Virus record (IMG/VR): IMGVR_UViG_3300046167_000543 | Span: 1-61,602 of that record | Source of the DNA: a virus | Strand: one strand, 5' to 3' | DNA length: 61,602 nucleotides | Program-made: the position numbers and the translations under genes | The notes under the pieces: model-generated | What the model was told of the DNA's origin: nothing | The model's database searches: none | What the model saw: only the letters and a program-made list of their open reading frames with translations | Part shown: in pieces, positions 1-61,602 of the stretch | Layout: every line of letters starts with the position of its first letter | How positions within the stretch are numbered: position 1 is the first letter of the stretch

Positions 1-137
1 TTATCTAACTTAGCTTGCAGTCTAGCTTTTTCTTTAGCAGCTGCTCTAGCTCTTCTTTTAGCTGAAGACGCGCCAAACAAACCACCTAAAAGACTACCAC
101 CAGCAGATATTAAACCAGCTGTTACTACTCCTGCCAT
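1..137 (-). CDS. Internal virion protein, N-terminal part (gene continues at 61602)
   Basis: First 45 codons of a protein cut by the window edge. It starts at the ATG at 137 with a small/hydrophobic Ala-Gly-rich N terminus (MAGVVTAGLISAGGSLLGG), then a Lys/Arg/Ala-rich stretch. Joining base 1 to base 61602 keeps the frame and reads into the ORF ending at 61065, giving 224 residues. Small proteins with a Gly/Ala-rich start and a Gln/Ala-rich helical body are typical internal or ejection proteins of podovirus-like phages. That role is inferred from the family look and the position beside the giant virion protein. The start overlaps the end of the upstream cupin-like gene by 13 nt. Confidence 0.7.
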   Translation of the reverse strand, partial: MAGVVTAGLISAGGSLLGGLFGASSAKRRARAAAKEKARLQAKLD

Positions 138-583
138 AATTTTTCTTTTTTATTATATTCTTCTATAGTTATAGAGTACAAAGACTCTTCTATTTTTTTT
201 ATTTCTCTTGTGTTCGTAGGGTTTTTATGTATGTTTATGAACACACAATCTTCTTTACAAACTATAAATCTTTTAGCTCCTTTTATAGATTTTTCATAGC
301 AAGGTGCTATATGCTCAACAGTTTCTCCGTTTGTTGTAACTAATATTTTACCAGATAATAAAAACCAAAAATGATCTGTATGATGTATAGCACTTATAAC
401 AAAAGAATTTTTTTTCATTTGCATTTTTCTCATGTACAAACCATCAGAAAAATCATGTGATATAGGTATAAAATCGTTATTCACAAGCTCTTTACCGTTT
501 CCATGTATATGCTCAATGTGGTTGTTTTTTATAAATATATTTTGTAAAGCCTCTAATTTTTGTTTAAAATTATCTAATTCCAT
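125..583 (-). CDS. Cupin-like protein in the virion operon
   Basis: 152 residues. The middle resembles a cupin barrel: a His-rich strand with H67, H68 and H71, then FWFLLSGKILV (about 72-82), then a second half ending with H119. The pattern fits the metal-binding cupin motif H-x3-H...G, but the second cupin motif is weak and no substrate can be named. It sits between the tail/stabilisation genes and the internal virion protein. Its start overlaps the stop of the upstream gene by 1 nt, so it is translationally coupled in the late operon. It could be a virion-associated small-molecule or receptor-binding accessory rather than an enzyme. Confidence 0.55.
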   Translation of the reverse strand: MELDNFKQKLEALQNIFIKNNHIEHIHGNGKELVNNDFIPISHDFSDGLYMRKMQMKKNSFVISAIHHTDHFWFLLSGKILVTTNGETVEHIAPCYEKSIKGAKRFIVCKEDCVFINIHKNPTNTREIKKIEESLYSITIEEYNKKEKLWQE

Positions 584-1989
584 TAATAACTTGATTCTAC
601 ATACTGTGAAGACACGGCGAACAATTCCCTTGTCTTACCTCCAGCTCCAGCTACTTGCGTAGAGCTATCTGTACTTATAGTTACAGTTGCATAGTAACCT
701 TTTACACCCGTCATGTCATCTCCAAAAACAACCTCACCTTTTGTGGGCTGACTGCTATTAACTAAGTTGGCAAAGTATTTTCCTTCTTTGTTATAGAAAC
801 CAGCGTAGTATTGTATACCGTTATCTGTGTAAGCACCTTCGTCATAGCTATAAACTAAGTTTGAAGTATCATTTAATTCAAAGCTTCTAGCAGCGTTAAA
901 ACTGGAAACTTCCCATCCTGTAGACCCTTCGTAGTTAACTGTTTTAAATACTTTAGATAAACTAACTTGGGGGTTAAATACAAACGAAATTAATGAATCA
1001 GAATAAACCCCATAAAATATAGACCTATCGTTATTTTGAAGTGTTTCATTGTTATGACGCCATAACTGACCATCTTTAACGCTAAAATAATTGCTTTGCA
1101 CGCTGAAAGTTTGTTCAGGCTTATATGTATAAAAACTAGTCCAACCTCTAACAGACTCATCAAAAGCTAAAGTTTGGTATGTGTTTACAACATTAGAACC
1201 TTGCAGACTTAATACATATTGTTTAGTATAGATATCCCAAGCGCCAATAGCTTTTCCATTAACAGCTACAGTATCTAAATTTTTAAACTCATCTCTAAAA
1301 TAATCTATCATACCATAGTTAGATATCTCTGTAAGACCATCTTGAGACAAACGCATTACAGCATTTCTATTTTTATCTGTGAAGTATTTTCTATAACCAT
1401 ATACAGCAAAGCTCTCTGGGTTTTTACTAATACCGAAGTTACCAGCATAAGGTACTATCTGACCTATAACTAGGTTAAGCGTACTAACAGCAGATCCTTG
1501 TCCTTCAGCAGAGTATATAGCGTCTTTATCTATTAAAGCTCTACTAACTTTATTCTCTTGGAATATGACAAGGTTTGTGTCTTCAGCATATAGTTTTTGT
1601 ATACTACCATTTGCAGGATCTACAGATCTAGTTATATCTTCACCTACGCTAAATACATTAGTATCATTAACACCTGTTCTAGAATTAAACACACCAGAGT
1701 ATATCATACTGTTGGTTCTAAAAGAAGCGTTGGGTTCTGTTTCTACTAAATACGCTTTAACACCTAAATCAACAATAACGTTATTATAACCTCCTCGTAT
1801 TCTTGCTTCTTCAATAGCCCAGCTATCTGCTTGCACAGCATTAGAAACTTGAGGATAAGCACCCGCTATACCAGTTGGAACACCGGTAGAACCATTCCAG
1901 ACTGGTGGTGTGGTATCATCAGCATTTTGTGGTGCTGTCTTCTTTAATAAAAAAGAGTTAAAATATTTTACTTCTACTATTGCTGCCAT
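583..1989 (-). CDS. Virion structural / tail protein
   Basis: 468 residues, almost entirely predicted beta by eye, with evenly spaced aromatic and Gly-Asn turns as in beta-propeller or tail-hub proteins. There is no signal peptide, membrane segment or recognisable catalytic motif. It lies 3 nt downstream of the 1429-residue tail protein and is probably a partner of it in the tail hub, nozzle or stabilisation complex. The function is inferred from position and composition. I recall similar paired proteins in marine podovirus-like phages, without an experimentally assigned role. Confidence 0.55.
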   Translation of the reverse strand: MAAIVEVKYFNSFLLKKTAPQNADDTTPPVWNGSTGVPTGIAGAYPQVSNAVQADSWAIEEARIRGGYNNVIVDLGVKAYLVETEPNASFRTNSMIYSGVFNSRTGVNDTNVFSVGEDITRSVDPANGSIQKLYAEDTNLVIFQENKVSRALIDKDAIYSAEGQGSAVSTLNLVIGQIVPYAGNFGISKNPESFAVYGYRKYFTDKNRNAVMRLSQDGLTEISNYGMIDYFRDEFKNLDTVAVNGKAIGAWDIYTKQYVLSLQGSNVVNTYQTLAFDESVRGWTSFYTYKPEQTFSVQSNYFSVKDGQLWRHNNETLQNNDRSIFYGVYSDSLISFVFNPQVSLSKVFKTVNYEGSTGWEVSSFNAARSFELNDTSNLVYSYDEGAYTDNGIQYYAGFYNKEGKYFANLVNSSQPTKGEVVFGDDMTGVKGYYATVTISTDSSTQVAGAGGKTRELFAVSSQYVESSY

Positions 1990-1992
1990 AAA

Positions 1993-4900
1993 TTAAGTAT
2001 ATAAACAACGTGTTACAGTTCCAGTTCTTACAGCAGATGTTGTGAATGTAGCTGTATAAGCGCCTTGATTGGTATATTCAGGATTACTAACATCTGTGCT
2101 AGATGTATTTATAAGTTGCATTCTTCTAAATCTTTTTACTGCTTGACTTGTAAATGTAGCTTCGTTAACTAAATTAATATCAGTATAAAGCTGTGTTACG
2201 TACTTAGCAAACGGCTCTGCGGCATAGTAATTAATACCTGTAGATGTAAATGTAGAGCTACAAGTGCTGTTGTTGGCTATTTGATACCTGTAAACACCCG
2301 GGTTAGTACCGTAATCAGGCGCTATATTTGATTCAGGCGCGCTAAAATCATGCACATACACCTTGCTTGTTTTTGTAGTTAAAGGCGTGTTAGGACCACT
2401 AGGACTATTACAGCCAAATCTTTGTTCTAACTCATACGTGCCTGTTTTAGAAAAGAAACCAAACTGTTCCCAAGGGACTTGCCCAATAGATCTACCAACG
2501 TCAAGTCCACCACCACTAAGATTTCCAAGTATTATTCTATATTCTCCATTTGTATTAAACGCAAATACTTGACCTGAATAGGCCGGATCATATGTACCAG
2601 TAGTGCTAGGTGTTCTTCTAACAAGATGAAGACCTTGCGCGAAGTTTTGTGGATCATAATTGCTTGTGTTAGAGATTAAACCTCTATCTGTTCCACCAGG
2701 ATTAAAATCCCAATCCCAAGTACTTGTCGTAGCGCTAGCGTCTAAAGTAGTGTTTGAAATGTCTACAGCTGTTTGCCAGCTAGAGCTTGAATCAGCTCTA
2801 TACTGTATAGCATATCTAGTGTTTAAATGAGGAACTTTATCATCTGCTCTACTAGTAAGTCTTGGTATTAAATTATTTGTGTTTATACCTTCTACCCATA
2901 CGTAAAAAGTACCTCCTGTAGTAAGACCACTACTAAAAGTTTGATTAGTGAAAGTACCACTACCACCTTGAGGCGCTACGTTTGGCTGACAAACATCTCT
3001 CTGTAGAGTTGTATTTGTAGATGTTGGGGCTTGGAAACCAAATAGAAAGTCTCTTGCTGTTATGCCAGATCCACCGTCTAAATAATTAGGTATATTAGCT
3101 GTAAGGTTTGTAGTGTTGTTAGCAAACCAAAGCGCTACACCATCTCCATCGTTTATTGTTTTACCGCCATTAATGTTAAAATCTGAATCTACAGCTGGTT
3201 CAGTAAAGTTAACTATAAAAGTATTTGACACACATAAGCCTCCAGCGTCACAAGTCTGCAAAGTAAATTGTCCAGTTCCTATTGCCGCGGCAGATGTGTT
3301 TATAACTCTAGTACCGTTATTAGTTAAACTAAAAATACCAGCAGGTGACTGAGCTGTTATAGTGTGTGTTATATCATCTGTAGATTGGCCGCCAGAAGGA
3401 TTTGAGCCGTTAACAGCATTTATTGTAGATATAATTATTTCAGTTCCTTTTGTAACATTTATAGGGCTAGTATTTGAAATGCTTGGAGCTATATTTAATA
3501 ATTGACCTTGTTTAGTTATATTAGGATCTGAATCATTAACTCTAAAAGTAAATGTATATACATATCCATTTGGATTATCGTAATAAAAATAAGCTCCACT
3601 AGCTGTTGTTATGTCATAGGTATTAGCTGTACCACCAGTAGTAAATGTAAATTTAGAAGTTACATCGTTTCCAAATTGATCAAAAACACTTTCAAGCGTT
3701 GCAGACGAAGGTGTTATTTGAGCACCAAGATTATTTACAAAATAAAAATCATTAACAATAACAGTTCCAGGTGCATCTGCTTCATCTAAAGTAAAATTCC
3801 AAGCGTCAATACCAGTAGCATCTGTATTGCCACCACTGGAACTAATAGCTGTATTAAGTTCTGATAAAAGACCAGATGTAGCTGTTTCCCAAAATATATC
3901 TAATCTAGATATTGTTGGTAACGTTTCTAAAACATTTAAGTTTTCAAACTTCTCATACACTGTATTAGTATTAGCGTAACCAGCGTTTACAATACCAAAT
4001 TGACCTGCTGGTGTTTGTGAAGTAACAAACTCTGCTATAAAAGGATTTGATTCAGATCTAAAAAAAGAATAATAAGGACTGTTGGTAGAAGTAACAGGTA
4101 TAACGTCGTTAGCTCCAGCTTTAAATTGCAAAACATCAAAAGCATCAAATAAATCTTCAATTTGATTTACAGTAAAAGATTTTCTACCTGGAAAATATTG
4201 TTCGTTACCAACATTGCTAAATTCTATATTAGTGTTAACAACTCTACCAAAAAGTCTAACAGAACTTCTAAACTGTTTATCTTGAGCTCCAACTTCTGTT
4301 AAATCTCTAGGTACTTTATTTATATTGTCATTCAACAATGTTATAAATGTAGCGTTTTGATCTAATGGGTTTGTTGGTGTTGTAACTGGTGGGTTTCCAT
4401 TTGTCCAATATGGCTGACCTTTCATAGCGCCAGCTGTGTATACGTTATAATAATCTTGCTCAACTTGTTTTACTACAATCTTATAACTATACCAACCAAG
4501 TGGTTTATATTCTGTACTACTGGTATCACCATTATATAAACCAGGTATACCGATAGATTCATTTTTATCAAATCCAACTCCTGTAAGAATACTATTAAAA
4601 GAAACTTTTAATGAATCTCCAGCAAAAGTTATTGAATCACTACTAGCGTTATAAGGCAAATAAACAGTATCAGCTCCAAAGCCAGTACCGCTAGATTCGT
4701 TGGTATTACTAGATAATACAGTTGTAGACTGTCTACCATATCTATCTGCTAAAACTATTCCAACTTGATAATTTCTGTTTTGTTTTAAAGTATGGTTTGG
4801 ATATTCTATTCTTGATTTAGCGTTTCCATATGTAGAGCTACTAGTTAATTTTTCAGTAACACCTATTTGGTAATCAATACCAGAAGGTGGCGTATGTTTA

Positions 4901-6282
4901 TTTTGAAAATTACTATAAACAATTCTATTACTAATAACCTCTTGACCAAAAGCTTTTACTGGAATTTTATCGTAAACCCTTGTTATTTCATCAGAAGGTA
5001 AAGTTTTAAAAGGTTTAGTAGATAAATAATTATATTCAAGAACTGTATCTGTACCTGACAAGGTATCAACTTGTACAGTATCAACAACTTGAACAGCTAA
5101 CCCATCTGATTCTTTATACAATATATCTATTTCAGTAATTAAATACTTAGAAGATAAATTAGCTTTTGTATCAGGTAATGGTATTTGCAAACCTATCTGA
5201 GTAACTTTATTTTCCATAAACTCTACAACTGTACTTGTAAAAGTTTGGCGTTCATCACCTTCAATAAAATAACCATCTTGTTTAGGTATAAAAGCAACTT
5301 GCGTAAATGGAGCTAGTATAGAATATTCACCGTCTACAAATTTAAATCTATAACTAAATCTTACAAATTTATCTTCTAAATATTGAGGATCTCCAGAAAA
5401 ATCTGGATTATAATATGGATTTAAAGTAGTTCCGTCTGGTAAAAATTCACTACTTACGTCTTGCATTGTTGTCTGTGTAGCTGCGAGGGTAAAACTTAAT
5501 ATTTCTAAAGCAGATATAGAGTTAGCTTGATTAAACGTTACAACTCCTGTGCTTGGAACAAAGTTAACTACAGTAGTGTTAGCAGCTACACCTGTACCGG
5601 TAACTGTAGCACCAACAAGAATATTACCAGTGGTAGAAGTTATTATAGCTGTTGTTGAATTTGATGTGGTAAGAGTTACAACACCGGTTCCAGTAACTTC
5701 TTCTTGTATTAACTCAATAGGTTTATAAGGATTATACTTAGATACAGATATTTGATCTTCAGTAGTATAATAAGTAGGAGTAGTTAATCTTTGAGGATTT
5801 GCTAAATCAACGTTTATTTTTCTAGGTTGATTTCTATTGTCTGTAAAGAATAATAAATTTTCTAATAAGTTTACACCTATAATAGGTCTATCTTTAGAAA
5901 AATTTAAAAAAGCTCCTTCAACTAATTTTGTTACAATATCTCCTTTTATATTATAAGAAAAAATACAATTTTTAGCTGATGGGTTATATGTTGATTGTCC
6001 TAAAGGTCTCGGATCTTCTTCATCTGTAAAAAATAAATATACAGTATTGTTAAATTCGTCAACAAAATAACCTATACATTCATCTACATCATAACCAGCT
6101 ATAGTTGTAAAGTTAACAACAATTGAGTTGCCAAGTACATTTTCTAACGCGCCGACATCATCACCTTCTGACTTACTAACCTGTATGTTTACAGCGTTGC
6201 GATATTCACCTTGTGGTATAAGTCTAGCATCAAGGTCTTTGTTCATCTTTGATTTGATGAACGCGTTTTTAACTTCAGCCAT
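1993..6282 (-). CDS. Large tail protein (stabilisation/tail-hub type)
   Basis: 1429 residues. The N terminus (MAEVKNAFIKSKMNKDLD, then a region rich in EYRNAVNIQVS-like motifs and GALENVLGN) resembles a family annotated as stabilisation or tail proteins in Bacteroidota and uncultured marine phages. This is recalled similarity. The long middle is Thr/Ser/Asn-rich. The C-terminal third contains Ig/cadherin-like beta segments (around residues 940-1080, with repeated Thr/Ile-rich strands), suited to surface binding. It sits 6 nt after the connector/ring protein gene. The most likely place is the distal tail or tail hub, contacting the cell surface. Confidence 0.6.
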   Translation of the reverse strand: MAEVKNAFIKSKMNKDLDARLIPQGEYRNAVNIQVSKSEGDDVGALENVLGNSIVVNFTTIAGYDVDECIGYFVDEFNNTVYLFFTDEEDPRPLGQSTYNPSAKNCIFSYNIKGDIVTKLVEGAFLNFSKDRPIIGVNLLENLLFFTDNRNQPRKINVDLANPQRLTTPTYYTTEDQISVSKYNPYKPIELIQEEVTGTGVVTLTTSNSTTAIITSTTGNILVGATVTGTGVAANTTVVNFVPSTGVVTFNQANSISALEILSFTLAATQTTMQDVSSEFLPDGTTLNPYYNPDFSGDPQYLEDKFVRFSYRFKFVDGEYSILAPFTQVAFIPKQDGYFIEGDERQTFTSTVVEFMENKVTQIGLQIPLPDTKANLSSKYLITEIDILYKESDGLAVQVVDTVQVDTLSGTDTVLEYNYLSTKPFKTLPSDEITRVYDKIPVKAFGQEVISNRIVYSNFQNKHTPPSGIDYQIGVTEKLTSSSTYGNAKSRIEYPNHTLKQNRNYQVGIVLADRYGRQSTTVLSSNTNESSGTGFGADTVYLPYNASSDSITFAGDSLKVSFNSILTGVGFDKNESIGIPGLYNGDTSSTEYKPLGWYSYKIVVKQVEQDYYNVYTAGAMKGQPYWTNGNPPVTTPTNPLDQNATFITLLNDNINKVPRDLTEVGAQDKQFRSSVRLFGRVVNTNIEFSNVGNEQYFPGRKSFTVNQIEDLFDAFDVLQFKAGANDVIPVTSTNSPYYSFFRSESNPFIAEFVTSQTPAGQFGIVNAGYANTNTVYEKFENLNVLETLPTISRLDIFWETATSGLLSELNTAISSSGGNTDATGIDAWNFTLDEADAPGTVIVNDFYFVNNLGAQITPSSATLESVFDQFGNDVTSKFTFTTGGTANTYDITTASGAYFYYDNPNGYVYTFTFRVNDSDPNITKQGQLLNIAPSISNTSPINVTKGTEIIISTINAVNGSNPSGGQSTDDITHTITAQSPAGIFSLTNNGTRVINTSAAAIGTGQFTLQTCDAGGLCVSNTFIVNFTEPAVDSDFNINGGKTINDGDGVALWFANNTTNLTANIPNYLDGGSGITARDFLFGFQAPTSTNTTLQRDVCQPNVAPQGGSGTFTNQTFSSGLTTGGTFYVWVEGINTNNLIPRLTSRADDKVPHLNTRYAIQYRADSSSSWQTAVDISNTTLDASATTSTWDWDFNPGGTDRGLISNTSNYDPQNFAQGLHLVRRTPSTTGTYDPAYSGQVFAFNTNGEYRIILGNLSGGGLDVGRSIGQVPWEQFGFFSKTGTYELEQRFGCNSPSGPNTPLTTKTSKVYVHDFSAPESNIAPDYGTNPGVYRYQIANNSTCSSTFTSTGINYYAAEPFAKYVTQLYTDINLVNEATFTSQAVKRFRRMQLINTSSTDVSNPEYTNQGAYTATFTTSAVRTGTVTRCLYT

Positions 6283-6288
6283 TTAATT

Positions 6289-7503
6289 TTAGTGTTTAAT
6301 CCATTTAGATTTACCTCGCATAACTTGAACTATTTCGTTTAGTTTGATATTAGACAAACGTATTTTAGCATTGCGAAGCTTAGCACTTCTTTCTTTTTTA
6401 AGTCTCTGAACTACATACTCAGGTTGGTTTATTCTAGTAGAAACTATAGCGTGTAGTATATAAGCATAAATAGCTTCTTCAGCCATTTTAGGTATTTTGC
6501 TATCTGTATCTAAAGCTAGACCGTCAGATATATATTCAAAGTTTATAATTCTATCTACCAAATCATTAGAAAAAGACATGGTGTTAGTTCTTTCGTTTAT
6601 ATTAAAGAAACCATTTAGATTAGCATATTGAGGGTCTATACCATATTGTTGACCATATGCTAAAGAATAATCGTTATAAAATTCAGCAGCTCCTAAATCA
6701 TTAGCGAGTTCAGTTCTGTTTTTTAAACCGTTAGTATTCCACCTGTCATCTATAATAGAACTTCCAGATTGTATATTATTGTCGAACGAGTCTTGTATAG
6801 GTACGCCTTCTGTGTCTTGAACCGGTAGATCAGTTGGGCTTTGATGAAGTGTATTTGAAGGCATTATGATATGCTGAGCGCCTGAGCTATCAACCCAATA
6901 TACGTTAGTGTAGTTTACATAGTCTTGTGGTAGTGGAACGCTTAAGCTATGTGGTATTGTTAGTTCTTGTGATTTAATACTTTTTAAAGTATCATAACTA
7001 AACTCTTGCAAACCTCTTTTAGCGTGAAATATAACATCAGTTCTTTTGACGCTTGGTATTAGTTTACCAGCACCAACATAAGCTATTTGAAAATTGTTTA
7101 TAATATCATTTAAAGACACATAAGAATAAGAACCCCAGTTATCTTCTACAACATCACCAAAAGCTTTTTCAGCAACTGTATTACCGTAATTACCACCATC
7201 TAATTTTTTAAGCTGCACTACTACATATGTGTTAGCGGCTAGCTCAGCTGTTATTGTTATTGTATTACCCGAAACAGTATAATCGCTAGTATACTCAGTA
7301 TATGTACCAGCTAAACCCGTTGGGCTTGTATATAATTTGAAATTGTTTTGACTGTAGCTAGGTGTTGAGGAAGATACAGCGTAAAATATTAAGTTAGTAT
7401 CAAAGGTTGTAGTAAAAGCTTCGCCACCACCAACAGTGCCAACCGCTTGAAAGCTTTGTGCGCCTTCGTAGTATTGTCTATTATTTTCTGTAAGTAATGC
7501 CAT
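6289..7503 (-). CDS. Virion structural protein, connector/tail ring
   Basis: 404 residues. The N-terminal part is beta-rich (Thr/Ser/Tyr strands, about 20-110). The middle and C-terminal parts are mixed, and a helical Arg/Lys-rich end (RLKKERSAKLRNAKIRL) suggests contact with DNA or a portal ring. It lies between the short connector-like protein and the large tail protein with 3-6 nt spacing. Gene order suggests a head-to-tail connector or tail tubular protein. No motif proves this. Confidence 0.5.
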   Translation of the reverse strand: MALLTENNRQYYEGAQSFQAVGTVGGGEAFTTTFDTNLIFYAVSSSTPSYSQNNFKLYTSPTGLAGTYTEYTSDYTVSGNTITITAELAANTYVVVQLKKLDGGNYGNTVAEKAFGDVVEDNWGSYSYVSLNDIINNFQIAYVGAGKLIPSVKRTDVIFHAKRGLQEFSYDTLKSIKSQELTIPHSLSVPLPQDYVNYTNVYWVDSSGAQHIIMPSNTLHQSPTDLPVQDTEGVPIQDSFDNNIQSGSSIIDDRWNTNGLKNRTELANDLGAAEFYNDYSLAYGQQYGIDPQYANLNGFFNINERTNTMSFSNDLVDRIINFEYISDGLALDTDSKIPKMAEEAIYAYILHAIVSTRINQPEYVVQRLKKERSAKLRNAKIRLSNIKLNEIVQVMRGKSKWIKH

Positions 7504-7506
7504 GTG

Positions 7507-8274
7507 TTAGCTTTTTGCGTTTATATCGTTTTGTTGTATTTCAGCAGAAGCCGCTTGAACTATTTGAGGATCTCTTACTATTACACCTGAATATTGAAGT
7601 ATTCTAAGTATAACATTAACTTGCTCTGATGGCAATATTTCAAAATTTTGAGAACCTGTAGCGGTATAGTTGTATTGACCTAAAGATCCAGGGGTAAAAT
7701 TCCAAACTATATCTAATGGTTTTCTAATAAAAGAAGCTTTTATATTAGATGTTATTGATTTTGGATTTACAAATATATCATTGCTTTCGTATAAATATGT
7801 AGGAAATTGTTTTGTAGATTTTGTAAGTGGAGATCTTTCTATATTATAAAAGTCAAATCTTTGTAATCTTTGTAATTCTACTGGTAAACTAACAGAATCT
7901 TCATAAGTAACAGCTCCTAACATATAAAACGAAAATTCGTTTTGACCTGGATTATCGTTATAAACAACTGTAAATCCAGTTGTATCATCTAAAATTGGTA
8001 AACCAAATTCACCCGCGTTACCTGTATAAGGGCATGTACCTATACATTTAAAAGTAGATATTTTTTCGTCTACATTTGCTTGTCTATCAGCGTAATCGAC
8101 ATCCGCTTGTGGCACTCGTAATTGCTGGTTTAAATCATCAAAGTATTGTTCGAATATATCTAACTGAACCTGCGTAGCTGTTTTATTAAACTCGTCAGGT
8201 GTAATATAACCACGCTGTTCTTTATTGAGTATAAGTAAAACGGTTTGATATACAGTATTTACGTTTATTGCCAT
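7507..8274 (-). CDS. Head-tail connector / tail tubular-like protein
   Basis: 255 residues. The N terminus is helical (about residues 1-60: NTVYQTVLLILNKEQRGY then TPDEFNKTATQVQLDIFEQYF), followed by a beta-rich domain. This N-terminal helical signature recurs in marine and Bacteroidota podovirus-like structural proteins next to the portal and capsid genes, from memory. It is transcribed directly before the ring protein. A role as gatekeeper or adaptor below the portal is inferred from gene order. Confidence 0.5.
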   Translation of the reverse strand: MAINVNTVYQTVLLILNKEQRGYITPDEFNKTATQVQLDIFEQYFDDLNQQLRVPQADVDYADRQANVDEKISTFKCIGTCPYTGNAGEFGLPILDDTTGFTVVYNDNPGQNEFSFYMLGAVTYEDSVSLPVELQRLQRFDFYNIERSPLTKSTKQFPTYLYESNDIFVNPKSITSNIKASFIRKPLDIVWNFTPGSLGQYNYTATGSQNFEILPSEQVNVILRILQYSGVIVRDPQIVQAASAEIQQNDINAKS

Positions 8275-8293
8275 TTATATTTTTATTTATATA

Positions 8294-8314
8294 CAGGGCG
8301 CATTACACGCCCTG
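8294..8314. terminator. Intergenic perfect hairpin
   Basis: A perfect 7-bp stem (CAGGGCG / CGCCCTG) with a 7-nt loop lies in the 55-nt gap after the 8330-9157 gene. On the minus strand it is followed by an A/T mixture rather than a U-run, so it may be a weak or factor-dependent terminator, an mRNA processing site or a stability element. Confidence 0.5.
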
Positions 8315-8329
8315 ATATATTATTACATG

Positions 8330-9157
8330 TTATAGAAGTTTTTTCTCTATTGATTTGTAAACTTCAACACCCTCATCAGTTTTGAACCAAGCGGCCATCG
8401 CTGAATATGGGTTTTCTTCAAACGGTACGTTCATTAGTTTTCTTCCATTACTACCCCAAGTAAATGTTCTTTGATCTTGCGATAGTTTAACTATGCCAGA
8501 TTCCGCAGCAACGATTGCTATATTTCTGAGTTGTACGTTTTCGTCATTTGCTAATTCTAAAAACAAACTAGGGTTTTTCTTAGCGAACAATAATAAGTCT
8601 CGTTTAAGTTCTTTAGAACTCATCTTAGATACTTTAGAACCTAACTCAACACGCATTATAGCTTCTGATTGATCTACGTCCATTTCTCTCGCAGCGTTTA
8701 GTGCATCTACTTGAAGTTCAATAATATCTAGTTCGTCTTCAGCTTCTGCCACCGCGCTAAACTCTTCATACATTTTACCTCTTAACGGGTGGTATAATGA
8801 AAGTAGTTTTTGTAGGTTTTGTTTTTCTTTAGGAACTTGCAAAGATCCATTTTTAAACATTATATGCCCTAGTGTTGATTCTCCTTTTTGTTCTGAAACA
8901 AAAGGTGAGTCTTGATTAGTTGCATATCTTAATTCTTTTTGCACACCTGTTTTAGCGTCAAAATAAATTAAAGCATGTTTTCTTGTATGCCTACTGGGAA
9001 TAGTTAATGTTAAAGGTGATTTATTTCCTTTTAAATAATAAATTCTATCTTTAATTTCCCATTCAGGTTTGTTTGGTTTTTGTTCTACAGTTTTAGCCTT
9101 AACTGTTTTTTGAGGTGCAACCTCAGTTGTTTCTACTGCTTTAGCTTCTTTAGCCAT
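8330..9157 (-). CDS. Virion-associated protein downstream of the capsid gene
   Basis: 275 residues. A Lys/Thr/Glu-rich, probably disordered N terminus (1-30) is followed by a beta-rich domain (about 30-100) and a helical acidic/basic C-terminal half (about 120-275). No catalytic motif seen. It lies between two strong hairpins and directly after the major capsid gene, a usual place for head decoration or completion proteins. The role is unproven. Confidence 0.45.
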   Translation of the reverse strand: MAKEAKAVETTEVAPQKTVKAKTVEQKPNKPEWEIKDRIYYLKGNKSPLTLTIPSRHTRKHALIYFDAKTGVQKELRYATNQDSPFVSEQKGESTLGHIMFKNGSLQVPKEKQNLQKLLSLYHPLRGKMYEEFSAVAEAEDELDIIELQVDALNAAREMDVDQSEAIMRVELGSKVSKMSSKELKRDLLLFAKKNPSLFLELANDENVQLRNIAIVAAESGIVKLSQDQRTFTWGSNGRKLMNVPFEENPYSAMAAWFKTDEGVEVYKSIEKKLL

Positions 9158-9185
9158 GATATAATAAAATTAAATAGTTAATAAG

Positions 9186-9228
9186 GGTAAGTGTTACCCC
9201 TGAAATTACATCAGGGGTAAGTCTTACC
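9186..9228. terminator. Long hairpin just downstream of the major capsid gene
   Basis: The gap after the capsid stop holds a two-part hairpin. The inner stem is TTACCCCTG / CAGGGGTAA (9 perfect bp, 9-nt loop) and the outer stem is GGTAAG / CTTACC, separated by a 2x2 internal loop. No U-run follows on the minus strand. It may partly terminate or protect the capsid mRNA 3' end, raising capsid output over downstream genes. Confidence 0.6.
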
Positions 9229-9235
9229 TATGTAA

Positions 9236-10714
9236 TTATGCTCCTTTGAAAATGACAAAGTTGTTAGCACCTTGAGTAATCAAACATCTTTCAGATAGGA
9301 AGTTTACTTCCATTGCATCAAGAGTTGAAGTATAAGCACCACCAACTGAACCAGTCAACCAAGTCTTCATACGACGATCATCACTTTGTGATGCTCTATA
9401 TCGCACGTGCAAGAATGGACGACGGATGTTAGAACCAAGAATTTGGTCATATACAGTTGAAGTACCAGCAGGAACTAATACACCTTCGACAGAACTAATT
9501 CCATCAATAGCGCCACGAGTTGAAGCATCGTTTAGATATTTCCAGTCAGTTTTATAGAAGTCATAAGAACCTCTACGGAAACCACTAAAGCCAAGGTTTA
9601 ATGCCATGTCTTCAGAGTTTTCAAACAAACCATAAGAACTACCACCTTGGTAAGTTCCGGTAGCAGGTGATCCTACTCCAGCTAGCATATCATCAAAATC
9701 TAGAGATGTTTGGCGATTTAAGAAAAGCATGTTTTCTTCAATAGCGCCTTGAGTATCTAGGTTTTTAAGGATAGCATCAAAATCAGCTAGACCATCAGCT
9801 GCAGTAAATCCTACCATTTTGTTACCACGATCTTCGATAGCAGCAAATAAACCTTGCGTGCCAGGAAGTTTGCTAGCTTGGTAGTTACCAGCACCAGCGT
9901 TGGTATTTAATTCACCTTCAACTAAAGCCATTTCTAAGTAATCTTCGAAACGTAGACGAGTTTCAGACTCAGCTTTTAGATACCATAGATATCCAGAAGT
10001 TCCGTCTTCAGTCGCTACTTCCACCCAACCAATCTGCGCAGTATCAGAACCTGATACAACGTATTGATTACGAATAATTACTGGAGAGTTGGCATATTGT
10101 TGTAGCTGTGGAGTTACACTTACACGTGAAGCTGAGTTACCAACACCAGTACCAATTGAAGTACCTTTAGTATAGTCAGATCCATACACAAAGATTTTCA
10201 AATCAGTCGCTGAAGCAAACACAGTTTGTACGTCTGAACCTCCATAAAGCTGTACAGCGATATGACCGGCATCAGCAAGAGTACCACCGTTAGCAACAGG
10301 TACATCAGTTACAATACCCTTAGCTTCACCACCGTCTGAAACGTCCATAATAACGATAGTATCGTTAATAGAAATTACGTTTACTACGGTAGTTCCGTTT
10401 ACAGTTGTGAGGTCTAAGTGTGTTGCGTTAGCTAGGTTTGCAGCTACAGCTGTGTAAGAAATATGTAGTCGGTTTTGCTCAGACCAAATAACTTGGTCAG
10501 ATGTCATAGGCATTTCAGCGCCTACCATTCTTAAGAATCCAGATAGTGTACGGTTACCGTAACGCTCTACTTCTTGTTCGTAAATTTCAGGTAGATATTG
10601 CTGAGCAAAGTCATTACCTGAACCGTCGTTAAACTTTAGATAATTGCTATCTAAAATTTGTTGTTTTTGAGATGGTACTAAAGTACCAAATGTTGGAGTT
10701 AGTGTTCCAGCCAT
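9236..10714 (-). CDS. Major capsid protein
   Basis: 492 residues. The N-terminal part has a capsid-like helical arm with QQYLPEIYEQEVERYG-type residues (about 35-55). The middle is a beta-rich, Gly/Ala/Val-rich insertion, and a conserved-looking C-terminal region ends KTWLTGSVGGAYTSTL...NFLSERCLI. The order portal, acidic scaffold-like protein, this gene, then connector proteins is the standard head module. Codons here are visibly less AT-rich than in neighbouring genes, as expected for the most abundant virion protein. The leader before the ATG is AT-only, with no Shine-Dalgarno sequence. Confidence 0.85.
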   Translation of the reverse strand: MAGTLTPTFGTLVPSQKQQILDSNYLKFNDGSGNDFAQQYLPEIYEQEVERYGNRTLSGFLRMVGAEMPMTSDQVIWSEQNRLHISYTAVAANLANATHLDLTTVNGTTVVNVISINDTIVIMDVSDGGEAKGIVTDVPVANGGTLADAGHIAVQLYGGSDVQTVFASATDLKIFVYGSDYTKGTSIGTGVGNSASRVSVTPQLQQYANSPVIIRNQYVVSGSDTAQIGWVEVATEDGTSGYLWYLKAESETRLRFEDYLEMALVEGELNTNAGAGNYQASKLPGTQGLFAAIEDRGNKMVGFTAADGLADFDAILKNLDTQGAIEENMLFLNRQTSLDFDDMLAGVGSPATGTYQGGSSYGLFENSEDMALNLGFSGFRRGSYDFYKTDWKYLNDASTRGAIDGISSVEGVLVPAGTSTVYDQILGSNIRRPFLHVRYRASQSDDRRMKTWLTGSVGGAYTSTLDAMEVNFLSERCLITQGANNFVIFKGA

Positions 10715-10729
10715 TTTAAATAATTTTTA

Positions 10730-11911
10730 TTAATTAAACTTTTTAGTTTTGATTTTTAATTTTGAAGAATCAAGACCGCTAACAGCTTTTACTTTTAATC
10801 CATTAACAAACACATCACCAGAAGCTGTTTGCCTAGGTTCTGTACTTATGTTTTTAGATTTAGCCATAACATCTTTAACTGCATCGGCTTTGCCTTGCTC
10901 ATAAAAATGCTGTGCTATAGTATCAGCGTTTCGCGCTGCGTATAAAGCTTTGTGGTAGCCTTTAGCATCTTGTATTTCTCCTTTGTCATTTAAGAACGTC
11001 TTAATAAAATTTGAAATATCAGATTGTTGCTCTCCTACCTGTGACGGGTTTTTAACACCATACCTAAACTTCTTATCACTAACATTAAAATCAAAACCTT
11101 TGAAATCTTCGTTAAGTAATTGTTTAGTTTTTTGTTTAAAAACTTCGTGCTTAGCTTGATTCGTATCTTGCTCTTCGTTGTATCGGTTGAAAAAGTCTGT
11201 AGCTTTTTGTTGGTCTTGAGTTACGCCCGGTCTCAACTTGATCTCGTCGTAGTATTTACTCTTTAAGCCTTCAAGAAAGTCTTTAGCTTTTGCAGCCTCC
11301 TCTTTAAACGCAATTTTCTTTTTGCGTATATCTTTTGGTTCATCTATATCTTCATCAAAATCAAAGTCTTCTAATAAAAGACTTACATCTTCAGAATCTA
11401 AATGTGGTTTAGTTTGTTTATAATATTCTCTAATTAAAGATGTGTTATCAACATTGGTATAATCTGCATTAAGCCTAACATAGTCTTGTACAGTTCCGCC
11501 TGTTTCTTCCATAAAAGAAACTAGCTTTTCAATATTTTCAGGTAGAACTCTTTGCTCTTGCATAGCTTGCTCTACTTCTTTTGCTACTTCAGTTTGTTGT
11601 TCCTCAGTATCTTCAATGACAGTTAAAGGAGATTCTACTTCTTCGTCGGAGGTCCGTACTTCTTCAACCACTTCTTTGCTGTCGCCACTGTCTTTGGGCT
11701 CTTCGACAATAACATTGCTATCATCTGTCTCTTGTGTTTGAACGGCATCGTCTTCTTCTTTTATTATTACTTTAGTAACCTCTGGTTCTGTTTCTATTAA
11801 AGGTTCTTTAATATTAACCTTAGTAACTTGATCACTTGATTTACCTAAATTTTTAGGCTTTGAAGGGGTTTTTATTTTAAACTCTCCTTCTTGTTTTACT
11901 TCTTCTGACAT
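10730..11911 (-). CDS. Scaffolding protein (acidic, head assembly)
   Basis: 393 residues. The first about 120 residues are very rich in Glu, Asp, Val and Thr and probably disordered. A helical middle (about 120-300) is rich in Lys/Glu, and the short C terminus is basic (KLKIKTKKFN). An acidic, helical, low-complexity protein encoded between portal and major capsid is the usual form of a scaffold. No protease motif seen. The assignment rests on composition and gene order. Confidence 0.65.
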   Translation of the reverse strand: MSEEVKQEGEFKIKTPSKPKNLGKSSDQVTKVNIKEPLIETEPEVTKVIIKEEDDAVQTQETDDSNVIVEEPKDSGDSKEVVEEVRTSDEEVESPLTVIEDTEEQQTEVAKEVEQAMQEQRVLPENIEKLVSFMEETGGTVQDYVRLNADYTNVDNTSLIREYYKQTKPHLDSEDVSLLLEDFDFDEDIDEPKDIRKKKIAFKEEAAKAKDFLEGLKSKYYDEIKLRPGVTQDQQKATDFFNRYNEEQDTNQAKHEVFKQKTKQLLNEDFKGFDFNVSDKKFRYGVKNPSQVGEQQSDISNFIKTFLNDKGEIQDAKGYHKALYAARNADTIAQHFYEQGKADAVKDVMAKSKNISTEPRQTASGDVFVNGLKVKAVSGLDSSKLKIKTKKFN

Positions 11912-11944
11912 AATATAATAGTATAAAATTAAAGGATTTTATTT

Positions 11945-14362
11945 TCAACGAGGCTCAAACTGTTCAAGTCCAAATCCTCCTAGTGAGTCAAATCCAGATG
12001 ACTCAAAGTTTTTAGGTAGTTCATCGTTTTGACGCTGTGATATCATTTCTGATTGTTGCGTGCCTATAATTCTAGCACGCTCGTCTTTACGATCTTCTAT
12101 TTCTTTTTCTTTAGATTTTTCAACATCAGCTCTAGCTCTTGCTAACTGTATATTGTAATTAAATTCTTCAGCCATTAACTCTCTTTTTATTTGAGCTTCT
12201 GTCTGCATGCGTTGTATTTCAAACTGTGATTTAGCTTGTTCAATACTAACTTTTTCTTGTGTAAGCGCTTGCTGTTTTTGAACTTCAGCCATAGCTGCTT
12301 GTTCGGCAGATTGAGCATTTGCTTGTGCTTGCGCCTGTATATTAGCTTGTTGTGCTTCTTGATCTCTTTCTCTTTTTTTCTTTTGACTTAGTTTAAGATA
12401 TTGATTAGCAAGTTTTATATTACTTATCTGCCTAATATCAATAGCATCTTCTAAGCCAATTTGCCCTGCTTGTAAAGCTATTTGTATATTCTTTTCAAGC
12501 ATTTGCTTTTCTTCTTCTTCAGGTTCAAGTTCTAAAAATATACCAAACTCATGCATGTTTAATTTACCGACCTCTGCAAGTGTTGCCACGTTGAATGAGT
12601 TTATAGAATTTAATAAAGCTTCTTTTAAAAGAGGAAAACTTAAAGCATCAGCAATTCTTAAGCTAATATTTTCTGCGGAACTAACTGTTAAATACATTAA
12701 AGACTGTAGTATGTGCTTGGTAGCTGTATTAGAAGCCGCCGCTGCTAGCTTTTGTAAACCTACTAATGAATCTTTAGCTGGTTGGCTACCGTCCCTAGCT
12801 TCGTTAAGTCCTGTCACGTCTCTAATCATTTGTAAATAATACTGATATGTTTGTATAAGAGCTTGTATTTTAGCCATACTAGACGATGTTTGCAATTCTT
12901 GTATTGGTACTTTACCTCTATTAGGATCACCATCCTGTGTCAAACTTCTACCGACAATACTACCAGTTTGAAAGTACATATTCAAAGCTTCTTGAGCATT
13001 ATAACTTGTACCATTACCAAGGTCTACCTCTGCTAAACCATCCACGTCTACAAACACACCATCGGGCACTGTTCGCGCTAGCACTTGTTGTATTTTTAAA
13101 TGTGTAAGCTGTATCATGTCCGCAAACCCAATACATTTGCTAACTAAACTTTCTATACGACCTTTATACATCCGCGGAGCAGATATATTGTAGTTCATTT
13201 TAACTTTAGTCTGGTTGCTATACGGTCTTGTCATGTTTTCAGACAATTCCCACTTAAGCATTTTTTCGTGTCCAAGTATTTTAGCGCCACTATATAAAAC
13301 TTCTATAGCTCTATGAACTCTATCAAAGTTATCGCTTTCAGGTGGATCAAACGTGTCTGGCTTTTCTAAAGCTTTTTCAAGACCTTGATCTGTTTGTTTT
13401 ATTTTAAATACTTGATTTTCATAAGTTTTATATTCAAAATACAACACTTGAATTTGACTTTGCTGATCGTCTTGAGCGTAATAATTACGAGTGTAATTTA
13501 CATTACCCGGATATTTTTGTATTTCTTCTAAATCAGAATCTGTTAAATAAGGAAATTGTTTTTTAATCTCTTCAAGAGTAACGCTTTTAACTTCACCTAC
13601 GTAATATATATCTTCAAAATTAGGGTCTTCAGTATATGAATAAACTAAATTAGCAGGATCTACATAATTAACAGTAATACCATTAGCTAAATTAAAATCT
13701 GTTTTAACAGCTGATATACCTATAACGGTTAAATCATAAGCCAAGCGTTTTTTTACTTCTTCGTATTTATTATAATCAAAAACATTAGATATAGCTTCTT
13801 CTTCAGCTATTTCAATAGCTTGCTTGTAATTCAATTGAATATATAAATCTAGTTCTTCTTTACTCTCAGGAAGATTTGTTGGATCTGATGTATAAGATAA
13901 ATCAGCTCCTAAATTCTGTTGTATAGATTCCAAAAGAGGTTTAGCGTTCATATCTCTAAGTATATTCGCTGTGTAATCAGTTCTTTCTTTTAAAGCATAA
14001 GGATCTGACGCAAAAGATTTTATTTCATAACCCTTGTCTGTCATACCATTTACAACAATATCTACAAACTTAGATAATACAGCTACTGGTTTCCAGTCTA
14101 AATTTAAATAAGATAAATCACCATTAATAGATAATTCATCTTTGTACTTTGCTACAGATTGTTCGCCTCTAGCATATAGTCTTAATCTATGAAAATCTTG
14201 CCAACTATTACCAAAACGGCCTCCGGATCCTAAACCTCTATCGCCTCTAAACCATTCGTTTTCTATAGCTCTTCCTACAGCTAAGCCATAATCATATGTC
14301 TTTTTCTCTGCGTCTGGTACTACCTGACTTGGGAAAGAACTATTAACATTAGTGTAAATCAT
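11945..14362 (-). CDS. Portal protein
   Basis: 805 residues, directly abutting the terminase gene. The N-terminal region (about 40-110) has the ARGEQ...NGDLSYLNLDWKPV-type signature I associate with portals of marine podovirus-like phages. A helical crown is followed by a Gln/Ala/Glu-rich coiled C terminus (about 650-790). It forms the dodecameric DNA entry ring of the head and is the docking site for terminase. It is somewhat larger than T7-type portals because of the long C-terminal coiled region. Confidence 0.8.
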   Translation of the reverse strand: MIYTNVNSSFPSQVVPDAEKKTYDYGLAVGRAIENEWFRGDRGLGSGGRFGNSWQDFHRLRLYARGEQSVAKYKDELSINGDLSYLNLDWKPVAVLSKFVDIVVNGMTDKGYEIKSFASDPYALKERTDYTANILRDMNAKPLLESIQQNLGADLSYTSDPTNLPESKEELDLYIQLNYKQAIEIAEEEAISNVFDYNKYEEVKKRLAYDLTVIGISAVKTDFNLANGITVNYVDPANLVYSYTEDPNFEDIYYVGEVKSVTLEEIKKQFPYLTDSDLEEIQKYPGNVNYTRNYYAQDDQQSQIQVLYFEYKTYENQVFKIKQTDQGLEKALEKPDTFDPPESDNFDRVHRAIEVLYSGAKILGHEKMLKWELSENMTRPYSNQTKVKMNYNISAPRMYKGRIESLVSKCIGFADMIQLTHLKIQQVLARTVPDGVFVDVDGLAEVDLGNGTSYNAQEALNMYFQTGSIVGRSLTQDGDPNRGKVPIQELQTSSSMAKIQALIQTYQYYLQMIRDVTGLNEARDGSQPAKDSLVGLQKLAAAASNTATKHILQSLMYLTVSSAENISLRIADALSFPLLKEALLNSINSFNVATLAEVGKLNMHEFGIFLELEPEEEEKQMLEKNIQIALQAGQIGLEDAIDIRQISNIKLANQYLKLSQKKKRERDQEAQQANIQAQAQANAQSAEQAAMAEVQKQQALTQEKVSIEQAKSQFEIQRMQTEAQIKRELMAEEFNYNIQLARARADVEKSKEKEIEDRKDERARIIGTQQSEMISQRQNDELPKNFESSGFDSLGGFGLEQFEPR

Positions 14363-16567
14363 CTATTTTATTATTTTTGAAATATTGCCTTTATTATCAT
14401 ATTTTTTAAATGATAAATTAACAGCCTGTTTTTTTGATTTATAAACTGGTGTATATTTGTTTTTGTTACAAGCCATTATAGCTAAACCAGAACTAATAGA
14501 AGCATCGTGTTTTGTTCTATTGTTTATATTAAACTTAGCCCAGTCTTCTAACGTTTCTTGAAAATACATATTACCATACATAGTTTCTTTAAGCCCAACG
14601 TGGTCTTCTATATAAGATTCTATAGCAGCGGCGTGAGCTTGCTTAATATCTTCTGATGAGTTAGGTATTCCACCTATCTCTCTTTCTGCTACAGACAGTT
14701 TTAATTTATCTGGTCTGTTCATTGAGAAAGCTCTGTAACCTCTACGTTTTAAATAATATAAAAGTCTAGGTTTATTATTTTCTGCTAATATTGGCATGCC
14801 ATAGAAATGCAAAGCCATAAGCACATCTTCAAAGAATATCTCAGCTGTTGGAGGTCTTGATATATATTCTAAGAAAAACATATTAGCCGGTACGTTTTCC
14901 ATAGAGAATTTTGTAAGTCCGTGAAGAGCTCCATTAGATCCTCTATTATCTACTGTACCCGATATATCGTATGAGTCACATCCAAAAGCACCACAGTGCT
15001 CGTTACCAGGATATTTAACTCCATTCTTTATTATTACACGATTTTGTAATTGTATAGGTGGAACCCATGAAACTAAGAATCTACCATTTTTATTTGGCAT
15101 AAAGTTAACAACAGTATCTTTTATACCACCTTGCCAAGAAAAGTTACCTCTTGTTACTAATTTAGAGTTATCAGACTCGTCGTTATAATCTATCTGTTCG
15201 TATATCTTAGTTAGATTAAATAAAGATTGTTTTGTCTCATCTCTAAAAGCATGTTGCTCTGTTCGGGGAAACTGCCTATAATATTCATTTAAACTATCTT
15301 GATCACCTTTTAAACCATCAACTTCATTTTCCCAATGGTTTATAACCCCTACTTCAATTTGTAATCCGTCTGCACCTTCAACTGATTTTGCCGGCGTATC
15401 AAAGACAGGGTGTCCATAAGTATCAATGAATCCTTCGTAATTCCACTCCATAGGTATGAACAAAGAATATAGTCCTGAGCTAGTCTGTCCGTTGCGGTTT
15501 CTTTTTGTAACGTCTGAAGCATAGTATAATTTTTTAAAGTTTTCACCACCTTTGTCTAAAGCGTTTGAGGTTGAACCCATCATACACTTACCTACAATTC
15601 TGCTACCCAACCTCAATGTGGTTTTTGTAACCCTCCAGTTGTTTAATATGTTATCAGGTCTTTCCCATTTACCTGATTCATCGTGTACAAGCAGTTTTAG
15701 TTTTTCACCATCATAACTGTTGTCACCTGTATTTTTCCAGTCAATAGTTGTGTCAAGACCTACAACTTCATCAGGTGTTTCACCTTGATCCAGCTTTCTA
15801 CGAGTTAGCTTTGATGCTGGCACTCTGTATGCTAGTTCTGTTTTTGGACGATCCATACCGTCCTGTATTGGTTTAAAAAAGAAAGGGTAGTTGATTGATA
15901 TCGGTACTACCTTATCTGTGAACATTTTTTTAGCATCAGCCCCTGATTTTGATAAGATACCGAATCTTGAATCTGAACTGATTGTTGCCAGGTTAACAGT
16001 TTCGCCTGATGCCATGAATGAGAAACCTGATCGTCTGTTTTTGAGGTAGCACATACCGTAGCATCTTTGATCTGCTTTGCAAGCTTCCCAGAATATAAAG
16101 AATAATCTGTTTGACTCCCTAAAGTCTGCTGCCCCAACATCAATCTTACTCCACTGCAAGTACATGTAGTGAGTGCCAGTGAGATAAGTAGCAACACCTT
16201 TGTTATTGAACCAGTGACCCTCATCACGACGCTTGAACTCTTCGTCAATATACTCATACCATCTTTCTTTAAAGTGCTCCGGGTATTTATTCCACTCAAA
16301 TACACTTTTTATTTTATTTAATTCTTTAGGATATTCTTCTCTAGACCATTTGTCCTTGTCCTTATTTAGTTTACCTTTAAAAGGTGGTAATGCTATTTTA
16401 AGGTTTTGTATTTCGTATACATCACCTATTTGACCAGTCTTACTTATAACTACTATATCGTGCTCTTTGTTATAACCGTACTCCCACTTTTTGCTTTTGT
16501 TATTTCTACTAACAACGTGAGGTTTTATATGATCTGTAAGTACAGTAAATAAGCTTTGATTGTACAT
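14363..16567 (-). CDS. Large terminase subunit (DNA packaging ATPase/nuclease)
   Basis: 734 residues. A Walker B with adjacent catalytic acid is seen at residues 292-297 (LLVHDE). The expected Walker A region carries a deviant form (KNRRSGFS, 176-183), as in several terminase families. The C-terminal half contains a GCDSYD motif (about residue 530) that can supply a nuclease-domain acidic residue. It abuts the portal gene at its 3' end and overlaps the small upstream gene by 1 nt. It translocates DNA into the prohead and cuts concatemers. Confidence 0.85.
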   Translation of the reverse strand: MYNQSLFTVLTDHIKPHVVSRNNKSKKWEYGYNKEHDIVVISKTGQIGDVYEIQNLKIALPPFKGKLNKDKDKWSREEYPKELNKIKSVFEWNKYPEHFKERWYEYIDEEFKRRDEGHWFNNKGVATYLTGTHYMYLQWSKIDVGAADFRESNRLFFIFWEACKADQRCYGMCYLKNRRSGFSFMASGETVNLATISSDSRFGILSKSGADAKKMFTDKVVPISINYPFFFKPIQDGMDRPKTELAYRVPASKLTRRKLDQGETPDEVVGLDTTIDWKNTGDNSYDGEKLKLLVHDESGKWERPDNILNNWRVTKTTLRLGSRIVGKCMMGSTSNALDKGGENFKKLYYASDVTKRNRNGQTSSGLYSLFIPMEWNYEGFIDTYGHPVFDTPAKSVEGADGLQIEVGVINHWENEVDGLKGDQDSLNEYYRQFPRTEQHAFRDETKQSLFNLTKIYEQIDYNDESDNSKLVTRGNFSWQGGIKDTVVNFMPNKNGRFLVSWVPPIQLQNRVIIKNGVKYPGNEHCGAFGCDSYDISGTVDNRGSNGALHGLTKFSMENVPANMFFLEYISRPPTAEIFFEDVLMALHFYGMPILAENNKPRLLYYLKRRGYRAFSMNRPDKLKLSVAEREIGGIPNSSEDIKQAHAAAIESYIEDHVGLKETMYGNMYFQETLEDWAKFNINNRTKHDASISSGLAIMACNKNKYTPVYKSKKQAVNLSFKKYDNKGNISKIIK

Positions 16568-16839
16568 TACTTAGATCTACCTTCTGCAAAACCCTGAAAG
16601 GATTTTTGCTTGCTATCGCCTGCTTTATCTTCAAGCATATTCTTTTCTTCTTCGATACGATTAAGTATTTCAAACGCATCAAATATAGCTAACTTTTTTG
16701 TTGCAGCCGCGTTCTTTAAACGATCAGCCGAGATGTCATCATCTGAATCTACAATAGGTTCTTTAGCTACCTTAATTAATTCCTCAACTGCTTTTTGCCC
16801 AGCTTGGATTATATTCAACTTGGTTTTCTTGGTGCTCAT
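16567..16839 (-). CDS. Small helical protein before the large terminase (possible small terminase)
   Basis: 90 residues, mostly helical, with a central Asp-rich patch followed by ADRLKNAAATKKLAIFDAF (about 38-56). It ends 1 nt inside the large terminase gene and begins 56 nt inside the upstream gene. Position and size suit a small terminase subunit, but no helix-turn-helix is obvious, so this is a positional guess. Confidence 0.5.
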   Translation of the reverse strand: MSTKKTKLNIIQAGQKAVEELIKVAKEPIVDSDDDISADRLKNAAATKKLAIFDAFEILNRIEEEKNMLEDKAGDSKQKSFQGFAEGRSK

Positions 16840-17389
16840 ACTTAATTACAATATCATTTGATTTCATACAATAAAGCCTTTGGTCATTTACGATAAACTC
16901 AAACTCACTGCTAGGTGTAAACCCTACAGTATCTCCTTCGTTTATTCCCTTAGCTTCTAAGGACTTATTACCGTATTTTAGTACACCAATAAGCTTTTGC
17001 TCTTTATCGAGCTCTAGATCATTATTATTTTCAAGTGGCATAGCAAAGCATCTATCAGCAAACGCATACCATTTGTATATTTTTTTATATAAATATATTT
17101 GATCTATTTGACAAAAGTAAAGATCGTCTTTAAAATATTTACTACTATTAACTTCTTTACCTTTCATATTATAATACCTTCTAAAGATATTATGGTGAAC
17201 TATAATTTCATCACCCTCTTCTATAGGCGTATCAAAAGCAAGTGGTGTAGAAATTACAATAGCTTTGTTATTTACAAACTTATGTTTTTCGATACTAGTA
17301 TTTAGCAAAAGCTCTTTGCCATCTACATCTATAGAATTATCATAAACCTTACCAACAGGTTTTATGATAAAATCATATATGCTTTTCAT
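16784..17389 (-). CDS. GroES-like-fold protein with two related halves
   Basis: 201 residues. Two segments resemble the GroES beta-barrel pattern: one around 55-75 (EEGDEIIVHHNIFRRYY), and a C-terminal one around 150-190 where GDTVGFTPSSEFEF is followed by QRLYCMKSNDIVIKY, matching the 'Gly-Asp...Tyr...Asp-Ile' order of co-chaperonin ends. The phage also has a true GroES gene, so this would be a divergent second GroES-like protein, perhaps acting on virion proteins. This is family resemblance by eye only. The 3' end overlaps the next gene by 56 nt, unusually long for this operon. Confidence 0.5.
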   Translation of the reverse strand: MKSIYDFIIKPVGKVYDNSIDVDGKELLLNTSIEKHKFVNNKAIVISTPLAFDTPIEEGDEIIVHHNIFRRYYNMKGKEVNSSKYFKDDLYFCQIDQIYLYKKIYKWYAFADRCFAMPLENNNDLELDKEQKLIGVLKYGNKSLEAKGINEGDTVGFTPSSEFEFIVNDQRLYCMKSNDIVIKYEHQENQVEYNPSWAKSS

Positions 17390-17616
17390 TAATATTCTAA
17401 ATCATATTCAACAGATATAGCCATGTTAGAATTAAACTTCTTCCATGGCAATACCTCGTTGTTTTTCTTTATATGAATATTATAAGAACTATCATGGTCC
17501 TCAAATAAAATGTGCGATATTTCGTGACCGCCATATACCTGCTGACCCACCGAATAATGCATCGCATCGTTTTTATAATCAGAACCAATACTGATTTTTC
17601 TTATAACAGAATCCAT
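17389..17616 (-). CDS. Conserved-type small hypothetical protein
   Basis: 75 residues from the ATG at 17616. A longer reading frame upstream would overlap the preceding gene's coding sequence. It begins MDSVIRKISIGSDYKNDAMHY and is beta-rich with a Gly-Gly turn. It overlaps the start of the next gene by 1 nt. I recall similar proteins upstream of terminase genes in marine phages, but know no function. Confidence 0.6.
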   Translation of the reverse strand: MDSVIRKISIGSDYKNDAMHYSVGQQVYGGHEISHILFEDHDSSYNIHIKKNNEVLPWKKFNSNMAISVEYDLEY

Positions 17617-17617
17617 T

Positions 17618-17884
17618 TTAGTCTTCTGATTTAACAACAGCCATCTCACTGTCGTCTTCGCTTTCTATAATTGTATATTCACCCGTCTTAAGATCAATAC
17701 TTATATTACCGTATTCTTTTTCAAGATCTTGTTTGGTCTTTTCTATACCTTCGTTTACAGTAGCTATCTTATGAAGCAATGAATGCTTGTTAGCTTCTAA
17801 AGCTCCTATTTGGTTTAATAGTCCGCCTAACTCTTCTTGTCGTTTAACAACTGATTCTAGTTGCTCGTTTGTAATTTTTGCCAT
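17618..17884 (-). CDS. Coiled-coil small protein
   Basis: 88 residues. Residues 5-60 form a clear heptad-type coiled coil (Leu/Ile spaced among Glu/Lys/Gln), followed by a short beta and acidic tail. It lies after the holin gene. Such short coiled-coil proteins are common in this position in related phages; the role is unknown, possibly a lysis or packaging accessory. Confidence 0.6.
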   Translation of the reverse strand: MAKITNEQLESVVKRQEELGGLLNQIGALEANKHSLLHKIATVNEGIEKTKQDLEKEYGNISIDLKTGEYTIIESEDDSEMAVVKSED

Positions 17885-17914
17885 TTGATTTGATTTAATT
17901 TAATTTATATTTAA

Positions 17915-18319
17915 TTACTTGTCTTTATTATTACTTATTTTTTTACCTTTTTCCCACGTACGACCCACAAAATAAGCACCATACACAGTTATTAATAGCG
18001 ACTGGAATATAGGTATATAATCCTCTGCTATTGAAAACTCTCCTATGTTACCATCAAAAAATGCTAATACAGAAAATATAAAGGTAAGGTATATAAGAAC
18101 CATTGGCCTTATATTCTTAGACAAGAAGGAATCGGACTTCATATCCGACTCCCATCTCGCTGTTACCTGGTCTTGAGCATCTTTATCTGCTTGCTCTAGC
18201 AGCTCTTCAACTTTTAGTTTAGCCTCGAGTCTTTCTTCATCAGTAGTTACTAGATCATCTATTACTTGACCTATATCTTTAATGAGACCTCCAGTTATAA
18301 GTTGAAGAATTTTTTTCAT
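17915..18319 (-). CDS. Holin (GTA-holin / 3TM type)
   Basis: 134 residues. An amphipathic N terminus is followed by a charged helix (about 25-60) with the KDAQDQVTARWESDMKSDSF-like signature before the membrane part. Two strong hydrophobic segments follow (about 72-90 and 104-122), then a Lys-rich tail. The charged helix, 'S(F/W)LSKNIRP' junction and two or three membrane passes match PF11351-type holins. It would permeabilise the inner membrane and release the endolysin. It overlaps the upstream gene by 4 nt. Confidence 0.7.
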   Translation of the reverse strand: MKKILQLITGGLIKDIGQVIDDLVTTDEERLEAKLKVEELLEQADKDAQDQVTARWESDMKSDSFLSKNIRPMVLIYLTFIFSVLAFFDGNIGEFSIAEDYIPIFQSLLITVYGAYFVGRTWEKGKKISNNKDK

Positions 18320-18783
18320 TTTTTGTTAAAAAAATTTATTCTTTGATTAATATTTGAATAACCCGCGTTTTCAGGAAGTTTTATTCTTTCAGATGGTTTA
18401 GAAAAACGAGAATGTTGTTCAAATAAATCTGTAACGCTTGCCCCCGCCTCTTTTCTTTTGTTATATTCTTTCTCATCTATAGGCACCCTGTTTCTGTCGG
18501 ATATGTTTGCGAAGTTACTTGAGCTTCTTAGATCAGTTTGACGCATTCCGCGATCTGTTGGTGTTAAGCTTGTTTCATCTTGCATCCAATTCCTTTTATT
18601 GTACTCATCATATCTAGCTTTACTTCCAATAGGTAAATCTTTCATTTTTGTAGAAGTACCATCTTTAGGGTCGGTTTGATAAAGAGCTGACATATAGGCT
18701 GATGAACCTTCTGCCATATATCCTACTGCTTTGTTTCCGGCAGATGCTTCCATATGTCCTACCGGTTTTTTGTTATATCCCAT
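18316..18783 (-). CDS. MGY-motif protein, copy 1
   Basis: 155 residues. The N terminus (MGYNKKPVGHM, then NKAVGYMAEGSSAYM) is shared with the next gene upstream (18807-19271). The rest is polar, Asn/Arg/Lys-rich and probably disordered. The shared leader with divergent bodies suggests a common targeting or packaging tag. No known domain seen. Confidence 0.6.
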   Translation of the reverse strand: MGYNKKPVGHMEASAGNKAVGYMAEGSSAYMSALYQTDPKDGTSTKMKDLPIGSKARYDEYNKRNWMQDETSLTPTDRGMRQTDLRSSSNFANISDRNRVPIDEKEYNKRKEAGASVTDLFEQHSRFSKPSERIKLPENAGYSNINQRINFFNKK

Positions 18784-18806
18784 TGTTTTTGTTTTAATTA
18801 TTTATT

Positions 18807-19271
18807 TTAGCGACGTGCTTTTGGTCTTTTTCTAATAGTATTATCTATAGTTCTTACTACAGCGTTATCATACAGATTAATATCTTGAATTTTTTCTCCA
18901 ACAAAATCACCAACATCACTCACCCCTCGTGTTATTCCTCTTAAAGCGTCTCCAGCTCTTGTTGTACCGTATTTTTCTTTGTATGATTTTTTCTTTTTCT
19001 TTTTAGATTTTTTTTGCCTAGGAGCAGTTAACACGACTTCTTGTAAATTACCACCTAGCTCAGAAACTTCTCTATTGCCATTAGTAGCTGCTTCTATTTC
19101 CGACTCTAAAACATATCTTTTTTCACCATCTTTATCTAACTGTTTCATAGGTGAATGACCCATTTGCGTCACGCTATTCATATATGCAGAAGACCCTTTT
19201 GCCATATATCCTACTGCTTTGTTTTTCATTGGACTTTTCATAAATCCAACTGGTCCTTTTTTATATCCCAT
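18807..19271 (-). CDS. MGY-motif protein, copy 2
   Basis: 154 residues. The first 35 residues parallel its downstream neighbour (MGYKKGPVGFM, then NKAVGYMAKGSSAYM). The middle has a run of Lys (about 95-105) and the C terminus is basic. Highly charged, probably nucleic-acid or virion binding. The paralogous N terminus next to an otherwise unrelated protein is the main feature. Confidence 0.6.
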   Translation of the reverse strand: MGYKKGPVGFMKSPMKNKAVGYMAKGSSAYMNSVTQMGHSPMKQLDKDGEKRYVLESEIEAATNGNREVSELGGNLQEVVLTAPRQKKSKKKKKKSYKEKYGTTRAGDALRGITRGVSDVGDFVGEKIQDINLYDNAVVRTIDNTIRKRPKARR

Positions 19272-19273
19272 TT

Positions 19274-19639
19274 TTATCCTTTTAATTGTTTATTTGCAAA
19301 TAATCTTTTATAAGTAAGCTTTGTGTTCATATCACCCTTAAGCTTGCATATAAGAATATTTTGATCTTTTAATTTATATTTAACTGTAACAGTGTAACCA
19401 TTGTTTTTATTAAAAACTTTAGTTGTAAAAGTATTTTTAGTTTTTTTAATTATAGTCTCTTCAATTGTCGTGCTGTTAACAGTGTTAACATTAACCACAT
19501 CTCTAACGCCGTATTCACCTTCGTAAATAACAACTATATACTTTGACTTAGGTGTTACCCATGATCCTTCAAAAGACTCTTGTGCGTAAATAAACGCTGA
19601 GCTAAAGCAAAAAGCAATAGCTAATATTATATTTTTCAT
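19274..19639 (-). CDS. Exported lipocalin-like small protein
   Basis: 121 residues. Residues 1-19 form a classic signal peptide (MKN, hydrophobic ILAIAFCFSSAF, then IYAQ before Glu), with cleavage expected after Gln or just before it, as in Bacteroidota secreted proteins. The mature part is an up-and-down beta pattern with W27 and alternating Lys/Thr strands, like small lipocalin- or DUF2147-type barrels. Export from the infected cell or incorporation into the envelope is likely. It sits in the lysis-associated cluster. Confidence 0.65.
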   Translation of the reverse strand: MKNIILAIAFCFSSAFIYAQESFEGSWVTPKSKYIVVIYEGEYGVRDVVNVNTVNSTTIEETIIKKTKNTFTTKVFNKNNGYTVTVKYKLKDQNILICKLKGDMNTKLTYKRLFANKQLKG

Positions 19640-19661
19640 TATATTTTATTTAATTAAATTA

Positions 19662-19868
19662 TTACTTTATAGGTTTTTCAATAACGTATTTAGCCCCTGG
19701 AAACGTGTAGTCATATCCTGGGTACATAACCTTAGCGTAACCTCTATCGTCAATGCCTAGCACTTTAAACTCAACGCCTTTCATTGTTATTTTATTTCCA
19801 GGTATTATATTGTAAGGCTTATTAACATCTGGACTATTTTTTAAATAACCTTTTTTAGAAGTTTTCAT
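19662..19868 (-). CDS. Small beta-rich hypothetical protein
   Basis: 68 residues, basic, with strands around KITMKGVEFKVLGIDDRGYAKV and no membrane segment. It overlaps the upstream HExxH gene by 1 nt, so the two are probably translated together. Function unknown. Confidence 0.55.
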   Translation of the reverse strand: MKTSKKGYLKNSPDVNKPYNIIPGNKITMKGVEFKVLGIDDRGYAKVMYPGYDYTFPGAKYVIEKPIK

Positions 19869-20173
19869 TATGCGTTATTGTAAGCTTCTTTTTCCCAAGG
19901 CAAATTCTTTGCCCCTTCTTTAATACTCGAGCGAGGTATTTTTTTACCTTTCCAGTATACATATTTATCGTCATAATCAAGATCACCTCTACGCATTTGG
20001 TCTATATGAACCATTTCGTGGTTTATAACTTCTTGTATTTTACCACACGGCACATCTTTGTTTATAATAATCGTACCGTTATTATTAGCTTTTCCTAACA
20101 CACCGTCCTCCATATCTACGTGATAAACAGGAGTATTGTCTATTGAAAATGGTGGTGTTAATTTAAAAGCCAT
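19868..20173 (-). CDS. Small zinc-metallopeptidase-like protein (HExxH)
   Basis: 101 residues. The motif HEMVH at 52-56 is a canonical HExxH zinc site. It lies in a helix (EVINHEMVHIDQMRRG), and a downstream Glu in LPWEKEAY could be the third ligand. A preceding strand block resembles the short edge strands of minimal gluzincin-like folds. It lies between a small beta protein and small conserved genes near the M15 endolysin. It could aid lysis or entry, or process virion proteins. No signal peptide. Confidence 0.6.
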   Translation of the reverse strand: MAFKLTPPFSIDNTPVYHVDMEDGVLGKANNNGTIIINKDVPCGKIQEVINHEMVHIDQMRRGDLDYDDKYVYWKGKKIPRSSIKEGAKNLPWEKEAYNNA

Positions 20174-20174
20174 A

Positions 20175-20330
20175 TTATTTGTTGTAAGGTACTTTATCGT
20201 TAAACCAAGCCTGTCTAGCAGAGCAACCGCAAGGAATATTCAAACCCTCTGAAACTTTATCTACAATAGTTTTTATACCAGTAGCTTTAGTAAATTTCGC
20301 TATGTCGTCTCCTAATCCTCTTGATTTCAT
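20175..20330 (-). CDS. Small conserved-type protein with CGC motif
   Basis: 51 residues from the ATG at 20330 (stop 20175-20177). The N terminus is GLGDDIAKFTKATGIK and the end has a CGC motif followed by basic residues and VPYNK. The same pattern (GLGD...ITKATGI...CGC...PY) recurs in other Bacteroidota phages as I remember them. It overlaps the upstream gene by 1 nt. Confidence 0.65.
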   Translation of the reverse strand: MKSRGLGDDIAKFTKATGIKTIVDKVSEGLNIPCGCSARQAWFNDKVPYNK

Positions 20331-20590
20331 TACCATTTTACTTTATCAGCCCAGTAAGCTGCAGACATTTTACCTTTTTTAATATTCTTTGCGTGACGAG
20401 CTTTAAAACTAGCTCTACGCGCTTTAGACTTAGCGTCTGTTTTTTTACCAGCAGTGCTAACACCTTGCTGACCAAATCGTATAATCTTTTCTTTACCTGC
20501 AGAACAGGCTTTAACTATATGCGATTTAGTTTTATGATCTGGCGTACGCCGAGGTTTGTTACACTTAAGTGTTTTCTTATCAGTTGCCAT
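20330..20590 (-). CDS. Small basic DUF5872-like protein
   Basis: 86 residues, strongly basic, with KPRRTP, HIVKACSAGKEKIIRFG, a GAGK/STAGKK turn and a C terminus RRASFKARHAKNIKKG...YWADKVKW. This is the pattern I associate with DUF5872 and related small phage proteins. Likely nucleic-acid binding or virion packaged. Two further basic proteins of this kind lie at 49907-50702. Confidence 0.65.
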   Translation of the reverse strand: MATDKKTLKCNKPRRTPDHKTKSHIVKACSAGKEKIIRFGQQGVSTAGKKTDAKSKARRASFKARHAKNIKKGKMSAAYWADKVKW

Positions 20591-20942
20591 ATGTCCAAAT
20601 TACATTAGGTGATTTACTATTATCAATATCTATATGAATAAAAGTATCACCAATACCTATACGGTCTATACCGTGTTCCATTAATTCTCTTACAAGTTCA
20701 AACCTGTATCTACTGTCTTTGCAAGCTATATCAACCGCTAGACCTTTTAAATGAGATGAGTTAGGTTTCCCACCTACTTTTTCGTTGTGTGCTGGAGTGC
20801 GATAACCTGAAGTTATAACGACAGGTTTACCAAGCTCAGCTCTAACACTTTCAAGTATAAGCATAAGATCTTTACTCATCATTTGCCCGCTACCTTGTAC
20901 GTCAGGCGAATCGAACTCTTCGTAAGTAAAATACTTAAACAT
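20580..20942 (-). CDS. Peptidase M15 family endolysin
   Basis: 120 residues. SGYRTPAHN (45-53), SSHLKGLAVDI (62-72) and IHIDID (102-107) give the M15A zinc ligands H64, D71 and H103. It cleaves peptide crosslinks in peptidoglycan (D,D- or L,D-type specificity cannot be told from sequence). No signal peptide, so it needs the holin for release. It overlaps its neighbours by 1 and 11 nt. Confidence 0.85.
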   Translation of the reverse strand: MFKYFTYEEFDSPDVQGSGQMMSKDLMLILESVRAELGKPVVITSGYRTPAHNEKVGGKPNSSHLKGLAVDIACKDSRYRFELVRELMEHGIDRIGIGDTFIHIDIDNSKSPNVIWTYGN

Positions 20943-21097
20943 TATTTTTTATTTTTAAGCTGTATCCACTTGTTTACAGTGTAACCAATAGTTACCACTA
21001 ATAATAGCAATTTTAAACCCATCTCTATCTCAGCAAATGTTGTTACTCCTAATGTAGTTGTGTTTATAGCGTAAAGTTTAAAATCGTTAAAACTCAT
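20942..21097 (-). CDS. Small membrane protein
   Basis: 51 residues from the ATG at 21097. It has a short N-terminal polar part, then one hydrophobic segment (about 26-42: MGLKLLLLVVTIGYTVNKW) and a Lys-rich end. It overlaps the M15 endolysin start by 1 nt, suggesting a lysis accessory such as a spanin-like or pinholin-like factor. That is inferred from position only. Confidence 0.6.
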   Translation of the reverse strand: MSFNDFKLYAINTTTLGVTTFAEIEMGLKLLLLVVTIGYTVNKWIQLKNKK

Positions 21098-21098
21098 C

Positions 21099-21302
21099 TT
21101 ACAATCCTTTTGCTCGTTGCGTAATTGGCCCTGATTTGTAGCTGCAAGGATATTTTTTTACCTGCATACCCGCAATACCAGAACTACTACCTTTACCCAT
21201 TGGAAAACCAGTGGTGTCTAATGGCCCGTCCCAAACATGCGACTCACCTACTTGTCCTTCTAGCGTGGGCTTTCCTAGTAATTTACTTATATTGTGATCC
21301 AT
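21099..21302 (-). CDS. Small Gly-rich hypothetical protein
   Basis: 67 residues, Gly/Ser/Lys-rich, probably disordered (FPMGKGSSSGIAGMQVKKYPC in the middle, broken by turns). It begins MDH like the next upstream gene, but shows no further clear similarity. Function unknown. Confidence 0.5.
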   Translation of the reverse strand: MDHNISKLLGKPTLEGQVGESHVWDGPLDTTGFPMGKGSSSGIAGMQVKKYPCSYKSGPITQRAKGL

Positions 21303-21304
21303 AA

Positions 21305-21856
21305 TTATTTATTTCTTTTATTGTATAATGCTTTTCTAGCAGCTTCCAAACTACCATATTGTCGTATAGCGTTAGCTTCATATAAAGAAGCTTTTTTGTA
21401 ATTATAAGTAGGATCTTCATTTATACTCAATCCAGTAGCTGCGTTATAAATTCTATTTGAAACATCTGGATTACCCGTGTATGAGCTGTTATAAGCTGTA
21501 GTAACTTTAGGTTTATCAGTTAATGTTTTTAACATTTTTTTATCACCATTCTGCTTTTGGTTTAAAGGCGACATGTTGTTTGGTGATTCTTCATAACCTT
21601 CGGTTCTAGCTTTTATAACATCAGCTTGTGTAATTTCACCATCACCTGTTTGATCTGTAAAAAACACAGGTGCTTGCGCTCCCATAGACATTTGTCTTTG
21701 CAAAGGTGTTCCATACATTATACTAGCAGCGTTACTTGCATTTTGATTAAACACAGGTTGAGCCGTACCCATTTGATTTGCTGTCATAGGCGGTTGCATT
21801 GTCATCTCCATACCAGTTAATGGGTCAATCATTTTTAAAGGATTTTTGTGGTCCAT
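21305..21856 (-). CDS. Hypothetical protein, Met/Gln-rich
   Basis: 183 residues. The first 60 are Met/Gln/Ala-rich. A segment around 68-82 (TDQTGDGEITQADV) has an EF-hand-like DxTGDGEIT loop that could bind calcium. The C terminus is Tyr/Ala/Arg-rich and helical. The loop plus low-complexity regions suggest a virion-associated protein; function unknown. Confidence 0.5.
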   Translation of the reverse strand: MDHKNPLKMIDPLTGMEMTMQPPMTANQMGTAQPVFNQNASNAASIMYGTPLQRQMSMGAQAPVFFTDQTGDGEITQADVIKARTEGYEESPNNMSPLNQKQNGDKKMLKTLTDKPKVTTAYNSSYTGNPDVSNRIYNAATGLSINEDPTYNYKKASLYEANAIRQYGSLEAARKALYNKRNK

Positions 21857-21857
21857 A

Positions 21858-22307
21858 TTATCTTTCTTTATCTTTGTTTACGTTGTACACAGAGGTTATT
21901 AATACTTTATCAGTATACGTTTGTCCGCGCATTATCTTGTTTCGTCTTTCACTAATTGGAATATCTTCCTCGCCAACCATAATCTTATACATAGTATTGA
22001 TTAGCCTTTTACATTTAAACGAAACTTTGTATATATTATACTTCTGCGTCGTCCTGTTTCTTTCACGCCATACTACTATCCAACCTTCTTTCAGAAGCCT
22101 GTTCCATCTTCTGTTATCCCAGCTAAATGAGTAACATCCCATTTCAAAATCTTTTTTAGTGAAATGTTCCATGCAGTCTAAGTATATTAAAAGCTCTAGC
22201 TCTGCATCGTTTAAACCGTTATTTCTACAAGCCCATTTGCGAATTATCCGATAGTGTTTTAAAATGTTTAAATCTTTAATATCACTAGCTTCTAGTCTTC
22301 GCCTCAT
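21858..22307 (-). CDS. Winged-helix (MarR-like) regulator
   Basis: 149 residues. The segment from about 14 to 100 (YRIIRKWACRNNGLNDAELELLIYL, then F.KKDF, then RWNRLLKEGWIVVWRERNR and IYKVSFKCK) follows the order helix, helix-turn-helix, wing of MarR-type winged helices. It probably binds DNA and may control late transcription. It overlaps the GroES gene start region by 4 nt, so it is co-transcribed with the chaperonins. Confidence 0.6.
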   Translation of the reverse strand: MRRRLEASDIKDLNILKHYRIIRKWACRNNGLNDAELELLIYLDCMEHFTKKDFEMGCYSFSWDNRRWNRLLKEGWIVVWRERNRTTQKYNIYKVSFKCKRLINTMYKIMVGEEDIPISERRNKIMRGQTYTDKVLITSVYNVNKDKER

Positions 22308-22564
22308 AGTATTACAACAACGTCTTGTAGTTTTATAACGTGAAACTTTTCTTTTTCTATTTCTATGCCATGCCCAGCGTGACGATCGAAATATATTTTA
22401 TCACCATCTTTTATACCTACAATTTCATCACCAGCGTTTAATACTTCGGCTTTTCTGTAACGTATATCTTCTCTATGGCTTTCAGCAAGAAGCAGTCCAC
22501 CTTTTGTTTTGGTGGACACTTCTTTTTCTATTTTTATAATCAAGTTCTTACCTACTGCTTTCAT
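22304..22564 (-). CDS. groES: Co-chaperonin GroES
   Basis: 86 residues, near the short end for GroES. It has the N-terminal strand VGKNLIIKIE, a mobile-loop-like KTKGGLLLAES (about 19-29), and the conserved end where DGDKIYFDRHAG (about 53-64) is followed by EKFHVIKLQDVVVIL. It caps GroEL and sets folding-chamber size. It overlaps the GroEL gene by 17 nt. Phage co-chaperonins usually serve capsid folding. Confidence 0.85.
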   Translation of the reverse strand: MKAVGKNLIIKIEKEVSTKTKGGLLLAESHREDIRYRKAEVLNAGDEIVGIKDGDKIYFDRHAGHGIEIEKEKFHVIKLQDVVVIL

Positions 22565-24104
22565 CTATTCTTAAATTATTGATTACACAATCTGTTGAAA
22601 GAATAGTGGTAGCTACTGATGCCGCGTTTCTAAGCGCAGACTTGGTAACTAGCAAAGGATCGATAATACCTGACTTAATCATATTTACCATATTTCCTGT
22701 AACCACATCTAATCCTTTGCCTTTTACCTTAGGCATTTCATACGTTTCAATGCCGGCGTTTTTTAATATAGTTTTAAACGGAGCTTGTATGGCTTTCAAA
22801 AGTACCTCTTCGCTTTTACTCTTAGGTTTAATCTTTAGCGAAGCATTGAGTAAAGCTATACCACCACCAGGTACTATACCTTCTTTAATAGCAGCTTTAG
22901 TAGCGCAAACAGCGTCTTCAACCCTGTCTGTCTTTTCCTTTAACTCAATTTCTGAATTAGCACCTACTTTAACAATAGCCACTTTAGCAGAAAGTCTTGA
23001 TAGTCTTTTTTCTAACTTAATTATAGCACCAGCATTTTTTGTATTTGCTATGCGATCTTTAATTTCTTTTATAAGGTTTTCAACCTCTTCGTTATCTTTA
23101 GTTACTTGTAGTATAGTATCATTTTGACTAGTTACACTTTTAATACAAGTACCTAACATATCAGGTGTAATCAAATCAACATCATCACCAAGGTCTTCAT
23201 TTATAACAGTGGCTCCAGTTAGCAGAGCTAAATCATTTAATGTATCTTTTTTATTAACACCATACGTAGGCGCGTTGATAACATTTACTTTTATATTACC
23301 CTTTGTTTTATTCATAGCTAAAGCTGATATAACAGCTTGTTCACAGTCAGCTATAATGAGTAAAGATTTATTAGATTTAATAACGTACTCAAGTACGCTT
23401 TGTATTTTTCTAATACTTTCAACTGGTGACTCTACAAGGAGTATCAGTGGATTTTCAAGCTCAGCAGTTTTAGATGATTTACTTGTAACAAATGCCATAT
23501 TAGTAAGACCTTTGTCATATTCAACTCCATCAACTATTTCTACTCTTGTATCGCTTTCAGCTGTTTGTTCCATTGTAACAATACCAGTTTCATCTACACC
23601 TCGGAAAGCATCAGCTATAATACTACCTAGCTCTGAGTCGTTATTTGTAGATATAGTAGCTACTTGATCTATCATATTTCCAGAAACTTGAACAGAGTTT
23701 TCTTCTAAGTGCTTTATTACTTTATTAACAGCGTTGTTAATACCAAGCTTCATGTTTCTAGAACCTTCATCGTCTAGCACTTCATAAGCTTCTGTTAAGA
23801 TTGAGTGCGCTAGTACCGTAGCCGTTGTTGTTCCATCGCCAGCTTCTTTGACGGTTTTTCTAGCAGCTTCCTTTAAAAGCGTAGCACCCATATTTTCTAC
23901 TGGGTCTCTAAGTATAATAGAGTTTGCAACTGTTACACCGTCTTTTGTAATTACTGGCTGGCCGGTGTTATCTTCCAGTATAACACATTTGCCGCTAGCC
24001 CCAAGTGTGGAGCTAACAGCTTGTGTCAATTTATCAATACCTTTAAACACATTGGTGCGGGCTTCGCTACCAAAGTTAAGGTTTTTAACTATAGCGTCTG
24101 ACAT
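22548..24104 (-). CDS. groEL: Chaperonin GroEL
   Basis: 518 residues, slightly shorter than cellular GroEL (about 545) and lacking the Gly-Gly-Met tail. The ATP site GDGTTTATVL lies at 89-98 with catalytic Asp90, and a Gly-rich PGGGIALL motif near 404-411 is intact. The C-terminal equatorial domain ends at STDCVINNLRID. It forms the folding chamber with the adjacent GroES. A phage-encoded chaperonin pair is rare and points to a demanding capsid or tail folding step. Confidence 0.93.
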   Translation of the reverse strand: MSDAIVKNLNFGSEARTNVFKGIDKLTQAVSSTLGASGKCVILEDNTGQPVITKDGVTVANSIILRDPVENMGATLLKEAARKTVKEAGDGTTTATVLAHSILTEAYEVLDDEGSRNMKLGINNAVNKVIKHLEENSVQVSGNMIDQVATISTNNDSELGSIIADAFRGVDETGIVTMEQTAESDTRVEIVDGVEYDKGLTNMAFVTSKSSKTAELENPLILLVESPVESIRKIQSVLEYVIKSNKSLLIIADCEQAVISALAMNKTKGNIKVNVINAPTYGVNKKDTLNDLALLTGATVINEDLGDDVDLITPDMLGTCIKSVTSQNDTILQVTKDNEEVENLIKEIKDRIANTKNAGAIIKLEKRLSRLSAKVAIVKVGANSEIELKEKTDRVEDAVCATKAAIKEGIVPGGGIALLNASLKIKPKSKSEEVLLKAIQAPFKTILKNAGIETYEMPKVKGKGLDVVTGNMVNMIKSGIIDPLLVTKSALRNAASVATTILSTDCVINNLRIDESSR

Positions 24105-24136
24105 TTATTTGATTTGATTAGATTATATTATTTTAT

Positions 24137-24427
24137 TTATTCAAACGTCTTAACGACTTGTGGTCCGCGTAAGTAACCAAGCTTTTTTTCATAGTGCGCT
24201 ATTGATGCGTCTATTGCTTGCTCAGCTCCTTCGAGGGTTTCGCGTCTCGTTACGTCGATCCAAGAATCTTCTTTTTTTGGATCTAGGTATTCTGTTTGGT
24301 AGAAACCGTTTGGTAGCTGGACTATACGCCAGTGTTTCTTTTCAGATACATGCTTCCAAAGGTTGATGGTTTCTTCACTTATTTGTGGTTGACTACTCCA
24401 CGATTGAGTCTGGTAAAATAGTGTCAT
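24137..24427 (-). CDS. Hypothetical protein
   Basis: 96 residues, Trp/Tyr/Lys-rich. It has a mixed alpha/beta look (strands around HWRIVQLPNGFYQTEYL, then a C-terminal helix AEQAIDASIAHYEKKLGYL). No known motif. It lies between the GroEL and a small beta protein in the late operon. Confidence 0.55.
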   Translation of the reverse strand: MTLFYQTQSWSSQPQISEETINLWKHVSEKKHWRIVQLPNGFYQTEYLDPKKEDSWIDVTRRETLEGAEQAIDASIAHYEKKLGYLRGPQVVKTFE

Positions 24428-24513
24428 TGGTTTTGGTTTTAAATTACTATTTGGTTTGCCATTTCCCTGGCCGGGTATATTCTATATACTCACTTGGTTT
24501 TAGTGATTTTTAC

Positions 24514-24858
24514 TTAATCTGCTATTGTCATAGTTACAGAAGTCGGATTTATTTCTAAATCAATAGCTTGCTGTATACCAGTTTCTATAGAAGTCACTTG
24601 CTCTTCACCCATAGCTTCTTTAGTCCAGCCAACTACTATTTCGTTTGTTAGTTCGTCAAAAGGGATAAATTCACTTTCAGGATCTAAAGGTACAGTCTGC
24701 GTACCGATACTAGTTGATTGATATGGGTTTCCTTCTGGATCAAGCTCATCTGAAACTCCCGTTACTATCCAGTGTACATTATACACTACATCTGTTTCAC
24801 TACCCTCTGTTGGATGTACATCTACTGTTTTACAGTTCCAATTATATACTGTTGCCAT
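24514..24858 (-). CDS. Small beta-rich virion-type protein
   Basis: 114 residues, acidic, with beta strands at the N terminus (VYNWNCKTVDV, VVYNVHWIVTGVS) and a C-terminal Thr-rich end. The shape resembles small phage proteins of the DUF7936 type next to tail-fibre genes. Possibly a fibre or baseplate accessory. It follows the S74 fibre gene. Confidence 0.5.
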   Translation of the reverse strand: MATVYNWNCKTVDVHPTEGSETDVVYNVHWIVTGVSDELDPEGNPYQSTSIGTQTVPLDPESEFIPFDELTNEIVVGWTKEAMGEEQVTSIETGIQQAIDLEINPTSVTMTIAD

Positions 24859-24891
24859 TTTTGTTTAGTTTATATTTATTAATTACTTATT

Positions 24892-27800
24892 TTATTGGTT
24901 TTCTAAAGTTTGTATTTTTGTTTCTAAACTTTTTATTTTAGCATTTAGCTCTTTTACAGAGTTTATTAAAGCAAAAGTTAATGCGTGGCTATCAAAGTTA
25001 TAAAGTTCTGTATCTTCTTCGTCTTCTTCATTTAGTTTAGCATTATATTTTTTAACCGTTTCCGGCATTACGTCTTTTATTTCTTGCGCTATAACACCAA
25101 TATTGTTTTTGGTTGTAGCGTCAAATCCAGCTTTTCCGTTATAATCAAAAAGCTTAGGCTCTATTTGCAATAGCTCTTGAAGCCCTGTTTCGTAAGGTCG
25201 TATATTAGTTTTTACTCTTTCGTCAGATACTACAGTCCAAGAGCTTGAGGTTGGTTTTGCGGCTGAATTGGTAGATAACTGTAATTGGTATTGCGGGCTG
25301 GTTGTTCCAAGCCCCACTCTTCCAAAAGAATTAATATAAATTGAACTACTCGTACCTTTATTTATTGTAAGAGTATTACCAAAATTAAGTTTTGTTTGTC
25401 CGCTATAGTCATCGTATTCTAAAAAAGCATCTTGGTTTGCATAAGAAAGAACACCGTTATTACCAAAATAAATACCTGATTTTCCAAACGCACCAGTGTT
25501 TAAATTAACAACCGCATTACCGCCATACCCACTTCCGGTAGCGGTTTGTATTCTAAATTCTTCAGTACTGCTGCCGGAGTTAGATGCACTACCTATATGA
25601 AGCTTAACTGTTGGTGCGGTAATCCCAATCCCAACGTTGCCAAAACCGTCAATTCGCATGCTTTCGCTAGAGCCATTATTTCGAAAAAACCTTATGGGTT
25701 TACTCGTCCCGTTAGTTTGCACAACACCTTCCCCCGAGGTGTTTGTTTTTATTACAAAACTACTAGTTGCATCTGTTAAAGTTAGACTAGGCGAGCTACC
25801 AGTAAGAAGTATATCATCTACAACTGTTAGTTTAGACGTAGGGTTCGTCGTTCCAATCCCCACTTTGCCGCTTCGTAAAACCATAGTTTCTACAGCGCTT
25901 GTTGTTTCAAAGGCCATATAACTTGTGCCACCGCTAGTAGATTTTATTTTTAAGCCTTGGTCAAATGCTGTATTGTTATAAGCGCCTGTTTTAATTACCC
26001 AATCATTTTGGTTTGCGGCGTATACTATAGGTGTTATATAAGCGCTACCATTATACACGTGAAGTTTTTCACTTGGATTACGAGTCCCAATCCCAACTTC
26101 TCCAGATGTACTTAAAAACATTCTGCTAGTGGTAGCAGACGTATTTGTTGATTTATTGTCTACTCTAAAATCAAGACCCCAGCCGCCGTCTGAAGTAGTT
26201 TGTGTTATAGCGGCTGTGCCGTGAGTAACACCGCCGTCCCAGCGCCTGAAATCTAACACACCCGCGGTACTAGTACCCATTCTTACGCCTATGGTGTTTG
26301 TGCCTCCCCAAACATAATTTGTCTGTTCTGTTGCAACGTAATTGTCATTACCTTTTATAGTTAATTTTTGGTTTGGGTTTGTTGTGTTAATCCCGACGTT
26401 GCCCTTTAGCTGTGTTGTAACTATACTGTTGTTCCCAAGCACCGCTGTGTTGCTACCAAGGCCAATAGCGTTATAACCTATTACTATTTGGTTTGTTTGG
26501 TTATCACCGCCTGCATCAGAATCAGCTCCTATAAAAACAGAATCATTAGCTGTTACAACATTATTATTACCGCCTCCATATTTTTGCCCAGCAGCATACC
26601 CCACGCCTACGTTTCTTCGCCCGCTCGTTATTTTGTTTAATACTTCTTGGCCTATTCCTGTATTACCGCCAGAACTTGTTGAAGATTGAAGACTGTTAAA
26701 AGCACCTTGGCCTATTGCTGTATTGGAATCTGACTGAGCTTGATATAAAGCGCGGTAACCGACAGCTGTGTTGTTGCTAGAATTTGTAGTAAAAGCCATA
26801 GTTTGGTTACCAACCGCAACATTAAAATCCCCGTCAATGTTGTCGCGCAAAGCTTGGTTGCCTAAAACAGAATTATAATTACCTGTTGTAGTATCTTGCA
26901 TTGCAGCATGCCCAACAGCGGTGTTATATTTAGCACTTGTATTGCTTCTAAATGCAGATGGCCCAATAACTACATTTCTATCACCTGTTGATGTTGAACT
27001 TTGGCCAGTGTTGGAGTCACCGATATAAAGACTTGAATTTGCGCTATTAACTATAACTACTCCTTCTATTTTGGTATTGCCTACTACGTGCAGCTTATGC
27101 GCTGGACTCGTCGTTCCAATTCCGACGTTGCCTTGACCCCCCGCTCTCATGAATTCTTGTCCGCCTTCAGTAAAAATCAACCAATCATTGTTTCCAACAG
27201 CTAACTTTCCATCATCTATAAATTGTATGTTTGTGCTATTTTCACCAATTTTTATTCCGTTAAAATTTGATCTTGCGCCGTCAACATGAAGTATATCCGC
27301 AGGTGCGGTCGTACCAATCCCGACGTTGCCAACAGAATTAATATACATTCTAGAGCCACTACTTCCGCTTTCTAAGTTTAATGTAGCGCTAAAGTTAAGT
27401 GTAGTTGCATTACTGCTGTCTGCATATTTCAAATAAGCGTCTTGGCTAGTATATGTGCTTTGATTTCCAAAATAAATACCTGAAGTTCCAAATGCACCAG
27501 TAACTAAGTTAGCAATAGCGGTACCACCATTACCAGAACTTGTTCCGCTTTGTATTCTAAATTCTTCTGTGGTCACACCACTCGTTGATAAAGTGCCTAT
27601 ATGAAGTTTAGTTGCAGGATTAGTAGTACCAATCCCGACGTTGCCTCCGCCAGTAATAGTCATTTTGTCAGTGTTATTAGTTCTAAATAAAAGAGAACCG
27701 TTTGACATATTTGACAGATAAGCGTTAGTTGAAGAAAAAAACAACATGCCTACGTTAGTGCCATTTTCAACCCATCTTATATAAGGGTTTGCGTTTGCTT

Positions 27801-28215
27801 CTATTTTTAAAACCTCACTAGTAGCTCCTCCTTGTATATGCAAAGGAGCTGTTGGCCCAGTCGTCCCAATCCCGACGTTGCCTGTAGAATCTACAACTAA
27901 TCTATCGTTGGATCCTAAGGCTGAACTTCCTGATATTTTAAACTTATCACTATCGGAATTGTCCACACCTATAGCAAATTTGCTAGAATTACTTAGCTGA
28001 AAATTAATTTGCGAGTCACCCGTCGAAGTATTGTTTATCGACATCCTAGCCTGCGTATTGCTGCATTCTATTAAAAAATCTGTATCAACTTCCGAAGACG
28101 ATACTTGCAGGGGCACTCGTGGTTCTGTAGTCCCTATACCAACCCTATCATTTATTGTATCTACATATAAAACACTACTGTCTACAGCGACATCATTAAG
28201 AAATTTAATTGGCAT
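24892..28215 (-). CDS. Tail fibre with beta-roll repeats and S74 intramolecular chaperone
   Basis: 1107 residues. The N terminus (MPIKFLNDVAVDSS) is a fibre anchor. There are ten GNVGIGTT-type repeats, each starting a block that continues with -P-x-x-x-L-(H/T)-, and a YadA/LbR-like run with NTAVG and NVGVG steps (about 400-590). A C-terminal S74 chaperone domain (about 1000-1107) begins SDERVKTNI and contains NNIGVIAQEI, then ends in a coiled coil. S74 domains trimerise the fibre and cleave themselves off at the Ser of SDER. Two approximately 100-residue modules with EEFRIQ...GAFGxSGIYFGN repeat within the fibre, a sign of modular duplication. Confidence 0.85.
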   Translation of the reverse strand: MPIKFLNDVAVDSSVLYVDTINDRVGIGTTEPRVPLQVSSSEVDTDFLIECSNTQARMSINNTSTGDSQINFQLSNSSKFAIGVDNSDSDKFKISGSSALGSNDRLVVDSTGNVGIGTTGPTAPLHIQGGATSEVLKIEANANPYIRWVENGTNVGMLFFSSTNAYLSNMSNGSLLFRTNNTDKMTITGGGNVGIGTTNPATKLHIGTLSTSGVTTEEFRIQSGTSSGNGGTAIANLVTGAFGTSGIYFGNQSTYTSQDAYLKYADSSNATTLNFSATLNLESGSSGSRMYINSVGNVGIGTTAPADILHVDGARSNFNGIKIGENSTNIQFIDDGKLAVGNNDWLIFTEGGQEFMRAGGQGNVGIGTTSPAHKLHVVGNTKIEGVVIVNSANSSLYIGDSNTGQSSTSTGDRNVVIGPSAFRSNTSAKYNTAVGHAAMQDTTTGNYNSVLGNQALRDNIDGDFNVAVGNQTMAFTTNSSNNTAVGYRALYQAQSDSNTAIGQGAFNSLQSSTSSGGNTGIGQEVLNKITSGRRNVGVGYAAGQKYGGGNNNVVTANDSVFIGADSDAGGDNQTNQIVIGYNAIGLGSNTAVLGNNSIVTTQLKGNVGINTTNPNQKLTIKGNDNYVATEQTNYVWGGTNTIGVRMGTSTAGVLDFRRWDGGVTHGTAAITQTTSDGGWGLDFRVDNKSTNTSATTSRMFLSTSGEVGIGTRNPSEKLHVYNGSAYITPIVYAANQNDWVIKTGAYNNTAFDQGLKIKSTSGGTSYMAFETTSAVETMVLRSGKVGIGTTNPTSKLTVVDDILLTGSSPSLTLTDATSSFVIKTNTSGEGVVQTNGTSKPIRFFRNNGSSESMRIDGFGNVGIGITAPTVKLHIGSASNSGSSTEEFRIQTATGSGYGGNAVVNLNTGAFGKSGIYFGNNGVLSYANQDAFLEYDDYSGQTKLNFGNTLTINKGTSSSIYINSFGRVGLGTTSPQYQLQLSTNSAAKPTSSSWTVVSDERVKTNIRPYETGLQELLQIEPKLFDYNGKAGFDATTKNNIGVIAQEIKDVMPETVKKYNAKLNEEDEEDTELYNFDSHALTFALINSVKELNAKIKSLETKIQTLENQ

Positions 28216-28235
28216 ATTATTTGATTATTTTATTA

Positions 28236-28345
28236 TTATCCTACGTATGTAAGTAATACTTCGTAAGCACCGTCAGATATTGAACCTACAAATTCAACAC
28301 TTAAATTCGCGCCTGATCTTGTTACACCCTGCGTATACTGTTTCA
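28236..28345 (-). other. Shifted-frame extension of the tail-fibre gene
   Basis: Between the end of frame 0 (stop 28294-28296) and position 28236 the +1 frame is open. It encodes a typical fibre C terminus: YTQGVTRSGANLSVEFVG, then SISDGAYEVLLTYVG and TAA. The switch must happen around 28331-28341 (GAAACAGTATACGCAGG on the minus strand). I see no classical slippery motif, so a real one-base indel, an assembly error or an unusual +1 shift are all possible. Confidence 0.6.
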
Positions 28346-29574
28346 CCCGCAGAACTTATAACTTCGCACTTAACATCTATAGCGCTAGCACCTGCGAAAG
28401 AGTTAGTAACATTATAAGTAAATGTTGTTAAACCACCAGCTTGACTACCACCTGTTAGTGAGACTCTATCGCCTAAAGCGCCTGTATCTACTGGAACTGC
28501 CCAAGTACCATCACCTCTAAGGAATGTGGTGCCAGCACCTCCTGCTGGTACAATACCCAGTGTAGAACCTCCTGCGTATATATCAGAAGAAACAAACCCG
28601 TTTGCTGTAACATTAAAGTGAGCGGAGTTAAAACCAGCAACACCTTTTTGAGTTGCGCCATCTGTAGCTCCTTCACCCGCTACGTTTTGATCTGCTATAA
28701 CAACAGTGTAGTCAGATAGTGAAGGACTAGAATTAGCAGCAATATTAGAGTTGGCAAATATAAAATCCCCAACCTCTACGTTTTCGGTAAAAAACGTACC
28801 TGCTGTAGTTACTACGTAAAAATCACCTTGATTTAAAGCGACGTTACTCGCGCCTGTTAAAGCCGGTGTATTTGTAGTTGCGTTATATCCTCCTTGAAAA
28901 CCTCCAACTCCACCTACTTGAGATAATACATATTGTTTTGAAGCAGCGTCAGTATTAGCACTTGGTGTAGCAGGTACTGTTACTTGACCTGCAAAACTTG
29001 ATTGACCTGCGCCGTTTACAGTGAGCGTGCCAGCTAAAGTAATACTATCGTCTAGATGAAACCTAGTTTCGCCTCCAGCATTCTCTGTATTTATATTTGT
29101 TCCACCTGTAAAATCAATTGTGTTTCCACTTTGTATAATTCTAGTACTACCGGCATCTGCTGCGGCTGACCACGTATAATCTTCAGCTGCTGGCAATGTT
29201 ACTGTTTTAGTATTTACAACAGTTACGTGACCTGTGGTATTTGTGTTTACAGTATCTATAACTGTGAAGCTAGCACCATAAGCAGGTGAAACACTATTAC
29301 TGTTATTTGTTCTAGTTGTATTGTCGTGGTTTAAAATTACATCCGCTGCGGTTCCAGCGTTAGTTAAGTAAGTTCCAGCTGTTAATGACTCTACACCGCC
29401 ACCTACTTCTACCCAAGAACCGTTAGCATATACTTTTACTTTATCAGTTGCTGTGTTAAAATATAATTGCCCCTCGTTTCCAGATGCTGGATCTGATCCT
29501 AGATTTTCTACTCTTAGTTTTTCAGCTTGCGCGCCACCAGAAAATGTTATGTTATTTAAAAATGCTATTGCCAT
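28294..29574 (-). CDS. Tail fibre / appendage protein with shifted C-terminal extension
   Basis: 426 residues in the annotated frame. The N terminus (MAIAFLNNITFSGG) is a fibre anchor related to the next fibre. The middle is Gly/Thr/Asn-rich, with FKGGYNATT...TPALTGAS-like fibre segments. The last residues in this frame (after SAGETVY) look unnatural, while the +1 frame continues with YTQGVTRSGANLSVEFVG and runs to a stop at 28236-28238. The real protein probably ends there, by frameshift or because of a sequence error. The extension would also fill most of the 78-nt gap before the next gene. Confidence 0.7.
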   Translation of the reverse strand: MAIAFLNNITFSGGAQAEKLRVENLGSDPASGNEGQLYFNTATDKVKVYANGSWVEVGGGVESLTAGTYLTNAGTAADVILNHDNTTRTNNSNSVSPAYGASFTVIDTVNTNTTGHVTVVNTKTVTLPAAEDYTWSAAADAGSTRIIQSGNTIDFTGGTNINTENAGGETRFHLDDSITLAGTLTVNGAGQSSFAGQVTVPATPSANTDAASKQYVLSQVGGVGGFQGGYNATTNTPALTGASNVALNQGDFYVVTTAGTFFTENVEVGDFIFANSNIAANSSPSLSDYTVVIADQNVAGEGATDGATQKGVAGFNSAHFNVTANGFVSSDIYAGGSTLGIVPAGGAGTTFLRGDGTWAVPVDTGALGDRVSLTGGSQAGGLTTFTYNVTNSFAGASAIDVKCEVISSAGETVYAGCNKIRREFKC

Positions 29575-29578
29575 GTTG

Positions 29579-29917
29579 TTAGTTTAAGTATGCTTTACCC
29601 GCAAAAGGTGTTATAAAGTTCAATGTTAATCTATTACTGCTTATATAATTTATTTGAAAACCTAATATAGAAGTTTCACCCGTGTCTACTACTTCTACTG
29701 AAGGAAATTTTTTCATATTATGTGTTATATCCCAAACACTCGCCGCGACACCTTGTGTAAATATAAAAGTAGAATTAGCTATTATACTTTTCTTAAGATC
29801 CTCAAAAGATACACTTTTAGTTTCTATAGTATTTTCTTCTTCTATAGTCTTTGTAATAACAAAAGTATCGTCATCAGACAAGAATGTAGTAGGCGGATAT
29901 GAATATATTATCGGCAT
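29579..29917 (-). CDS. Tail appendage protein, small
   Basis: 112 residues. The N terminus MPIIYSYPPTTF is similar to the upstream MAIIYSYPAIEE gene, then an acidic/Thr-rich region with helix SFEDLKKSI. The C-terminal part carries WDITHNMKKFPSVEVVD, a binding-domain-like signature of phage tail fibres. It probably attaches by its N-terminal module to the same anchor as its neighbour. Confidence 0.6.
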   Translation of the reverse strand: MPIIYSYPPTTFLSDDDTFVITKTIEEENTIETKSVSFEDLKKSIIANSTFIFTQGVAASVWDITHNMKKFPSVEVVDTGETSILGFQINYISSNRLTLNFITPFAGKAYLN

Positions 29918-29929
29918 GTGTCTTTTTAT

Positions 29930-30466
29930 TTATGAAAGATCTACTACTCTATATAGTATATTTAACGTTATAGGTGAATCACCTTGAGTTACGGTAGCAT
30001 TACTAGTGTTATACACGCTAAGAGGTAGATTAACCCCTATAGGTACATTTGCTATTTCAGGCTTCCAATACGTGTCTGCTGAAGCATTTAGCTGACCTAC
30101 CGCTAGGTTAAACCCGTTTTCTTGAGATACAGGTGTTGTAGTAGTGATAGACAATTTATTACCAGTACCTATCCAGTTGTATGCTTGAGTACCAAAATCT
30201 AAATAAGCTATAAGAGAAACAACGTCTATAACCTTACCAGCTCCAGGCGCTGCTATTAGTTCTATATTGCTACCACCACCTGATAGTGATAACACTTGAG
30301 TAGCTGTCAATGTCACCGATACAGACACTAGCTTTGTTGTAATAAAAGCTGACAGCTGATCAATTGTAGCAGATTTCGTAGCATTCTTCTTGCTAGAATC
30401 TGACACAAGTACAAGATCACCACCTGATATTTCCTCTATTGCAGGGTATGAATAAATTATTGCCAT
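29930..30466 (-). CDS. Tail appendage protein, first gene of the leftward arm
   Basis: 178 residues. It starts with the shared module (M-A/P-I-I-Y-S-Y-P, then SGGDLVLVSDSSKKNATKSATIDQLSAF), followed by a beta-rich, Gly/Ser/Asn-rich body. As the promoter-proximal gene of the leftward operon it is the first fibre protein made. Its leader, like others, has no Shine-Dalgarno motif. A role in host attachment is inferred from the fibre-like N-terminal module and neighbours. Confidence 0.6.
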   Translation of the reverse strand: MAIIYSYPAIEEISGGDLVLVSDSSKKNATKSATIDQLSAFITTKLVSVSVTLTATQVLSLSGGGSNIELIAAPGAGKVIDVVSLIAYLDFGTQAYNWIGTGNKLSITTTTPVSQENGFNLAVGQLNASADTYWKPEIANVPIGVNLPLSVYNTSNATVTQGDSPITLNILYRVVDLS

Positions 30467-30519
30467 ATTTTCTAAATTCTTTTATATGATATATACTTAC
30501 AGGAAAAAGTGAGAGTTTA

Positions 30520-30589
30520 CAAGTGGTGTATATAGTGACAATAGCCCCTTACTCTATATACTTATAAGCCTAATGTCACCCCCTACTTG
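30520..30589. repeat. Long imperfect dyad (operator/attenuator candidate)
   Basis: Outer arms CAAGT / ACTTG enclose GTGACAATAG (30535-30544), paired with CTAATGTCAC (30570-30579) at 9 of 10 positions. An alternative inner pairing is GTATATAG (30528-30535) with CTATATAC (30554-30561), perfect over 8 bp. Two mutually exclusive stems suggest an RNA switch or an operator. Confidence 0.6.
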
Positions 30590-30638
30590 AAAAATCACGT
30601 TACAAATATAGGGGTATAGTGTTACCACTTAAAATATT

Positions 30639-30735
30639 GATTATCAACGATTTACAAAAACGATTTTTATTTTACCGGGCCCCCCAACTTTTCTACACTT
30701 TTTGTATATATCCAGCAGATTATCAATGTTTTACG
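30639..30735. repeat. Origin-like direct repeats
   Basis: GATTATCAACGATTTAC (30639-30655) recurs as GATTATCAATGTTTTAC (30718-30734), 14 of 17 identical, in an AT-rich stretch. The shared TTATCAA core resembles a degenerate DnaA-box type site. An origin role is inferred only. Confidence 0.4.
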
Positions 30736-30786
30736 TAGATATTTTAGACTTTTTACGCACTAACTAATTTTACTTATTTATATTTT

Positions 30787-30817
30787 ACAGACAAAATACA
30801 AGTCAATTTGGATAATA
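30787..30817 (+). promoter_or_regulatory. Early promoter element P1
   Basis: ACAGACAAAATAC, 10-nt spacer, GGATAATA (30810-30817). One of seven copies, all on the plus strand with an identical 10-nt spacer; preceded by TT as in the others. It lies 26 nt before the first gene of the rightward arm. Confidence 0.7.
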
Positions 30818-30843
30818 ATAATGTAAATAAAAAACTACTAATT

Positions 30844-31017
30844 ATGTCAAATATTTTAAATGTCTTCAATGTAAAAACTAAATTTCAAATTAACTATTGT
30901 CACAATGAAAATTTATATGACTTTACAATATTAAATTCAAGTAATAATGAAATACTTTTCAATAATAAATATAAAAATATAATTGAAGTTAATAAAATAA
31001 TTCAACAATACAAATAA
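30844..31017 (+). CDS. First early protein, hypothetical
   Basis: 57 residues from the ATG at 30844; an upstream TTG at 30808 would place the start inside the promoter element, so the ATG is preferred. Asn/Lys/Ile-rich and very AT-biased. Preceded by P1. No motif. Confidence 0.55.
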   Translation: MSNILNVFNVKTKFQINYCHNENLYDFTILNSSNNEILFNNKYKNIIEVNKIIQQYK

Positions 31018-31020
31018 TTT

Positions 31021-31051
31021 ACAAACAAAATACAAACTATTTTGGATAATA
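31021..31051 (+). promoter_or_regulatory. Early promoter element P2
   Basis: ACAAACAAAATAC, 10-nt spacer, GGATAATA (31044-31051). It lies right after the stop of the first gene and has no ORF before the next promoter copy, so it would drive a short non-coding RNA. Confidence 0.7.
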
Positions 31052-31149
31052 TAAATGTAACTAACTAACAAACTAATTAGTTATACACAAAGAAGTGTAG
31101 TGTAATAACTACTAAACAAAAACTAGTACTAAATAAAACTACACTCTTT
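31052..31149 (+). ncRNA. Candidate short RNA between promoters P2 and P3
   Basis: About 100 nt with no ORF, bounded by P2 and P3. It contains the palindrome AACTAATTAGTT (31070-31081 region) and a stem AGTGTAGT / ACTACACT (about 31096-31103 with 31138-31145) closing a 35-nt loop. It could be a small regulatory RNA or an attenuating leader. No family recognised. Confidence 0.4.
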
Positions 31150-31180
31150 ACAAACAAAATACGTTATCAACTGGATAATA
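31150..31180 (+). promoter_or_regulatory. Early promoter element P3
   Basis: ACAAACAAAATAC, 10-nt spacer, GGATAATA (31173-31180), 44 nt before the next gene's ATG at 31225. Confidence 0.7.
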
Positions 31181-31224
31181 ATATAAATACTAAATAACAA
31201 ATATAAATACTTAAATTCATAACT

Positions 31225-31455
31225 ATGCAAAATTCAATTCAATCAAAACGCTTCGTCATTCGCAAATCTTTAATAGGTCAAAATACTATCATTGAAGTTA
31301 CATTCAAAAATGGCAAAACTTTCAAATACAATCACGATAAAGCTTATGAGCTAATGTCTGAAAATCTTGACCACTTGTCTTGCTGGCTAAAGTATAACTC
31401 GTATACTTCTTCCACTTCAGTTCCAAAAGTACTTCAAAATACTGAAGTACTATAA
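31225..31455 (+). CDS. Small early protein, hypothetical
   Basis: 76 residues. It has a beta-hairpin-like N-terminal region (FVIRKSLIGQNTIIEVTFKN), Lys/Tyr-rich middle and a Ser/Thr-rich tail. Driven by P3. No known domain. Confidence 0.55.
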   Translation: MQNSIQSKRFVIRKSLIGQNTIIEVTFKNGKTFKYNHDKAYELMSENLDHLSCWLKYNSYTSSTSVPKVLQNTEVL

Positions 31456-31493
31456 CTTGAAACAAACTGCTTAAATTCAGTATAACTAATGTC

Positions 31494-31590
31494 GTAGTTG
31501 AGCTATCGCCTTAGCGACATAAAATAACACGAGCATGCGATAACTAGTCACACTGGTAAATAGGTGAGTTCGATTCTCACCGTGACTACT
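31494..31590 (+). ncRNA. tRNA-like element with acceptor-type stem and T-arm
   Basis: A perfect T-arm is present: GTGAG, loop TTCGATT, CTCAC (31564-31580). It is closed by TAGTCAC (31545-31551) pairing with GTGACTA (31582-31588), which leaves only 11 nt (containing GGTAA, as in D-loops) where D and anticodon arms should be. An alternative closing pair is GTAGTTG (31494-31500) with TGACTAC (31583-31589). It is not a normal tRNA. It could be a degenerate tRNA, a minihelix-type RNA or part of a larger structured RNA. Confidence 0.45.
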
Positions 31591-31613
31591 ACTAACTTTT
31601 TAAAATTACAATT

Positions 31614-31742
31614 ATGACTATTACTAATAAAATACAAAAACTATATAACAAACTAGATTTTCTTCAAGACAATGACAGATGGGTTCAATACCATGAAGTG
31701 TACAAAGAAATAACTGAACTAGAAAGATTAACTTCTAAATAA
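31614..31742 (+). CDS. Very small helical protein
   Basis: 42 residues, charged helical (ITNKIQKLYNKLDFL...EVYKEITELERL). The leader is AT-rich with no Shine-Dalgarno. Too short for the usual ORF threshold but well formed; the stop is followed after 6 nt by the next ATG. Confidence 0.5.
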   Translation: MTITNKIQKLYNKLDFLQDNDRWVQYHEVYKEITELERLTSK

Positions 31743-31748
31743 TTAACT

Positions 31749-31883
31749 ATGAAATATATACTAACTTGCCCTAACGGTAAACAGATAGATATGTCAAGCG
31801 ACATACTACAACAACTCGAAAGAAAAATAGAAAGACAAGAAGTCTTAGAAAGAATTAACTACTATAAATTAACTAACAAATGA
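31749..31883 (+). CDS. Very small charged protein
   Basis: 44 residues with a helical Glu/Arg/Gln-rich second half (LQQLERKIERQEVLERINYY). Its stop overlaps the next ATG (ATGA), which indicates translational coupling. Confidence 0.5.
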   Translation: MKYILTCPNGKQIDMSSDILQQLERKIERQEVLERINYYKLTNK

Positions 31884-32029
31884 GAAAGTTTACACACAAA
31901 GCTATCATAGCTATCACTTATGCAACTGCAATATCACTAACAACACTAGCATTATCTGGTATCGCTTGGGCTATATTTACCTTGTTCACCGGTGGTTTCG
32001 CTAACGCTGACTATGGTATTTACAAATAA
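31880..32029 (+). CDS. Small single-pass membrane protein
   Basis: 49 residues with a long hydrophobic segment (about 8-40: AIIAITYATAISLTTLAL, then GIAWAIFTLF). No signal-peptidase site obvious. Promoter P4 overlaps its last codons. Possibly an early superinfection-exclusion or membrane-remodelling factor, inferred only from size and topology. Confidence 0.55.
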   Translation: MRKFTHKAIIAITYATAISLTTLALSGIAWAIFTLFTGGFANADYGIYK

Positions 32030-32052
32030 AATACGAAACTCTTTGGATAATA
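32022..32052 (+). promoter_or_regulatory. Early promoter element P4
   Basis: ACAAATAAAATAC, 10-nt spacer, GGATAATA (32045-32052), overlapping the end of the membrane-protein gene and 15 nt before the next ATG. Confidence 0.7.
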
Positions 32053-32067
32053 TAATAAACAACTAAT

Positions 32068-32235
32068 ATGAAACGTATAAACTACTACGACCACTTACAC
32101 AAACTCGCAAACGAACGCTACAATACTAGCTACATAGCTGGTCTTACAAGCGAACAACGAAGCGAACTGATAAGTGATACTTTTAAAGCTATGCGAGAAA
32201 GACAGTTGTTAATTAACTTAAATAAAAATAAATGA
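32068..32235 (+). CDS. Small basic hypothetical protein
   Basis: 55 residues, Asn/Lys/Arg-rich, helical in the middle (TSEQRSELISDTFKAMRERQ). Its stop overlaps the next ATG by 4 nt. Driven by P4. Confidence 0.55.
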   Translation: MKRINYYDHLHKLANERYNTSYIAGLTSEQRSELISDTFKAMRERQLLINLNKNK

Positions 32236-32471
32236 AAGAATTTACTTGGAACGAAGAAACAATAGACTACTTCGCTGACCTATACGAATTAAACGGTTGG
32301 GCTCACGTAGCTCAAAGAGTACTAAGCTTTGTAACTCACGAATGTGACTTAGAAGACGGTGAAACTACTCAAGACTTATTTAATGACTTAATTGTAAAAA
32401 TAGAAGATAAAATTAACAAAGAAGAATACGAATGGCTAGAAGCAAAACTACACGAAAAAGAACTCGACTAA
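32232..32471 (+). CDS. Small acidic hypothetical protein
   Basis: 79 residues, acidic and helical (WNEETIDYFADLYELNGW at the N terminus, C-terminal EEYEWLEAKLHEKEL). Possibly a small protein inhibitor of a host factor, as is common for early acidic phage proteins; no evidence for a target. Confidence 0.55.
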   Translation: MKEFTWNEETIDYFADLYELNGWAHVAQRVLSFVTHECDLEDGETTQDLFNDLIVKIEDKINKEEYEWLEAKLHEKELD

Positions 32472-32575
32472 TCGTTGCAAAAATAACTCGAGCACAAATC
32501 GAAGCAATAGAGCGCGAATGGTATGAGCGTTATAACTCAGGTGTTCCACAATGGCAAGCAGAGTATTACAAATAA
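32432..32575 (+). CDS. Very small basic protein overlapping the preceding gene
   Basis: 47 residues, strongly basic at the N terminus (MARSKTTRKRTRL) and helical after. It begins 40 nt inside the preceding gene in another frame and ends at the promoter P5 box. It could bind nucleic acid. Short enough that a chance ORF cannot be excluded. Confidence 0.4.
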   Translation: MARSKTTRKRTRLIVAKITRAQIEAIEREWYERYNSGVPQWQAEYYK

Positions 32576-32598
32576 AATACGACGCTTACTGGATAATA
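32568..32598 (+). promoter_or_regulatory. Early promoter element P5
   Basis: ACAAATAAAATAC, 10-nt spacer, GGATAATA (32591-32598), 19 nt before the ATG at 32618. Confidence 0.7.
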
Positions 32599-32617
32599 TA
32601 ATAAACAAATACAAACT

Positions 32618-32803
32618 ATGCAATCAATTAAATTCTTGTCTGATAAGACAATCAAGCTAAACGGTATCAAGTACAAACCTTACAACTTAGGTAACTTACC
32701 TCCAACGTTTGGCTTCAAACAAAGAGTAACAGGTGACGGTGATATCCAAGAAGGTATCTACCAATGGTTCAACTACAAAGGTTTTACTTATGTCGCCGAG
32801 TAA
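32618..32803 (+). CDS. Small hypothetical protein
   Basis: 61 residues, beta-leaning with Gly-Asp turns (KYKPYNLGNLPPTFGFKQR). It overlaps the next gene's start by 14 nt. First gene behind P5. Confidence 0.55.
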   Translation: MQSIKFLSDKTIKLNGIKYKPYNLGNLPPTFGFKQRVTGDGDIQEGIYQWFNYKGFTYVAE

Positions 32804-33047
32804 CATGAAAGAACTGCTTGACTATGTAAAACAAGCAAAACAACAGCGAGCTGCGGAGCATAGACGTAAGTTTGCCCACGAAGGCAGGTGCAGTGGACTA
32901 ACTGACAAAGAATACACTCGTATTGTACACAGTCAGAAATCTAGCTTCCCAAAAGTTAGAAAGTTCACTCACCATGCTATGTGGCGTGAAACTAGCAAAC
33001 AATACTCAGTCGAACAACTAAAACAAATCAAGAAATGTACTATATAA
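32790..33047 (+). CDS. Small basic hypothetical protein
   Basis: 85 residues from the ATG at 32790; the longer frame begins inside the previous gene and is less likely. Lys/Arg/Gln-rich helix at 6-26, then a His/Cys-bearing middle (FAHEGRCSG) and a Lys-rich end. It overlaps the next start by 13 nt. Confidence 0.55.
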   Translation: MSPSNMKELLDYVKQAKQQRAAEHRRKFAHEGRCSGLTDKEYTRIVHSQKSSFPKVRKFTHHAMWRETSKQYSVEQLKQIKKCTI

Positions 33048-33226
33048 CTATACTTGACTTCGCGAACGGCTCGGTTGACCAGTACAACCTCGCTGACCAC
33101 TTTGATAAAACTACGCTTGCACATTGGCAAACTGAAGATTTTGAAGAGTTTATAACAAGCGAAGGCTATAAATTAAACAACATTGAGTGGATGTCCCACT
33201 CTGATAACACAATAAACTACTTTTAA
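33035..33226 (+). CDS. Small acidic hypothetical protein
   Basis: 63 residues. Mixed alpha/beta, with Asp/Glu-rich helix (FDKTTLAHWQTEDFEEF). Typical of short early proteins; no motif. Confidence 0.55.
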   Translation: MYYITILDFANGSVDQYNLADHFDKTTLAHWQTEDFEEFITSEGYKLNNIEWMSHSDNTINYF

Positions 33227-33227
33227 T

Positions 33228-33374
33228 ATGCAATTTTTAGAACCAGGAAATTTTAACGGACTTATATTCAGAGACGGAATGGTGTTTATATCTGATATAG
33301 ATAAGTGGATATCTAAAGAAGAGTATGAAGCTTACAAAATGGAGCAAATAAACCAACTAAATAATAGAAAATGA
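33228..33374 (+). CDS. Small hypothetical protein
   Basis: 48 residues below the usual threshold. An N-terminal beta turn (FNGLIFRDGMVFISD) is followed by a helix (EEYEAYKMEQINQL). The stop overlaps the next ATG (ATGA). Confidence 0.5.
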   Translation: MQFLEPGNFNGLIFRDGMVFISDIDKWISKEEYEAYKMEQINQLNNRK

Positions 33375-33565
33375 GTAAAATGAAAGAAATAGACGATATA
33401 GCTCAAGGTGTAGCAGATGTTACACTAGAGCTGATGGAAGACAGTGTTGAGTGGCAAATAGCCGATAAACCTGTAGAAGGTGATGCTTATTTTGAGCTAA
33501 AAGATTACGTTATAAGTAAAGCAATTGAACTTCTTTACAAACAAAATACGACACCTGTTGGATAA
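33371..33565 (+). CDS. Small acidic helical protein
   Basis: 64 residues, mainly helical and acidic (IDDIAQGVADVTLELMEDS). Promoter P6 sits in its last codons, so its 3' end doubles as regulatory DNA. Confidence 0.55.
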   Translation: MSKMKEIDDIAQGVADVTLELMEDSVEWQIADKPVEGDAYFELKDYVISKAIELLYKQNTTPVG

Positions 33566-33567
33566 TA
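33537..33567 (+). promoter_or_regulatory. Early promoter element P6
   Basis: ACAAACAAAATAC, 10-nt spacer, GGATAATA (33560-33567), 16 nt before the ATG of the Cys-containing gene at 33584. Confidence 0.7.
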
Positions 33568-33583
33568 ATATAAAATAATAAAT

Positions 33584-33778
33584 ATGTATTGTAAATGTAA
33601 ACCCGGTGTAAAAATACCACAGTTGCGATTAGATATGGGCTACAAAACTTGTGTGTCGTGCTCAACAACCCAAACGTACAGTTATGTACCAATTATTGAG
33701 CATAAAACCGGTAATACAATACAAATCGTCAGTCAAGAGGTAAGCGCATCAGTGCACCGATCTTGGCGACGTAAGTAG
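33584..33778 (+). CDS. Small Cys-motif protein
   Basis: 64 residues. Cys pairs CKC (3-5) and CVSC (23-26) could bind one zinc ion, followed by a beta segment and a basic end (HRSWRRK). Similar small Cys-pair proteins occur in other phages as I recall. Possibly a zinc-ribbon-type nucleic-acid-binding protein. Confidence 0.6.
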   Translation: MYCKCKPGVKIPQLRLDMGYKTCVSCSTTQTYSYVPIIEHKTGNTIQIVSQEVSASVHRSWRRK

Positions 33779-34147
33779 CTAGATGAGTGGTCTAATCAGG
33801 GCAATATAAGTCAGGGCATATCGATTAATGACGTGCATTTGTCCTCAGAGGCCGACTCTAGCGGCAACTAGGTATGGTATGCAGTGCGTTTGAATTAGTA
33901 ACCGTTTTCACGAGCTAATTAACGAGGCATTACTACTGACGAGTATGAGGGTTCGATTCCCTCGCTAGTTACAAAGCGGCAGACCGGTATGCTGCTCCCT
34001 TACGGGAAACCCGTGCTACAAAGCATCAAGCCTTTTAGGTTGAAAACAAGTAAGGGAATATGGGCGTGAAATGGATAGGGGTTCTGCTTTGTGCATTACC
34101 TAAACGCAGGTTCGATTCCTGCCACGTCCACTAAATTAAATTAAATT
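33779..34147 (+). ncRNA. Gene-free stretch with tRNA-like and hairpin elements
   Basis: About 370 nt without a convincing gene. Two tRNA-type T-arms are present. The first is GAGGG, TTCGATT, CCCTC (33947-33963), followed by an acceptor-type strand pairing with GTAGCTAG (33775-33782; a D-arm-like GAGTGGTCTAATC follows) or with AATTAGT (33893-33899). The second is GCAGG, TTCGATT, CCTGC (34106-34122), whose CACGTCC pairs with GGGCGTG (34062-34068), making a 69-nt tRNA-like body without a proper anticodon arm. Between them lie hairpins GCGGCA/TGCTGC and ACGGG/CCCGT. It is probably a structured RNA or degenerate tRNA array. Confidence 0.5.
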
Positions 34148-34402
34148 ATGACTAAAATACCGACACTTTACGATAAGCTAAAGCCTCGCGTGCGAGCTAA
34201 GCTTAAAGAAAATGAAGGCAAATACAGCTCAATAGTTAGGCAAGTTATTGCTAGACTTGAAAGTACTTACTTTGTACAAGACTTAACCGTTGGCGAACTA
34301 AAGCGAATACATTTGTTTTCTGATACAGATTATGTAAATCAAACAGCTCTATCTATTATGTGGGGCGATGAAATTTTTGACGACTATGAAGGAAACGATT
34401 AA
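34148..34402 (+). CDS. Small hypothetical protein
   Basis: 84 residues, basic N terminus (TKIPTLYDKLKPRVRAKLKE), then helical with an acidic end (WGDEIFDDYEGND). It overlaps the next gene by 35 nt. No known motif. Confidence 0.55.
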   Translation: MTKIPTLYDKLKPRVRAKLKENEGKYSSIVRQVIARLESTYFVQDLTVGELKRIHLFSDTDYVNQTALSIMWGDEIFDDYEGND

Positions 34403-34661
34403 ACTAAAAGCACACGACAAAGCGTTTGCTAAAATACACGCTCTACAACTAGAAGTTAGAAGACTAGAGTATGACATTGAGCGTAAGAATACTGGTGTAA
34501 TAACTATGCACGAGTTAGAAATATGTCTTGACGCTGCAAAGCGCGAGCTTGAAACTTGGAATTATATATTAAAACTAATAGAATTAGATTATGGAAAACA
34601 CGACTACGTTGATGAAATACTTGGGAGTCGAGGAGATTACAACACCGCGACAGCAGGTTAA
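34368..34661 (+). CDS. Coiled-coil small protein
   Basis: 97 residues, strongly helical with heptad-like spacing (about 20-75: KIHALQLEVRRLEYDIERK then LEICLDAAKRELETWNYIL). It overlaps the next gene by 71 nt, unusually long. Function unknown. Confidence 0.55.
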   Translation: MKFLTTMKETIKLKAHDKAFAKIHALQLEVRRLEYDIERKNTGVITMHELEICLDAAKRELETWNYILKLIELDYGKHDYVDEILGSRGDYNTATAG

Positions 34662-34944
34662 TGGAACTAGAGAATTTGCCTTACCTTATAAAATAAGAGG
34701 TAAGCGTGTGACACTAGCCTCTTATCAATCAGGTTATGTAAGGATTGACAGAAATTGTCACTCAAAATATCAGATAAATCCTACTTACGAAGTACCTTAC
34801 AGGTTCATAAACAAACAAGGTGAGCTTCGTGCTTGGACAAACAAAAGACGTATGATGATATACGGCGAACAATCACGTATTAACTTTATATTTAACTACA
34901 TTATTAAAAACTATTACAGCCAAAACAAATGGAAAAAATACTAA
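34591..34944 (+). CDS. Hypothetical protein
   Basis: 117 residues. A beta-rich, Arg/Tyr-rich body (EFALPYKIRGKRVTLASYQ) suggests nucleic-acid contact. A later ATG at 34612 could be the true start, reducing the overlap with the preceding gene. Its end overlaps the next gene by 16 nt. Confidence 0.5.
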   Translation: MENTTTLMKYLGVEEITTPRQQVNGTREFALPYKIRGKRVTLASYQSGYVRIDRNCHSKYQINPTYEVPYRFINKQGELRAWTNKRRMMIYGEQSRINFIFNYIIKNYYSQNKWKKY

Positions 34945-35393
34945 CAGACAAGCTAATAACTGATAAGTTAGAAGCTAAAGGGTACTTAGAGTACCACGAT
35001 ATGGACGAAACTAAAGCTTGGAACTTGCTTGAAAAGCATTTCGAGTGTGAAGTAACAGATGTTTTTACAAATACAAGTAAAGAATTTTACTGTTACACAG
35101 AAACCACAGCTGATGGCTATGAGATATGGATCGCAACAAACGATATGGATTCTCCATGTATAAGCGAAGATGTATATTACTACGACAATGATTTATCAGA
35201 TGCGATAGTAGAAGCTATTGTAAATGGTGAAGATATGTATGTAGATGACCTAGATGCGCATTATTTTATGGACGCTGTTGAAGAAGCGTACGGTCAAATG
35301 GTAAACAATATAAAAGAAGAAATAGAAAACGAACTAATAGAACAAGGATATGAGTACGAAAACACAGATGAAGCCGCTACCGAAATGGTTTAA
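34929..35393 (+). CDS. Acidic early protein (possible DNA mimic)
   Basis: 154 residues with many Asp/Glu over the whole length, particularly 70-150, and few Lys/Arg. Acidic early proteins can block host nucleases or repair proteins by mimicking DNA, as T7 Ocr does; that role is a guess. No known domain. Confidence 0.5.
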   Translation: MEKILTDKLITDKLEAKGYLEYHDMDETKAWNLLEKHFECEVTDVFTNTSKEFYCYTETTADGYEIWIATNDMDSPCISEDVYYYDNDLSDAIVEAIVNGEDMYVDDLDAHYFMDAVEEAYGQMVNNIKEEIENELIEQGYEYENTDEAATEMV

Positions 35394-35616
35394 TGGCGAC
35401 GTGTACCCAAAAGGTGGTACAGTAGAAAACATATTTACAGGCGAACCAGCAGAATTAAATGCAAACGAGCTTAGTATGTATGACTTTATTATGGGTTTAA
35501 CTATGGTGCTTGAACGCACTGGTTATAGATCTGAAAAGCTAATTAAAGATCACCGCAGAGGTTTAGACTGGTTCCGCAGGGCTAATGCTTCAGCATATAT
35601 GACTTTATTAGATTAA
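35350..35616 (+). CDS. Small conserved-type hypothetical protein
   Basis: 88 residues. The core LPKWFNGDVYPKGGTVENIFTGE, then LSMYDFIMG and LDWFRRANASAYM resembles a small protein family in other phages as I remember it. A start at the second ATG (35368) would shorten the overlap with the previous gene and is equally plausible. Confidence 0.6.
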   Translation: MSTKTQMKPLPKWFNGDVYPKGGTVENIFTGEPAELNANELSMYDFIMGLTMVLERTGYRSEKLIKDHRRGLDWFRRANASAYMTLLD

Positions 35617-35623
35617 AACCACC

Positions 35624-35696
35624 TGTCTCATGGTGTAATTGGTAACACGTCTGATTTTGGTTCAGAAGAGTCTAGGTTCGATTCCTAGTGAGACAA
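35624..35696 (+). tRNA. tRNA-Gln (anticodon TTG)
   Basis: 73-nt cloverleaf. Acceptor TGTCTCA/TGAGACA, D-arm GTGT AATTGGTA ACAC, anticodon arm TCTGA-TTTTGGT-TCAGA with anticodon TTG, and T-arm CTAGG-TTCGATT-CCTAG with discriminator A. It would read CAA. No CCA is encoded. It lies directly between a small gene and promoter P7, so it may be processed from the early transcript. Confidence 0.95.
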
Positions 35697-35701
35697 CTAT
35701 T

Positions 35702-35732
35702 ACAAACAAAATACGAACACTAACGGATAATA
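35702..35732 (+). promoter_or_regulatory. Early promoter element P7
   Basis: ACAAACAAAATAC, 10-nt spacer, GGATAATA (35725-35732), immediately downstream of the tRNA-Gln gene and 13 nt before the ATG at 35746. Confidence 0.7.
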
Positions 35733-35745
35733 AATAAAAATAAAT

Positions 35746-35940
35746 ATGCCAAATATGAGTTATTGCAGGTATGAAAATACCTCTATGGATATGCAGGACG
35801 TAGTAGATACACTATTTGACTGCGATGTAGACGTGGATCTTAGCTATTCAGAGCGAAGAGGTCTAGATACTATACTTGAGCTTGCAAAAGATATAGTAGA
35901 TATGGAAGATAAAATTACTAATATATTAGATAATGGATAG
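35746..35940 (+). CDS. Small protein with MSYCR(Y/F)ENT signature
   Basis: 64 residues. The start MPNMSYCRYENT resembles a small phage protein family with MSYCRFxNT, followed by an acidic helical region. It overlaps the next gene by 8 nt. Function unknown. Confidence 0.6.
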   Translation: MPNMSYCRYENTSMDMQDVVDTLFDCDVDVDLSYSERRGLDTILELAKDIVDMEDKITNILDNG

Positions 35941-36154
35941 AGACAAACATATATGGGAAGGCTGGACAGTCGGTGACTTCATTGATGATGTAGAACCTAT
36001 ATTTGATACTATACAAAATGGTAATGATTGGGGTTTAAATACTAAGTTTAAAGACAAGTCAGATCTTAAAAAATGGGTTAAAGACAATCAACCTTACTAT
36101 AAAAAACATATACCAGAAGTATACAATTACTTCTTACAAAAATCAGGATTATAA
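35933..36154 (+). CDS. Small conserved-type hypothetical protein
   Basis: 73 residues. The signature WEGWTVGDFIDDVEPIF and YYKKHIPEVYNYF recurs in other phage proteins as I recall them. Mixed helical, no catalytic motif. Its stop overlaps the next ATG by 1 nt. Confidence 0.6.
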   Translation: MDRDKHIWEGWTVGDFIDDVEPIFDTIQNGNDWGLNTKFKDKSDLKKWVKDNQPYYKKHIPEVYNYFLQKSGL

Positions 36155-36309
36155 TGGGGTTTACAAAGACAAAATTCAAAACAATTAAACTAACAGAAGG
36201 CGATGCATTATTTGTAAACCATGTGCTTCATATATATGCTCAGCAAACACCTGGGCTTGATAGCGAAGACAAGGCAGAAATAAAAGAAGTCGCAGCTAAA
36301 TTTAAATAA
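36154..36309 (+). CDS. Very small hypothetical protein
   Basis: 51 residues, basic start (MGFTKTKFKTIKL) then helical acidic end. Below the common ORF threshold but joined by a 1-nt overlap to the previous gene. Confidence 0.5.
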   Translation: MGFTKTKFKTIKLTEGDALFVNHVLHIYAQQTPGLDSEDKAEIKEVAAKFK

Positions 36310-36310
36310 T

Positions 36311-36757
36311 ATGGGTACAAGATCACTAACACGAATTATACCACGCCAAGAAGGCTTAGCGTATGACAAAGCACATGAAAAACCAGAGCTTGCGCTTGTG
36401 AATATTTATCAGCAATATGATGGTTATCCTGAATATATGGCAGTAGAATATGCCAAATGGCTAGAAGATATTAGCATAGGAAACGGTATATCAGGAAATC
36501 CAGAGTTGAATGAATTTGCAAATGGCGTAGGTTGTTTTGCAGCTCAGTTCATAAAACACTTCAAAGATAGACCAGGCGGTTTATATTTATCACCTATTGA
36601 TGATGATTATGGCTGGGCGGACTATGTGTACACTTTGTTTCCTAAAGAAGGCGAACAAACCTATATGTCTGTGTATGATGTATTACTAGACTTAGTTATA
36701 TTTGTAGGTAAACCAGATGCAGCACTTAAAAAATACAATAAAAAAGAATTAGTATGA
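36311..36757 (+). CDS. Protein with MGTRSLTRI / QYDGYP signature
   Basis: 148 residues. The N terminus MGTRSLTRI and NIYQQYDGYPEYMA match a small phage/bacterial family that I recall from many genomes; its function is unknown. Downstream GVGCFAAQFIKHFK and a beta end (FVGKPDAALKKYN). Overlaps the next gene by 4 nt. Confidence 0.6.
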   Translation: MGTRSLTRIIPRQEGLAYDKAHEKPELALVNIYQQYDGYPEYMAVEYAKWLEDISIGNGISGNPELNEFANGVGCFAAQFIKHFKDRPGGLYLSPIDDDYGWADYVYTLFPKEGEQTYMSVYDVLLDLVIFVGKPDAALKKYNKKELV

Positions 36758-36999
36758 CAGAAAAAGAACTAGATTATCTAGCAGATAAAATTGCTACTAA
36801 AATTATTGAAACTTTATTTGATTCAGGTGACCTTGAGATTACTCAGTTTCCACCCGCGACAGATGAAGAAATAATGGTAGGAGAACTAGCGCGACTTATG
36901 ACCCTATTGTCAACGTATGAAGACAAAGAGGAATATGAAAAAGCAGCTATAATTAAAAGAAAAATAGAAAGATTACAAACTAAATACGGAAAATTATGA
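36754..36999 (+). CDS. Small protein with UVR-motif-like C terminus
   Basis: 81 residues. The C-terminal helix EDKEEYEKAAIIKRKIERL (about 55-73) resembles the UVR motif of UvrB/UvrC (YEKAAxLRDxIxxL), a protein-protein contact in excision repair. It could touch host repair proteins. It overlaps the ligase start by 4 nt. Confidence 0.6.
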   Translation: MTEKELDYLADKIATKIIETLFDSGDLEITQFPPATDEEIMVGELARLMTLLSTYEDKEEYEKAAIIKRKIERLQTKYGKL

Positions 37000-37829
37000 T
37001 AAAACCTATGCTAGCGCATAAAGTAAATGAGAACAGAATTGATTTCTCAGAGAAGGTTTTTATACAACCTAAGCTCGATGGCGTGCGCTGTATATTTACT
37101 AAAGATGGTGCGTACTCACGTACCGGCAAAGAGTTCCACAACTTACAACATATTAAGATAGATCTTGAAAAGTTCTTTGATCAGCAACCTAATGCTGTTC
37201 TTGATGGTGAGTTGTATAATCACGATCTAAGAGACGATTTCGAACAAATCATATCATTGGTCAGAAAACAAAAACCGACTGACGAGGATCGTCTAAATGC
37301 ACACAGACTAATACAATACCACGTATACGATATGATAGCTGAAGGTCCTAGTTATGAAGACAGACTTAACTGGCTATTGTCAAGTAAATACTTGTGGTCA
37401 GATTCAGTTATATCTGTTGAAACTATACAGGTTCATAAGTATGAAGAAGCTGCTAACGTACACTACGATGGCTTTCTAAAACAAGGTTACGAAGGCTCTA
37501 TACTAAGACTTAACGGTCCGTATGAGCAAAAACGTAGCTATAACCTACAAAAATTCAAAGACTTCAGTGACACCGAAGCTACTATTATTGGCTATGAAGC
37601 CGGTAAAGGTAAGTTTACAGGTCTTATTGGTAAGTTCTTAATGGTAGATGATGATGGTAACGAGTTCGGTTGTCCAATCGGTAAAGGTTACAACTACTCT
37701 GATCGTCGTTATATACTAGAAAATATTCACGACTATATCGGTAAAGTTGCTACATTTACGTACTTCGAACGTACTAAAGCTGGTAGCTACAGACACCCGC
37801 TGTACAAAACCCTTAGAAATTATGAGTAA
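36996..37829 (+). CDS. ATP-dependent DNA ligase
   Basis: 277 residues, small as in other phage ligases. The nucleotidyltransferase motif KxDG is at K26-L-D28-G29 (QPKLDG), with motif III/IIIa-like RLIQYHVYDM and motif IV YEGSILRL (around 160), and motif V KFKDFSDTEATIIGYEAG. An OB-fold C terminus follows. It joins nicks in phage DNA using ATP. Confidence 0.92.
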   Translation: MIKPMLAHKVNENRIDFSEKVFIQPKLDGVRCIFTKDGAYSRTGKEFHNLQHIKIDLEKFFDQQPNAVLDGELYNHDLRDDFEQIISLVRKQKPTDEDRLNAHRLIQYHVYDMIAEGPSYEDRLNWLLSSKYLWSDSVISVETIQVHKYEEAANVHYDGFLKQGYEGSILRLNGPYEQKRSYNLQKFKDFSDTEATIIGYEAGKGKFTGLIGKFLMVDDDGNEFGCPIGKGYNYSDRRYILENIHDYIGKVATFTYFERTKAGSYRHPLYKTLRNYE

Positions 37830-37908
37830 ACTAATATGGAAACTTTATAATGACAATATGATTAGCGAAGAAGTTGCTCATATGTTATTAGATAAGCACT
37901 ACGAATGA
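37822..37908 (+). CDS. Very small protein coupled to the ligase
   Basis: 28 residues (MSKLIWKLYNDNMISEEV, then AHMLLDKHYE). It overlaps the ligase stop and the next ATG by a few bases. Very short, so the coding call rests on the precise overlaps. Confidence 0.4.
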   Translation: MSKLIWKLYNDNMISEEVAHMLLDKHYE

Positions 37909-38384
37909 ATATATTTTATCTCGATCACGATCCTTACAGAGCTGCTAGTTATTTTTATGACAAGCACAAAGTAAAGATGATATTGGAATCAGCTCAAATG
38001 CTTTGCACCGCACATCACGTGTATGGTGATCCCAACGATGTGCCTTATAAACAAGCGCATTTAAACCACCCGTCTACTATATGGGTAAGGGAAAGCAGGC
38101 CAAATTATTTTTGGTTGTACGAGCACATGATGGCGTTAGGACAAGAATATACTAAACGATATGGCAAAATACACATGTCGATAGATAAATGCAGAGATGT
38201 ATTAAGTTCTTGTCCTAGCGGTATTACTTCCGATGTGTTTACTCAGCCGCCGCAGTGTATGCCTGATGAGTATAAAGTTGATAACGATAGTGTTACAGCA
38301 TATTGGAATTATTATGAAAACGAAAAACACACAGTAAAAAACAAAAATGAGCAGAAAATTATACGACCACATTATATCAGTTAA
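37905..38384 (+). CDS. Pyrimidine-dimer-glycosylase-like family protein
   Basis: 159 residues. It has the family-type pattern NIFYLDHDP, then KVKMILESAQMLCTAHH, then LNHPSTIWVRES..NYFWLYEHMMAL and KRYGKIH. I associate this with phage proteins annotated as pyrimidine dimer DNA glycosylase-like (Pyr_excise), although their activity is not established. A repair role next to ligase fits. Confidence 0.55.
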   Translation: MNIFYLDHDPYRAASYFYDKHKVKMILESAQMLCTAHHVYGDPNDVPYKQAHLNHPSTIWVRESRPNYFWLYEHMMALGQEYTKRYGKIHMSIDKCRDVLSSCPSGITSDVFTQPPQCMPDEYKVDNDSVTAYWNYYENEKHTVKNKNEQKIIRPHYIS

Positions 38385-38386
38385 TT

Positions 38387-38578
38387 ATGGAAAAATTACA
38401 ACAAAAGTTAAAGCTTTTCAAAAGAAAAAAGCGCCACGTAAAGTATCTGGAAAATAGCATTTGGCATCTAAAGTATCAAATACTTAATGACGCATTAGTG
38501 TTAAAAATAAATGAAAATAAAGTTAATTTATTTCATAAATATAACAAACGACTCAAACTAATAACATTTTTAAAATGA
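38387..38578 (+). CDS. Small basic hypothetical protein
   Basis: 63 residues, very Lys-rich and helical (KLQQKLKLFKRKKRHVKYL). Probably nucleic-acid binding. Overlaps the next gene's start by 4 nt. Confidence 0.5.
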   Translation: MEKLQQKLKLFKRKKRHVKYLENSIWHLKYQILNDALVLKINENKVNLFHKYNKRLKLITFLK

Positions 38579-38700
38579 GTAAAACTAAAGAATTATTTAT
38601 GAGGCTTAGAGAAGAAGATGATTTTATAAACGAGCATATTATTATATGTACGTTAGAACCACACGGGACTGTGACAACAGCCCCTAATAGTAATAAGTAA
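38575..38700 (+). CDS. Very small hypothetical protein
   Basis: 41 residues, N-terminal helix (KTKELFMRLREEDDFINEH) and a Thr/Pro/Asn-rich end. Short; the coding call rests on overlap with the gene before and the tight spacing. Confidence 0.4.
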   Translation: MSKTKELFMRLREEDDFINEHIIICTLEPHGTVTTAPNSNK

Positions 38701-38707
38701 TAGGCTA

Positions 38708-39343
38708 ATGTCATACCGAAATACCAAATTTTTAGACAGTAACCGTATTATATACCGACGAGACCCTATCAGTGATTATCCTGATGAGTTGCATGATTGG
38801 GGTACTGTGTACTATAATGGTACACATCAGTGCTACGATCTATTTAGAACTAAAGCTAAGATTACAACGTATCGTTCTTTAAAATGGCATCTGCTAGTTA
38901 TATGGTATCTTAATCCTGCTATGGATCAAGATGAGTTTGAATATGTAGCTAGAAATATTTGCAATAAGAAAAACGGTTTTGTAACATTTACTGTTTCAGA
39001 ACAGCTATTAAAGAATATTATCTATGATGTAAGCATGTATGATTTAGAAGAACCTCCACGTAATAAAATGCGTAAGATTATTTTTAAAGATACTTGTCAG
39101 CTAACACCATCCGAAAAGCTACATATTGTTGGTAGTATTATGGGTAGAACTAAAACTGTTACACAAGATGATATATACGATGCTATGCTAATTCTAAACG
39201 AAATGCAAGATGTTATCACTATAGACAAGCTTGCTAAGTATTTTAATTGCTCGGCAAGAACTATATATCGTAATATAGGTAATGAGCTTAAAAAAGAAAA
39301 AGAATTATTAAATCAGCAACTAAAAGAAGATGAAAAAGTATAA
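38708..39343 (+). CDS. HTH DNA-binding regulator
   Basis: 211 residues. The C-terminal helix-turn-helix (about 171-192: DVITIDKLAKYFNCSARTIYR) is a well-formed recognition helix. The N-terminal part is beta/alpha and unassigned. It overlaps the sigma-like gene by 14 nt. Likely a transcription regulator of the early-to-late switch, inferred from the HTH and the neighbour. Confidence 0.7.
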   Translation: MSYRNTKFLDSNRIIYRRDPISDYPDELHDWGTVYYNGTHQCYDLFRTKAKITTYRSLKWHLLVIWYLNPAMDQDEFEYVARNICNKKNGFVTFTVSEQLLKNIIYDVSMYDLEEPPRNKMRKIIFKDTCQLTPSEKLHIVGSIMGRTKTVTQDDIYDAMLILNEMQDVITIDKLAKYFNCSARTIYRNIGNELKKEKELLNQQLKEDEKV

Positions 39344-40088
39344 CGTACAGAACTATATAAGATACAAAGAAGACTTAAAAGCTTCTATGCCTGAAGGTAA
39401 TTGGGATTTTAAAGACTACACACGTAATGAGCTTATAGTTAAGTTTATGCCGCTTGTAGAAAATTTAGCCCGTAAGTTTTCAACTACACAACAAGCGTCG
39501 GGTGTACTTAGTATAAACGATCTTATACAAATAGGTGGTGAAGCACTTACTAAATCAGTTGACAAACTACTTTGGGAAAAGCTAGATGATTCTGATGACT
39601 TAGAAAAAACCTTAAAATCGTTTTTTAGTAAACGTATTAAAGGTGCTATACGTAGACGTATTGATATGCACAGAGGTGACATACGTATACCTGAGCATAA
39701 GATGAACGAAATACGTAAAAACCCTAAAGATCATAAAATGGTTGCAATGTTTTTTAATTCTATATTTTTGTCTATAGATGCGCAACCAGCTAATGACGAA
39801 GGCGAAATGATGATACATCAAATCGCAGATAAATCAGAGCCATACAATATAGCTCTACTAAATATTTATCTCAAAGGCTTACTTCAAAAGCACCTAAACG
39901 AAAAAGAGTATGAGGTGCTAAGATTAAGCTACGGACTCGACTGCGATAAGCATCAAGCTAAAGATATCGCGGCTAAACTAAACATAGAAGGTACAAGCAA
40001 TTATGTGCGTGTAAGTGAGCTAAAAAAGCAAGCCGTACAGAAATTAATTGATAACGTTGATCACTCGCAAGTGATTGACTATCTGTAA
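39330..40088 (+). CDS. Sigma-70-like factor
   Basis: 252 residues. The sigma-like region 2 pattern appears at about 30-80 (ELIVKFMPLVENLARKF, then INDLIQIGGEALTKSVDKL), then KRIKGAIRRRIDMHRG. A region-4-like HTH is at the C terminus (LNEKEYEVLRLSYGLD, then AKDIAAKLNIEG). It would reprogramme host RNA polymerase, perhaps at the late promoters or at P1-P7. Confidence 0.75.
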   Translation: MKKYNVQNYIRYKEDLKASMPEGNWDFKDYTRNELIVKFMPLVENLARKFSTTQQASGVLSINDLIQIGGEALTKSVDKLLWEKLDDSDDLEKTLKSFFSKRIKGAIRRRIDMHRGDIRIPEHKMNEIRKNPKDHKMVAMFFNSIFLSIDAQPANDEGEMMIHQIADKSEPYNIALLNIYLKGLLQKHLNEKEYEVLRLSYGLDCDKHQAKDIAAKLNIEGTSNYVRVSELKKQAVQKLIDNVDHSQVIDYL

Positions 40089-40151
40089 GTTATAATTGTA
40101 AAACTGTATTTTTATGTGTAATTATATTAATAAGTAAATACCAATATACCT
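40089..40151 (+). promoter_or_regulatory. AT-rich leader before the recombination genes
   Basis: A 63-nt gap, one of the few in this arm. Very AT-rich (AATTGTAAAACTG then AATTATATTAATAAG). It may carry a promoter, but lacks the P1-P7 element. Confidence 0.3.
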
Positions 40152-40706
40152 ATGACACTAAATGAAAAGCTGGCTACTATCCAGACAAAATTTAAATCGA
40201 AGAAAAGTAGGTTTAATTCATTCGGCAAATATTACTTCCGATCAGCCGAAGACATTCTTGAAGCAACAAAACCCTTTCTACTAGAGTTAGGAGTATCAGT
40301 CACGATAAACGAAGAGGTGCTAACGTTATTTGATAGCGTACCTATGATTGAGTCGACTGCAACTATCTCTGATGGTGAAGCATCAATATCTGCTAAAGCA
40401 GTTGTAGGTGTAGACCTAGCTCAGAAAGGTATGCAAGTACCGCAGCAGTTTGGTTCTGCCTCAAGTTATGGGAAGAAATACGCGTTAGGAAATTTATTCC
40501 TAATAGATGATACGCAAGACTCAGATGCGTCAAACGACCACGGAAAAGCCGCGGCTAAATCTAAACCAACGTTGGATATAAATACCGATGCTTTTAAGAA
40601 AGCAGTGGAGTACATCAAAGCTGGTGGCACAATGAATGCTATCAACACAAAGTACAAAGTATCTATACCGGCTAAAGCGCAACTTAAAAAGTATGAGCAA
40701 GAATGA
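40152..40706 (+). CDS. ERF-family single-strand annealing protein
   Basis: 184 residues. ERF family signature: SKKSRFNSFGKYYFRSAEDILEATKPFLLE at the N terminus, ATISDGEASISAKAVVG, and PQQFGSASSYGKKYALGNLFLIDDTQDSD around 95-125. It anneals homologous single strands in recombination-based replication or packaging repair. It overlaps the exonuclease gene by 14 nt, forming a Red-like pair. Confidence 0.85.
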   Translation: MTLNEKLATIQTKFKSKKSRFNSFGKYYFRSAEDILEATKPFLLELGVSVTINEEVLTLFDSVPMIESTATISDGEASISAKAVVGVDLAQKGMQVPQQFGSASSYGKKYALGNLFLIDDTQDSDASNDHGKAAAKSKPTLDINTDAFKKAVEYIKAGGTMNAINTKYKVSIPAKAQLKKYEQE

Positions 40707-41421
40707 GATTATTGAAAAGCTTAAGATTGATGAGCATTACTATGGCGACTTCGGTAAGCAGTACCTTAGTAACTCTGATATATCTACACTTTTAAAAGAT
40801 CCTTTAGCTTTAGGTAAACCGTCAAAGCAAATACCTGCCTTTTTAATTGGTGGGTATTTCCACACGGCGATACTAGAACCTGAAAAACTTAAAAACTTTA
40901 AGGTTGTAGAATCGTCTAACAGGAATACTAAAGCGTACAAAGAGATATCAGGTGGTGAGTTATGCTTGCTTCAGTCTGAAGTCGATATGATCGAGCTGAT
41001 GACAGATAAGATATTGTCAAATGATATTTGCAATGGTCTTATCAGAGGTAATTGCGACTACGAAGTACCTGGTATTGGTGAGCTAGAAAATGAGTTGTGG
41101 AAAGGTAAAGCTGATATATTAAATCACGATGAGAAACTTATCATTGATCTGAAGACAACAGCAGACCTTAATAAGTTTAGATGGTCAGCATCTAAATATA
41201 ACTACGACAGTCAGGCTTACATATACCAACAGTTGTTTGGTTACGAGATGTTGTTTATTGCAATAGATAAAACAACACATCAAATAGGTATATTCGATTG
41301 CTCACCTGAGTTTTTACAGCGTGGAGCTGATAAAGTAAAGAAAGCAGTTGAACAATACCAATTATTTTATAGACAAGAAGGTTTTGATCCTTCACAATTT
41401 TTTATTAACGAAACCCTTTAA
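40693..41421 (+). CDS. PD-(D/E)XK exonuclease (RecE/YqaJ-like)
   Basis: 242 residues from the ATG at 40693; the longer frame would begin inside ERF. KGKADIL, then IIDLKTT, then YDSQAYIYQQLFG gives the D-D-x-K-Q motif order of PD-(D/E)XK nucleases (about residues 140-180). It resects DNA to make 3' single strands for ERF. Pairing with the annealase and SSB supports this. Confidence 0.8.
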   Translation: MSKNEIIEKLKIDEHYYGDFGKQYLSNSDISTLLKDPLALGKPSKQIPAFLIGGYFHTAILEPEKLKNFKVVESSNRNTKAYKEISGGELCLLQSEVDMIELMTDKILSNDICNGLIRGNCDYEVPGIGELENELWKGKADILNHDEKLIIDLKTTADLNKFRWSASKYNYDSQAYIYQQLFGYEMLFIAIDKTTHQIGIFDCSPEFLQRGADKVKKAVEQYQLFYRQEGFDPSQFFINETL

Positions 41422-41432
41422 AACCAATTATT

Positions 41433-41612
41433 ATGGCACGAGCTAGAAAAAATCAAACTAAAGTTTGTACAGTAACAGGAGTTGAAACTAGTGTAAATAA
41501 TTTTTATGCTAATCAGAACCATGTTAAAGCAGTAGATAATCTACGACGCAATAGCAACGCTACTAAAGATCAGTTGCAGCGCATGTTTAACCAAATCAAT
41601 AACTACGCATAA
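41433..41612 (+). CDS. Small basic hypothetical protein
   Basis: 59 residues, Arg/Asn/Lys-rich (MARARKNQTKVC at the N terminus). Possibly a nucleic-acid-binding accessory of the recombination module. Overlaps the SSB-like start by 1 nt. Confidence 0.55.
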   Translation: MARARKNQTKVCTVTGVETSVNNFYANQNHVKAVDNLRRNSNATKDQLQRMFNQINNYA

Positions 41613-41920
41613 TGGCAAGTATAATTAAAGCAAGTATTAACCTATCTGAAATACCTAAGGATAAAATTATTCCAGGTAAGAAAGGTAAATACCTACCAAT
41701 AACAATAACTATTAATGACGAATCAGATCAGTTTGGTAATCAAGGTCCTATCGTTGTCGCGCAAACAAAAGAAGAGCGAGACGCTCAAGAGAAGAAGACT
41801 TACCTTGGTAATGTACAGGTAGTATGGACTAATGGTAATAACGTAGCCGCAGCGCCACGCGATGATCAACCAAAGCAAGCACCACAGCCGGCAGCTGTTG
41901 AAGAGGACTTGCCGTTTTAA
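41612..41920 (+). CDS. Single-stranded DNA-binding-like protein
   Basis: 102 residues. Beta-rich core with Trp (VQVVWTNGNN), a Pro/Gln/Ala-rich linker and an acidic C-terminal tail EEDLPF, very like the SSB tail that recruits partners. It sits between the exonuclease and primase-helicase. The beta fold is not certain from sequence. Confidence 0.65.
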   Translation: MASIIKASINLSEIPKDKIIPGKKGKYLPITITINDESDQFGNQGPIVVAQTKEERDAQEKKTYLGNVQVVWTNGNNVAAAPRDDQPKQAPQPAAVEEDLPF

Positions 41921-42009
41921 TGCCACTGTGCGAAATGTGTAACGAGGAAATGTCGCAGGAAGATCACGACTACTGCGACATATGCCCTAAATGTTTAGAA
42001 GATTGGTAG
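41920..42009 (+). CDS. Very small zinc-ribbon protein
   Basis: 29 residues with CEMC (4-7) and CDICPKC (19-25): four Cys for one zinc ion. It overlaps the SSB-like stop by 1 nt. So short that its expression is uncertain, but the Cys spacing is convincing. Confidence 0.5.
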   Translation: MPLCEMCNEEMSQEDHDYCDICPKCLEDW

Positions 42010-42074
42010 ATGAAAACGATTACATTAGTATCAATACAGATAATGATGGTAATGTAACACTAATAGAAGATTAA
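41991..42074 (+). CDS. Very small acidic protein
   Basis: 27 residues (MFRRLVDENDYISINTD, then NDGNVTLIED). It overlaps the zinc-ribbon gene and ends 5 nt before the primase-helicase start. Coding is likely but not certain. Confidence 0.4.
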   Translation: MFRRLVDENDYISINTDNDGNVTLIED

Positions 42075-42078
42075 TTAA

Positions 42079-43791
42079 ATGCAGACAACAGAGATCAATG
42101 GATTTTTGATTGACGAGTTCAATCATTACGGTCTTAAAGAGGGCAAATCACAGGGCGTATGCCCGTTGTGTTCTCATAGTAGACAACCCAAGAATCAGAA
42201 AGCCGAATGTGCTAGCTATGATTGGGAACGTGGTCTCGGTACTTGTCATAATTGTAATACAACTTTTCAGTTACATACGTATCAACGTAAAGGTGCTAGT
42301 GAAAAGGTCTACGTTAGACCTGAAGTAACTAAGTATTTACCTGTTGAAAACAAAGTAACTGAATGGTTTGAATCACGAGGTATATCACAAAGGACTCTTG
42401 ACGATTTAAAAGTCGGGCAAGGTCCTGAGTGGATGCCACAGACCGGTAAAACCGAGAATACAATTCAGTTTAATTATATAATGGGTGATCAACTCATCAA
42501 TATAAAATACAGAGACGGTCGTAAAAACTTTAAGCTTTACAAAGGAGCTGAAAAAGTATTTTACAATATCAACAGTGTTGTTGGTTATGATCACTGTGTA
42601 ATAACTGAAGGTGAAATGGACGTGCTAGCTTTGTATGAAGCTGGTATTAAAAATGCTATATCAGTTCCAAACGGAGCAACGCTTAATACAAACAACCTAG
42701 ATTATCTAGATAATTGTATTGATTACTTTGAAGATAAAGAAAAAGTAATACTAGCTGTTGACTCTGATGATGCTGGTCAAGCGTTACAACAAGAACTAGT
42801 CAGAAGGCTAGGTGCTGAAGTTTGTTTCTTAGCAGACTTTGAAGAGTGTAAAGACGCTAATGAATATTTAATTAAGTATGGAAAAGAAAAACTGGCAGAG
42901 CGTATTTCAAGAGCAAGACCAGTACCGCTTGAGAATGTTACGACGTTCAGGGATATTGAAAATGAGGTTACCGACTTTGTTACGAATGGCTTTAAACCAG
43001 GATATCAAGTTGGCTTACCAAATTTTGATGATATATTTTCGACTTACACTGGTCAATTTATTACTGTCACTGGCATCCCTAGTTCCGGCAAGAGTGACTT
43101 TGTCGATCAAATGGTTGTTGGGTACAACGCTAATTATGGTTGGAAAACAGCATTTGCTAGTCCAGAAAATGCGCCGACATATTTACATGCTCATAAGCTA
43201 ATGCGTAAAGTCTGGGGAGATATGCCTTCTAAGAAGGATATTGGTACAGACAAGTGGAGACAAGTAGCTGAACATTGTAACGATAACTTTTTTCATATTG
43301 ATATGGAACGTTACACGCTTGAGTCTGTGCTACGTAAAGGTGCTGAGCTAGTTAAGCGTAAAGGTATTAAGTGCCTTGTTATTGATCCATTTAATAAAGT
43401 ACGAGACGTTGATTGTAAAACAGAAGACGTTAACAGGTACACCATGGAGTATCTAACTAAGATAGAAATGTTTGCTAAAAAGTATGATGTGCTAGTGTTT
43501 ATTGTAGCGCACCCAACTAAGATGTACAAAGACAAAGACGGTAAGATTGAAGAACCAACTATGTATAACATTAAAGGTGGCGGCGAATGGTACGATGCTA
43601 GTTATCACGGTATATTAGTCCACAGAGACTATGAAGAGAAAACCGTTAAAGCAAAGATACTTAAAGTAAAGTTTCAAAACTTAGGTGAGAACGGTGCTGA
43701 AGCTCATTTCAAATGGCAACCAGCCTCGGGTAGGTTTGCGCCTCACGTACAGCACGCGATTGCTGATGGTGAAAAAATGCCATGGGAATAA
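42079..43791 (+). CDS. Primase-helicase (T7 gp4 / Twinkle type)
   Basis: 570 residues. A zinc-binding domain with C28, C31, C56 and C59 (CPLC, CHNC), then a TOPRIM domain (TEGEMD 176-181; VDSDD 227-231) and a RecA-like helicase core with Walker A GIPSSGKS (332-339) and Walker B CLVIDPF (about 430). It unwinds and primes phage DNA. Since no DNA polymerase is found, it must work with the host replicase. Confidence 0.92.
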   Translation: MQTTEINGFLIDEFNHYGLKEGKSQGVCPLCSHSRQPKNQKAECASYDWERGLGTCHNCNTTFQLHTYQRKGASEKVYVRPEVTKYLPVENKVTEWFESRGISQRTLDDLKVGQGPEWMPQTGKTENTIQFNYIMGDQLINIKYRDGRKNFKLYKGAEKVFYNINSVVGYDHCVITEGEMDVLALYEAGIKNAISVPNGATLNTNNLDYLDNCIDYFEDKEKVILAVDSDDAGQALQQELVRRLGAEVCFLADFEECKDANEYLIKYGKEKLAERISRARPVPLENVTTFRDIENEVTDFVTNGFKPGYQVGLPNFDDIFSTYTGQFITVTGIPSSGKSDFVDQMVVGYNANYGWKTAFASPENAPTYLHAHKLMRKVWGDMPSKKDIGTDKWRQVAEHCNDNFFHIDMERYTLESVLRKGAELVKRKGIKCLVIDPFNKVRDVDCKTEDVNRYTMEYLTKIEMFAKKYDVLVFIVAHPTKMYKDKDGKIEEPTMYNIKGGGEWYDASYHGILVHRDYEEKTVKAKILKVKFQNLGENGAEAHFKWQPASGRFAPHVQHAIADGEKMPWE

Positions 43792-44052
43792 ATGGCAGCA
43801 GCTTGGAATAAGAAAAACAAAGAGTGGGATATGGGTAGCTATAGCCCTACCGAAGAAGAGTACGAGGCTAGGCTATGGTGTATACGAAACAAGATATACA
43901 TATCGCCCTTTGCTAAAGGTCCAGCTGAATGGTATATAGATATAACGTTAAACGGTAAAATAAACAGATCCCCTAGTATATACATTAAAGATATGATATG
44001 GGAGAACATTTATAAGTTTTATAAATATTATTATGATAAGCACAAAGAGTAA
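43792..44052 (+). CDS. Small Trp/Tyr-rich hypothetical protein
   Basis: 86 residues beginning directly after the primase-helicase stop. Rich in Trp, Tyr and Lys (WNKKNKEWDMGSYSP, then SPFAKGPAEWYIDI) with a basic Tyr-rich end. It overlaps the TS-fold gene by 20 nt. Function unknown. Confidence 0.55.
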   Translation: MAAAWNKKNKEWDMGSYSPTEEEYEARLWCIRNKIYISPFAKGPAEWYIDITLNGKINRSPSIYIKDMIWENIYKFYKYYYDKHKE

Positions 44053-44686
44053 TTTCAAAACAGCAAGCGAAGCTTTTGATTATTTCTACATCAAAATAAA
44101 AGATAAAGGTGTAGACTTTGATAACACTAAAGCTTTGTTTAATGTTGGGTTTTATGTTCACAACCCTTCTGATAAGAAGATAAAAGCGGGATATAGAAAA
44201 TGGAATCAGAAATATGCTGCAGCCGAGTGGGCTTGGTATTTATCTGGTAACAGAAATATAAGTAAGCTAGGTGAGTTGTATGGTAAGGTACCTGAGATAT
44301 GGAAACGTATGGCAGATGCTAACGGCAATGTCAATTCTAATTATGGTTGGCAATGGAACAGAGAAAACCAGCTAGGTAAAATAGTAGACATACTTAGGAA
44401 GAATAAAAGTACTAGGCAAGCTGCTGTAAGTATATACGATGGTAAAGAAATATACGATTACAGACACGACACGCCGTGTACGTATGCAGTTCAGTTTAGT
44501 ATCATTGATGATAAGCTTTGTATGTCTGTCTATATGCGATCTAATGATCTCTGGTACGGCTTCTGCAATGATCAGTATCAGTTTGCGTCGTTGCAAGAGA
44601 TGGTCGCGGACAGACTCTCTATTCCAACTGGCTGGTATTACCACCATGCACACAACTTACATTTGTATAACGATAAAATAAATTAG
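44033..44686 (+). CDS. Thymidylate-synthase-fold enzyme, possibly dCMP hydroxymethylase
   Basis: 217 residues, shorter than bacterial ThyA (264). The catalytic Cys149 is in DTPCTYAVQF, followed by R169-S170-x-D172 (MRSND) and H210/Y212 (LHLY). A gap-free match to E. coli ThyA (as I remember it) from Cys146 to Tyr209 puts Asp180 at the Asn177 position, the residue that reads uracil. An Asp there is the hallmark of dCMP hydroxymethylases, where it accepts cytosine. It could thus make hydroxymethyl-dCMP rather than dTMP. The adjacent N179 leaves some doubt. Confidence 0.75.
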   Translation: MISTKSNFKTASEAFDYFYIKIKDKGVDFDNTKALFNVGFYVHNPSDKKIKAGYRKWNQKYAAAEWAWYLSGNRNISKLGELYGKVPEIWKRMADANGNVNSNYGWQWNRENQLGKIVDILRKNKSTRQAAVSIYDGKEIYDYRHDTPCTYAVQFSIIDDKLCMSVYMRSNDLWYGFCNDQYQFASLQEMVADRLSIPTGWYYHHAHNLHLYNDKIN

Positions 44687-45445
44687 ATGTATTATTTGTA
44701 TCACATACCGGGTAAAAAGATAGGCGTAACACGTGATCTTAATACTCGCGTAACCCTTATACAAGGATATAAGGAGAATGAGTATGAAGTTCTTGAGCAG
44801 TCAGACGATATAGATTATATATCAGACCGCGAAATAGAACTTCAAAAGTCTTATGGCTATAAGACAGACAGGAAATTGTATAAAAATTTATTTAATAAAA
44901 TGAAGATAAACGCAACAGAACAAACCTCAACATTTCCAGTACCTTTAAACAAACTCAAAGGACATTTAATGGATAGCATAGGTTTAAAATGGCGAACGTA
45001 TCACGGCCAGTTCGAGATTAACGAGCAAACAATACCATGGATAATGGCTAATGTTAAAACCTCTATGTATAATGAGGATCGTAGTTACATATATAACAAA
45101 GCTTATTACGAAGCGTTTATAGCTGAACCAGCTTTTGAAACTACAAAAGGTAATGTGTTTGACGATATACGTAGCTGGGCTACTGACAAAGGTATATACG
45201 ATAAAGGTAATGCTAGAACTCAGTATCTAAAGCTTATGGAAGAATCAGGTGAACTTGCAGAGGCGTTACTTAAAAACGACGAAGCAGAAATACAAGATGC
45301 TATAGGTGATATGATCGTTGTACTTACAAGTATTGCTAAATTTAAAGGTATGTTTATTGAAGACTGTATTAAGTCTGCATATGATGTGATTGCTAAGCGC
45401 ACAGGTAAAATGATTAACGGTACATTTGTTAAAGATGCAGATTAA
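44687..45445 (+). CDS. GIY-YIG-like domain fused to a MazG-like NTP pyrophosphohydrolase
   Basis: 252 residues. The N-terminal part (about 1-65) has the order YYLYHI, KKIGVT, DLNTRVTL, YEVLEQ and EIELQKSYG, resembling a GIY-YIG nuclease fold with R and E in the expected places. The C-terminal part (about 165-245) has YLKLMEESGELAEALL then EIQDAIGDMIVVLTS, the EExxE...ExxD pattern of all-alpha NTP pyrophosphatases. It starts directly after the TS-fold gene stop. It may remove dCTP/dUTP or related dNTPs. Confidence 0.6.
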   Translation: MYYLYHIPGKKIGVTRDLNTRVTLIQGYKENEYEVLEQSDDIDYISDREIELQKSYGYKTDRKLYKNLFNKMKINATEQTSTFPVPLNKLKGHLMDSIGLKWRTYHGQFEINEQTIPWIMANVKTSMYNEDRSYIYNKAYYEAFIAEPAFETTKGNVFDDIRSWATDKGIYDKGNARTQYLKLMEESGELAEALLKNDEAEIQDAIGDMIVVLTSIAKFKGMFIEDCIKSAYDVIAKRTGKMINGTFVKDAD

Positions 45446-45731
45446 AACTAAAGACGAAGTTGTACGCAGAGTACTAGCTAAGATGGATCAGCGTAGTTTG
45501 ATTGGTCAAGAAAAGTACGGTGCTACAATGATGGGTGAGATTAAAAACGAAGTCAAGGACTTAGATAGGTTTTTAGTCGATGTGCAAGAAGAACTAATGG
45601 ATGCTTTGCTTTATATTGAAGCAGCACGATACTGTTTAGGTGATGAGATCGAAGAGGCTATGCTGAAACGAATGAACATCATCGGTCAGAACGGTAATGA
45701 CGGACTACACTATGATAAGGAAGAAGTTTAA
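45435..45731 (+). CDS. Second MazG-like (all-alpha NTP-PPase) protein
   Basis: 98 residues from the ATG at 45435 (a TTG at 45426 is possible). The motif RSLIGQEKYGATM, then DVQEELMDALLYIEAARY (about 54-71) fits an EExxD-type all-alpha NTP pyrophosphatase core. It overlaps the previous gene by 11 nt and the nuclease by 20 nt. Likely hydrolyses a dNTP; substrate unknown. Confidence 0.6.
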   Translation: MQIKTKDEVVRRVLAKMDQRSLIGQEKYGATMMGEIKNEVKDLDRFLVDVQEELMDALLYIEAARYCLGDEIEEAMLKRMNIIGQNGNDGLHYDKEEV

Positions 45732-46173
45732 AAAACGTAGTAAAAAACGAGGACCAGTACAAGCAAAGAAGATATCATATGATGGTATCAACTTTGCATC
45801 TGGCCTTGAGCGGTATATGTATATGGCTTTGAAGAAAGCTAAGATACAAGCCGTCTACGAAGGACAGACATACGAGATATTCTCTGGCTTTGATTTTCCT
45901 AACGAGTCTTACGAACGATGTGGTAATGGTAAAGGTGATTACAAAAATAGAGGTAGCAAAAAGATACTGAACATAAAGTATACGCCTGATTTTATTGGCC
46001 AAGGTTTTATTATTGAAACCAAAGGTAGAGCTAATGAATCATTTCCAATACGCTGGAAGATGTTTAAAAGATACGTAGTAGATCATCTACCTGGAGTTAC
46101 ATTATATAAACCACAAAATCAAAAGGAATGCGACGAGACAATACGCCTAATCCTAGACTTGCGAAACAAGTAG
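45712..46173 (+). CDS. DUF1064-like PD-(D/E)XK endonuclease
   Basis: 153 residues from the ATG at 45712 (an ATG at 45697 is also in frame). Basic N terminus, then FASGLERYMYMALKKAKI, YTPDFIG and IIETKGRA give the E, D, E-x-K order of DUF1064-type phage nucleases, related to T7 endonuclease I-like folds. It could resolve branched DNA or digest host DNA. It overlaps the preceding and following genes. Confidence 0.7.
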   Translation: MIRKKFKKRSKKRGPVQAKKISYDGINFASGLERYMYMALKKAKIQAVYEGQTYEIFSGFDFPNESYERCGNGKGDYKNRGSKKILNIKYTPDFIGQGFIIETKGRANESFPIRWKMFKRYVVDHLPGVTLYKPQNQKECDETIRLILDLRNK

Positions 46174-46301
46174 CTAGGCAGAAGTATGCTGAGCGTCAGA
46201 TCGATAAGTTTGTTAAGTGGTCTTGGGATCAGAAAGGATATGTCAAATATAAAGACATTGTAAATGAACACGATAAATACAATATAAAAGTATATGGCTA
46301 G
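46128..46301 (+). CDS. Small basic hypothetical protein
   Basis: 57 residues, Arg/Lys-rich (MRRDNTPNPRLAKQVARQK), helical, with a Trp-containing middle (VKWSWDQKGYVKY). It begins inside the nuclease gene (46 nt overlap) and ends 8 nt past the next gene's start. Confidence 0.5.
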   Translation: MRRDNTPNPRLAKQVARQKYAERQIDKFVKWSWDQKGYVKYKDIVNEHDKYNIKVYG

Positions 46302-46428
46302 AGCAAATTTATCAACACACCTGGAGTCTCCTAAAATAAGTAGACCAGGTGTACACGCTAAAACTAGAAACAGTAATAATAAAAAATCTAAAAATTATGT
46401 CAAAAAATACAGAGGACAAGGGCGTTAA
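46294..46428 (+). CDS. Small very basic conserved-type protein
   Basis: 44 residues. The core RPGVHAKTR, then NNKKSKNYVKKYRGQGR is a pattern I recall from many small phage proteins. Probably nucleic-acid binding. It overlaps both neighbours in different frames. Confidence 0.6.
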   Translation: MARANLSTHLESPKISRPGVHAKTRNSNNKKSKNYVKKYRGQGR

Positions 46429-46561
46429 AAAGAACTGGACGTTATCATTTGGGTTTTACCCAGGTATATTATTTGGAATGAGAACTTATGAAGAGTCTAC
46501 ACAAACCGCTTACGTTTTTTATTTGCCTTTTATTGACTTTGCTTTTGAAACTTATAAGTAA
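46397..46561 (+). CDS. Small hydrophobic protein
   Basis: 54 residues from the ATG at 46397. A charged N terminus then FGFYPGILFGMRTYEES and YVFYLPFIDFAFETYK, suggesting membrane contact. Its stop overlaps the NrdB start by 1 nt. Confidence 0.5.
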   Translation: MSKNTEDKGVKKNWTLSFGFYPGILFGMRTYEESTQTAYVFYLPFIDFAFETYK

Positions 46562-47529
46562 TGGGACTGTTTGATGAGCGCGTAGCGTATAAACCTTTTG
46601 AGTACCCAGATTACTACAACGAAGGTTGGTTAAAACAAGCACAGGCATTTTGGTTACACACTGAAATACCCATGCAAGGCGATGTTAAAGACTGGAAAGA
46701 GAAACTAACAGATGAAGAGAAAAATCTAGTGGGAAATATTTTACTAGGCTTTGCTCAGACTGAATGTGCTGTGTCAGATTATTGGACGCAGAAAGTAGTA
46801 GGTTGGTTTCCTAAACACGAGATACAACAGATGGCAATGATGTTTGGTTCGCAAGAAACAATACACGCTGTAGCATATAGTTATTTAAATGAAACACTTG
46901 GACTTGAAAACTTTGAAGCCTTCCTGCATGAGGAAGCAACAGCAAATAGATTTGATAACCTGGTGGGTTACAACGGTGATGACCCACGTGGCATTGCTCG
47001 TAGCCTTGCTGTTTTTTCCGCCTTCGCTGAAGGGGTTAGTTTGTATTCTGCTTTCGCTGTTCTATATTCTTTTCAGCTGCGTAACATGCTTAAAGGAATA
47101 GGGCAACAGATGAAATGGTCTGTGCGTGATGAAAGCCTGCACAGTAAAATGGGTTGTAAACTATACCGCGATATGTGCGCAGAGAATAATCAACTAAAAG
47201 ATCTTTGTAAAAATGATATTATAAAAGCTGCAGAGACCATGGTTGATCTTGAGTACAAGTATATAGACAAGATGTTTGAGATGGGTGACATTGAAGGCAT
47301 TAAATCAAATGATTTAAAACACTTTATAAAGAAAAGAACAAATGAAAAACTGGTTGAGCTTGGTTACACTGACCTTGATTCGTACTTCACGTATGACAAG
47401 GTTGCAGCAGATAATCTTGATTGGTTCTATCATCTTACCGGGGGGCTCACTCATACTGATTTTTTCGCGGTACGGCCGACGGATTATTCGAAAGCTAACG
47501 AAGGTGAGGACTTCGAGGACATTTGGTAA
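46561..47529 (+). CDS. nrdB: Ribonucleotide reductase class I beta subunit
   Basis: 322 residues. Metal ligands fit E35 (TEIP), E99-x-x-H102 (QETIH), E157 (AEGVS) and E191-x-x-H194 (ESLH), with radical Tyr106 (AYSY). The C terminus EGEDFEDIW is the tail that docks into NrdA. It makes the tyrosyl radical used by the alpha subunit. Encoded upstream of NrdA with two small genes between. Confidence 0.93.
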   Translation: MGLFDERVAYKPFEYPDYYNEGWLKQAQAFWLHTEIPMQGDVKDWKEKLTDEEKNLVGNILLGFAQTECAVSDYWTQKVVGWFPKHEIQQMAMMFGSQETIHAVAYSYLNETLGLENFEAFLHEEATANRFDNLVGYNGDDPRGIARSLAVFSAFAEGVSLYSAFAVLYSFQLRNMLKGIGQQMKWSVRDESLHSKMGCKLYRDMCAENNQLKDLCKNDIIKAAETMVDLEYKYIDKMFEMGDIEGIKSNDLKHFIKKRTNEKLVELGYTDLDSYFTYDKVAADNLDWFYHLTGGLTHTDFFAVRPTDYSKANEGEDFEDIW

Positions 47530-47564
47530 ACTAATTAGTGAACAAGAATTAATAGAACAATTAT

Positions 47565-47804
47565 ATGAAAGGTCAGAAACAAAGTAGGACTGATGCGTTA
47601 GAAAAACGTATGGCTGCTACAACAAATGTATTGCAGCAAGTTATAAATGAAATAAATAATTTAAAGACCATGGTTTTTGGTCAGCAAGAAATATTAAAAC
47701 AATTAGAAGGTTACGACGATGCGATCGAAAAGCTTAAAGAGAAAGTGGCTAAAGAGCCTAGTGAAGGAGAGGCGCTTATCTCCGACAGAGAGACTAGCAA
47801 ATAG
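47565..47804 (+). CDS. Coiled-coil small protein between nrdB and nrdA
   Basis: 79 residues. Basic N terminus, then a helical run (LEKRMAATTNVLQQVINEINNL, broken by Lys) and a second helix to the C terminus. It overlaps the next gene in another frame. Function unknown. Confidence 0.55.
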   Translation: MKGQKQSRTDALEKRMAATTNVLQQVINEINNLKTMVFGQQEILKQLEGYDDAIEKLKEKVAKEPSEGEALISDRETSK

Positions 47805-47991
47805 GCTAGGTTACATGGGGACTGGTTTTTTTATAACTGCTCCCCATTTATTACCTGAAACTCCAGGTGTTGTGATATACTTTTTAGCAGGTTTATTTTC
47901 AATGCCGCAAGTTTGGGTTGCAAAACAATGGAACTTAGTATTAGTTAATTTAAACGTGATGATAGCATACGCATTGCTATTCTTAAAATGA
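47719..47991 (+). CDS. Small membrane protein before nrdA
   Basis: 90 residues as called; a later ATG at 47815 is also possible. The basic start (RSKSLKRKWLK) is followed by two hydrophobic segments (about 37-55 and 68-89). The pattern RLANRLGYMGT...FSMPQVWVAKQWNL is one I recall from related phages. Overlaps the nrdA start by 4 nt. Role unknown. Confidence 0.55.
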   Translation: MRSKSLKRKWLKSLVKERRLSPTERLANRLGYMGTGFFITAPHLLPETPGVVIYFLAGLFSMPQVWVAKQWNLVLVNLNVMIAYALLFLK

Positions 47992-49754
47992 TGTGGAATA
48001 ATGAATGGAAAAAAGGAGTTGACTACCCAGAGTGGGGAGACACAGACGTATACAAGAAGACTATATCCGGGGGATATTTACTCTACGACGAAACCCCAAG
48101 AGATGCATACCAGCGAGTATGCAAGACAGTTGCACGTAGACTTAACAGACCAGAGCTAAGTGAAACGTTTTTTAATTATATCTGGAAAGGTTGGCTTAAC
48201 CTTGCTAGCCCTGTTCTCAGTAATACAGGCACTGACCGTGGCTTACCTATTAGTTGCTTTGGTATTGATGTAGCAGATAGTATATATGACATAGGAGGTA
48301 AGAACTTAGAGATGATGTTGCTCGCTAAGCACGGCGGTGGAGTTGGCATTGGTATTAATCAAATCAGACCCGCTGGCGCTAAAATTACAGGTAATGGAAC
48401 ATCAGACGGAGTCGTACCTTTCTGCAAAATATATGACTCAACAATACTTGCTACAAATCAGGGATCGGTTAGACGAGGAGCTGCCTCAGTTAATATCAAC
48501 ATTGAGCACGATGATTTTGAAGAGTGGCTTGAGATCAGAGAACCTAAAGGAGATGTTAACAGACAGTCGCTTAACCTACATCAATGCGCAGTTGTTGGTG
48601 ATAAGTTTATGCGACGTCTTGAACAAGGAGATGCGGATGCTAGAGCTCGATGGAGTAAACTTATTAGAAAGCGAAAAGCAACTGGAGAACCGTACGTTAT
48701 GTTTAAAGGAAATACTAACAAAGCAAATCCAGCAGCATACAAAGACAACGCTTTAAAAGTACACATGACAAATATCTGTAGTGAGATTACATTACACACA
48801 GATGAAAGTCATAGCTTTGTTTGTTGCTTATCAAGTTTAAATATATCAAGATATGAAGAGTGGAAGAATACAAACCTTATATACGATGCTATTTGGTTTT
48901 TGGACGGGGTGTTGGAAGAGTTTATACAGAAAGCGAAAGGAAAAGTTGGCTTTGCAAACTCAGTTAGATCTGCGGAAAAAGGCAGAGCGCTCGGCCTTGG
49001 CGTACTTGGCTGGCACACGTACTTACAAAAAAACGGAATACCATTCGAGGGATTAACAGCACAATATGAAACTAGAAGAATATTTAGCCAGATTAAAATC
49101 GAATCTGAAAGAGCGAGTAGAGATCTCGCTGAACTTTATGGTGAACCTCTGTGGTGCGTTGGTACTGGGATGCGTAACACTCATCTTAGGGCTATTGCTC
49201 CTACTGTGTCTAATAGTAAGCTTGCCGGTAATGTTAGTCCTGGCATTGAGCCTTGGGCCGCTAATGTTTTCACTGAACAAAGCGCGAAGGGTACGTTCAT
49301 TAGGAAAAACAAAGAGCTCGAAAAAGTCTTAAGAAAAGCTGGTATTAATACTAAAGAAACTTGGGATAAGATAATGGCTGATGGTGGTAGCATACAAGAC
49401 CTACCTATTGACGACTACGGTTATGTTAATAAAAAACTAGTAGTATTATCTGAGCAAGATAATTTAGAAACCACAGGCTTTGACAAAGTTAAGAACGTGT
49501 TTAAAACTTTCAAAGAGATTAATCAACTAGAGCTTGTTAATCAAGCTGGTATACGTCAACAGTATATAGATCAATCAGTTAGTTTAAACCTAGCGTTTCC
49601 TTCAGAGGCTACACCTAAGTGGATTAACCAAGTACATATGGATGCTTGGAAGAAAGGTATTAAGACCTTATATTATATGCGTACCGAATCAGTACTACGT
49701 GGTGACATTGCTCAGCAAGCTATGGACCCTGACTGTGCTGCTTGCGACGGATAA
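47988..49754 (+). CDS. nrdA: Ribonucleotide reductase class I alpha subunit (compact)
   Basis: 588 residues, well below the about 760 of E. coli NrdA; the N-terminal ATP-cone (activity site) is absent. C90 (LPISCFG), N262-x-C264-x-E266 (NICSE) and C280 form the active site; YY in TLYYMRT carries the radical path, and the C-terminal CAAC is the electron shuttle. The lack of an ATP-cone means dATP would not switch it off. It reduces ribonucleoside diphosphates with NrdB. Confidence 0.93.
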   Translation: MMWNNEWKKGVDYPEWGDTDVYKKTISGGYLLYDETPRDAYQRVCKTVARRLNRPELSETFFNYIWKGWLNLASPVLSNTGTDRGLPISCFGIDVADSIYDIGGKNLEMMLLAKHGGGVGIGINQIRPAGAKITGNGTSDGVVPFCKIYDSTILATNQGSVRRGAASVNINIEHDDFEEWLEIREPKGDVNRQSLNLHQCAVVGDKFMRRLEQGDADARARWSKLIRKRKATGEPYVMFKGNTNKANPAAYKDNALKVHMTNICSEITLHTDESHSFVCCLSSLNISRYEEWKNTNLIYDAIWFLDGVLEEFIQKAKGKVGFANSVRSAEKGRALGLGVLGWHTYLQKNGIPFEGLTAQYETRRIFSQIKIESERASRDLAELYGEPLWCVGTGMRNTHLRAIAPTVSNSKLAGNVSPGIEPWAANVFTEQSAKGTFIRKNKELEKVLRKAGINTKETWDKIMADGGSIQDLPIDDYGYVNKKLVVLSEQDNLETTGFDKVKNVFKTFKEINQLELVNQAGIRQQYIDQSVSLNLAFPSEATPKWINQVHMDAWKKGIKTLYYMRTESVLRGDIAQQAMDPDCAACDG

Positions 49755-49802
49755 CTGTAAAAAAAGAAGGGGACCTCGCTATGAGATCCCCTTCGGTTAC
49801 AG
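49755..49802 (-). terminator. Intrinsic terminator at the convergence of the two arms
   Basis: The hairpin GAAGGGGA (49766-49773) / TCCCCTTC (49787-49794) with flanking CTGTAA/TTACAG. An A-run lies upstream on the plus strand, which is a U-run downstream on the minus strand, so it best stops leftward transcripts after the gene at 49907. It may also stop the rightward transcript more weakly. Confidence 0.75.
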
Positions 49803-49906
49803 GAACTGTTGGGTATGGTACGCCCAGTTTATTTTTGTTCCTTATTTATATTTTTTAAACATAAGCTTGTACAGTAAACTATTCCAAGCTGCTTGTAACT
49901 TATCTA
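49803..49906. other. Convergent intergenic remainder
   Basis: About 100 nt between the terminator and the last leftward gene. No gene or clear motif seen other than AT-rich sequence. Confidence 0.4.
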
Positions 49907-50314
49907 CTAATCTCCGCATGGCTTTCCTGTTGCAACGTTAATCCAATTTTCTTTTTCAAACCAATCACGTAGTGTTGCGCCTTTCTTACGAGCGCCTTTT
50001 ACGTTTGATTTACTAGAGCGTTTATAATCTCCTTTAGATGCCGCGGATCGTTTAGCTCTAATCACTTTATCCCTTTCAGCTTTACTCATTGATCTTACCT
50101 TAGAAGCAGGTAGACAAACCTTTTTAGTTCCACCACCTTTTACTTTAGATTTTTTATTTAATGGCGATCTTAGTTTAGCTGCATCAGCTAGAGCTTTATC
50201 GTTACCAGTACCAATACCATAAGCTGAAACTCTTTGTCTCATCTTATTAGTCTCTGGGTTATGTAATACACTAGCGTAACAATGCGCTAAAGGGCTTTCG
50301 TTTAACTTTCTCAT
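49907..50314 (-). CDS. Basic protein with DUF5872-like C terminus
   Basis: 135 residues, strongly basic. Lys/Ser/Arg-rich middle (ERDKVIRAKRSAASKGDYKR) and a C-terminal motif KKGATLRDWFEKENWINV, then GKPCGD. I associate the C-terminal part with DUF5872-type proteins. Probably packaged or DNA binding. It is the last gene of the leftward arm. Confidence 0.6.
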   Translation of the reverse strand: MRKLNESPLAHCYASVLHNPETNKMRQRVSAYGIGTGNDKALADAAKLRSPLNKKSKVKGGGTKKVCLPASKVRSMSKAERDKVIRAKRSAASKGDYKRSSKSNVKGARKKGATLRDWFEKENWINVATGKPCGD

Positions 50315-50547
50315 TTGTCTAGTTTTTTCATTGCCTTGTTTCTAGCACACGCCATTTTTTTAGCGTAGCTAGGATTTTTCTTTTTATTAAAAGCTATTTG
50401 TTGATTTAAACTACCAACAATTTTCTTTTTATTTCCTTTACGACTTTTAATTAACCAGTTAGCTAAGTCACCACAGTTTAAATCTTTAAACTTACCATTA
50501 GCGTCTGGCGCGTCAGAGTCTTTCCAAGTTAATTTTTCTTTAGCCAT
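50311..50547 (-). CDS. Small basic hypothetical protein
   Basis: 78 residues, Lys/Asn-rich. LNCGDLANWLIKSRKGNKKK at about 23-42 and YAKKMACARNKAMKKLDK at the end. Conserved-looking and basic; overlaps both neighbours by 1-4 nt. Function unknown. Confidence 0.55.
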   Translation of the reverse strand: MAKEKLTWKDSDAPDANGKFKDLNCGDLANWLIKSRKGNKKKIVGSLNQQIAFNKKKNPSYAKKMACARNKAMKKLDK

Positions 50548-50702
50548 TACTTCTTTTTCTTACTACCAAATTTACTAGGTCCACCAGCTTTAGTACAGCG
50601 TACACCCCAACCTGAGGCATAGGCCGATGGCCATACTTTAAATTTCTTTTTTGCCGCGGCTTTACAAGGTCCGCTTATCTTTCCGTATAGTGGTGATCCC
50701 AT
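50547..50702 (-). CDS. Small DUF5872-like protein
   Basis: 51 residues from the ATG at 50702. PLYGKISGPCKAAAKKKFKVW, then PSAYASGWGVRCTKAGG and a Lys-rich end. The PSAYASGWGVRC core is the one I recall from DUF5872. It directly follows the giant virion gene (2 nt between them). Confidence 0.65.
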   Translation of the reverse strand: MGSPLYGKISGPCKAAAKKKFKVWPSAYASGWGVRCTKAGGPSKFGSKKKK

Positions 50703-50704
50703 GA

Positions 50705-53700
50705 TTACTTTATTTTAGATTTTTTATATTTACTTTTTCTTGGTTGCGGTTTGTTGCTAGGTTTTTCCTCATCAATACCAATTTCCCAGTCTTGCCAACC
50801 ACCTAATAACGTCAAGCGTTCCCAAGTCTCTAAGTCTTGTGACGTAGCTGTAACCACGTTGTTGGTTTTCTTTATAGCTCTATCAAGAGGTACATTAGTA
50901 AGCGCCGCTATAACATTAGCACTTGCTAAGTAAGCTGGGTTATCTAAGCTCCAACCTTTTTCTTTCATTTCGTCTTTATCCCATTGGTAAGATCTCGCTG
51001 CTTGATTTATACGCGATAGCTTAGCAGATATAGGTGGAGATAGTTTAGTAATTTCATAACCTACTTTTTCAAGCTTAGGTCGTTCCTTTTCCATCTCGTT
51101 TATAATACGGATTATAGCGTTTTTACCTACTGAAACTACAGCACCGCCTAATCCCATACCTCTTAAAAGCGAGTCCATCATACCATTAGCTATACTAACA
51201 TATTTTTTCTTTTGCTCGTCTGTATCTTCTTCATCATCATCAAAAGCAAACGCAAACAAAGCTTGTTGCAACGCGTTAAACAATAAGTTCTGCGCTACAC
51301 CGTAGTATATAATCTTACTTATATTAGTCTTAGCATCGCCTCGGCCATTCTTAAGATCGCTAGCAGCTTTTTTTATAAGTCTAGCATACTGAGCTGGTGT
51401 GTTAGCAAAAGCTAATACAAGACGTCCTAATGGACCTGCTTGTTGCATTGATATTCTATCAGGCCTTGATGACTGTTGCGACTCTTCTGCTGTCTCTCTA
51501 AAGTCTACAAATGCCTGAGCTTCAGCCTCAGCATCTGTCATACCTTGTTTTTTCAAGGACTTAATACGGTTACGATAAAACGCTGAGCCACCTGATGCTA
51601 TAGCAAAGCTATCTGCTATTTGTGTAGGTGTGAAACCAAACTCAAGTAGTTTATTTATAACGCCTTTAGCACCACCTTTCTTAGCCATATCTGCAATATC
51701 AGCTTCACTTACGTTGATACGTAAACCACCACGACGTTCTTTCAAGAAGTCAGAGTTCATAAGCGTCATAAAGTCAGACCAGTATTGTTTCTGGTTTGCA
51801 AAAGCTTTACCCGCAGCTAGTATATTGTTATCAGTGAAGTTAACAAAGTTAATACTAGATATAGTTTGTAGTATTGCTGATCTTGTATTAAAGAACATTA
51901 TAGTACCAATACTACCTGTGACCCAGTCAGTAAATCTACCTGTAAGCGTATCGCCTTGGAAGTTTCTGTTACGACCAGACTTCATACGCTGCAGCATATT
52001 CTCCATAGCTAAGCGATATGGTTTACCGTACGCAGCTTCAAGTTTATTTAAATTCTTTTCAGAGAATATAACATCTGCATTAGTTTGCCACTGCTCTAAG
52101 TACTTAGCTCGCTTAGTGGTGTTAAGACCTTCAAGCATATCAGTTGTAATAGTACCAGCTGGCCAACCTTCTTTAGGCGCCGCGTATTGATCACCTTTTT
52201 GTATAGCAACTAGTTGATCAGCAAAAATCTGTAGCTCAGCATTGTCGCTTACGTACTTACTAAGATCAGCTTGATCTTTCTTACTTATCCCAGGTATAGA
52301 CATACCTTGCTTATCCCATATGTACACGCGTACAGCTTGCTCTCTAGTAAACGGTTCACCTGGAACTTTCTTACGTAGATTTTTAGGTACTATTTCTAAT
52401 TGTTTCTTTAACAATTTGTAGTCGTTCATCATAGATATACGAGCTGATGACAATTCATTCATAGCTCTAGCATATGGGTTTAACAAATGAGTTTTATACC
52501 ATGCCATCTGTTGGTCACCTAATTTACCTTTACCAAGCGTAGCGTATAATAAACCTGTAAAGTCTTCAGCAGATGGTGGTATAAAGAAGTTTAATCTACC
52601 TTTACCAGCCCCAGCTACTTCAGCTTTTACTCTACCATATTCTTTTTCAGATGCTATACCTGTTTTGTTTTCTAGTATATCATTAAAACCTCTATCAAGA
52701 TCAGCTTTTTTACTAAACTTAATTTTAGCTTGCTGTACTTTAGATTTTACATCAAATACATTTAATGCGTCTTGTACTGCTTTAACGTTTTTATACGCAT
52801 CATCTACAAAGAAAAAGTCGTTATAACCTTCAGCAGCTTTACCCGTCATCCAACGTGCTTTAGCCTCTGCTTTACCATCACCAAGCCCTACAATATTTTC
52901 AATAGGCAGGTTAACGCCAAGCGCGTCCATAAATTCTTTGATAGGACCAGCAGCATTAGCAGGTCTAGCTGTAAGTATGAATACATCTTCAGCACCTCTT
53001 GCTTTAACTATATTTTCTATAGCTTTAAATACAGGACCTCTTTTACCGTCAATCACTTTGCTAAACTCCGAGAAATCAAACTGAGCTCCTTGAGCTTCTA
53101 ACTCTCCAGCTCTTGCAGCAAACTGTGTAGCGTTAAGCTTACCAGTTGTACCATCAGGCATCTCGTATAGCACATTGCTGTTAGATCTAGCTAATGTATC
53201 ATCAAAGTCAAATACACGTATCTTTTTAACAGGTGCTTCAGGGTTTCTAGCGTTAGCCATAGCTTTGTCAGCATTACCTAAGTTATCAAGTATTTCTTGA
53301 TTAGGTACTTGCTTACTAAACTTAATAGTGTTATTTTGATTGTTATTACCAACACCAGCTTTAGGTATGGATTTTAATTTAGCAAATTCATTTAATCTAT
53401 CTTGCCCTGTTTTAGCAGTTATATCCCCGCTCAATACTTCTTTTAATATTTTATTTTGCTCAGATACAGTTTCAACATTTACATCACTAGGTTTTAAAGC
53501 AACACCTAGTTCTTCAGCCATAGTTTGACCTGTTTCGTAATTAACAATACTATTAAGATCGATACCAGCTTCAATAAATCTAATAGCAGGGTTGTCTGCT
53601 ATAGTTGTTCCAATAGGTAGCGTAGCATCTAACTTAGCATCGTCTAATTTTTGATCGTCAGCTTTAGAAAGTTTAGTTTGATAATAGTTCTTTTTAATAT

Positions 53701-56700
53701 CAGTCATTATTTGACTAGTATTATTTGTAGCAAAACCATATATGATTGAAGCGCCAACCACGGATGCTGGAGGATTGTGTTCTTCTCTAACCTTATCACC
53801 TGTTCTCTGCTTAGGTGAGGTACCGTATTGTGGATTTTTAGAAAAATACCTAAACGGTGCTGCTATCTTAATAAGACCAGTCGTTGCTTGGTAGCCTTGA
53901 GCTATAATCATAGCTGCTAATTCTTTAGGCATACCATTTTGTATAGCTTTATCTAATTGACTTACAACGTCGTCAAGCACTTGCATGTTAATTTTTGCTT
54001 GAGCTCTTCCTTTGTCTGTATCAACATCTTTAAGATTAACCCTTTTAGCTTTAGGTTTTTGATCTCCTTTTGAGTTTGATTTAGCTTTATCTAAAGCTCT
54101 TTTATAAGCTGGATCATTGACGCCGTAATACAATCTACCTCTATTTGGCAAAAGATTAGTAATGTTTTTTGGAGGAACAACTTTTTTACCAACAGTACCG
54201 TCAGTTTTAATTAAACGTTCTCCTTTAACCCAATCTCCGTTATCTAACGCGTACCAGTAATCACCTTCTTTTGCTTTAGTTCCAGTTCTTTCTAAAAAAG
54301 CGTTTAGTTTTTTAGCTTCAGGTGTTAGCTTTCCTTTTTTTGTTTTTCCTACTTGAGTTCTAACAGCGCCACCAAAAGCAAAAGATCCTGCTAAAAATAC
54401 ATCTTCAGTAAGTTTATATTTTTCTATAGCGTCTTCAAAAGAAGTTTGTATTTCAGCTCTTTTATTATCAGGAACGCTAGCACTATCCATGCCAACTATT
54501 TTTAGTACAGCATTAATATCTCTAGCTTGTGTAACATCTATCAACGCTTTTTTACTAAACATAAGTCTAGATCTACCAGCTCTAGTATCTGCTCTCTGCT
54601 GTTTAGGAGCACTCTCTGGCAACGATTTGTCTGCAACTGATAAAGCAACTTGACCACCACGCATACGCGCCCAAGCGGCAAGTTTTGTAGCGTAGTTTCT
54701 TCTTTCGTTTTTACTAAGCTCGTTTAAATCAACGTCAATACCAGCCCACTCTCTGGCTTTTGATACAGCTTGCGGACTTATTTTACCTTGTCTATTAGGT
54801 CTAAACTCTGGTTTTAATCTATATACTTTAGTTTGAGTAGTCTTACCTTTGCTTCTACCAGACTTGTTAGTAATAGCCATTGCTCTAACAGCTCTATCTG
54901 TACTTTCAGAAGCTGGATCTGTGTAAGGTTCGTAAAAGAAATCTAATACTGTTTGACCTATTTTCATAGATCGACCTCTAACTTCTGGACTTACTGGTAC
55001 TCTTTCACCTTGCTCTGTAATAGTCGACTCCATTGTTGTGACGTTAAACTCAGGCATAGTCTTTATAGACCTTTCAGTCTCTTGAGCGTTAGAAAAGTCT
55101 TGTTGTATTCTACCAAGCTCTGAAGTTTCAGGTTTGTTTTTAGAATAGGTTAAGTTATCTACTTTTTCTATTTTATCTTCAGGAACATTATATATTTCCG
55201 ATGCAAATTTAGAGCGATTGTTATTTAATATTTCTACAGATGAATCACCTTCATTTATTTTTATTTCTTTTTCTAACGTTGGTAAAACTTTTTTAACTCT
55301 AGGACTTTTTCTTACATCAATTAGTTTAGATCTACCTGATTCTTCAGCTTGAGCTCTTTCCTCTATTTCAAAAGCTTGTTCAGCTGTTTCGTCCGCAAAT
55401 TGAGTTTGCTCTACAGCTTGTGTTATAGTAGATTGACCTGTACGTCTAGTGTAGTCTTCTACAATTTTAGGACCAACACGTCTACCTAATATATTACCTA
55501 CATAAGTACTAAGCTGCATCGGCTTTCCAGTCACTCTATTCGTCGGTGTGTAATTTTTCATTACACTTTCAAATTGATTGTTTATATCGCTTATTACGTT
55601 TTCATCAACTTGAAGTGGAACACCTCTTTGTTTAGCCCATCTTTGCAGCGCGTCTATACCAAGTCTTTGGTATTGATCTTGTAAATTAGAAATGTCTTGC
55701 TCAGACATAGATTCTTTATTGTTCTTATATTGACTAGCTAAATCGTTAACAGCTTTAGAGGCTTTGATTGTAGTTTCATCTTCCTCATCTACATCGGCAA
55801 TAGCAACACCAGAAATAGCTTGTTTTCTAAAAGAATCTATATAGTTATAAACATCTGAGCCTGTGTTAAATTGTACAAACACCTCTGATTGATCTCCAAA
55901 AATTTTATTAGTTATGTTATTAAACAAACCTTTAAAAGAATTTAATACGTTATTAGGATTGAAATCGCTTTTGTTTAATATACCTAAGTTAACAGCGTCG
56001 CTAAGAACTTGCATAAATTCCTCATAATCACCATCATTTTCGTATTGAGCTAAACGTTTTTTTATAGCGTCGTAATCATTTTGAGTTATAGACTCTTGTT
56101 CTAGCTTATCATCTAACATATTGATGGCTTCTGTCACTGCTTTTTTATTTGTTAAAGCTTCAGCAGAATCACCTGTAAATTTTATTTTTTTATTTTTATT
56201 TCTAAGATGACTAACCTCATGTAAAGCTGTAACAGCAGCAAATTTACCATTAGAGTTAGTAATAGATTGTAATATACTTTTTTTAGACTCATTAACATCT
56301 ACAACAACAACATTATCAAAAGCGTATGCGTTTTGACTACCACTTGTGATTAATTCAAAAGCATCTGCGGTTTGTACATCTCCATTATCATCTGTATAAC
56401 TTATAGTTCTACCTTTAAATTTTTCAAGATCAGCAGCGTCTTCTTCAAGGAAATAAATTTCATTTCCTTTACCAACCATAGCGTCAGCCATAATATTAGA
56501 AGATTCAAACAAGTTTAAATGAAATATAGTTTCAGGATTTGTTTTAATATCAAGATTTTGCTTGTCAATAAACTCTTGATTACGCTTACTTCTAACACTA
56601 AGTATATCGTTTTTACGATTTTTCAAAACCACTGACTGCTCTTGTAAGTTTTGTAAAGATTTTATTTCGCTTTCTGTAGGAAGTCCAGTTGTAGAATTTG

Positions 56701-59446
56701 CTAATGTAGTTGCGTCCCTTGTTATTTTTTTTATTGCAACTTCTATTTCACCAATTTCTTTTATTTGTGCTGGCGTAAGTGTGTTTAATTTACTTATGTT
56801 AACAATGTCTTGTAACCCTAGGTCTAATAATATTTCTTTACTTTTCTTTATACGATCTGACGTTGGTAGATCTTGAGCTTCTATAAGTTGTCTAGTCAAA
56901 GATTGATACTTGCTTAACTCACTATTGCTTGTAACGTGCTCTTTAATAATAGCGTTAGCATTGTTTATTGTTTTACCGCTGAGCATTAGCAAAGTAGCAA
57001 AAGAAGTATTAGCAAAAAGATCTTCGTTTATTTCTTCAAAAACATTTACATTTTCTCCAAGTATAATATTACGAACAATACCTTGATCTAGTATGCTTTC
57101 TAAAGATTCTTGGGCATTTTCTTTTATTAAGCCACCACCCACAACACCTCCTAATTCTAAAGTCTGTGGAATCCAAGCTTTAGAAACAGCGTCTTTATCT
57201 AATAAAAGTCTACCGCTTTTTAATTCTTTTATAAATTTATTTTTACCTATGTTTTTAGCTACTCTATTAAAGTCATCAAAAAGTTTTAATGTTACTGCTT
57301 GCTCTGAATATTTTGTTATAAAACCAGTTACCAATCCACTAACTCCTGTTTGAAATGTAGATTTATTTAAACTATTTTCTAAAGAAACAATTTGATTTTC
57401 TAATTGACGTTTAACTATAGGATCTTTTGTTTTTTCTATTTCAGCTTTTAATCCTTCTATTTTTTTAGGATTAAACTTTTTAGCAATTTCTACACTTTGA
57501 ATAGTTTGGCTTCCGGTTTGTAATCCAAATAAATTACCAGAAACTTTAGCCATACCTTTACTTAAACCTTTGTTAAATGAAGCAGTTGCAACTCTTTGAG
57601 CTGCTGACATACCACTAGTAAATCCTTTTGCAACTAAACCTGTTACTAATTGTGGTCCAGCTATGGTTAACAGTGTAGGCGCCGCAGAAGCTGTTGAATC
57701 AGAAACAAAAGCCCAACCGCTAGCTTTACCTTTTCTAACTTCATCTACCGTTATTGGAGATGGTAGCGCTTGTATTTTTTCTTCTATAGCTTGATTGTAG
57801 TTTACAGCTGTACCTATTAAAGCATCAGCGCCTCTAACTAATTTGGAATCTAATACATTTTGAAAATCAAATCCACTAGCGCCTGATTGTGTTAGTTCTG
57901 CTAAACCAGATGTTAAAAAAGCAGCTGCCCTAGCTGTGTAAGCCCCTGCAATAGCAGCGCTACCGCCGAAAGATTGTTCTATATTTAAAGCTGTTCTAGT
58001 GCTAAACCTATAGTCTTTGTTTAATGCTACAAATGTTTGATCTAAATCTTTTAAATCATCATACTTTTGAAGATTAACATTATATTGTTGCTGCATTTTA
58101 AGAATTTGAACTCCTTGATCAGCAAGTTTTAAATTTTCTTCTTGTAAAGCTTGGGCTTCTGGGCCTGTTGCTATAGCATTTCTTTCGTTTACTTTTTGCT
58201 GTAACTTATTGTAAATATTATTACCAGTTTCTTGACCAGTACTAGTAACAGGGTAAGCAAAATCTTGCAAACGTTTTTTGTAGGTTTCTATATCTTTGTC
58301 TAAAACCTGTATAGCGTCATTTATTTTTTCAATTTTTGGAGCTAAAACATTAAAATCATTATTATATTGTTCTTGCCTTGCTACCAAGGTAGAACCTCCT
58401 ACTTTTAAATCGTTTTTAACTTTATCTAAATCTTGTCCTTCTGGAGTTTCTTTTAATAATACACTTGTAAAATCTTGAACGTCTTCATTATAGTTATTAG
58501 CAACTAATTCTTTATTTCTATTTTCTATAGTATATAAAGCTTGTTGATTTGCAGTTGGTATAGATTCTTTTTGATAATCATTTAAAGGGTTTAATGTACC
58601 TTTGTCTTGATATTGATTATACAAAGCAACGTAATCTTTTGCGCCTTGGTCATTTAAATTGGCAGCAATAGCAGCGTCATAAATTCTCTGTTCTTTTTCT
58701 TCTTTAGTAGCAGCCCTTCTGTTTATTTGAACAGTTCCACCTGGAGTAACAGTGGTAGTACCTAAGTCTACAGGAGCATCGATCCAACCAGTACCACCAC
58801 CCGGGGTTTTTTCAAAATAAACTTCATATGTTTTATTAGTTATCTCTTGCTCTGGTATGTTAGCGTTAGCATTAGCTATGTTATCTATTAAAGATCTAGC
58901 TCCAGATTCTTCACCTACATAACCTTCGTATTGAGCACGTTGAACATCTGCTTTTGTAAGTTCGCCTTTAGCAAAAGCATCTTTATATTTATTTTGATTT
59001 TTTAATCTATTATCTAGCTTAGACCATTCTTCTCTAGTAATAGGCGTGTTATCTCCAAAGCCAGTTACAACAACTTCTTCAAGATCTATAGTTTGAGAAG
59101 AAATTAATTTATCTTCAAACCTGCTAAGCCTACGTCTTGCCAATATAGCATCTCGAGATGTATCTAATTCACCGTATTCAGCTACGTCTTTTTGTAACTC
59201 CAATAAAGTATTTGCCGAGTCTGATTCCGTACTCTCGGGTGCTTCCCCGGTTTCCGGTGTTGCAGTTGCACCCTTTGCCACAGCACCGTTTGTCTTTCCC
59301 TCGGTTGGGGTTGTTTGTATTTCGTCTGTAACTTCTACAGTTTCAAGTCCATGCTTGTTTACATACTCGTCTACAGACAGTTGCTCATTACTTGCAGCTT
59401 GAGTAACTTCATCTAACGTGTATTCAAATCCTTGATACTTAAACAT
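50705..59446 (-). CDS. Giant virion/ejection protein with HExxH and HAD domains
   Basis: 2913 residues, the largest gene. The N-terminal 600 residues are Gln/Asn/Thr-rich and helical. A hydrophobic Ala/Gly/Val-rich segment lies near 580-610. HEVSH at 1076-1080 is a zinc-peptidase motif. A HAD-like phosphatase domain spans about 2075-2230 with FDFDDT (D2080, D2082), LTARP and FFVDDAYKN. Large polyvalent-type segments with NTPAQYARLIKKA near 2700 end the protein. It probably forms an internal core ejected into the cell to breach the envelope and modify host components. Confidence 0.8.
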   Translation of the reverse strand: MFKYQGFEYTLDEVTQAASNEQLSVDEYVNKHGLETVEVTDEIQTTPTEGKTNGAVAKGATATPETGEAPESTESDSANTLLELQKDVAEYGELDTSRDAILARRRLSRFEDKLISSQTIDLEEVVVTGFGDNTPITREEWSKLDNRLKNQNKYKDAFAKGELTKADVQRAQYEGYVGEESGARSLIDNIANANANIPEQEITNKTYEVYFEKTPGGGTGWIDAPVDLGTTTVTPGGTVQINRRAATKEEKEQRIYDAAIAANLNDQGAKDYVALYNQYQDKGTLNPLNDYQKESIPTANQQALYTIENRNKELVANNYNEDVQDFTSVLLKETPEGQDLDKVKNDLKVGGSTLVARQEQYNNDFNVLAPKIEKINDAIQVLDKDIETYKKRLQDFAYPVTSTGQETGNNIYNKLQQKVNERNAIATGPEAQALQEENLKLADQGVQILKMQQQYNVNLQKYDDLKDLDQTFVALNKDYRFSTRTALNIEQSFGGSAAIAGAYTARAAAFLTSGLAELTQSGASGFDFQNVLDSKLVRGADALIGTAVNYNQAIEEKIQALPSPITVDEVRKGKASGWAFVSDSTASAAPTLLTIAGPQLVTGLVAKGFTSGMSAAQRVATASFNKGLSKGMAKVSGNLFGLQTGSQTIQSVEIAKKFNPKKIEGLKAEIEKTKDPIVKRQLENQIVSLENSLNKSTFQTGVSGLVTGFITKYSEQAVTLKLFDDFNRVAKNIGKNKFIKELKSGRLLLDKDAVSKAWIPQTLELGGVVGGGLIKENAQESLESILDQGIVRNIILGENVNVFEEINEDLFANTSFATLLMLSGKTINNANAIIKEHVTSNSELSKYQSLTRQLIEAQDLPTSDRIKKSKEILLDLGLQDIVNISKLNTLTPAQIKEIGEIEVAIKKITRDATTLANSTTGLPTESEIKSLQNLQEQSVVLKNRKNDILSVRSKRNQEFIDKQNLDIKTNPETIFHLNLFESSNIMADAMVGKGNEIYFLEEDAADLEKFKGRTISYTDDNGDVQTADAFELITSGSQNAYAFDNVVVVDVNESKKSILQSITNSNGKFAAVTALHEVSHLRNKNKKIKFTGDSAEALTNKKAVTEAINMLDDKLEQESITQNDYDAIKKRLAQYENDGDYEEFMQVLSDAVNLGILNKSDFNPNNVLNSFKGLFNNITNKIFGDQSEVFVQFNTGSDVYNYIDSFRKQAISGVAIADVDEEDETTIKASKAVNDLASQYKNNKESMSEQDISNLQDQYQRLGIDALQRWAKQRGVPLQVDENVISDINNQFESVMKNYTPTNRVTGKPMQLSTYVGNILGRRVGPKIVEDYTRRTGQSTITQAVEQTQFADETAEQAFEIEERAQAEESGRSKLIDVRKSPRVKKVLPTLEKEIKINEGDSSVEILNNNRSKFASEIYNVPEDKIEKVDNLTYSKNKPETSELGRIQQDFSNAQETERSIKTMPEFNVTTMESTITEQGERVPVSPEVRGRSMKIGQTVLDFFYEPYTDPASESTDRAVRAMAITNKSGRSKGKTTQTKVYRLKPEFRPNRQGKISPQAVSKAREWAGIDVDLNELSKNERRNYATKLAAWARMRGGQVALSVADKSLPESAPKQQRADTRAGRSRLMFSKKALIDVTQARDINAVLKIVGMDSASVPDNKRAEIQTSFEDAIEKYKLTEDVFLAGSFAFGGAVRTQVGKTKKGKLTPEAKKLNAFLERTGTKAKEGDYWYALDNGDWVKGERLIKTDGTVGKKVVPPKNITNLLPNRGRLYYGVNDPAYKRALDKAKSNSKGDQKPKAKRVNLKDVDTDKGRAQAKINMQVLDDVVSQLDKAIQNGMPKELAAMIIAQGYQATTGLIKIAAPFRYFSKNPQYGTSPKQRTGDKVREEHNPPASVVGASIIYGFATNNTSQIMTDIKKNYYQTKLSKADDQKLDDAKLDATLPIGTTIADNPAIRFIEAGIDLNSIVNYETGQTMAEELGVALKPSDVNVETVSEQNKILKEVLSGDITAKTGQDRLNEFAKLKSIPKAGVGNNNQNNTIKFSKQVPNQEILDNLGNADKAMANARNPEAPVKKIRVFDFDDTLARSNSNVLYEMPDGTTGKLNATQFAARAGELEAQGAQFDFSEFSKVIDGKRGPVFKAIENIVKARGAEDVFILTARPANAAGPIKEFMDALGVNLPIENIVGLGDGKAEAKARWMTGKAAEGYNDFFFVDDAYKNVKAVQDALNVFDVKSKVQQAKIKFSKKADLDRGFNDILENKTGIASEKEYGRVKAEVAGAGKGRLNFFIPPSAEDFTGLLYATLGKGKLGDQQMAWYKTHLLNPYARAMNELSSARISMMNDYKLLKKQLEIVPKNLRKKVPGEPFTREQAVRVYIWDKQGMSIPGISKKDQADLSKYVSDNAELQIFADQLVAIQKGDQYAAPKEGWPAGTITTDMLEGLNTTKRAKYLEQWQTNADVIFSEKNLNKLEAAYGKPYRLAMENMLQRMKSGRNRNFQGDTLTGRFTDWVTGSIGTIMFFNTRSAILQTISSINFVNFTDNNILAAGKAFANQKQYWSDFMTLMNSDFLKERRGGLRINVSEADIADMAKKGGAKGVINKLLEFGFTPTQIADSFAIASGGSAFYRNRIKSLKKQGMTDAEAEAQAFVDFRETAEESQQSSRPDRISMQQAGPLGRLVLAFANTPAQYARLIKKAASDLKNGRGDAKTNISKIIYYGVAQNLLFNALQQALFAFAFDDDEEDTDEQKKKYVSIANGMMDSLLRGMGLGGAVVSVGKNAIIRIINEMEKERPKLEKVGYEITKLSPPISAKLSRINQAARSYQWDKDEMKEKGWSLDNPAYLASANVIAALTNVPLDRAIKKTNNVVTATSQDLETWERLTLLGGWQDWEIGIDEEKPSNKPQPRKSKYKKSKIK

Positions 59447-59457
59447 AATTTAATTAT

Positions 59458-60951
59458 TTAATTAGTTGATAATCCAGGTAATGTAGGTCTTTGCTCAAAC
59501 GTTTCTATAGATACGCTTTCTATAGGATCATCACCTACTAATTTTCTTAGTTCCTTTTTCATATCAGCCCCTTCTGGAAGCATGTCTATTAAAGCTCTAA
59601 CTCTAGTTGGATCACTAAGATCAAATATCATGTCATTAGTAAATACAGTTTGCTCACCGCCTGCTGTGCTAGTGCCAGACTTATAACCAAGTTCTATGAT
59701 AGGATAAACTTCACCGCCATCAGCTGGCACAGATCCTGGTGAAACGTTTACTTTTAATACGTCTTTACCACCTATTTTTTTATTTTTAAAATAAGACTCT
59801 GGGTTTTTAAATATATCTGTATAAACCTGTGGCGCTGCTTCAGCTATTTCTTTAGCTGTTTTAGCAGCTTTTCTTTCTGCGGCTGTAAGTTCTTCAGGTG
59901 CTTCAATTTTTGTTTCACCTACTTTGTGTTGTTGTTGTATGTAGTTACTTAAACCATACTCAACGTACATATCTATAAATAGAGCTTCTTGTTCTTTAGT
60001 TAAAGTTTTTTCGTAATCCCAAGGAAAATCTCCTTTTGGATCTAAAATATTATTCCAAAAAGATATAGCTTCTACTCCTGGCATTTTTAGTAAAGCCGCG
60101 GCATCCGCTTTTAAATCTACACCAACGGGTGAAGAAGCAAGCGCGCCTTTATTTATTTCTTTATACAAAGTAACAACACCATTTTTGTCTGGTTCACTTT
60201 GTTTAACTTCGTCACTAAGATACTTAGGGTCTAATATTTTATTTTCTATATTATTAGGATCTGGAATCATAGATAACTTAGCAGCCTCTTGAAAATTACT
60301 AGTTTCATCTGGAATTTTAGCACCAAAAACAATGCCATATTCTTGTTCTATATGTTTTTTAATAGAATTTGTACTATATTGTTTTCCGTTTATTTCAAAA
60401 GCAGGAACTAAAGCTCCGCCTTCTTCAACTACAGTGTAGCTCCTAGTACCTTTAACGTTGTCTAACCAAGTTAGAGCAGCTCGTAAATTATCTCCATCGC
60501 TAGCTTTTAAATCTAAACCACCCATGCCTTTTATACCGGCAGCTTCTCTTGTTTGTTCAGCGGCGTCTACTAGCATAGATATGCCTTCGTTAGCCATTTG
60601 AGGTAAGGCTAATATTTGAGCTTGTCTTTTTTTATCTAAAGTAGGGTTTTCACTTGTACCAAAAGCAAGACGTTGCGCAAGTTGAGAATATTCATCTATG
60701 TAAGGTTCAAAACCTTTATAAAGATCTAAGCCACCATTAGAAACAGCAGCTTTTGTAAAGTCAGTTCTAAGCTTTAAGCTTTCTTTTTCAATACCAGATA
60801 ATATAGTTTCATTTTTTTTAACTCTTTCAGCATTGCTTTTTCGTATAGCCTGCACATTAGCCCTACCCTCTGCAGATATTTTGTTTATCATATCTACATA
60901 GTACTTACCTGATTGCGTATCTATATATTGTTTTGGGTTTCTATAACTCAT
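59458..60951 (-). CDS. Internal virion protein
   Basis: 497 residues, mainly helical, with Lys/Ala-rich N terminus (NKISAEGRANVQAIRKSNAERV). Preceding the giant protein in the operon and following the 224-residue junction protein, it matches the middle of the three internal-core proteins of podoviruses (gp14/gp15/gp16-like order). No catalytic motif seen. Confidence 0.65.
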   Translation of the reverse strand: MSYRNPKQYIDTQSGKYYVDMINKISAEGRANVQAIRKSNAERVKKNETILSGIEKESLKLRTDFTKAAVSNGGLDLYKGFEPYIDEYSQLAQRLAFGTSENPTLDKKRQAQILALPQMANEGISMLVDAAEQTREAAGIKGMGGLDLKASDGDNLRAALTWLDNVKGTRSYTVVEEGGALVPAFEINGKQYSTNSIKKHIEQEYGIVFGAKIPDETSNFQEAAKLSMIPDPNNIENKILDPKYLSDEVKQSEPDKNGVVTLYKEINKGALASSPVGVDLKADAAALLKMPGVEAISFWNNILDPKGDFPWDYEKTLTKEQEALFIDMYVEYGLSNYIQQQHKVGETKIEAPEELTAAERKAAKTAKEIAEAAPQVYTDIFKNPESYFKNKKIGGKDVLKVNVSPGSVPADGGEVYPIIELGYKSGTSTAGGEQTVFTNDMIFDLSDPTRVRALIDMLPEGADMKKELRKLVGDDPIESVSIETFEQRPTLPGLSTN

Positions 60952-60957
60952 AATTTT

Positions 60958-61074
60958 TTATTGTGTAAACAAAGGGTTTGTTACTTTAAAAGCATCGTTC
61001 AACTGACTATTAGTATATGCTGAAGTTACATTGCTTGCTTGCGGTCTTACACTAGGAGCTGCCGTTAGCCCTTT
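60958..61074 (-). other. Candidate -1 programmed frameshift site and extension
   Basis: On the minus strand, the junction gene reads CCA A-AAG-GGC-TAA. The heptamer AAAGGGC (61068-61074) is a canonical X XXY YYZ slippery site placed exactly at the stop. A -1 slip continues as LTAAPSVRPQASNVTSAY and on to a stop at 60958-60960, 36 extra residues, 6 nt before the next gene. That frame has no ATG of its own near its start, so only a shift would translate it. I see no strong downstream stem. Confidence 0.65.
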
Positions 61075-61602
61075 GGCCCCATAGCAGCTGATAATCCACT
61101 AGTTATACCACCTATAGCACTTGTCCACGCGCCTGCTTTATCTGCATTAGCTTGAGCTTCTCTAGCTTCTGATCCTGAAAGCTGAGCTGAAACCCTGTCT
61201 AATTGCTGCATCTCTCTATTTTCTTGTGCTCCGAATACAAATTGTTTACCTGATACATCAGCTTGTTGTAATCTTTGTGCTTCAGACATTTTTTGTTGTT
61301 GCAATTGTACCTCGCCTTGAGCTCTAAGCTTTTCGTTTTGGGCTTCTTGCTGTTCAATACTAGCTGATACTCCACGTTTGCTTTGCAGTGCTGCTTGAGC
61401 GAGAGCAGTAGCACCTCCAGCAGAAGCTCCAGTTGCTCTAATAGTATCTAATGTATTGGCTAAAGAAATGTCAGCTTGTTCCGACTGATTTCTAGCGGCC
61501 TGCGTAGCTACTCCTAAATTATCATAAGGATTTGTTATCATAGAAGATAAATCCTCTACGTCTTCGTATGGATTTATTATCTCTTGCCTATTTTTTTCTA
61601 AA
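61065..61602 (-). CDS. Internal virion protein, main part (continues at 137)
   Basis: In-frame continuation of the gene beginning at 137 when the ends are joined. An internal ATG at 61541 starts MITNPYDNLGVATQAA. The body is Ala/Gln-rich and helical (LANTLDTIRATGAS, then ASIEQQEAQNEKLRAQGEV), typical of small internal-core proteins next to the giant ejection protein. Stop at 61065-61067, directly preceded by the slippery site described separately. Confidence 0.75.
   Translation of the reverse strand, partial: LEKNRQEIINPYEDVEDLSSMITNPYDNLGVATQAARNQSEQADISLANTLDTIRATGASAGGATALAQAALQSKRGVSASIEQQEAQNEKLRAQGEVQLQQQKMSEAQRLQQADVSGKQFVFGAQENREMQQLDRVSAQLSGSEAREAQANADKAGAWTSAIGGITSGLSAAMGPKG

What the first reader, a model, noticed from the sequence alone, without database searches (positions are those of the whole stretch)
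1..137. The window is one closed circle: a gene spans the two ends in frame
From ATG 137 the minus-strand ORF reads to base 1; continuing at base 61602 keeps the frame for 538 nt to the stop at 61065, joining two pieces into a 224-residue protein of one compositional type. The leftward operon also continues without a break in style. This implies a complete, circular or circularly permuted phage genome.
Basis: seen in the sequence. Interest (0 to 1): 0.75.

Follow-up and report, generated by a model that had tools for sequence, protein, structure and literature searches.

The report
Complete, circularly closed marine phage genome
The two ends of this 61.6-kb sequence fit together exactly inside one ordinary virus-particle gene, so it is the complete genome of a bacterial virus cut open at an arbitrary place, which is useful to know but not unusual.

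Summary
Joining base 1 to base 61602 on the minus strand gives a 675-nt gene for 224 residues. An in-frame join alone is weak evidence: 34.5% of false joins between two minus-strand genes of this window also stay open. Relatives settle it. All 80 of the 80 best matching viral contigs carry the gene uninterrupted across the joint, one over 537 ungapped nt at 95.5% identity. Searches with only the right half, or only an upstream gene, find the same arrangement: 80 of 80 and 69 of 69. Neighbouring genes match phi38:1, Elemovirus and circular record MW202828 (60,850 bp). Relatives without end overlap do not close this way: 0 of 12.

So the record is a complete, circularly closed assembly of a phi38:1/elemo-like podovirus genome, cut inside a virion-protein gene. 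It does not show that virion DNA is circular or circularly permuted: distant relative Gundel is annotated with 322-bp direct terminal repeats, which also assemble as a circle. Physical ends here are unknown. The finding is ordinary; a clade-wide promoter-like motif noticed on the way may be more interesting.

The parts
1..137 (-). 5' part of the 224-aa virion-protein gene: residues 1-45 and two bases of codon 46
   Evidence: translation of the joined ends; homologues
61065..61602 (-). 3' part of the same gene: third base of codon 46 to the stop
   Evidence: translation; right-half search, 80 of 80 loci with an open, similar N-terminal extension
125..583 (-). 152-aa gene directly upstream, overlapping the ATG by 13 nt; short tail fibre / adhesin family
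   Evidence: PHROGs phrog_12032, E 2.1e-20
583..1989 (-). 468-aa virion protein, second gene upstream of the joint
   Evidence: PHROGs phrog_14478; query of the independent upstream search
1993..6282 (-). 1429-aa virion protein
   Evidence: PHROGs phrog_14478; same place as the 1324-1551-aa proteins of relatives
11945..14362 (-). portal protein
   Evidence: PHROGs phrog_6547, E 6.2e-147; tblastn to 87 phage records
14363..16567 (-). terminase large subunit (TerL)
   Evidence: PHROGs phrog_6681, E 2e-163; tblastn to 87 phage records
59458..60951 (-). 497-aa gene directly downstream of the joint
   Evidence: ORF; same place as phi38:1 gp100 and elemo gp19; no PHROGs match
50705..59446 (-). giant 2913-aa gene, same place as the giant structural proteins of relatives
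   Evidence: ORF; order in relatives; tblastn hits by position in viral loci
30467..31224 (.). AT-rich gene-poor stretch between the two divergent gene arms; possible place of the physical ends and early promoters (inferred)
   Evidence: composition and ORFs; by analogy with the terminal repeat of Gundel

Best explanation
The window is the complete genome of an uncultured phi38:1/elemo-like podovirus (61,602 bp), closed as a circle during assembly and written out from an arbitrary point inside codon 46 of a 224-residue virion-protein gene. The gene is intact in the phage and lies in its usual place, after the tail/virion genes and before a ~500-aa and a giant protein. Shown: in-frame closure with no base missing or added relative to homologues, uninterrupted homologues, conserved gene order, matching genome size. 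Inferred: the circle arises because virion DNA carries redundant ends (short direct terminal repeats or headful redundancy), which collapse in assembly and let the DNA circularise in the cell. Also inferred: the protein is a minor internal or ejected virion protein, from its position and predicted all-helical make-up.
For: Exact join of 675 nt. 80 of 80 viral loci run through the joint; L001 537 columns, 95.5%, no gap. Unbiased searches with one side only: 80 of 80 (right half) and 69 of 69 (upstream gene; 11 of 80 dropped for short flanks). No gap opposite residues 41-51 in 69 of 69 distinct homologues. Same gene order in MW202828 (circular, 60,850 bp), Elemovirus (about 60 kb) and phi38:1 (circular). 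Profile match to phi38:1 gp99 over residues 1-219, E 7.7e-6; the three positional counterparts rank 1-3 of 23 proteins. Control: 0 of 12 relatives without end overlap close onto one homologous gene.
Against: No end overlap is left in the record, although several relatives keep one (5 of 17), so it must have been trimmed or never written; this cannot be checked without reads. IMG/VR end class and completeness for the record were not shown by the tool. Matches of the MW202828 and elemo counterparts are weak taken singly (E about 0.04), and named phages gave no tblastn hit to the joined protein.
Confidence: 0.96

Rival explanations
1. Physical form A: virion DNA is linear with short fixed direct terminal repeats, which the assembler collapsed into a circle; the real ends lie elsewhere, perhaps in the stretch 30.5-31.2 kb. 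This refines the best explanation and is compatible with it.
For: Gundel, whose TerL is 31% identical, has an annotated 322-bp terminal repeat between its two gene arms and is reported as 'short DTRs' and 'circularly closed' (PMC8776804, passages). The window has a similar gene-poor divergent stretch.
Against: Gundel is distant, its ends were predicted by PhageTerm and not verified by experiment, and no closer relative has tested ends. Retained overlaps in five relatives lie at different places.
Confidence: 0.5
2. Physical form B: headful packaging gives terminally redundant, circularly permuted virion DNA. Also compatible with the best explanation.
For: Circular assemblies with scattered cut points; MW202828 portal annotated as P22-like.
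Against: Circular assemblies are cut anywhere whatever the packaging mode, so scattered cuts do not discriminate.
Confidence: 0.4
3. The record is a linear fragment, and the in-frame join is a coincidence with sequence missing between the ends.
For: About one in three false joins between minus-strand genes stays open, and there is no end overlap.
Against: Homologues run through the joint with no gap in 69 of 69 distinct sequences, and gene order is conserved on both sides.
Confidence: 0.01
4. The record ends are true physical ends (for instance a cos site) lying inside the gene.
For: None direct.
Against: Relatives' contigs are cut at many other places, and all 80 relatives run through this point. 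The recurring elemo cut lies in another gene.
Confidence: 0.03

Closest known systems
Podoviridae sp. isolate ctfjg026 (Caudoviricetes sp., MW202828.1), 60,850 bp, circular record
   Same: Closest named record: TerL 63.8% and portal 51.3% identical; same gene order on both sides of the joint, GroEL, thymidylate synthase, circular topology
   Different: Counterpart of the joined gene is 302 aa and only weakly alike (E 0.043); giant gene 3859 aa against 2913; record cut elsewhere
Elemovirus (Flavobacterium phages elemoA-F), about 60 kb
   Same: TerL 44.6%, portal 42.0%; same order with a 202-aa gene at the joint's place; records also cut inside a virion gene, there the giant one
   Different: Low protein identity; records labelled partial and linear; giant gene about 3694 aa
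Cellulophaga phage phi38:1 (Pervagoviridae, Callevirus)
   Same: TerL 38.2%; order gp90-gp101; gp99, virion structural protein, is the counterpart of the joined gene (E 7.7e-6); circular record
   Different: 72.5 kb against 61.6 kb; giant gene 1691 aa
Tenacibaculum phage Gundel (Pachyviridae)
   Same: Related TerL (31.3%); circularly closed assembly
   Different: 78.8 kb; annotated 322-bp terminal repeats; none of five Gundel proteins tested matches the joined gene
'Group 2' putative Flavobacteriaceae phage genomes of Nishimura et al. 2017 (PMC5332604)
   Same: Marine circular genomes with phi38:1-type structural proteins, 36 of them with GroEL (passages)
   Different: Not compared sequence by sequence here

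Membership tests
Complete, circularly closed phage genome assembly | Ends join with no missing or extra sequence | tested here: met
   No gap opposite residues 41-51 in 69 of 69 distinct homologues; L001 537 columns ungapped
Complete, circularly closed phage genome assembly | Size and gene order agree with complete relatives | tested here: met
   61.6 kb against 60.85 kb (MW202828, circular) and about 60 kb (elemo); same order
Complete, circularly closed phage genome assembly | Overlapping ends or reads across the joint | tested here: not met
   No end overlap in the record; reads are not available, so this half could not be tested. An overlap is usual for raw assembler output but is removed by trimming
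phi38:1/elemo-like podovirus group (informal) | TerL and portal homology over most of the protein | tested here: met
   87 phage records, each covering at least 80% of the query, for both proteins
phi38:1/elemo-like podovirus group (informal) | TerL-portal-virion gene order ending in a giant protein | tested here: met
Pervagoviridae (phi38:1, Calle) | Genome-wide clustering with the family | not tested
   Only single proteins compared; TerL 38% identical. Not filed as a member
Short-DTR phage (as Gundel) | Fixed direct terminal repeat | not testable with these tools
   Needs reads or virion DNA
Headful, circularly permuted phage | No fixed ends, terminal redundancy in virion DNA | not testable with these tools
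   Needs reads or virion DNA; scattered cut points of relatives do not decide

The most novel reading that the evidence does not exclude
The phage belongs to an uncultured lineage of about 60-kb Bacteroidota podoviruses that share, besides the circular map, their own early-gene control: a 34-nt promoter element read only in the direction opposite to the virion genes. The closed map would then hold the whole switch region, and perhaps the physical ends, in one gene-poor stretch near 30.5-31.2 kb.
Probability: 0.3. Interest if true: 0.4.

Novelty: new member of a known kind. Interest (0 to 1): 0.15.

Why it matters
It lets the window be treated as a whole genome: gene counts, absent genes and skew can be read as properties of the virus, not of a fragment. 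It also shows that an in-frame join should be backed by homologues before a record is called complete: relatives without end overlap fail the same test (0 of 12).

Tried and rejected
Coincidence of an in-frame join: quantified and then excluded by homologues. True physical ends inside the gene: rejected, since the gene is intact in all relatives kept and contig cut points differ. tblastn of the joined protein in named phages found nothing at E up to 1, and PHROGs gave no family; Pfam gave three hits below their cut-offs, treated as chance. A profile of 70 sequences did reach phi38:1 gp99 by hhalign. A structure model of a homologue (L003) was made, but at mean pLDDT 64.6 it was not searched against structure libraries. 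A physical end could not be located: cut points of 17 relatives are scattered and only Gundel, of the records looked at, has annotated repeats. Some elemo starts recur, but they lie inside the giant gene and were not taken as physical ends.

The label 'MCP' in the script and the Bacteroidetes promoter consensus that I had in mind are recalled, not from a call. The 80 loci are not independent: several contigs carry identical sequence (69 distinct homologues of 80), and searches return overlapping sets of contigs. The tool keeps the best 80 only (of 146, 212 and 107 confirmed). PHROGs was run on 38 proteins, not on every ORF.

Full report
What was claimed and what is there. The minus-strand frame from ATG 137 continues from base 1 into base 61602 and ends at 61065: 675 nt, 224 residues, no ambiguous bases, no exact repeat at the ends. 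The left piece gives residues 1-45; codon 46 is split by the record ends.

How strong is the in-frame join alone. In 2675 random false joins of the window, 448 (16.7%) give a frame of at least 228 codons open on both sides; when both cuts lie in minus-strand genes, 950 of 2750 (34.5%) stay open.

Homologues across the joint. A scan of IMG/VR with the joined protein found 146 confirmed relatives among 182 candidates, of which the best 80 were kept. In 70 of 80 one match covers at least 10 residues on both sides of the joint; in the other 10 the match starts at residue 36 or 40, still before the joint. The closest, L001, aligns over 537 columns at 95.5% without a gap; L002 aligns over 10.7 kb at 80.8% through the joint. 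In 69 distinct homologues none has a gap opposite residues 41-51. To remove the bias of searching with the joined protein, I searched with the right-hand piece only: in all 80 loci kept the frame stays open upstream for at least 30 residues, and that stretch resembles residues 1-45 better than all 200 of its shuffles in 77 of 80; in the other 3, one shuffle reached it. I also searched with the second gene upstream: of 80 loci, 11 had too little DNA downstream and were dropped; in 69 of 69 the gene follows in one match across the joint.

Gene order. In MW202828 (circular, 60,850 bp), Elemovirus and phi38:1 a run of TerL, portal, virion proteins, a 1324-1551-aa protein, a ~140-aa protein, a 200-302-aa protein, a 450-644-aa protein and a giant protein lies on one strand, with one or two extra genes in MW202828. 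In the window the same run is complete only if base 1 is joined to base 61602. The 200-aa gp99 of phi38:1, annotated as virion structural protein, matches the profile of the joined gene nearly end to end (hhalign E 7.7e-6, residues 1-219), and the MW202828 and elemo genes at the same place rank next (E 0.043 and 0.044), ahead of the 20 other proteins tested, the five from Gundel included. The last two are weak taken singly; their rank and full-length collinearity are what count.

A control. Eighteen viral contigs with related TerL were looked at; the ends of 17 of them (54-68 kb, TerL 74-81% identical) were compared. Five have overlapping ends (77 and 127 nt exact; 216, 143 and 953 nt near-exact) and 12 do not. 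Joining the ends of the 12 never puts one homologous gene across the joint; in several the ends fall in different genes. Of the five with overlap, two cross within one gene. This test can miss cuts in intergenic or diverged DNA. So exact closure is not what a contig of this clade without end overlap ordinarily shows, and the window stands out as truly closed.

What it is. TerL, portal, GroEL, a GroES-family protein, an ATP-dependent DNA ligase, an Erf-like annealing protein, a primase/helicase, thymidylate synthase, a MazG-like protein, a sigma-factor-like protein and both ribonucleotide reductase subunits are recognisable. Named relatives infect Flavobacterium, Cellulophaga, Tenacibaculum and Maribacter, so a Bacteroidota host is likely (inferred). 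The group resembles the 'group 2' circular marine genomes of Nishimura et al. 2017 (PMC5332604; passages seen).

Physical form. A circular assembly shows only that the ends are redundant in the sample. Gundel, a distant relative, has an annotated 322-bp terminal repeat between its two gene arms and is listed as 'short DTRs' and 'circularly closed', with ends predicted by PhageTerm but not verified by experiment (PMC8776804; passages seen). The corresponding place in the window would be the AT-rich stretch 30,467-31,224; this is an analogy. Headful packaging remains possible. I put fixed repeats at 0.5 and headful at 0.4.

Role of the protein. Its position between tail-type and giant proteins, its counterpart gp99, and a predicted all-helical make-up (three long helices in a low-confidence model of L003, mean pLDDT 64.6) suggest a minor internal or ejected virion protein. 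This is inference.

Verdict. Observation confirmed; interpretation supported, with the caveat on physical form; ordinary in kind.

Noticed in passing
window 30784-35732, + strand (7 copies): Promoter-like motif TTTACAAACAAAATAC-N9-TGGATAATA: 7 copies with up to 3 mismatches, all on +, none in 100 shuffles. Its exact core occurs in 58 stretches of IMG/VR on 49 contigs, 46 of which carry a related TerL; in all 45 records that could be counted of those 46 it lies on the strand opposite to TerL. It looks like a clade-wide early promoter. One paper search showed nothing relevant.
   Followed up: partly
L003 / record G018 (129,537 bp): This contig is about two genome lengths and holds two TerL copies 97.2% alike about 63 kb apart, while the stretches around the joined gene are only 76-85% alike: probably two related phages joined in assembly.
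   Followed up: partly
window 50705-59446: Giant 2913-aa protein with no Pfam hit and no tblastn match in named phages, only a weak polynucleotide-kinase-like stretch at residues 2065-2242 (phrog_415, E 1.3e-5).
   Followed up: no
window 1-61602: No DNA polymerase family was hit among the 38 proteins scanned against PHROGs, although primase/helicase, ligase, Erf-like protein, exonuclease and ribonucleotide reductase are present.
   Followed up: no
window 31541-31597: Stretch that reads like the 3' half of a tRNA (T-arm-like sequence); neither ARAGORN nor Rfam reports it. The only tRNA called is tRNA-Gln at 35624-35697.
   Followed up: no
records G025, G031, G037, G046: In a few relatives TerL is in pieces or holds in-frame stops; sequencing errors and an inserted element were not told apart.
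   Followed up: no
L282-L285 (elemo records MT497074.1, MT497085.1): Two groups of elemo isolates have the same length (60,073 bp) but starts 90 nt apart, both near or inside the start of the giant structural gene; the reason is not known.
   Followed up: no

What the first reader, a model, noticed from the sequence alone, without database searches (positions are those of the whole stretch)
60958..61074. Canonical -1 frameshift site at the end of an internal virion gene
The heptamer A AAG GGC lies right before the TAA of the 224-residue protein, and the -1 frame is open for 36 more codons ending 6 nt before the next gene. The spacing fits the operon, so the gene may make two C termini in a fixed ratio, as tail assembly genes of other phages do.
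Basis: partly seen in the sequence, partly recalled or inferred. Interest (0 to 1): 0.8.

Follow-up and report, generated by a model that had tools for sequence, protein, structure and literature searches.

The report
Frameshift-made tail on phage ejection-type protein
In this virus of marine Bacteroidota-type bacteria, a small protein that is probably packed inside the particle appears to be made in two lengths because some ribosomes slip back one base just before the stop codon; the same arrangement recurs, with many different added tails, across a large group of related uncultured viruses and seems not to have been described for this protein.

Summary
A AAG GGC lies in frame directly before TAA of a 224-aa gene (minus strand; the gene crosses the circular record's ends), and the -1 frame is open for 36 codons, ending 6 nt before the next gene. 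Alone this is weak (shuffles give such an open frame 5% of the time). Relatives make it strong. Of 233 distinct gene ends, 31 have the next long ORF called >=45 nt away. 27 of these carry an X XXY YYZ heptamer at or one codon before the stop, against 7 of 202 with no spacer (p 9e-25; phylogenetically independent pairs about 11:0). Three more have shifty tetramers touching the stop; the last is an ORF-calling artefact. The tails are conserved as protein in the -1 frame (dN<dS), and a blind scan for the window tail's motif found it only in that frame. Relatives carry such tails in frame 0, and many sites have a 3' hairpin, though the window's does not. I conclude that this is programmed -1 ribosomal frameshifting in an ejection-type virion protein of flavophage-related podoviruses. 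It is unannotated and, as far as I could search, undescribed. Tails seem to be swapped as cassettes. Frameshift efficiency and the tail's function are unknown.

The parts
61065..61602 (-). 3' part (178 codons + stop) of the 224-aa ejection-type virion protein gene, zero frame
   Evidence: rest of the gene at 1-137 because the record is circularly permuted
1..137 (-). 5' part of the same gene (MAGVVTAGLISAGGSLLGGLFGASSAKRRARAAAKEKARLQAKLD..), codon 46 straddles the record ends
   Evidence: agrees with near-identical contig L001
61068..61074 (-). -1 slippery heptamer A AAG GGC, directly before the stop
   Evidence: equivalent sites in relatives
61065..61067 (-). zero-frame stop TAA directly after the heptamer
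60958..61068 (-). -1 frame extension, 36 codons (LTAAPSVRPQASNVTSAYTNSQLNDAFKVTNPLFTQ) plus stop TAA at 60958-60960
   Evidence: motif conserved
59458..60951 (-). next gene, 497 aa (MSYRNPKQYIDTQSG..), position of the second ejection-type protein
   Evidence: same order in elemo phage gp20-gp19-gp18
50705..59446 (-). 2913-aa giant protein, position of the third (gp16-like) internal protein
   Evidence: relatives' giant virion protein

Best explanation
Programmed -1 ribosomal frameshifting. Most ribosomes stop at TAA and release the 224-aa protein. A fraction slip back one base with tRNA-Lys and tRNA-Gly on A AAG GGC, re-pair as AAA GGG, pass the stop and add 36 residues that end in FKVTNPLFTQ, giving a 260-aa form. 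The protein is the first of three late genes (about 220 aa, about 500 aa, a giant) whose counterparts in cultured flavophages are mostly annotated as virion structural proteins; by size, order and N-terminal hydrophobic helix it is probably the smallest ejection (internal) protein. Shown by sequence and comparison: the site, the open frame, the tail-to-site association, coding-type conservation of the tail, and in-frame versions of tails in relatives. Inferred: that slippage happens, how often, that both forms enter the virion, and that the tail is a short docking segment needed on only some copies. Relatives with closely similar bodies but unrelated tails suggest that the site is a fixed acceptor for exchangeable tails.
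For: (1) 233 distinct gene ends: heptamer at 0-1 codon before the stop in 27/31 with a spacer to the next gene vs 7/202 without, Fisher p 9e-25. The four exceptions are A AAG TAA, T TTT TAG, T TTT TAA (single-tRNA shifty sites) and one ORF that runs into the next gene. (2) On the tree the state changes at least 13 times on supported branches; independent pairs go the same way 10.9:0.2, median sign test p 0.001. (3) With C-terminal dipeptide held constant (GK, GN, KG, KK, KN): 26/26 tailed vs 5/34 tail-less have the heptamer, p 2.5e-12. (4) Blind DNA scan of 2.9 million viral contigs for FKVTNPLF: all five hits in this gene family put it in the -1 frame behind a shift site. (5) Tail pairs: dN 0.06/dS 0.53 (L073/L312), pN 0.20/pS 0.74 (window/L143); differences by codon position in the -1 frame 53/31/77, p 5e-5. 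(6) Same tail in frame 0 in a relative: L172 (-1, GGGAAAG TAA) vs L169 (frame 0, PPTEVGETWGSYTPTL); L060 FAVTNPLFD. (7) 3' hairpins: mean z -1.0 vs +0.14 in tail-less relatives, p 3e-7. (8) Genomes from another collection: of 10 loci the single one with a spacer has GGGAAAT TAG and a 31-codon tail.
Against: No protein or ribosome data. AAAGGGC itself as a tail-bearing site is seen only in the window, is not among the efficient bacterial heptamers named in the recoding review (PMC5009743), and its second tRNA (Gly on GGC to GGG) re-pairs imperfectly. The window's own 49 nt downstream show no significant hairpin (z +0.8). Most family members (about 87%) have no such tail, so it is dispensable for the family. 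One pair (L250/L286) is too close to show dN<dS. Protein-guided alignment of tails slightly favours the codon-position result.
Confidence: 0.87

Rival explanations
1. Chance: a heptamer and an open alternate frame that mean nothing, in an ordinary intergenic spacer.
For: In the window alone AAAGGGC is not enriched and a 36-codon open -1 frame arises in 5% of shuffles.
Against: Association across the family, conserved tails in the -1 frame, window tail 73% identical to L143's although the bodies are only 59% identical.
Confidence: 0.04
2. Sequencing or assembly indels, or decayed genes, broke an originally in-frame tail.
For: L151 and L228 are almost the same sequence and differ by A9 vs A10 at the junction, so that one pair may be an indel or a homopolymer slip.
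Against: Some thirty distinct sequences from different metagenomes, identical copies in two assemblies (L076/L077), always a shift site and always the -1 frame with the stop touching or one codon after it; indels would hit both other frames and random places.
Confidence: 0.03
3. The tail is a separate small ORF translated by reinitiation or coupling, not fused.
For: L010 has an ATGA overlap of stop and a tail ATG; the window tail has possible starts only at codons 23 and 33.
Against: Most tails have no ATG/GTG/TTG at or near the start, the window tail's conserved N-terminal part lies before its only internal starts, and L169 and L060 carry such tails fused in frame 0.
Confidence: 0.03
4. Polymerase (transcriptional) slippage rather than ribosomal slippage makes the -1 product.
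For: A few members have A6-A10 runs (L151, L182, L206, L250).
Against: Most sites are GGGAAAN or AAAGGGC with no run longer than 5, the X XXY YYZ register is kept, and many have a hairpin 3' at ribosomal spacing.
Confidence: 0.03

Closest known systems
Phage T7/T3 gene 10 major capsid protein, 10A/10B (-1 frameshift near the stop)
   Same: -1 slip just before the stop gives a minor C-terminally extended form of a virion protein; podovirus (PMC5009743).
   Different: Major capsid protein, not an internal or ejection-type protein; in T7 the X_XX part is G_GU and a distant stimulator is involved; no homology of gene or tail known.
Kuravirus (phiEco32-like) major capsid protein frameshift at GGGAAAG
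   Same: Same heptamer as many relatives here, near the natural stop, podovirus, two forms (PMC9965538).
   Different: Capsid protein; extension of hundreds of residues; unrelated gene.
Lambda G/GT tail assembly chaperones
   Same: GGGAAAG-type -1 site at the end of a late gene, two products in a set ratio (PMC5009743).
   Different: Non-virion chaperone of long-tailed phages; here a virion-type gene of a short-tailed phage group with a short, probably disordered tail.
PHROG 13764 virion structural protein (elemo phage gp20, Cellulophaga phi38:1 gp099, phi19:3 gp126)
   Same: Same family by profile comparison (probability 96%), same position before the medium and giant genes; elemo gp20 ends ..TPTTPLFQ in frame 0.
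   Different: The cultured members have no spacer and no tail-bearing frameshift site.
T7 gp14 / P22 gp7 ejection proteins
   Same: Size, gene order (small, medium, large) and N-terminal hydrophobic helix; predicted all-helical.
   Different: No detectable sequence homology or fold match; the ejection-protein review mentions no frameshift (PMC8954989).

Membership tests
Programmed -1 ribosomal frameshifting (tandem slippage) | X XXY YYZ heptamer in the zero-frame register, upstream of or at the zero-frame stop | tested here: met
   A AAG GGC TAA; 27/31 relatives with a spacer
Programmed -1 ribosomal frameshifting (tandem slippage) | -1 frame open from the site and conserved as protein | tested here: met
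Programmed -1 ribosomal frameshifting (tandem slippage) | 3' stimulatory structure (usual, not obligatory) | tested here: inconclusive
   met for many relatives, not for the window itself; the review notes that some tailed-phage sites seem to use no stimulator
Programmed -1 ribosomal frameshifting (tandem slippage) | fusion product made at a reproducible ratio | not testable with these tools
   needs reporter or mass spectrometry
Lambda G/GT tail assembly chaperone | homologous or syntenic with chaperone genes before a tape measure gene | tested here: not met
   podovirus-type gene order; no PHROG or Pfam chaperone match
PHROG 13764 virion structural protein | sequence homology | tested here: met
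   family profile vs four members: probability 96%, E 3e-9; single-sequence search of the window protein finds nothing
T7 gp14 / P22 gp7 ejection protein | sequence or fold homology | tested here: not met
T7 gp14 / P22 gp7 ejection protein | packaged inside the virion and ejected | not testable with these tools
   relatives annotated as virion structural proteins; location inside the head is inference

The most novel reading that the evidence does not exclude
The frameshift site is a fixed docking point behind which unrelated C-terminal tails are exchanged between phages. A minority of the ejection-type subunits thereby carries a fast-changing tail that dictates which partner (next ejection protein, portal, or a host envelope part) the complex engages. 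L429, L430 and L451 (bodies 77-87% identical) have the same kind of site but three dissimilar tails, and L429's tail is shared with L042 (body only 48% identical).
Probability: 0.4. Interest if true: 0.75.

Novelty: new variant of a known kind. Interest (0 to 1): 0.62.

Why it matters
It adds a new gene class, an ejection-type virion protein, to the short list of phage structural genes made in two forms by frameshifting. It does so in Bacteroidota-type phages, where recoding appears little studied. With some thirty natural variants (heptamer types, with and without hairpin, tails in -1 or frame 0, tails absent), it offers a ready comparative set for how shift sites arise, strengthen and are lost. 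Gene callers working with plain ORFs miss the tails, so annotations of this phage group lack a conserved protein segment. It also makes a concrete question testable: why a genome-delivery complex would need two kinds of the same subunit.

Tried and rejected
Pfam, PHROGs and PDB sequence searches with the window proteins or family profile: no match. tblastn of the gene and its 497-aa neighbour against named phages: none; the group was placed by portal and terminase instead. Foldseek of the AlphaFold model (mean pLDDT 74, pTM 0.41, helical, tail disordered): no significant match in PDB or viral models. A stop-codon readthrough reading was rejected: from the sequence, frame 0 after TAA closes after 5 codons (CGG CAG CTC CTA GTG TAA). 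Looking for a window hairpin with longer stretches gave mainly a stem that encloses the heptamer itself (AGCTGC..GCAGCT), which a ribosome on the site would have melted. Consensus folding of the window's sub-group gave no real structure. Whether tail presence follows the type of the next gene: no clear relation. L151 was left out of the tree test as an ambiguous homopolymer case.

Full report
What was checked. The finding places A AAG GGC directly before the TAA of a minus-strand gene, with an open -1 frame up to 6 nt before the next gene. Every coordinate holds. In isolation the feature is not significant: the heptamer is not enriched and a 36-codon -1 frame survives 5% of dinucleotide shuffles. 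It is the only ORF of 74 in the window with a heptamer within a codon of its stop.

Which virus. Portal and terminase are 42% and 45% identical to Flavobacterium elemo phages and 51% and 64% to an environmental podovirus record, with weaker matches to Cellulophaga and Tenacibaculum phages among others. Relatives in assembled genomes are mostly in Bacteroidota bins. In elemo phage gp20-gp19-gp18 and in Cellulophaga phi38:1 gp099-gp101 the same small / medium / giant gene order is annotated mostly as virion structural proteins, in part by similarity to other phages. A profile of the window's family matches these small proteins with probability 96%. T7 gp14 and P22 gp7, the classical small ejection proteins, are not detectably homologous, so 'ejection-type' rests on gene order, size, the N-terminal hydrophobic helix and predicted helical fold.

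Comparative test. Six protein-guided scans of the viral contig collection plus a motif scan gave 233 distinct gene ends with known downstream context. In 202 the next gene follows at once; in 31 the next long ORF is called 45 nt or more away. A canonical heptamer at or one codon before the stop is present in 27 of the 31 and in 7 of the 202 (p 9e-25). Of the four exceptions, three have single-tRNA shifty sites touching the stop (A AAG TAA, T TTT TAG, T TTT TAA) and also long -1 tails; the fourth, L263, is an ORF that runs on into the next gene's start and so has no real spacer. The heptamers are mostly GGGAAAG/A/C/T, also AAAAAAG and, in the window, AAAGGGC. A phylogeny of 230 sequences needs at least 13 changes of state on supported branches, and in independent pairs the heptamer goes with the spacer about 11 to 0. 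Because many short C termini end in Gly-Lys or Lys-Gly anyway, I repeated the test within those dipeptides: 26 of 26 tailed and 5 of 34 tail-less genes have the heptamer. The ten loci from a different collection (genome bins) behaved as predicted: the only one with a spacer has GGGAAAT TAG and a 31-codon tail.

The tail is protein. The window's tail shares FKVTNPLF with L143/L318, L292 and L394, and similar endings with L042 and L429. A blind back-translated DNA scan for FKVTNPLF over all viral contigs gave eight places; the five in this gene family are all in the -1 frame directly after this gene. A second blind scan (KPNDTVGFY) found only the known -1 tails. In the -1 frame the tails evolve like coding sequence. 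The tail of L172 appears in frame 0, fused, in its relative L169, and L060 carries FAVTNPLFD in frame 0; the cultured elemo gp20 ends TPTTPLFQ. Most tails lack any start codon near their beginning.

Stimulators. Many sites have a compact G+C-rich hairpin starting about 4-8 nt after the heptamer (for example L172, L446, L312, L430), and as a set they are more stable than matched positions in tail-less relatives (p 3e-7). The window and several of its tail relatives (L436, L292, L153) do not. In that sub-group the second tail codon ends in G in every case (ACG, AAG, AAG, GGG, AAG, GGG) although such codons are rare in this genome, which hints at an RNA-level constraint that I could not resolve.

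Mechanism and function. The best reading is programmed -1 ribosomal frameshifting that gives a minor, C-terminally extended form of an ejection-type protein. That the slip occurs, its rate, and incorporation of both forms into virions are inferred. The tail is predicted disordered (the frame-0 example) with a short conserved end, as expected for a docking peptide; the partner is unknown. In L429, L430 and L451 the bodies are 77-87% identical but the tails dissimilar, while L429's tail resembles that of the distant L042, so tails appear to be exchanged behind a kept shift site.

Relation to known cases. Frameshift-extended virion proteins are known for the T7/T3 major capsid protein, kuravirus capsid proteins and Ig-domain extensions, and -1 sites for lambda-type tail chaperones (PMC5009743, PMC9965538). 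A review of ejection proteins does not mention frameshifting (PMC8954989), the flavophage isolation paper does not (PMC8776804), and searches of the open library found no description of this case. Subscription papers were not searchable, so 'undescribed' is limited to that.

Weak points. No experimental data; AAAGGGC is a singleton among the tail-bearing sites and of unknown strength; the window lacks an obvious stimulator; the Fisher value ignores relatedness (the pair test corrects for it); tails are short, so single-pair rates are rough.

Noticed in passing
window 61035-61066 (-), and L436, L292, L143, L010, L153, L398, L470 downstream of the stop: Shared nucleotides GGC-N5-7-(CTAGTGTAAG or CCAATAAG)-NCC start about 5 nt after the shift site; codon 2 of the tail always ends in a rare G. 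It looks like an RNA-level element without a clear hairpin.
   Followed up: partly
L429, L430, L451 gene ends: Bodies 77-87% identical, same kind of shift site, dissimilar tails; L429's tail is shared with the distant L042. This suggests tail cassette exchange.
   Followed up: partly
window 583-1989 (-) and 1993-6282 (-): Two adjacent genes match different parts (about 919-1258 and 1-180) of one 1474-position virion protein family, PHROG 14478, so the protein may be split or rearranged here.
   Followed up: no
L151 and L228 (junction A9 vs A10): Nearly identical contigs in which the tail is in the -1 frame or in frame 0 depending on one A in a homopolymer; either an indel error or a site that also allows transcriptional slippage.
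   Followed up: partly
L474, L477 (PBPJ01), L476 (JABSQH01): Contigs of this phage group sit in bins labelled Woesearchaeota and Ilumatobacteraceae; probably binning errors.
   Followed up: no
window 25279-27901 (-): Five spaced copies of a 64-nt repeat inside the 1107-aa gene 24892-28215, perhaps repeats of a tail-fibre-like protein.
   Followed up: no
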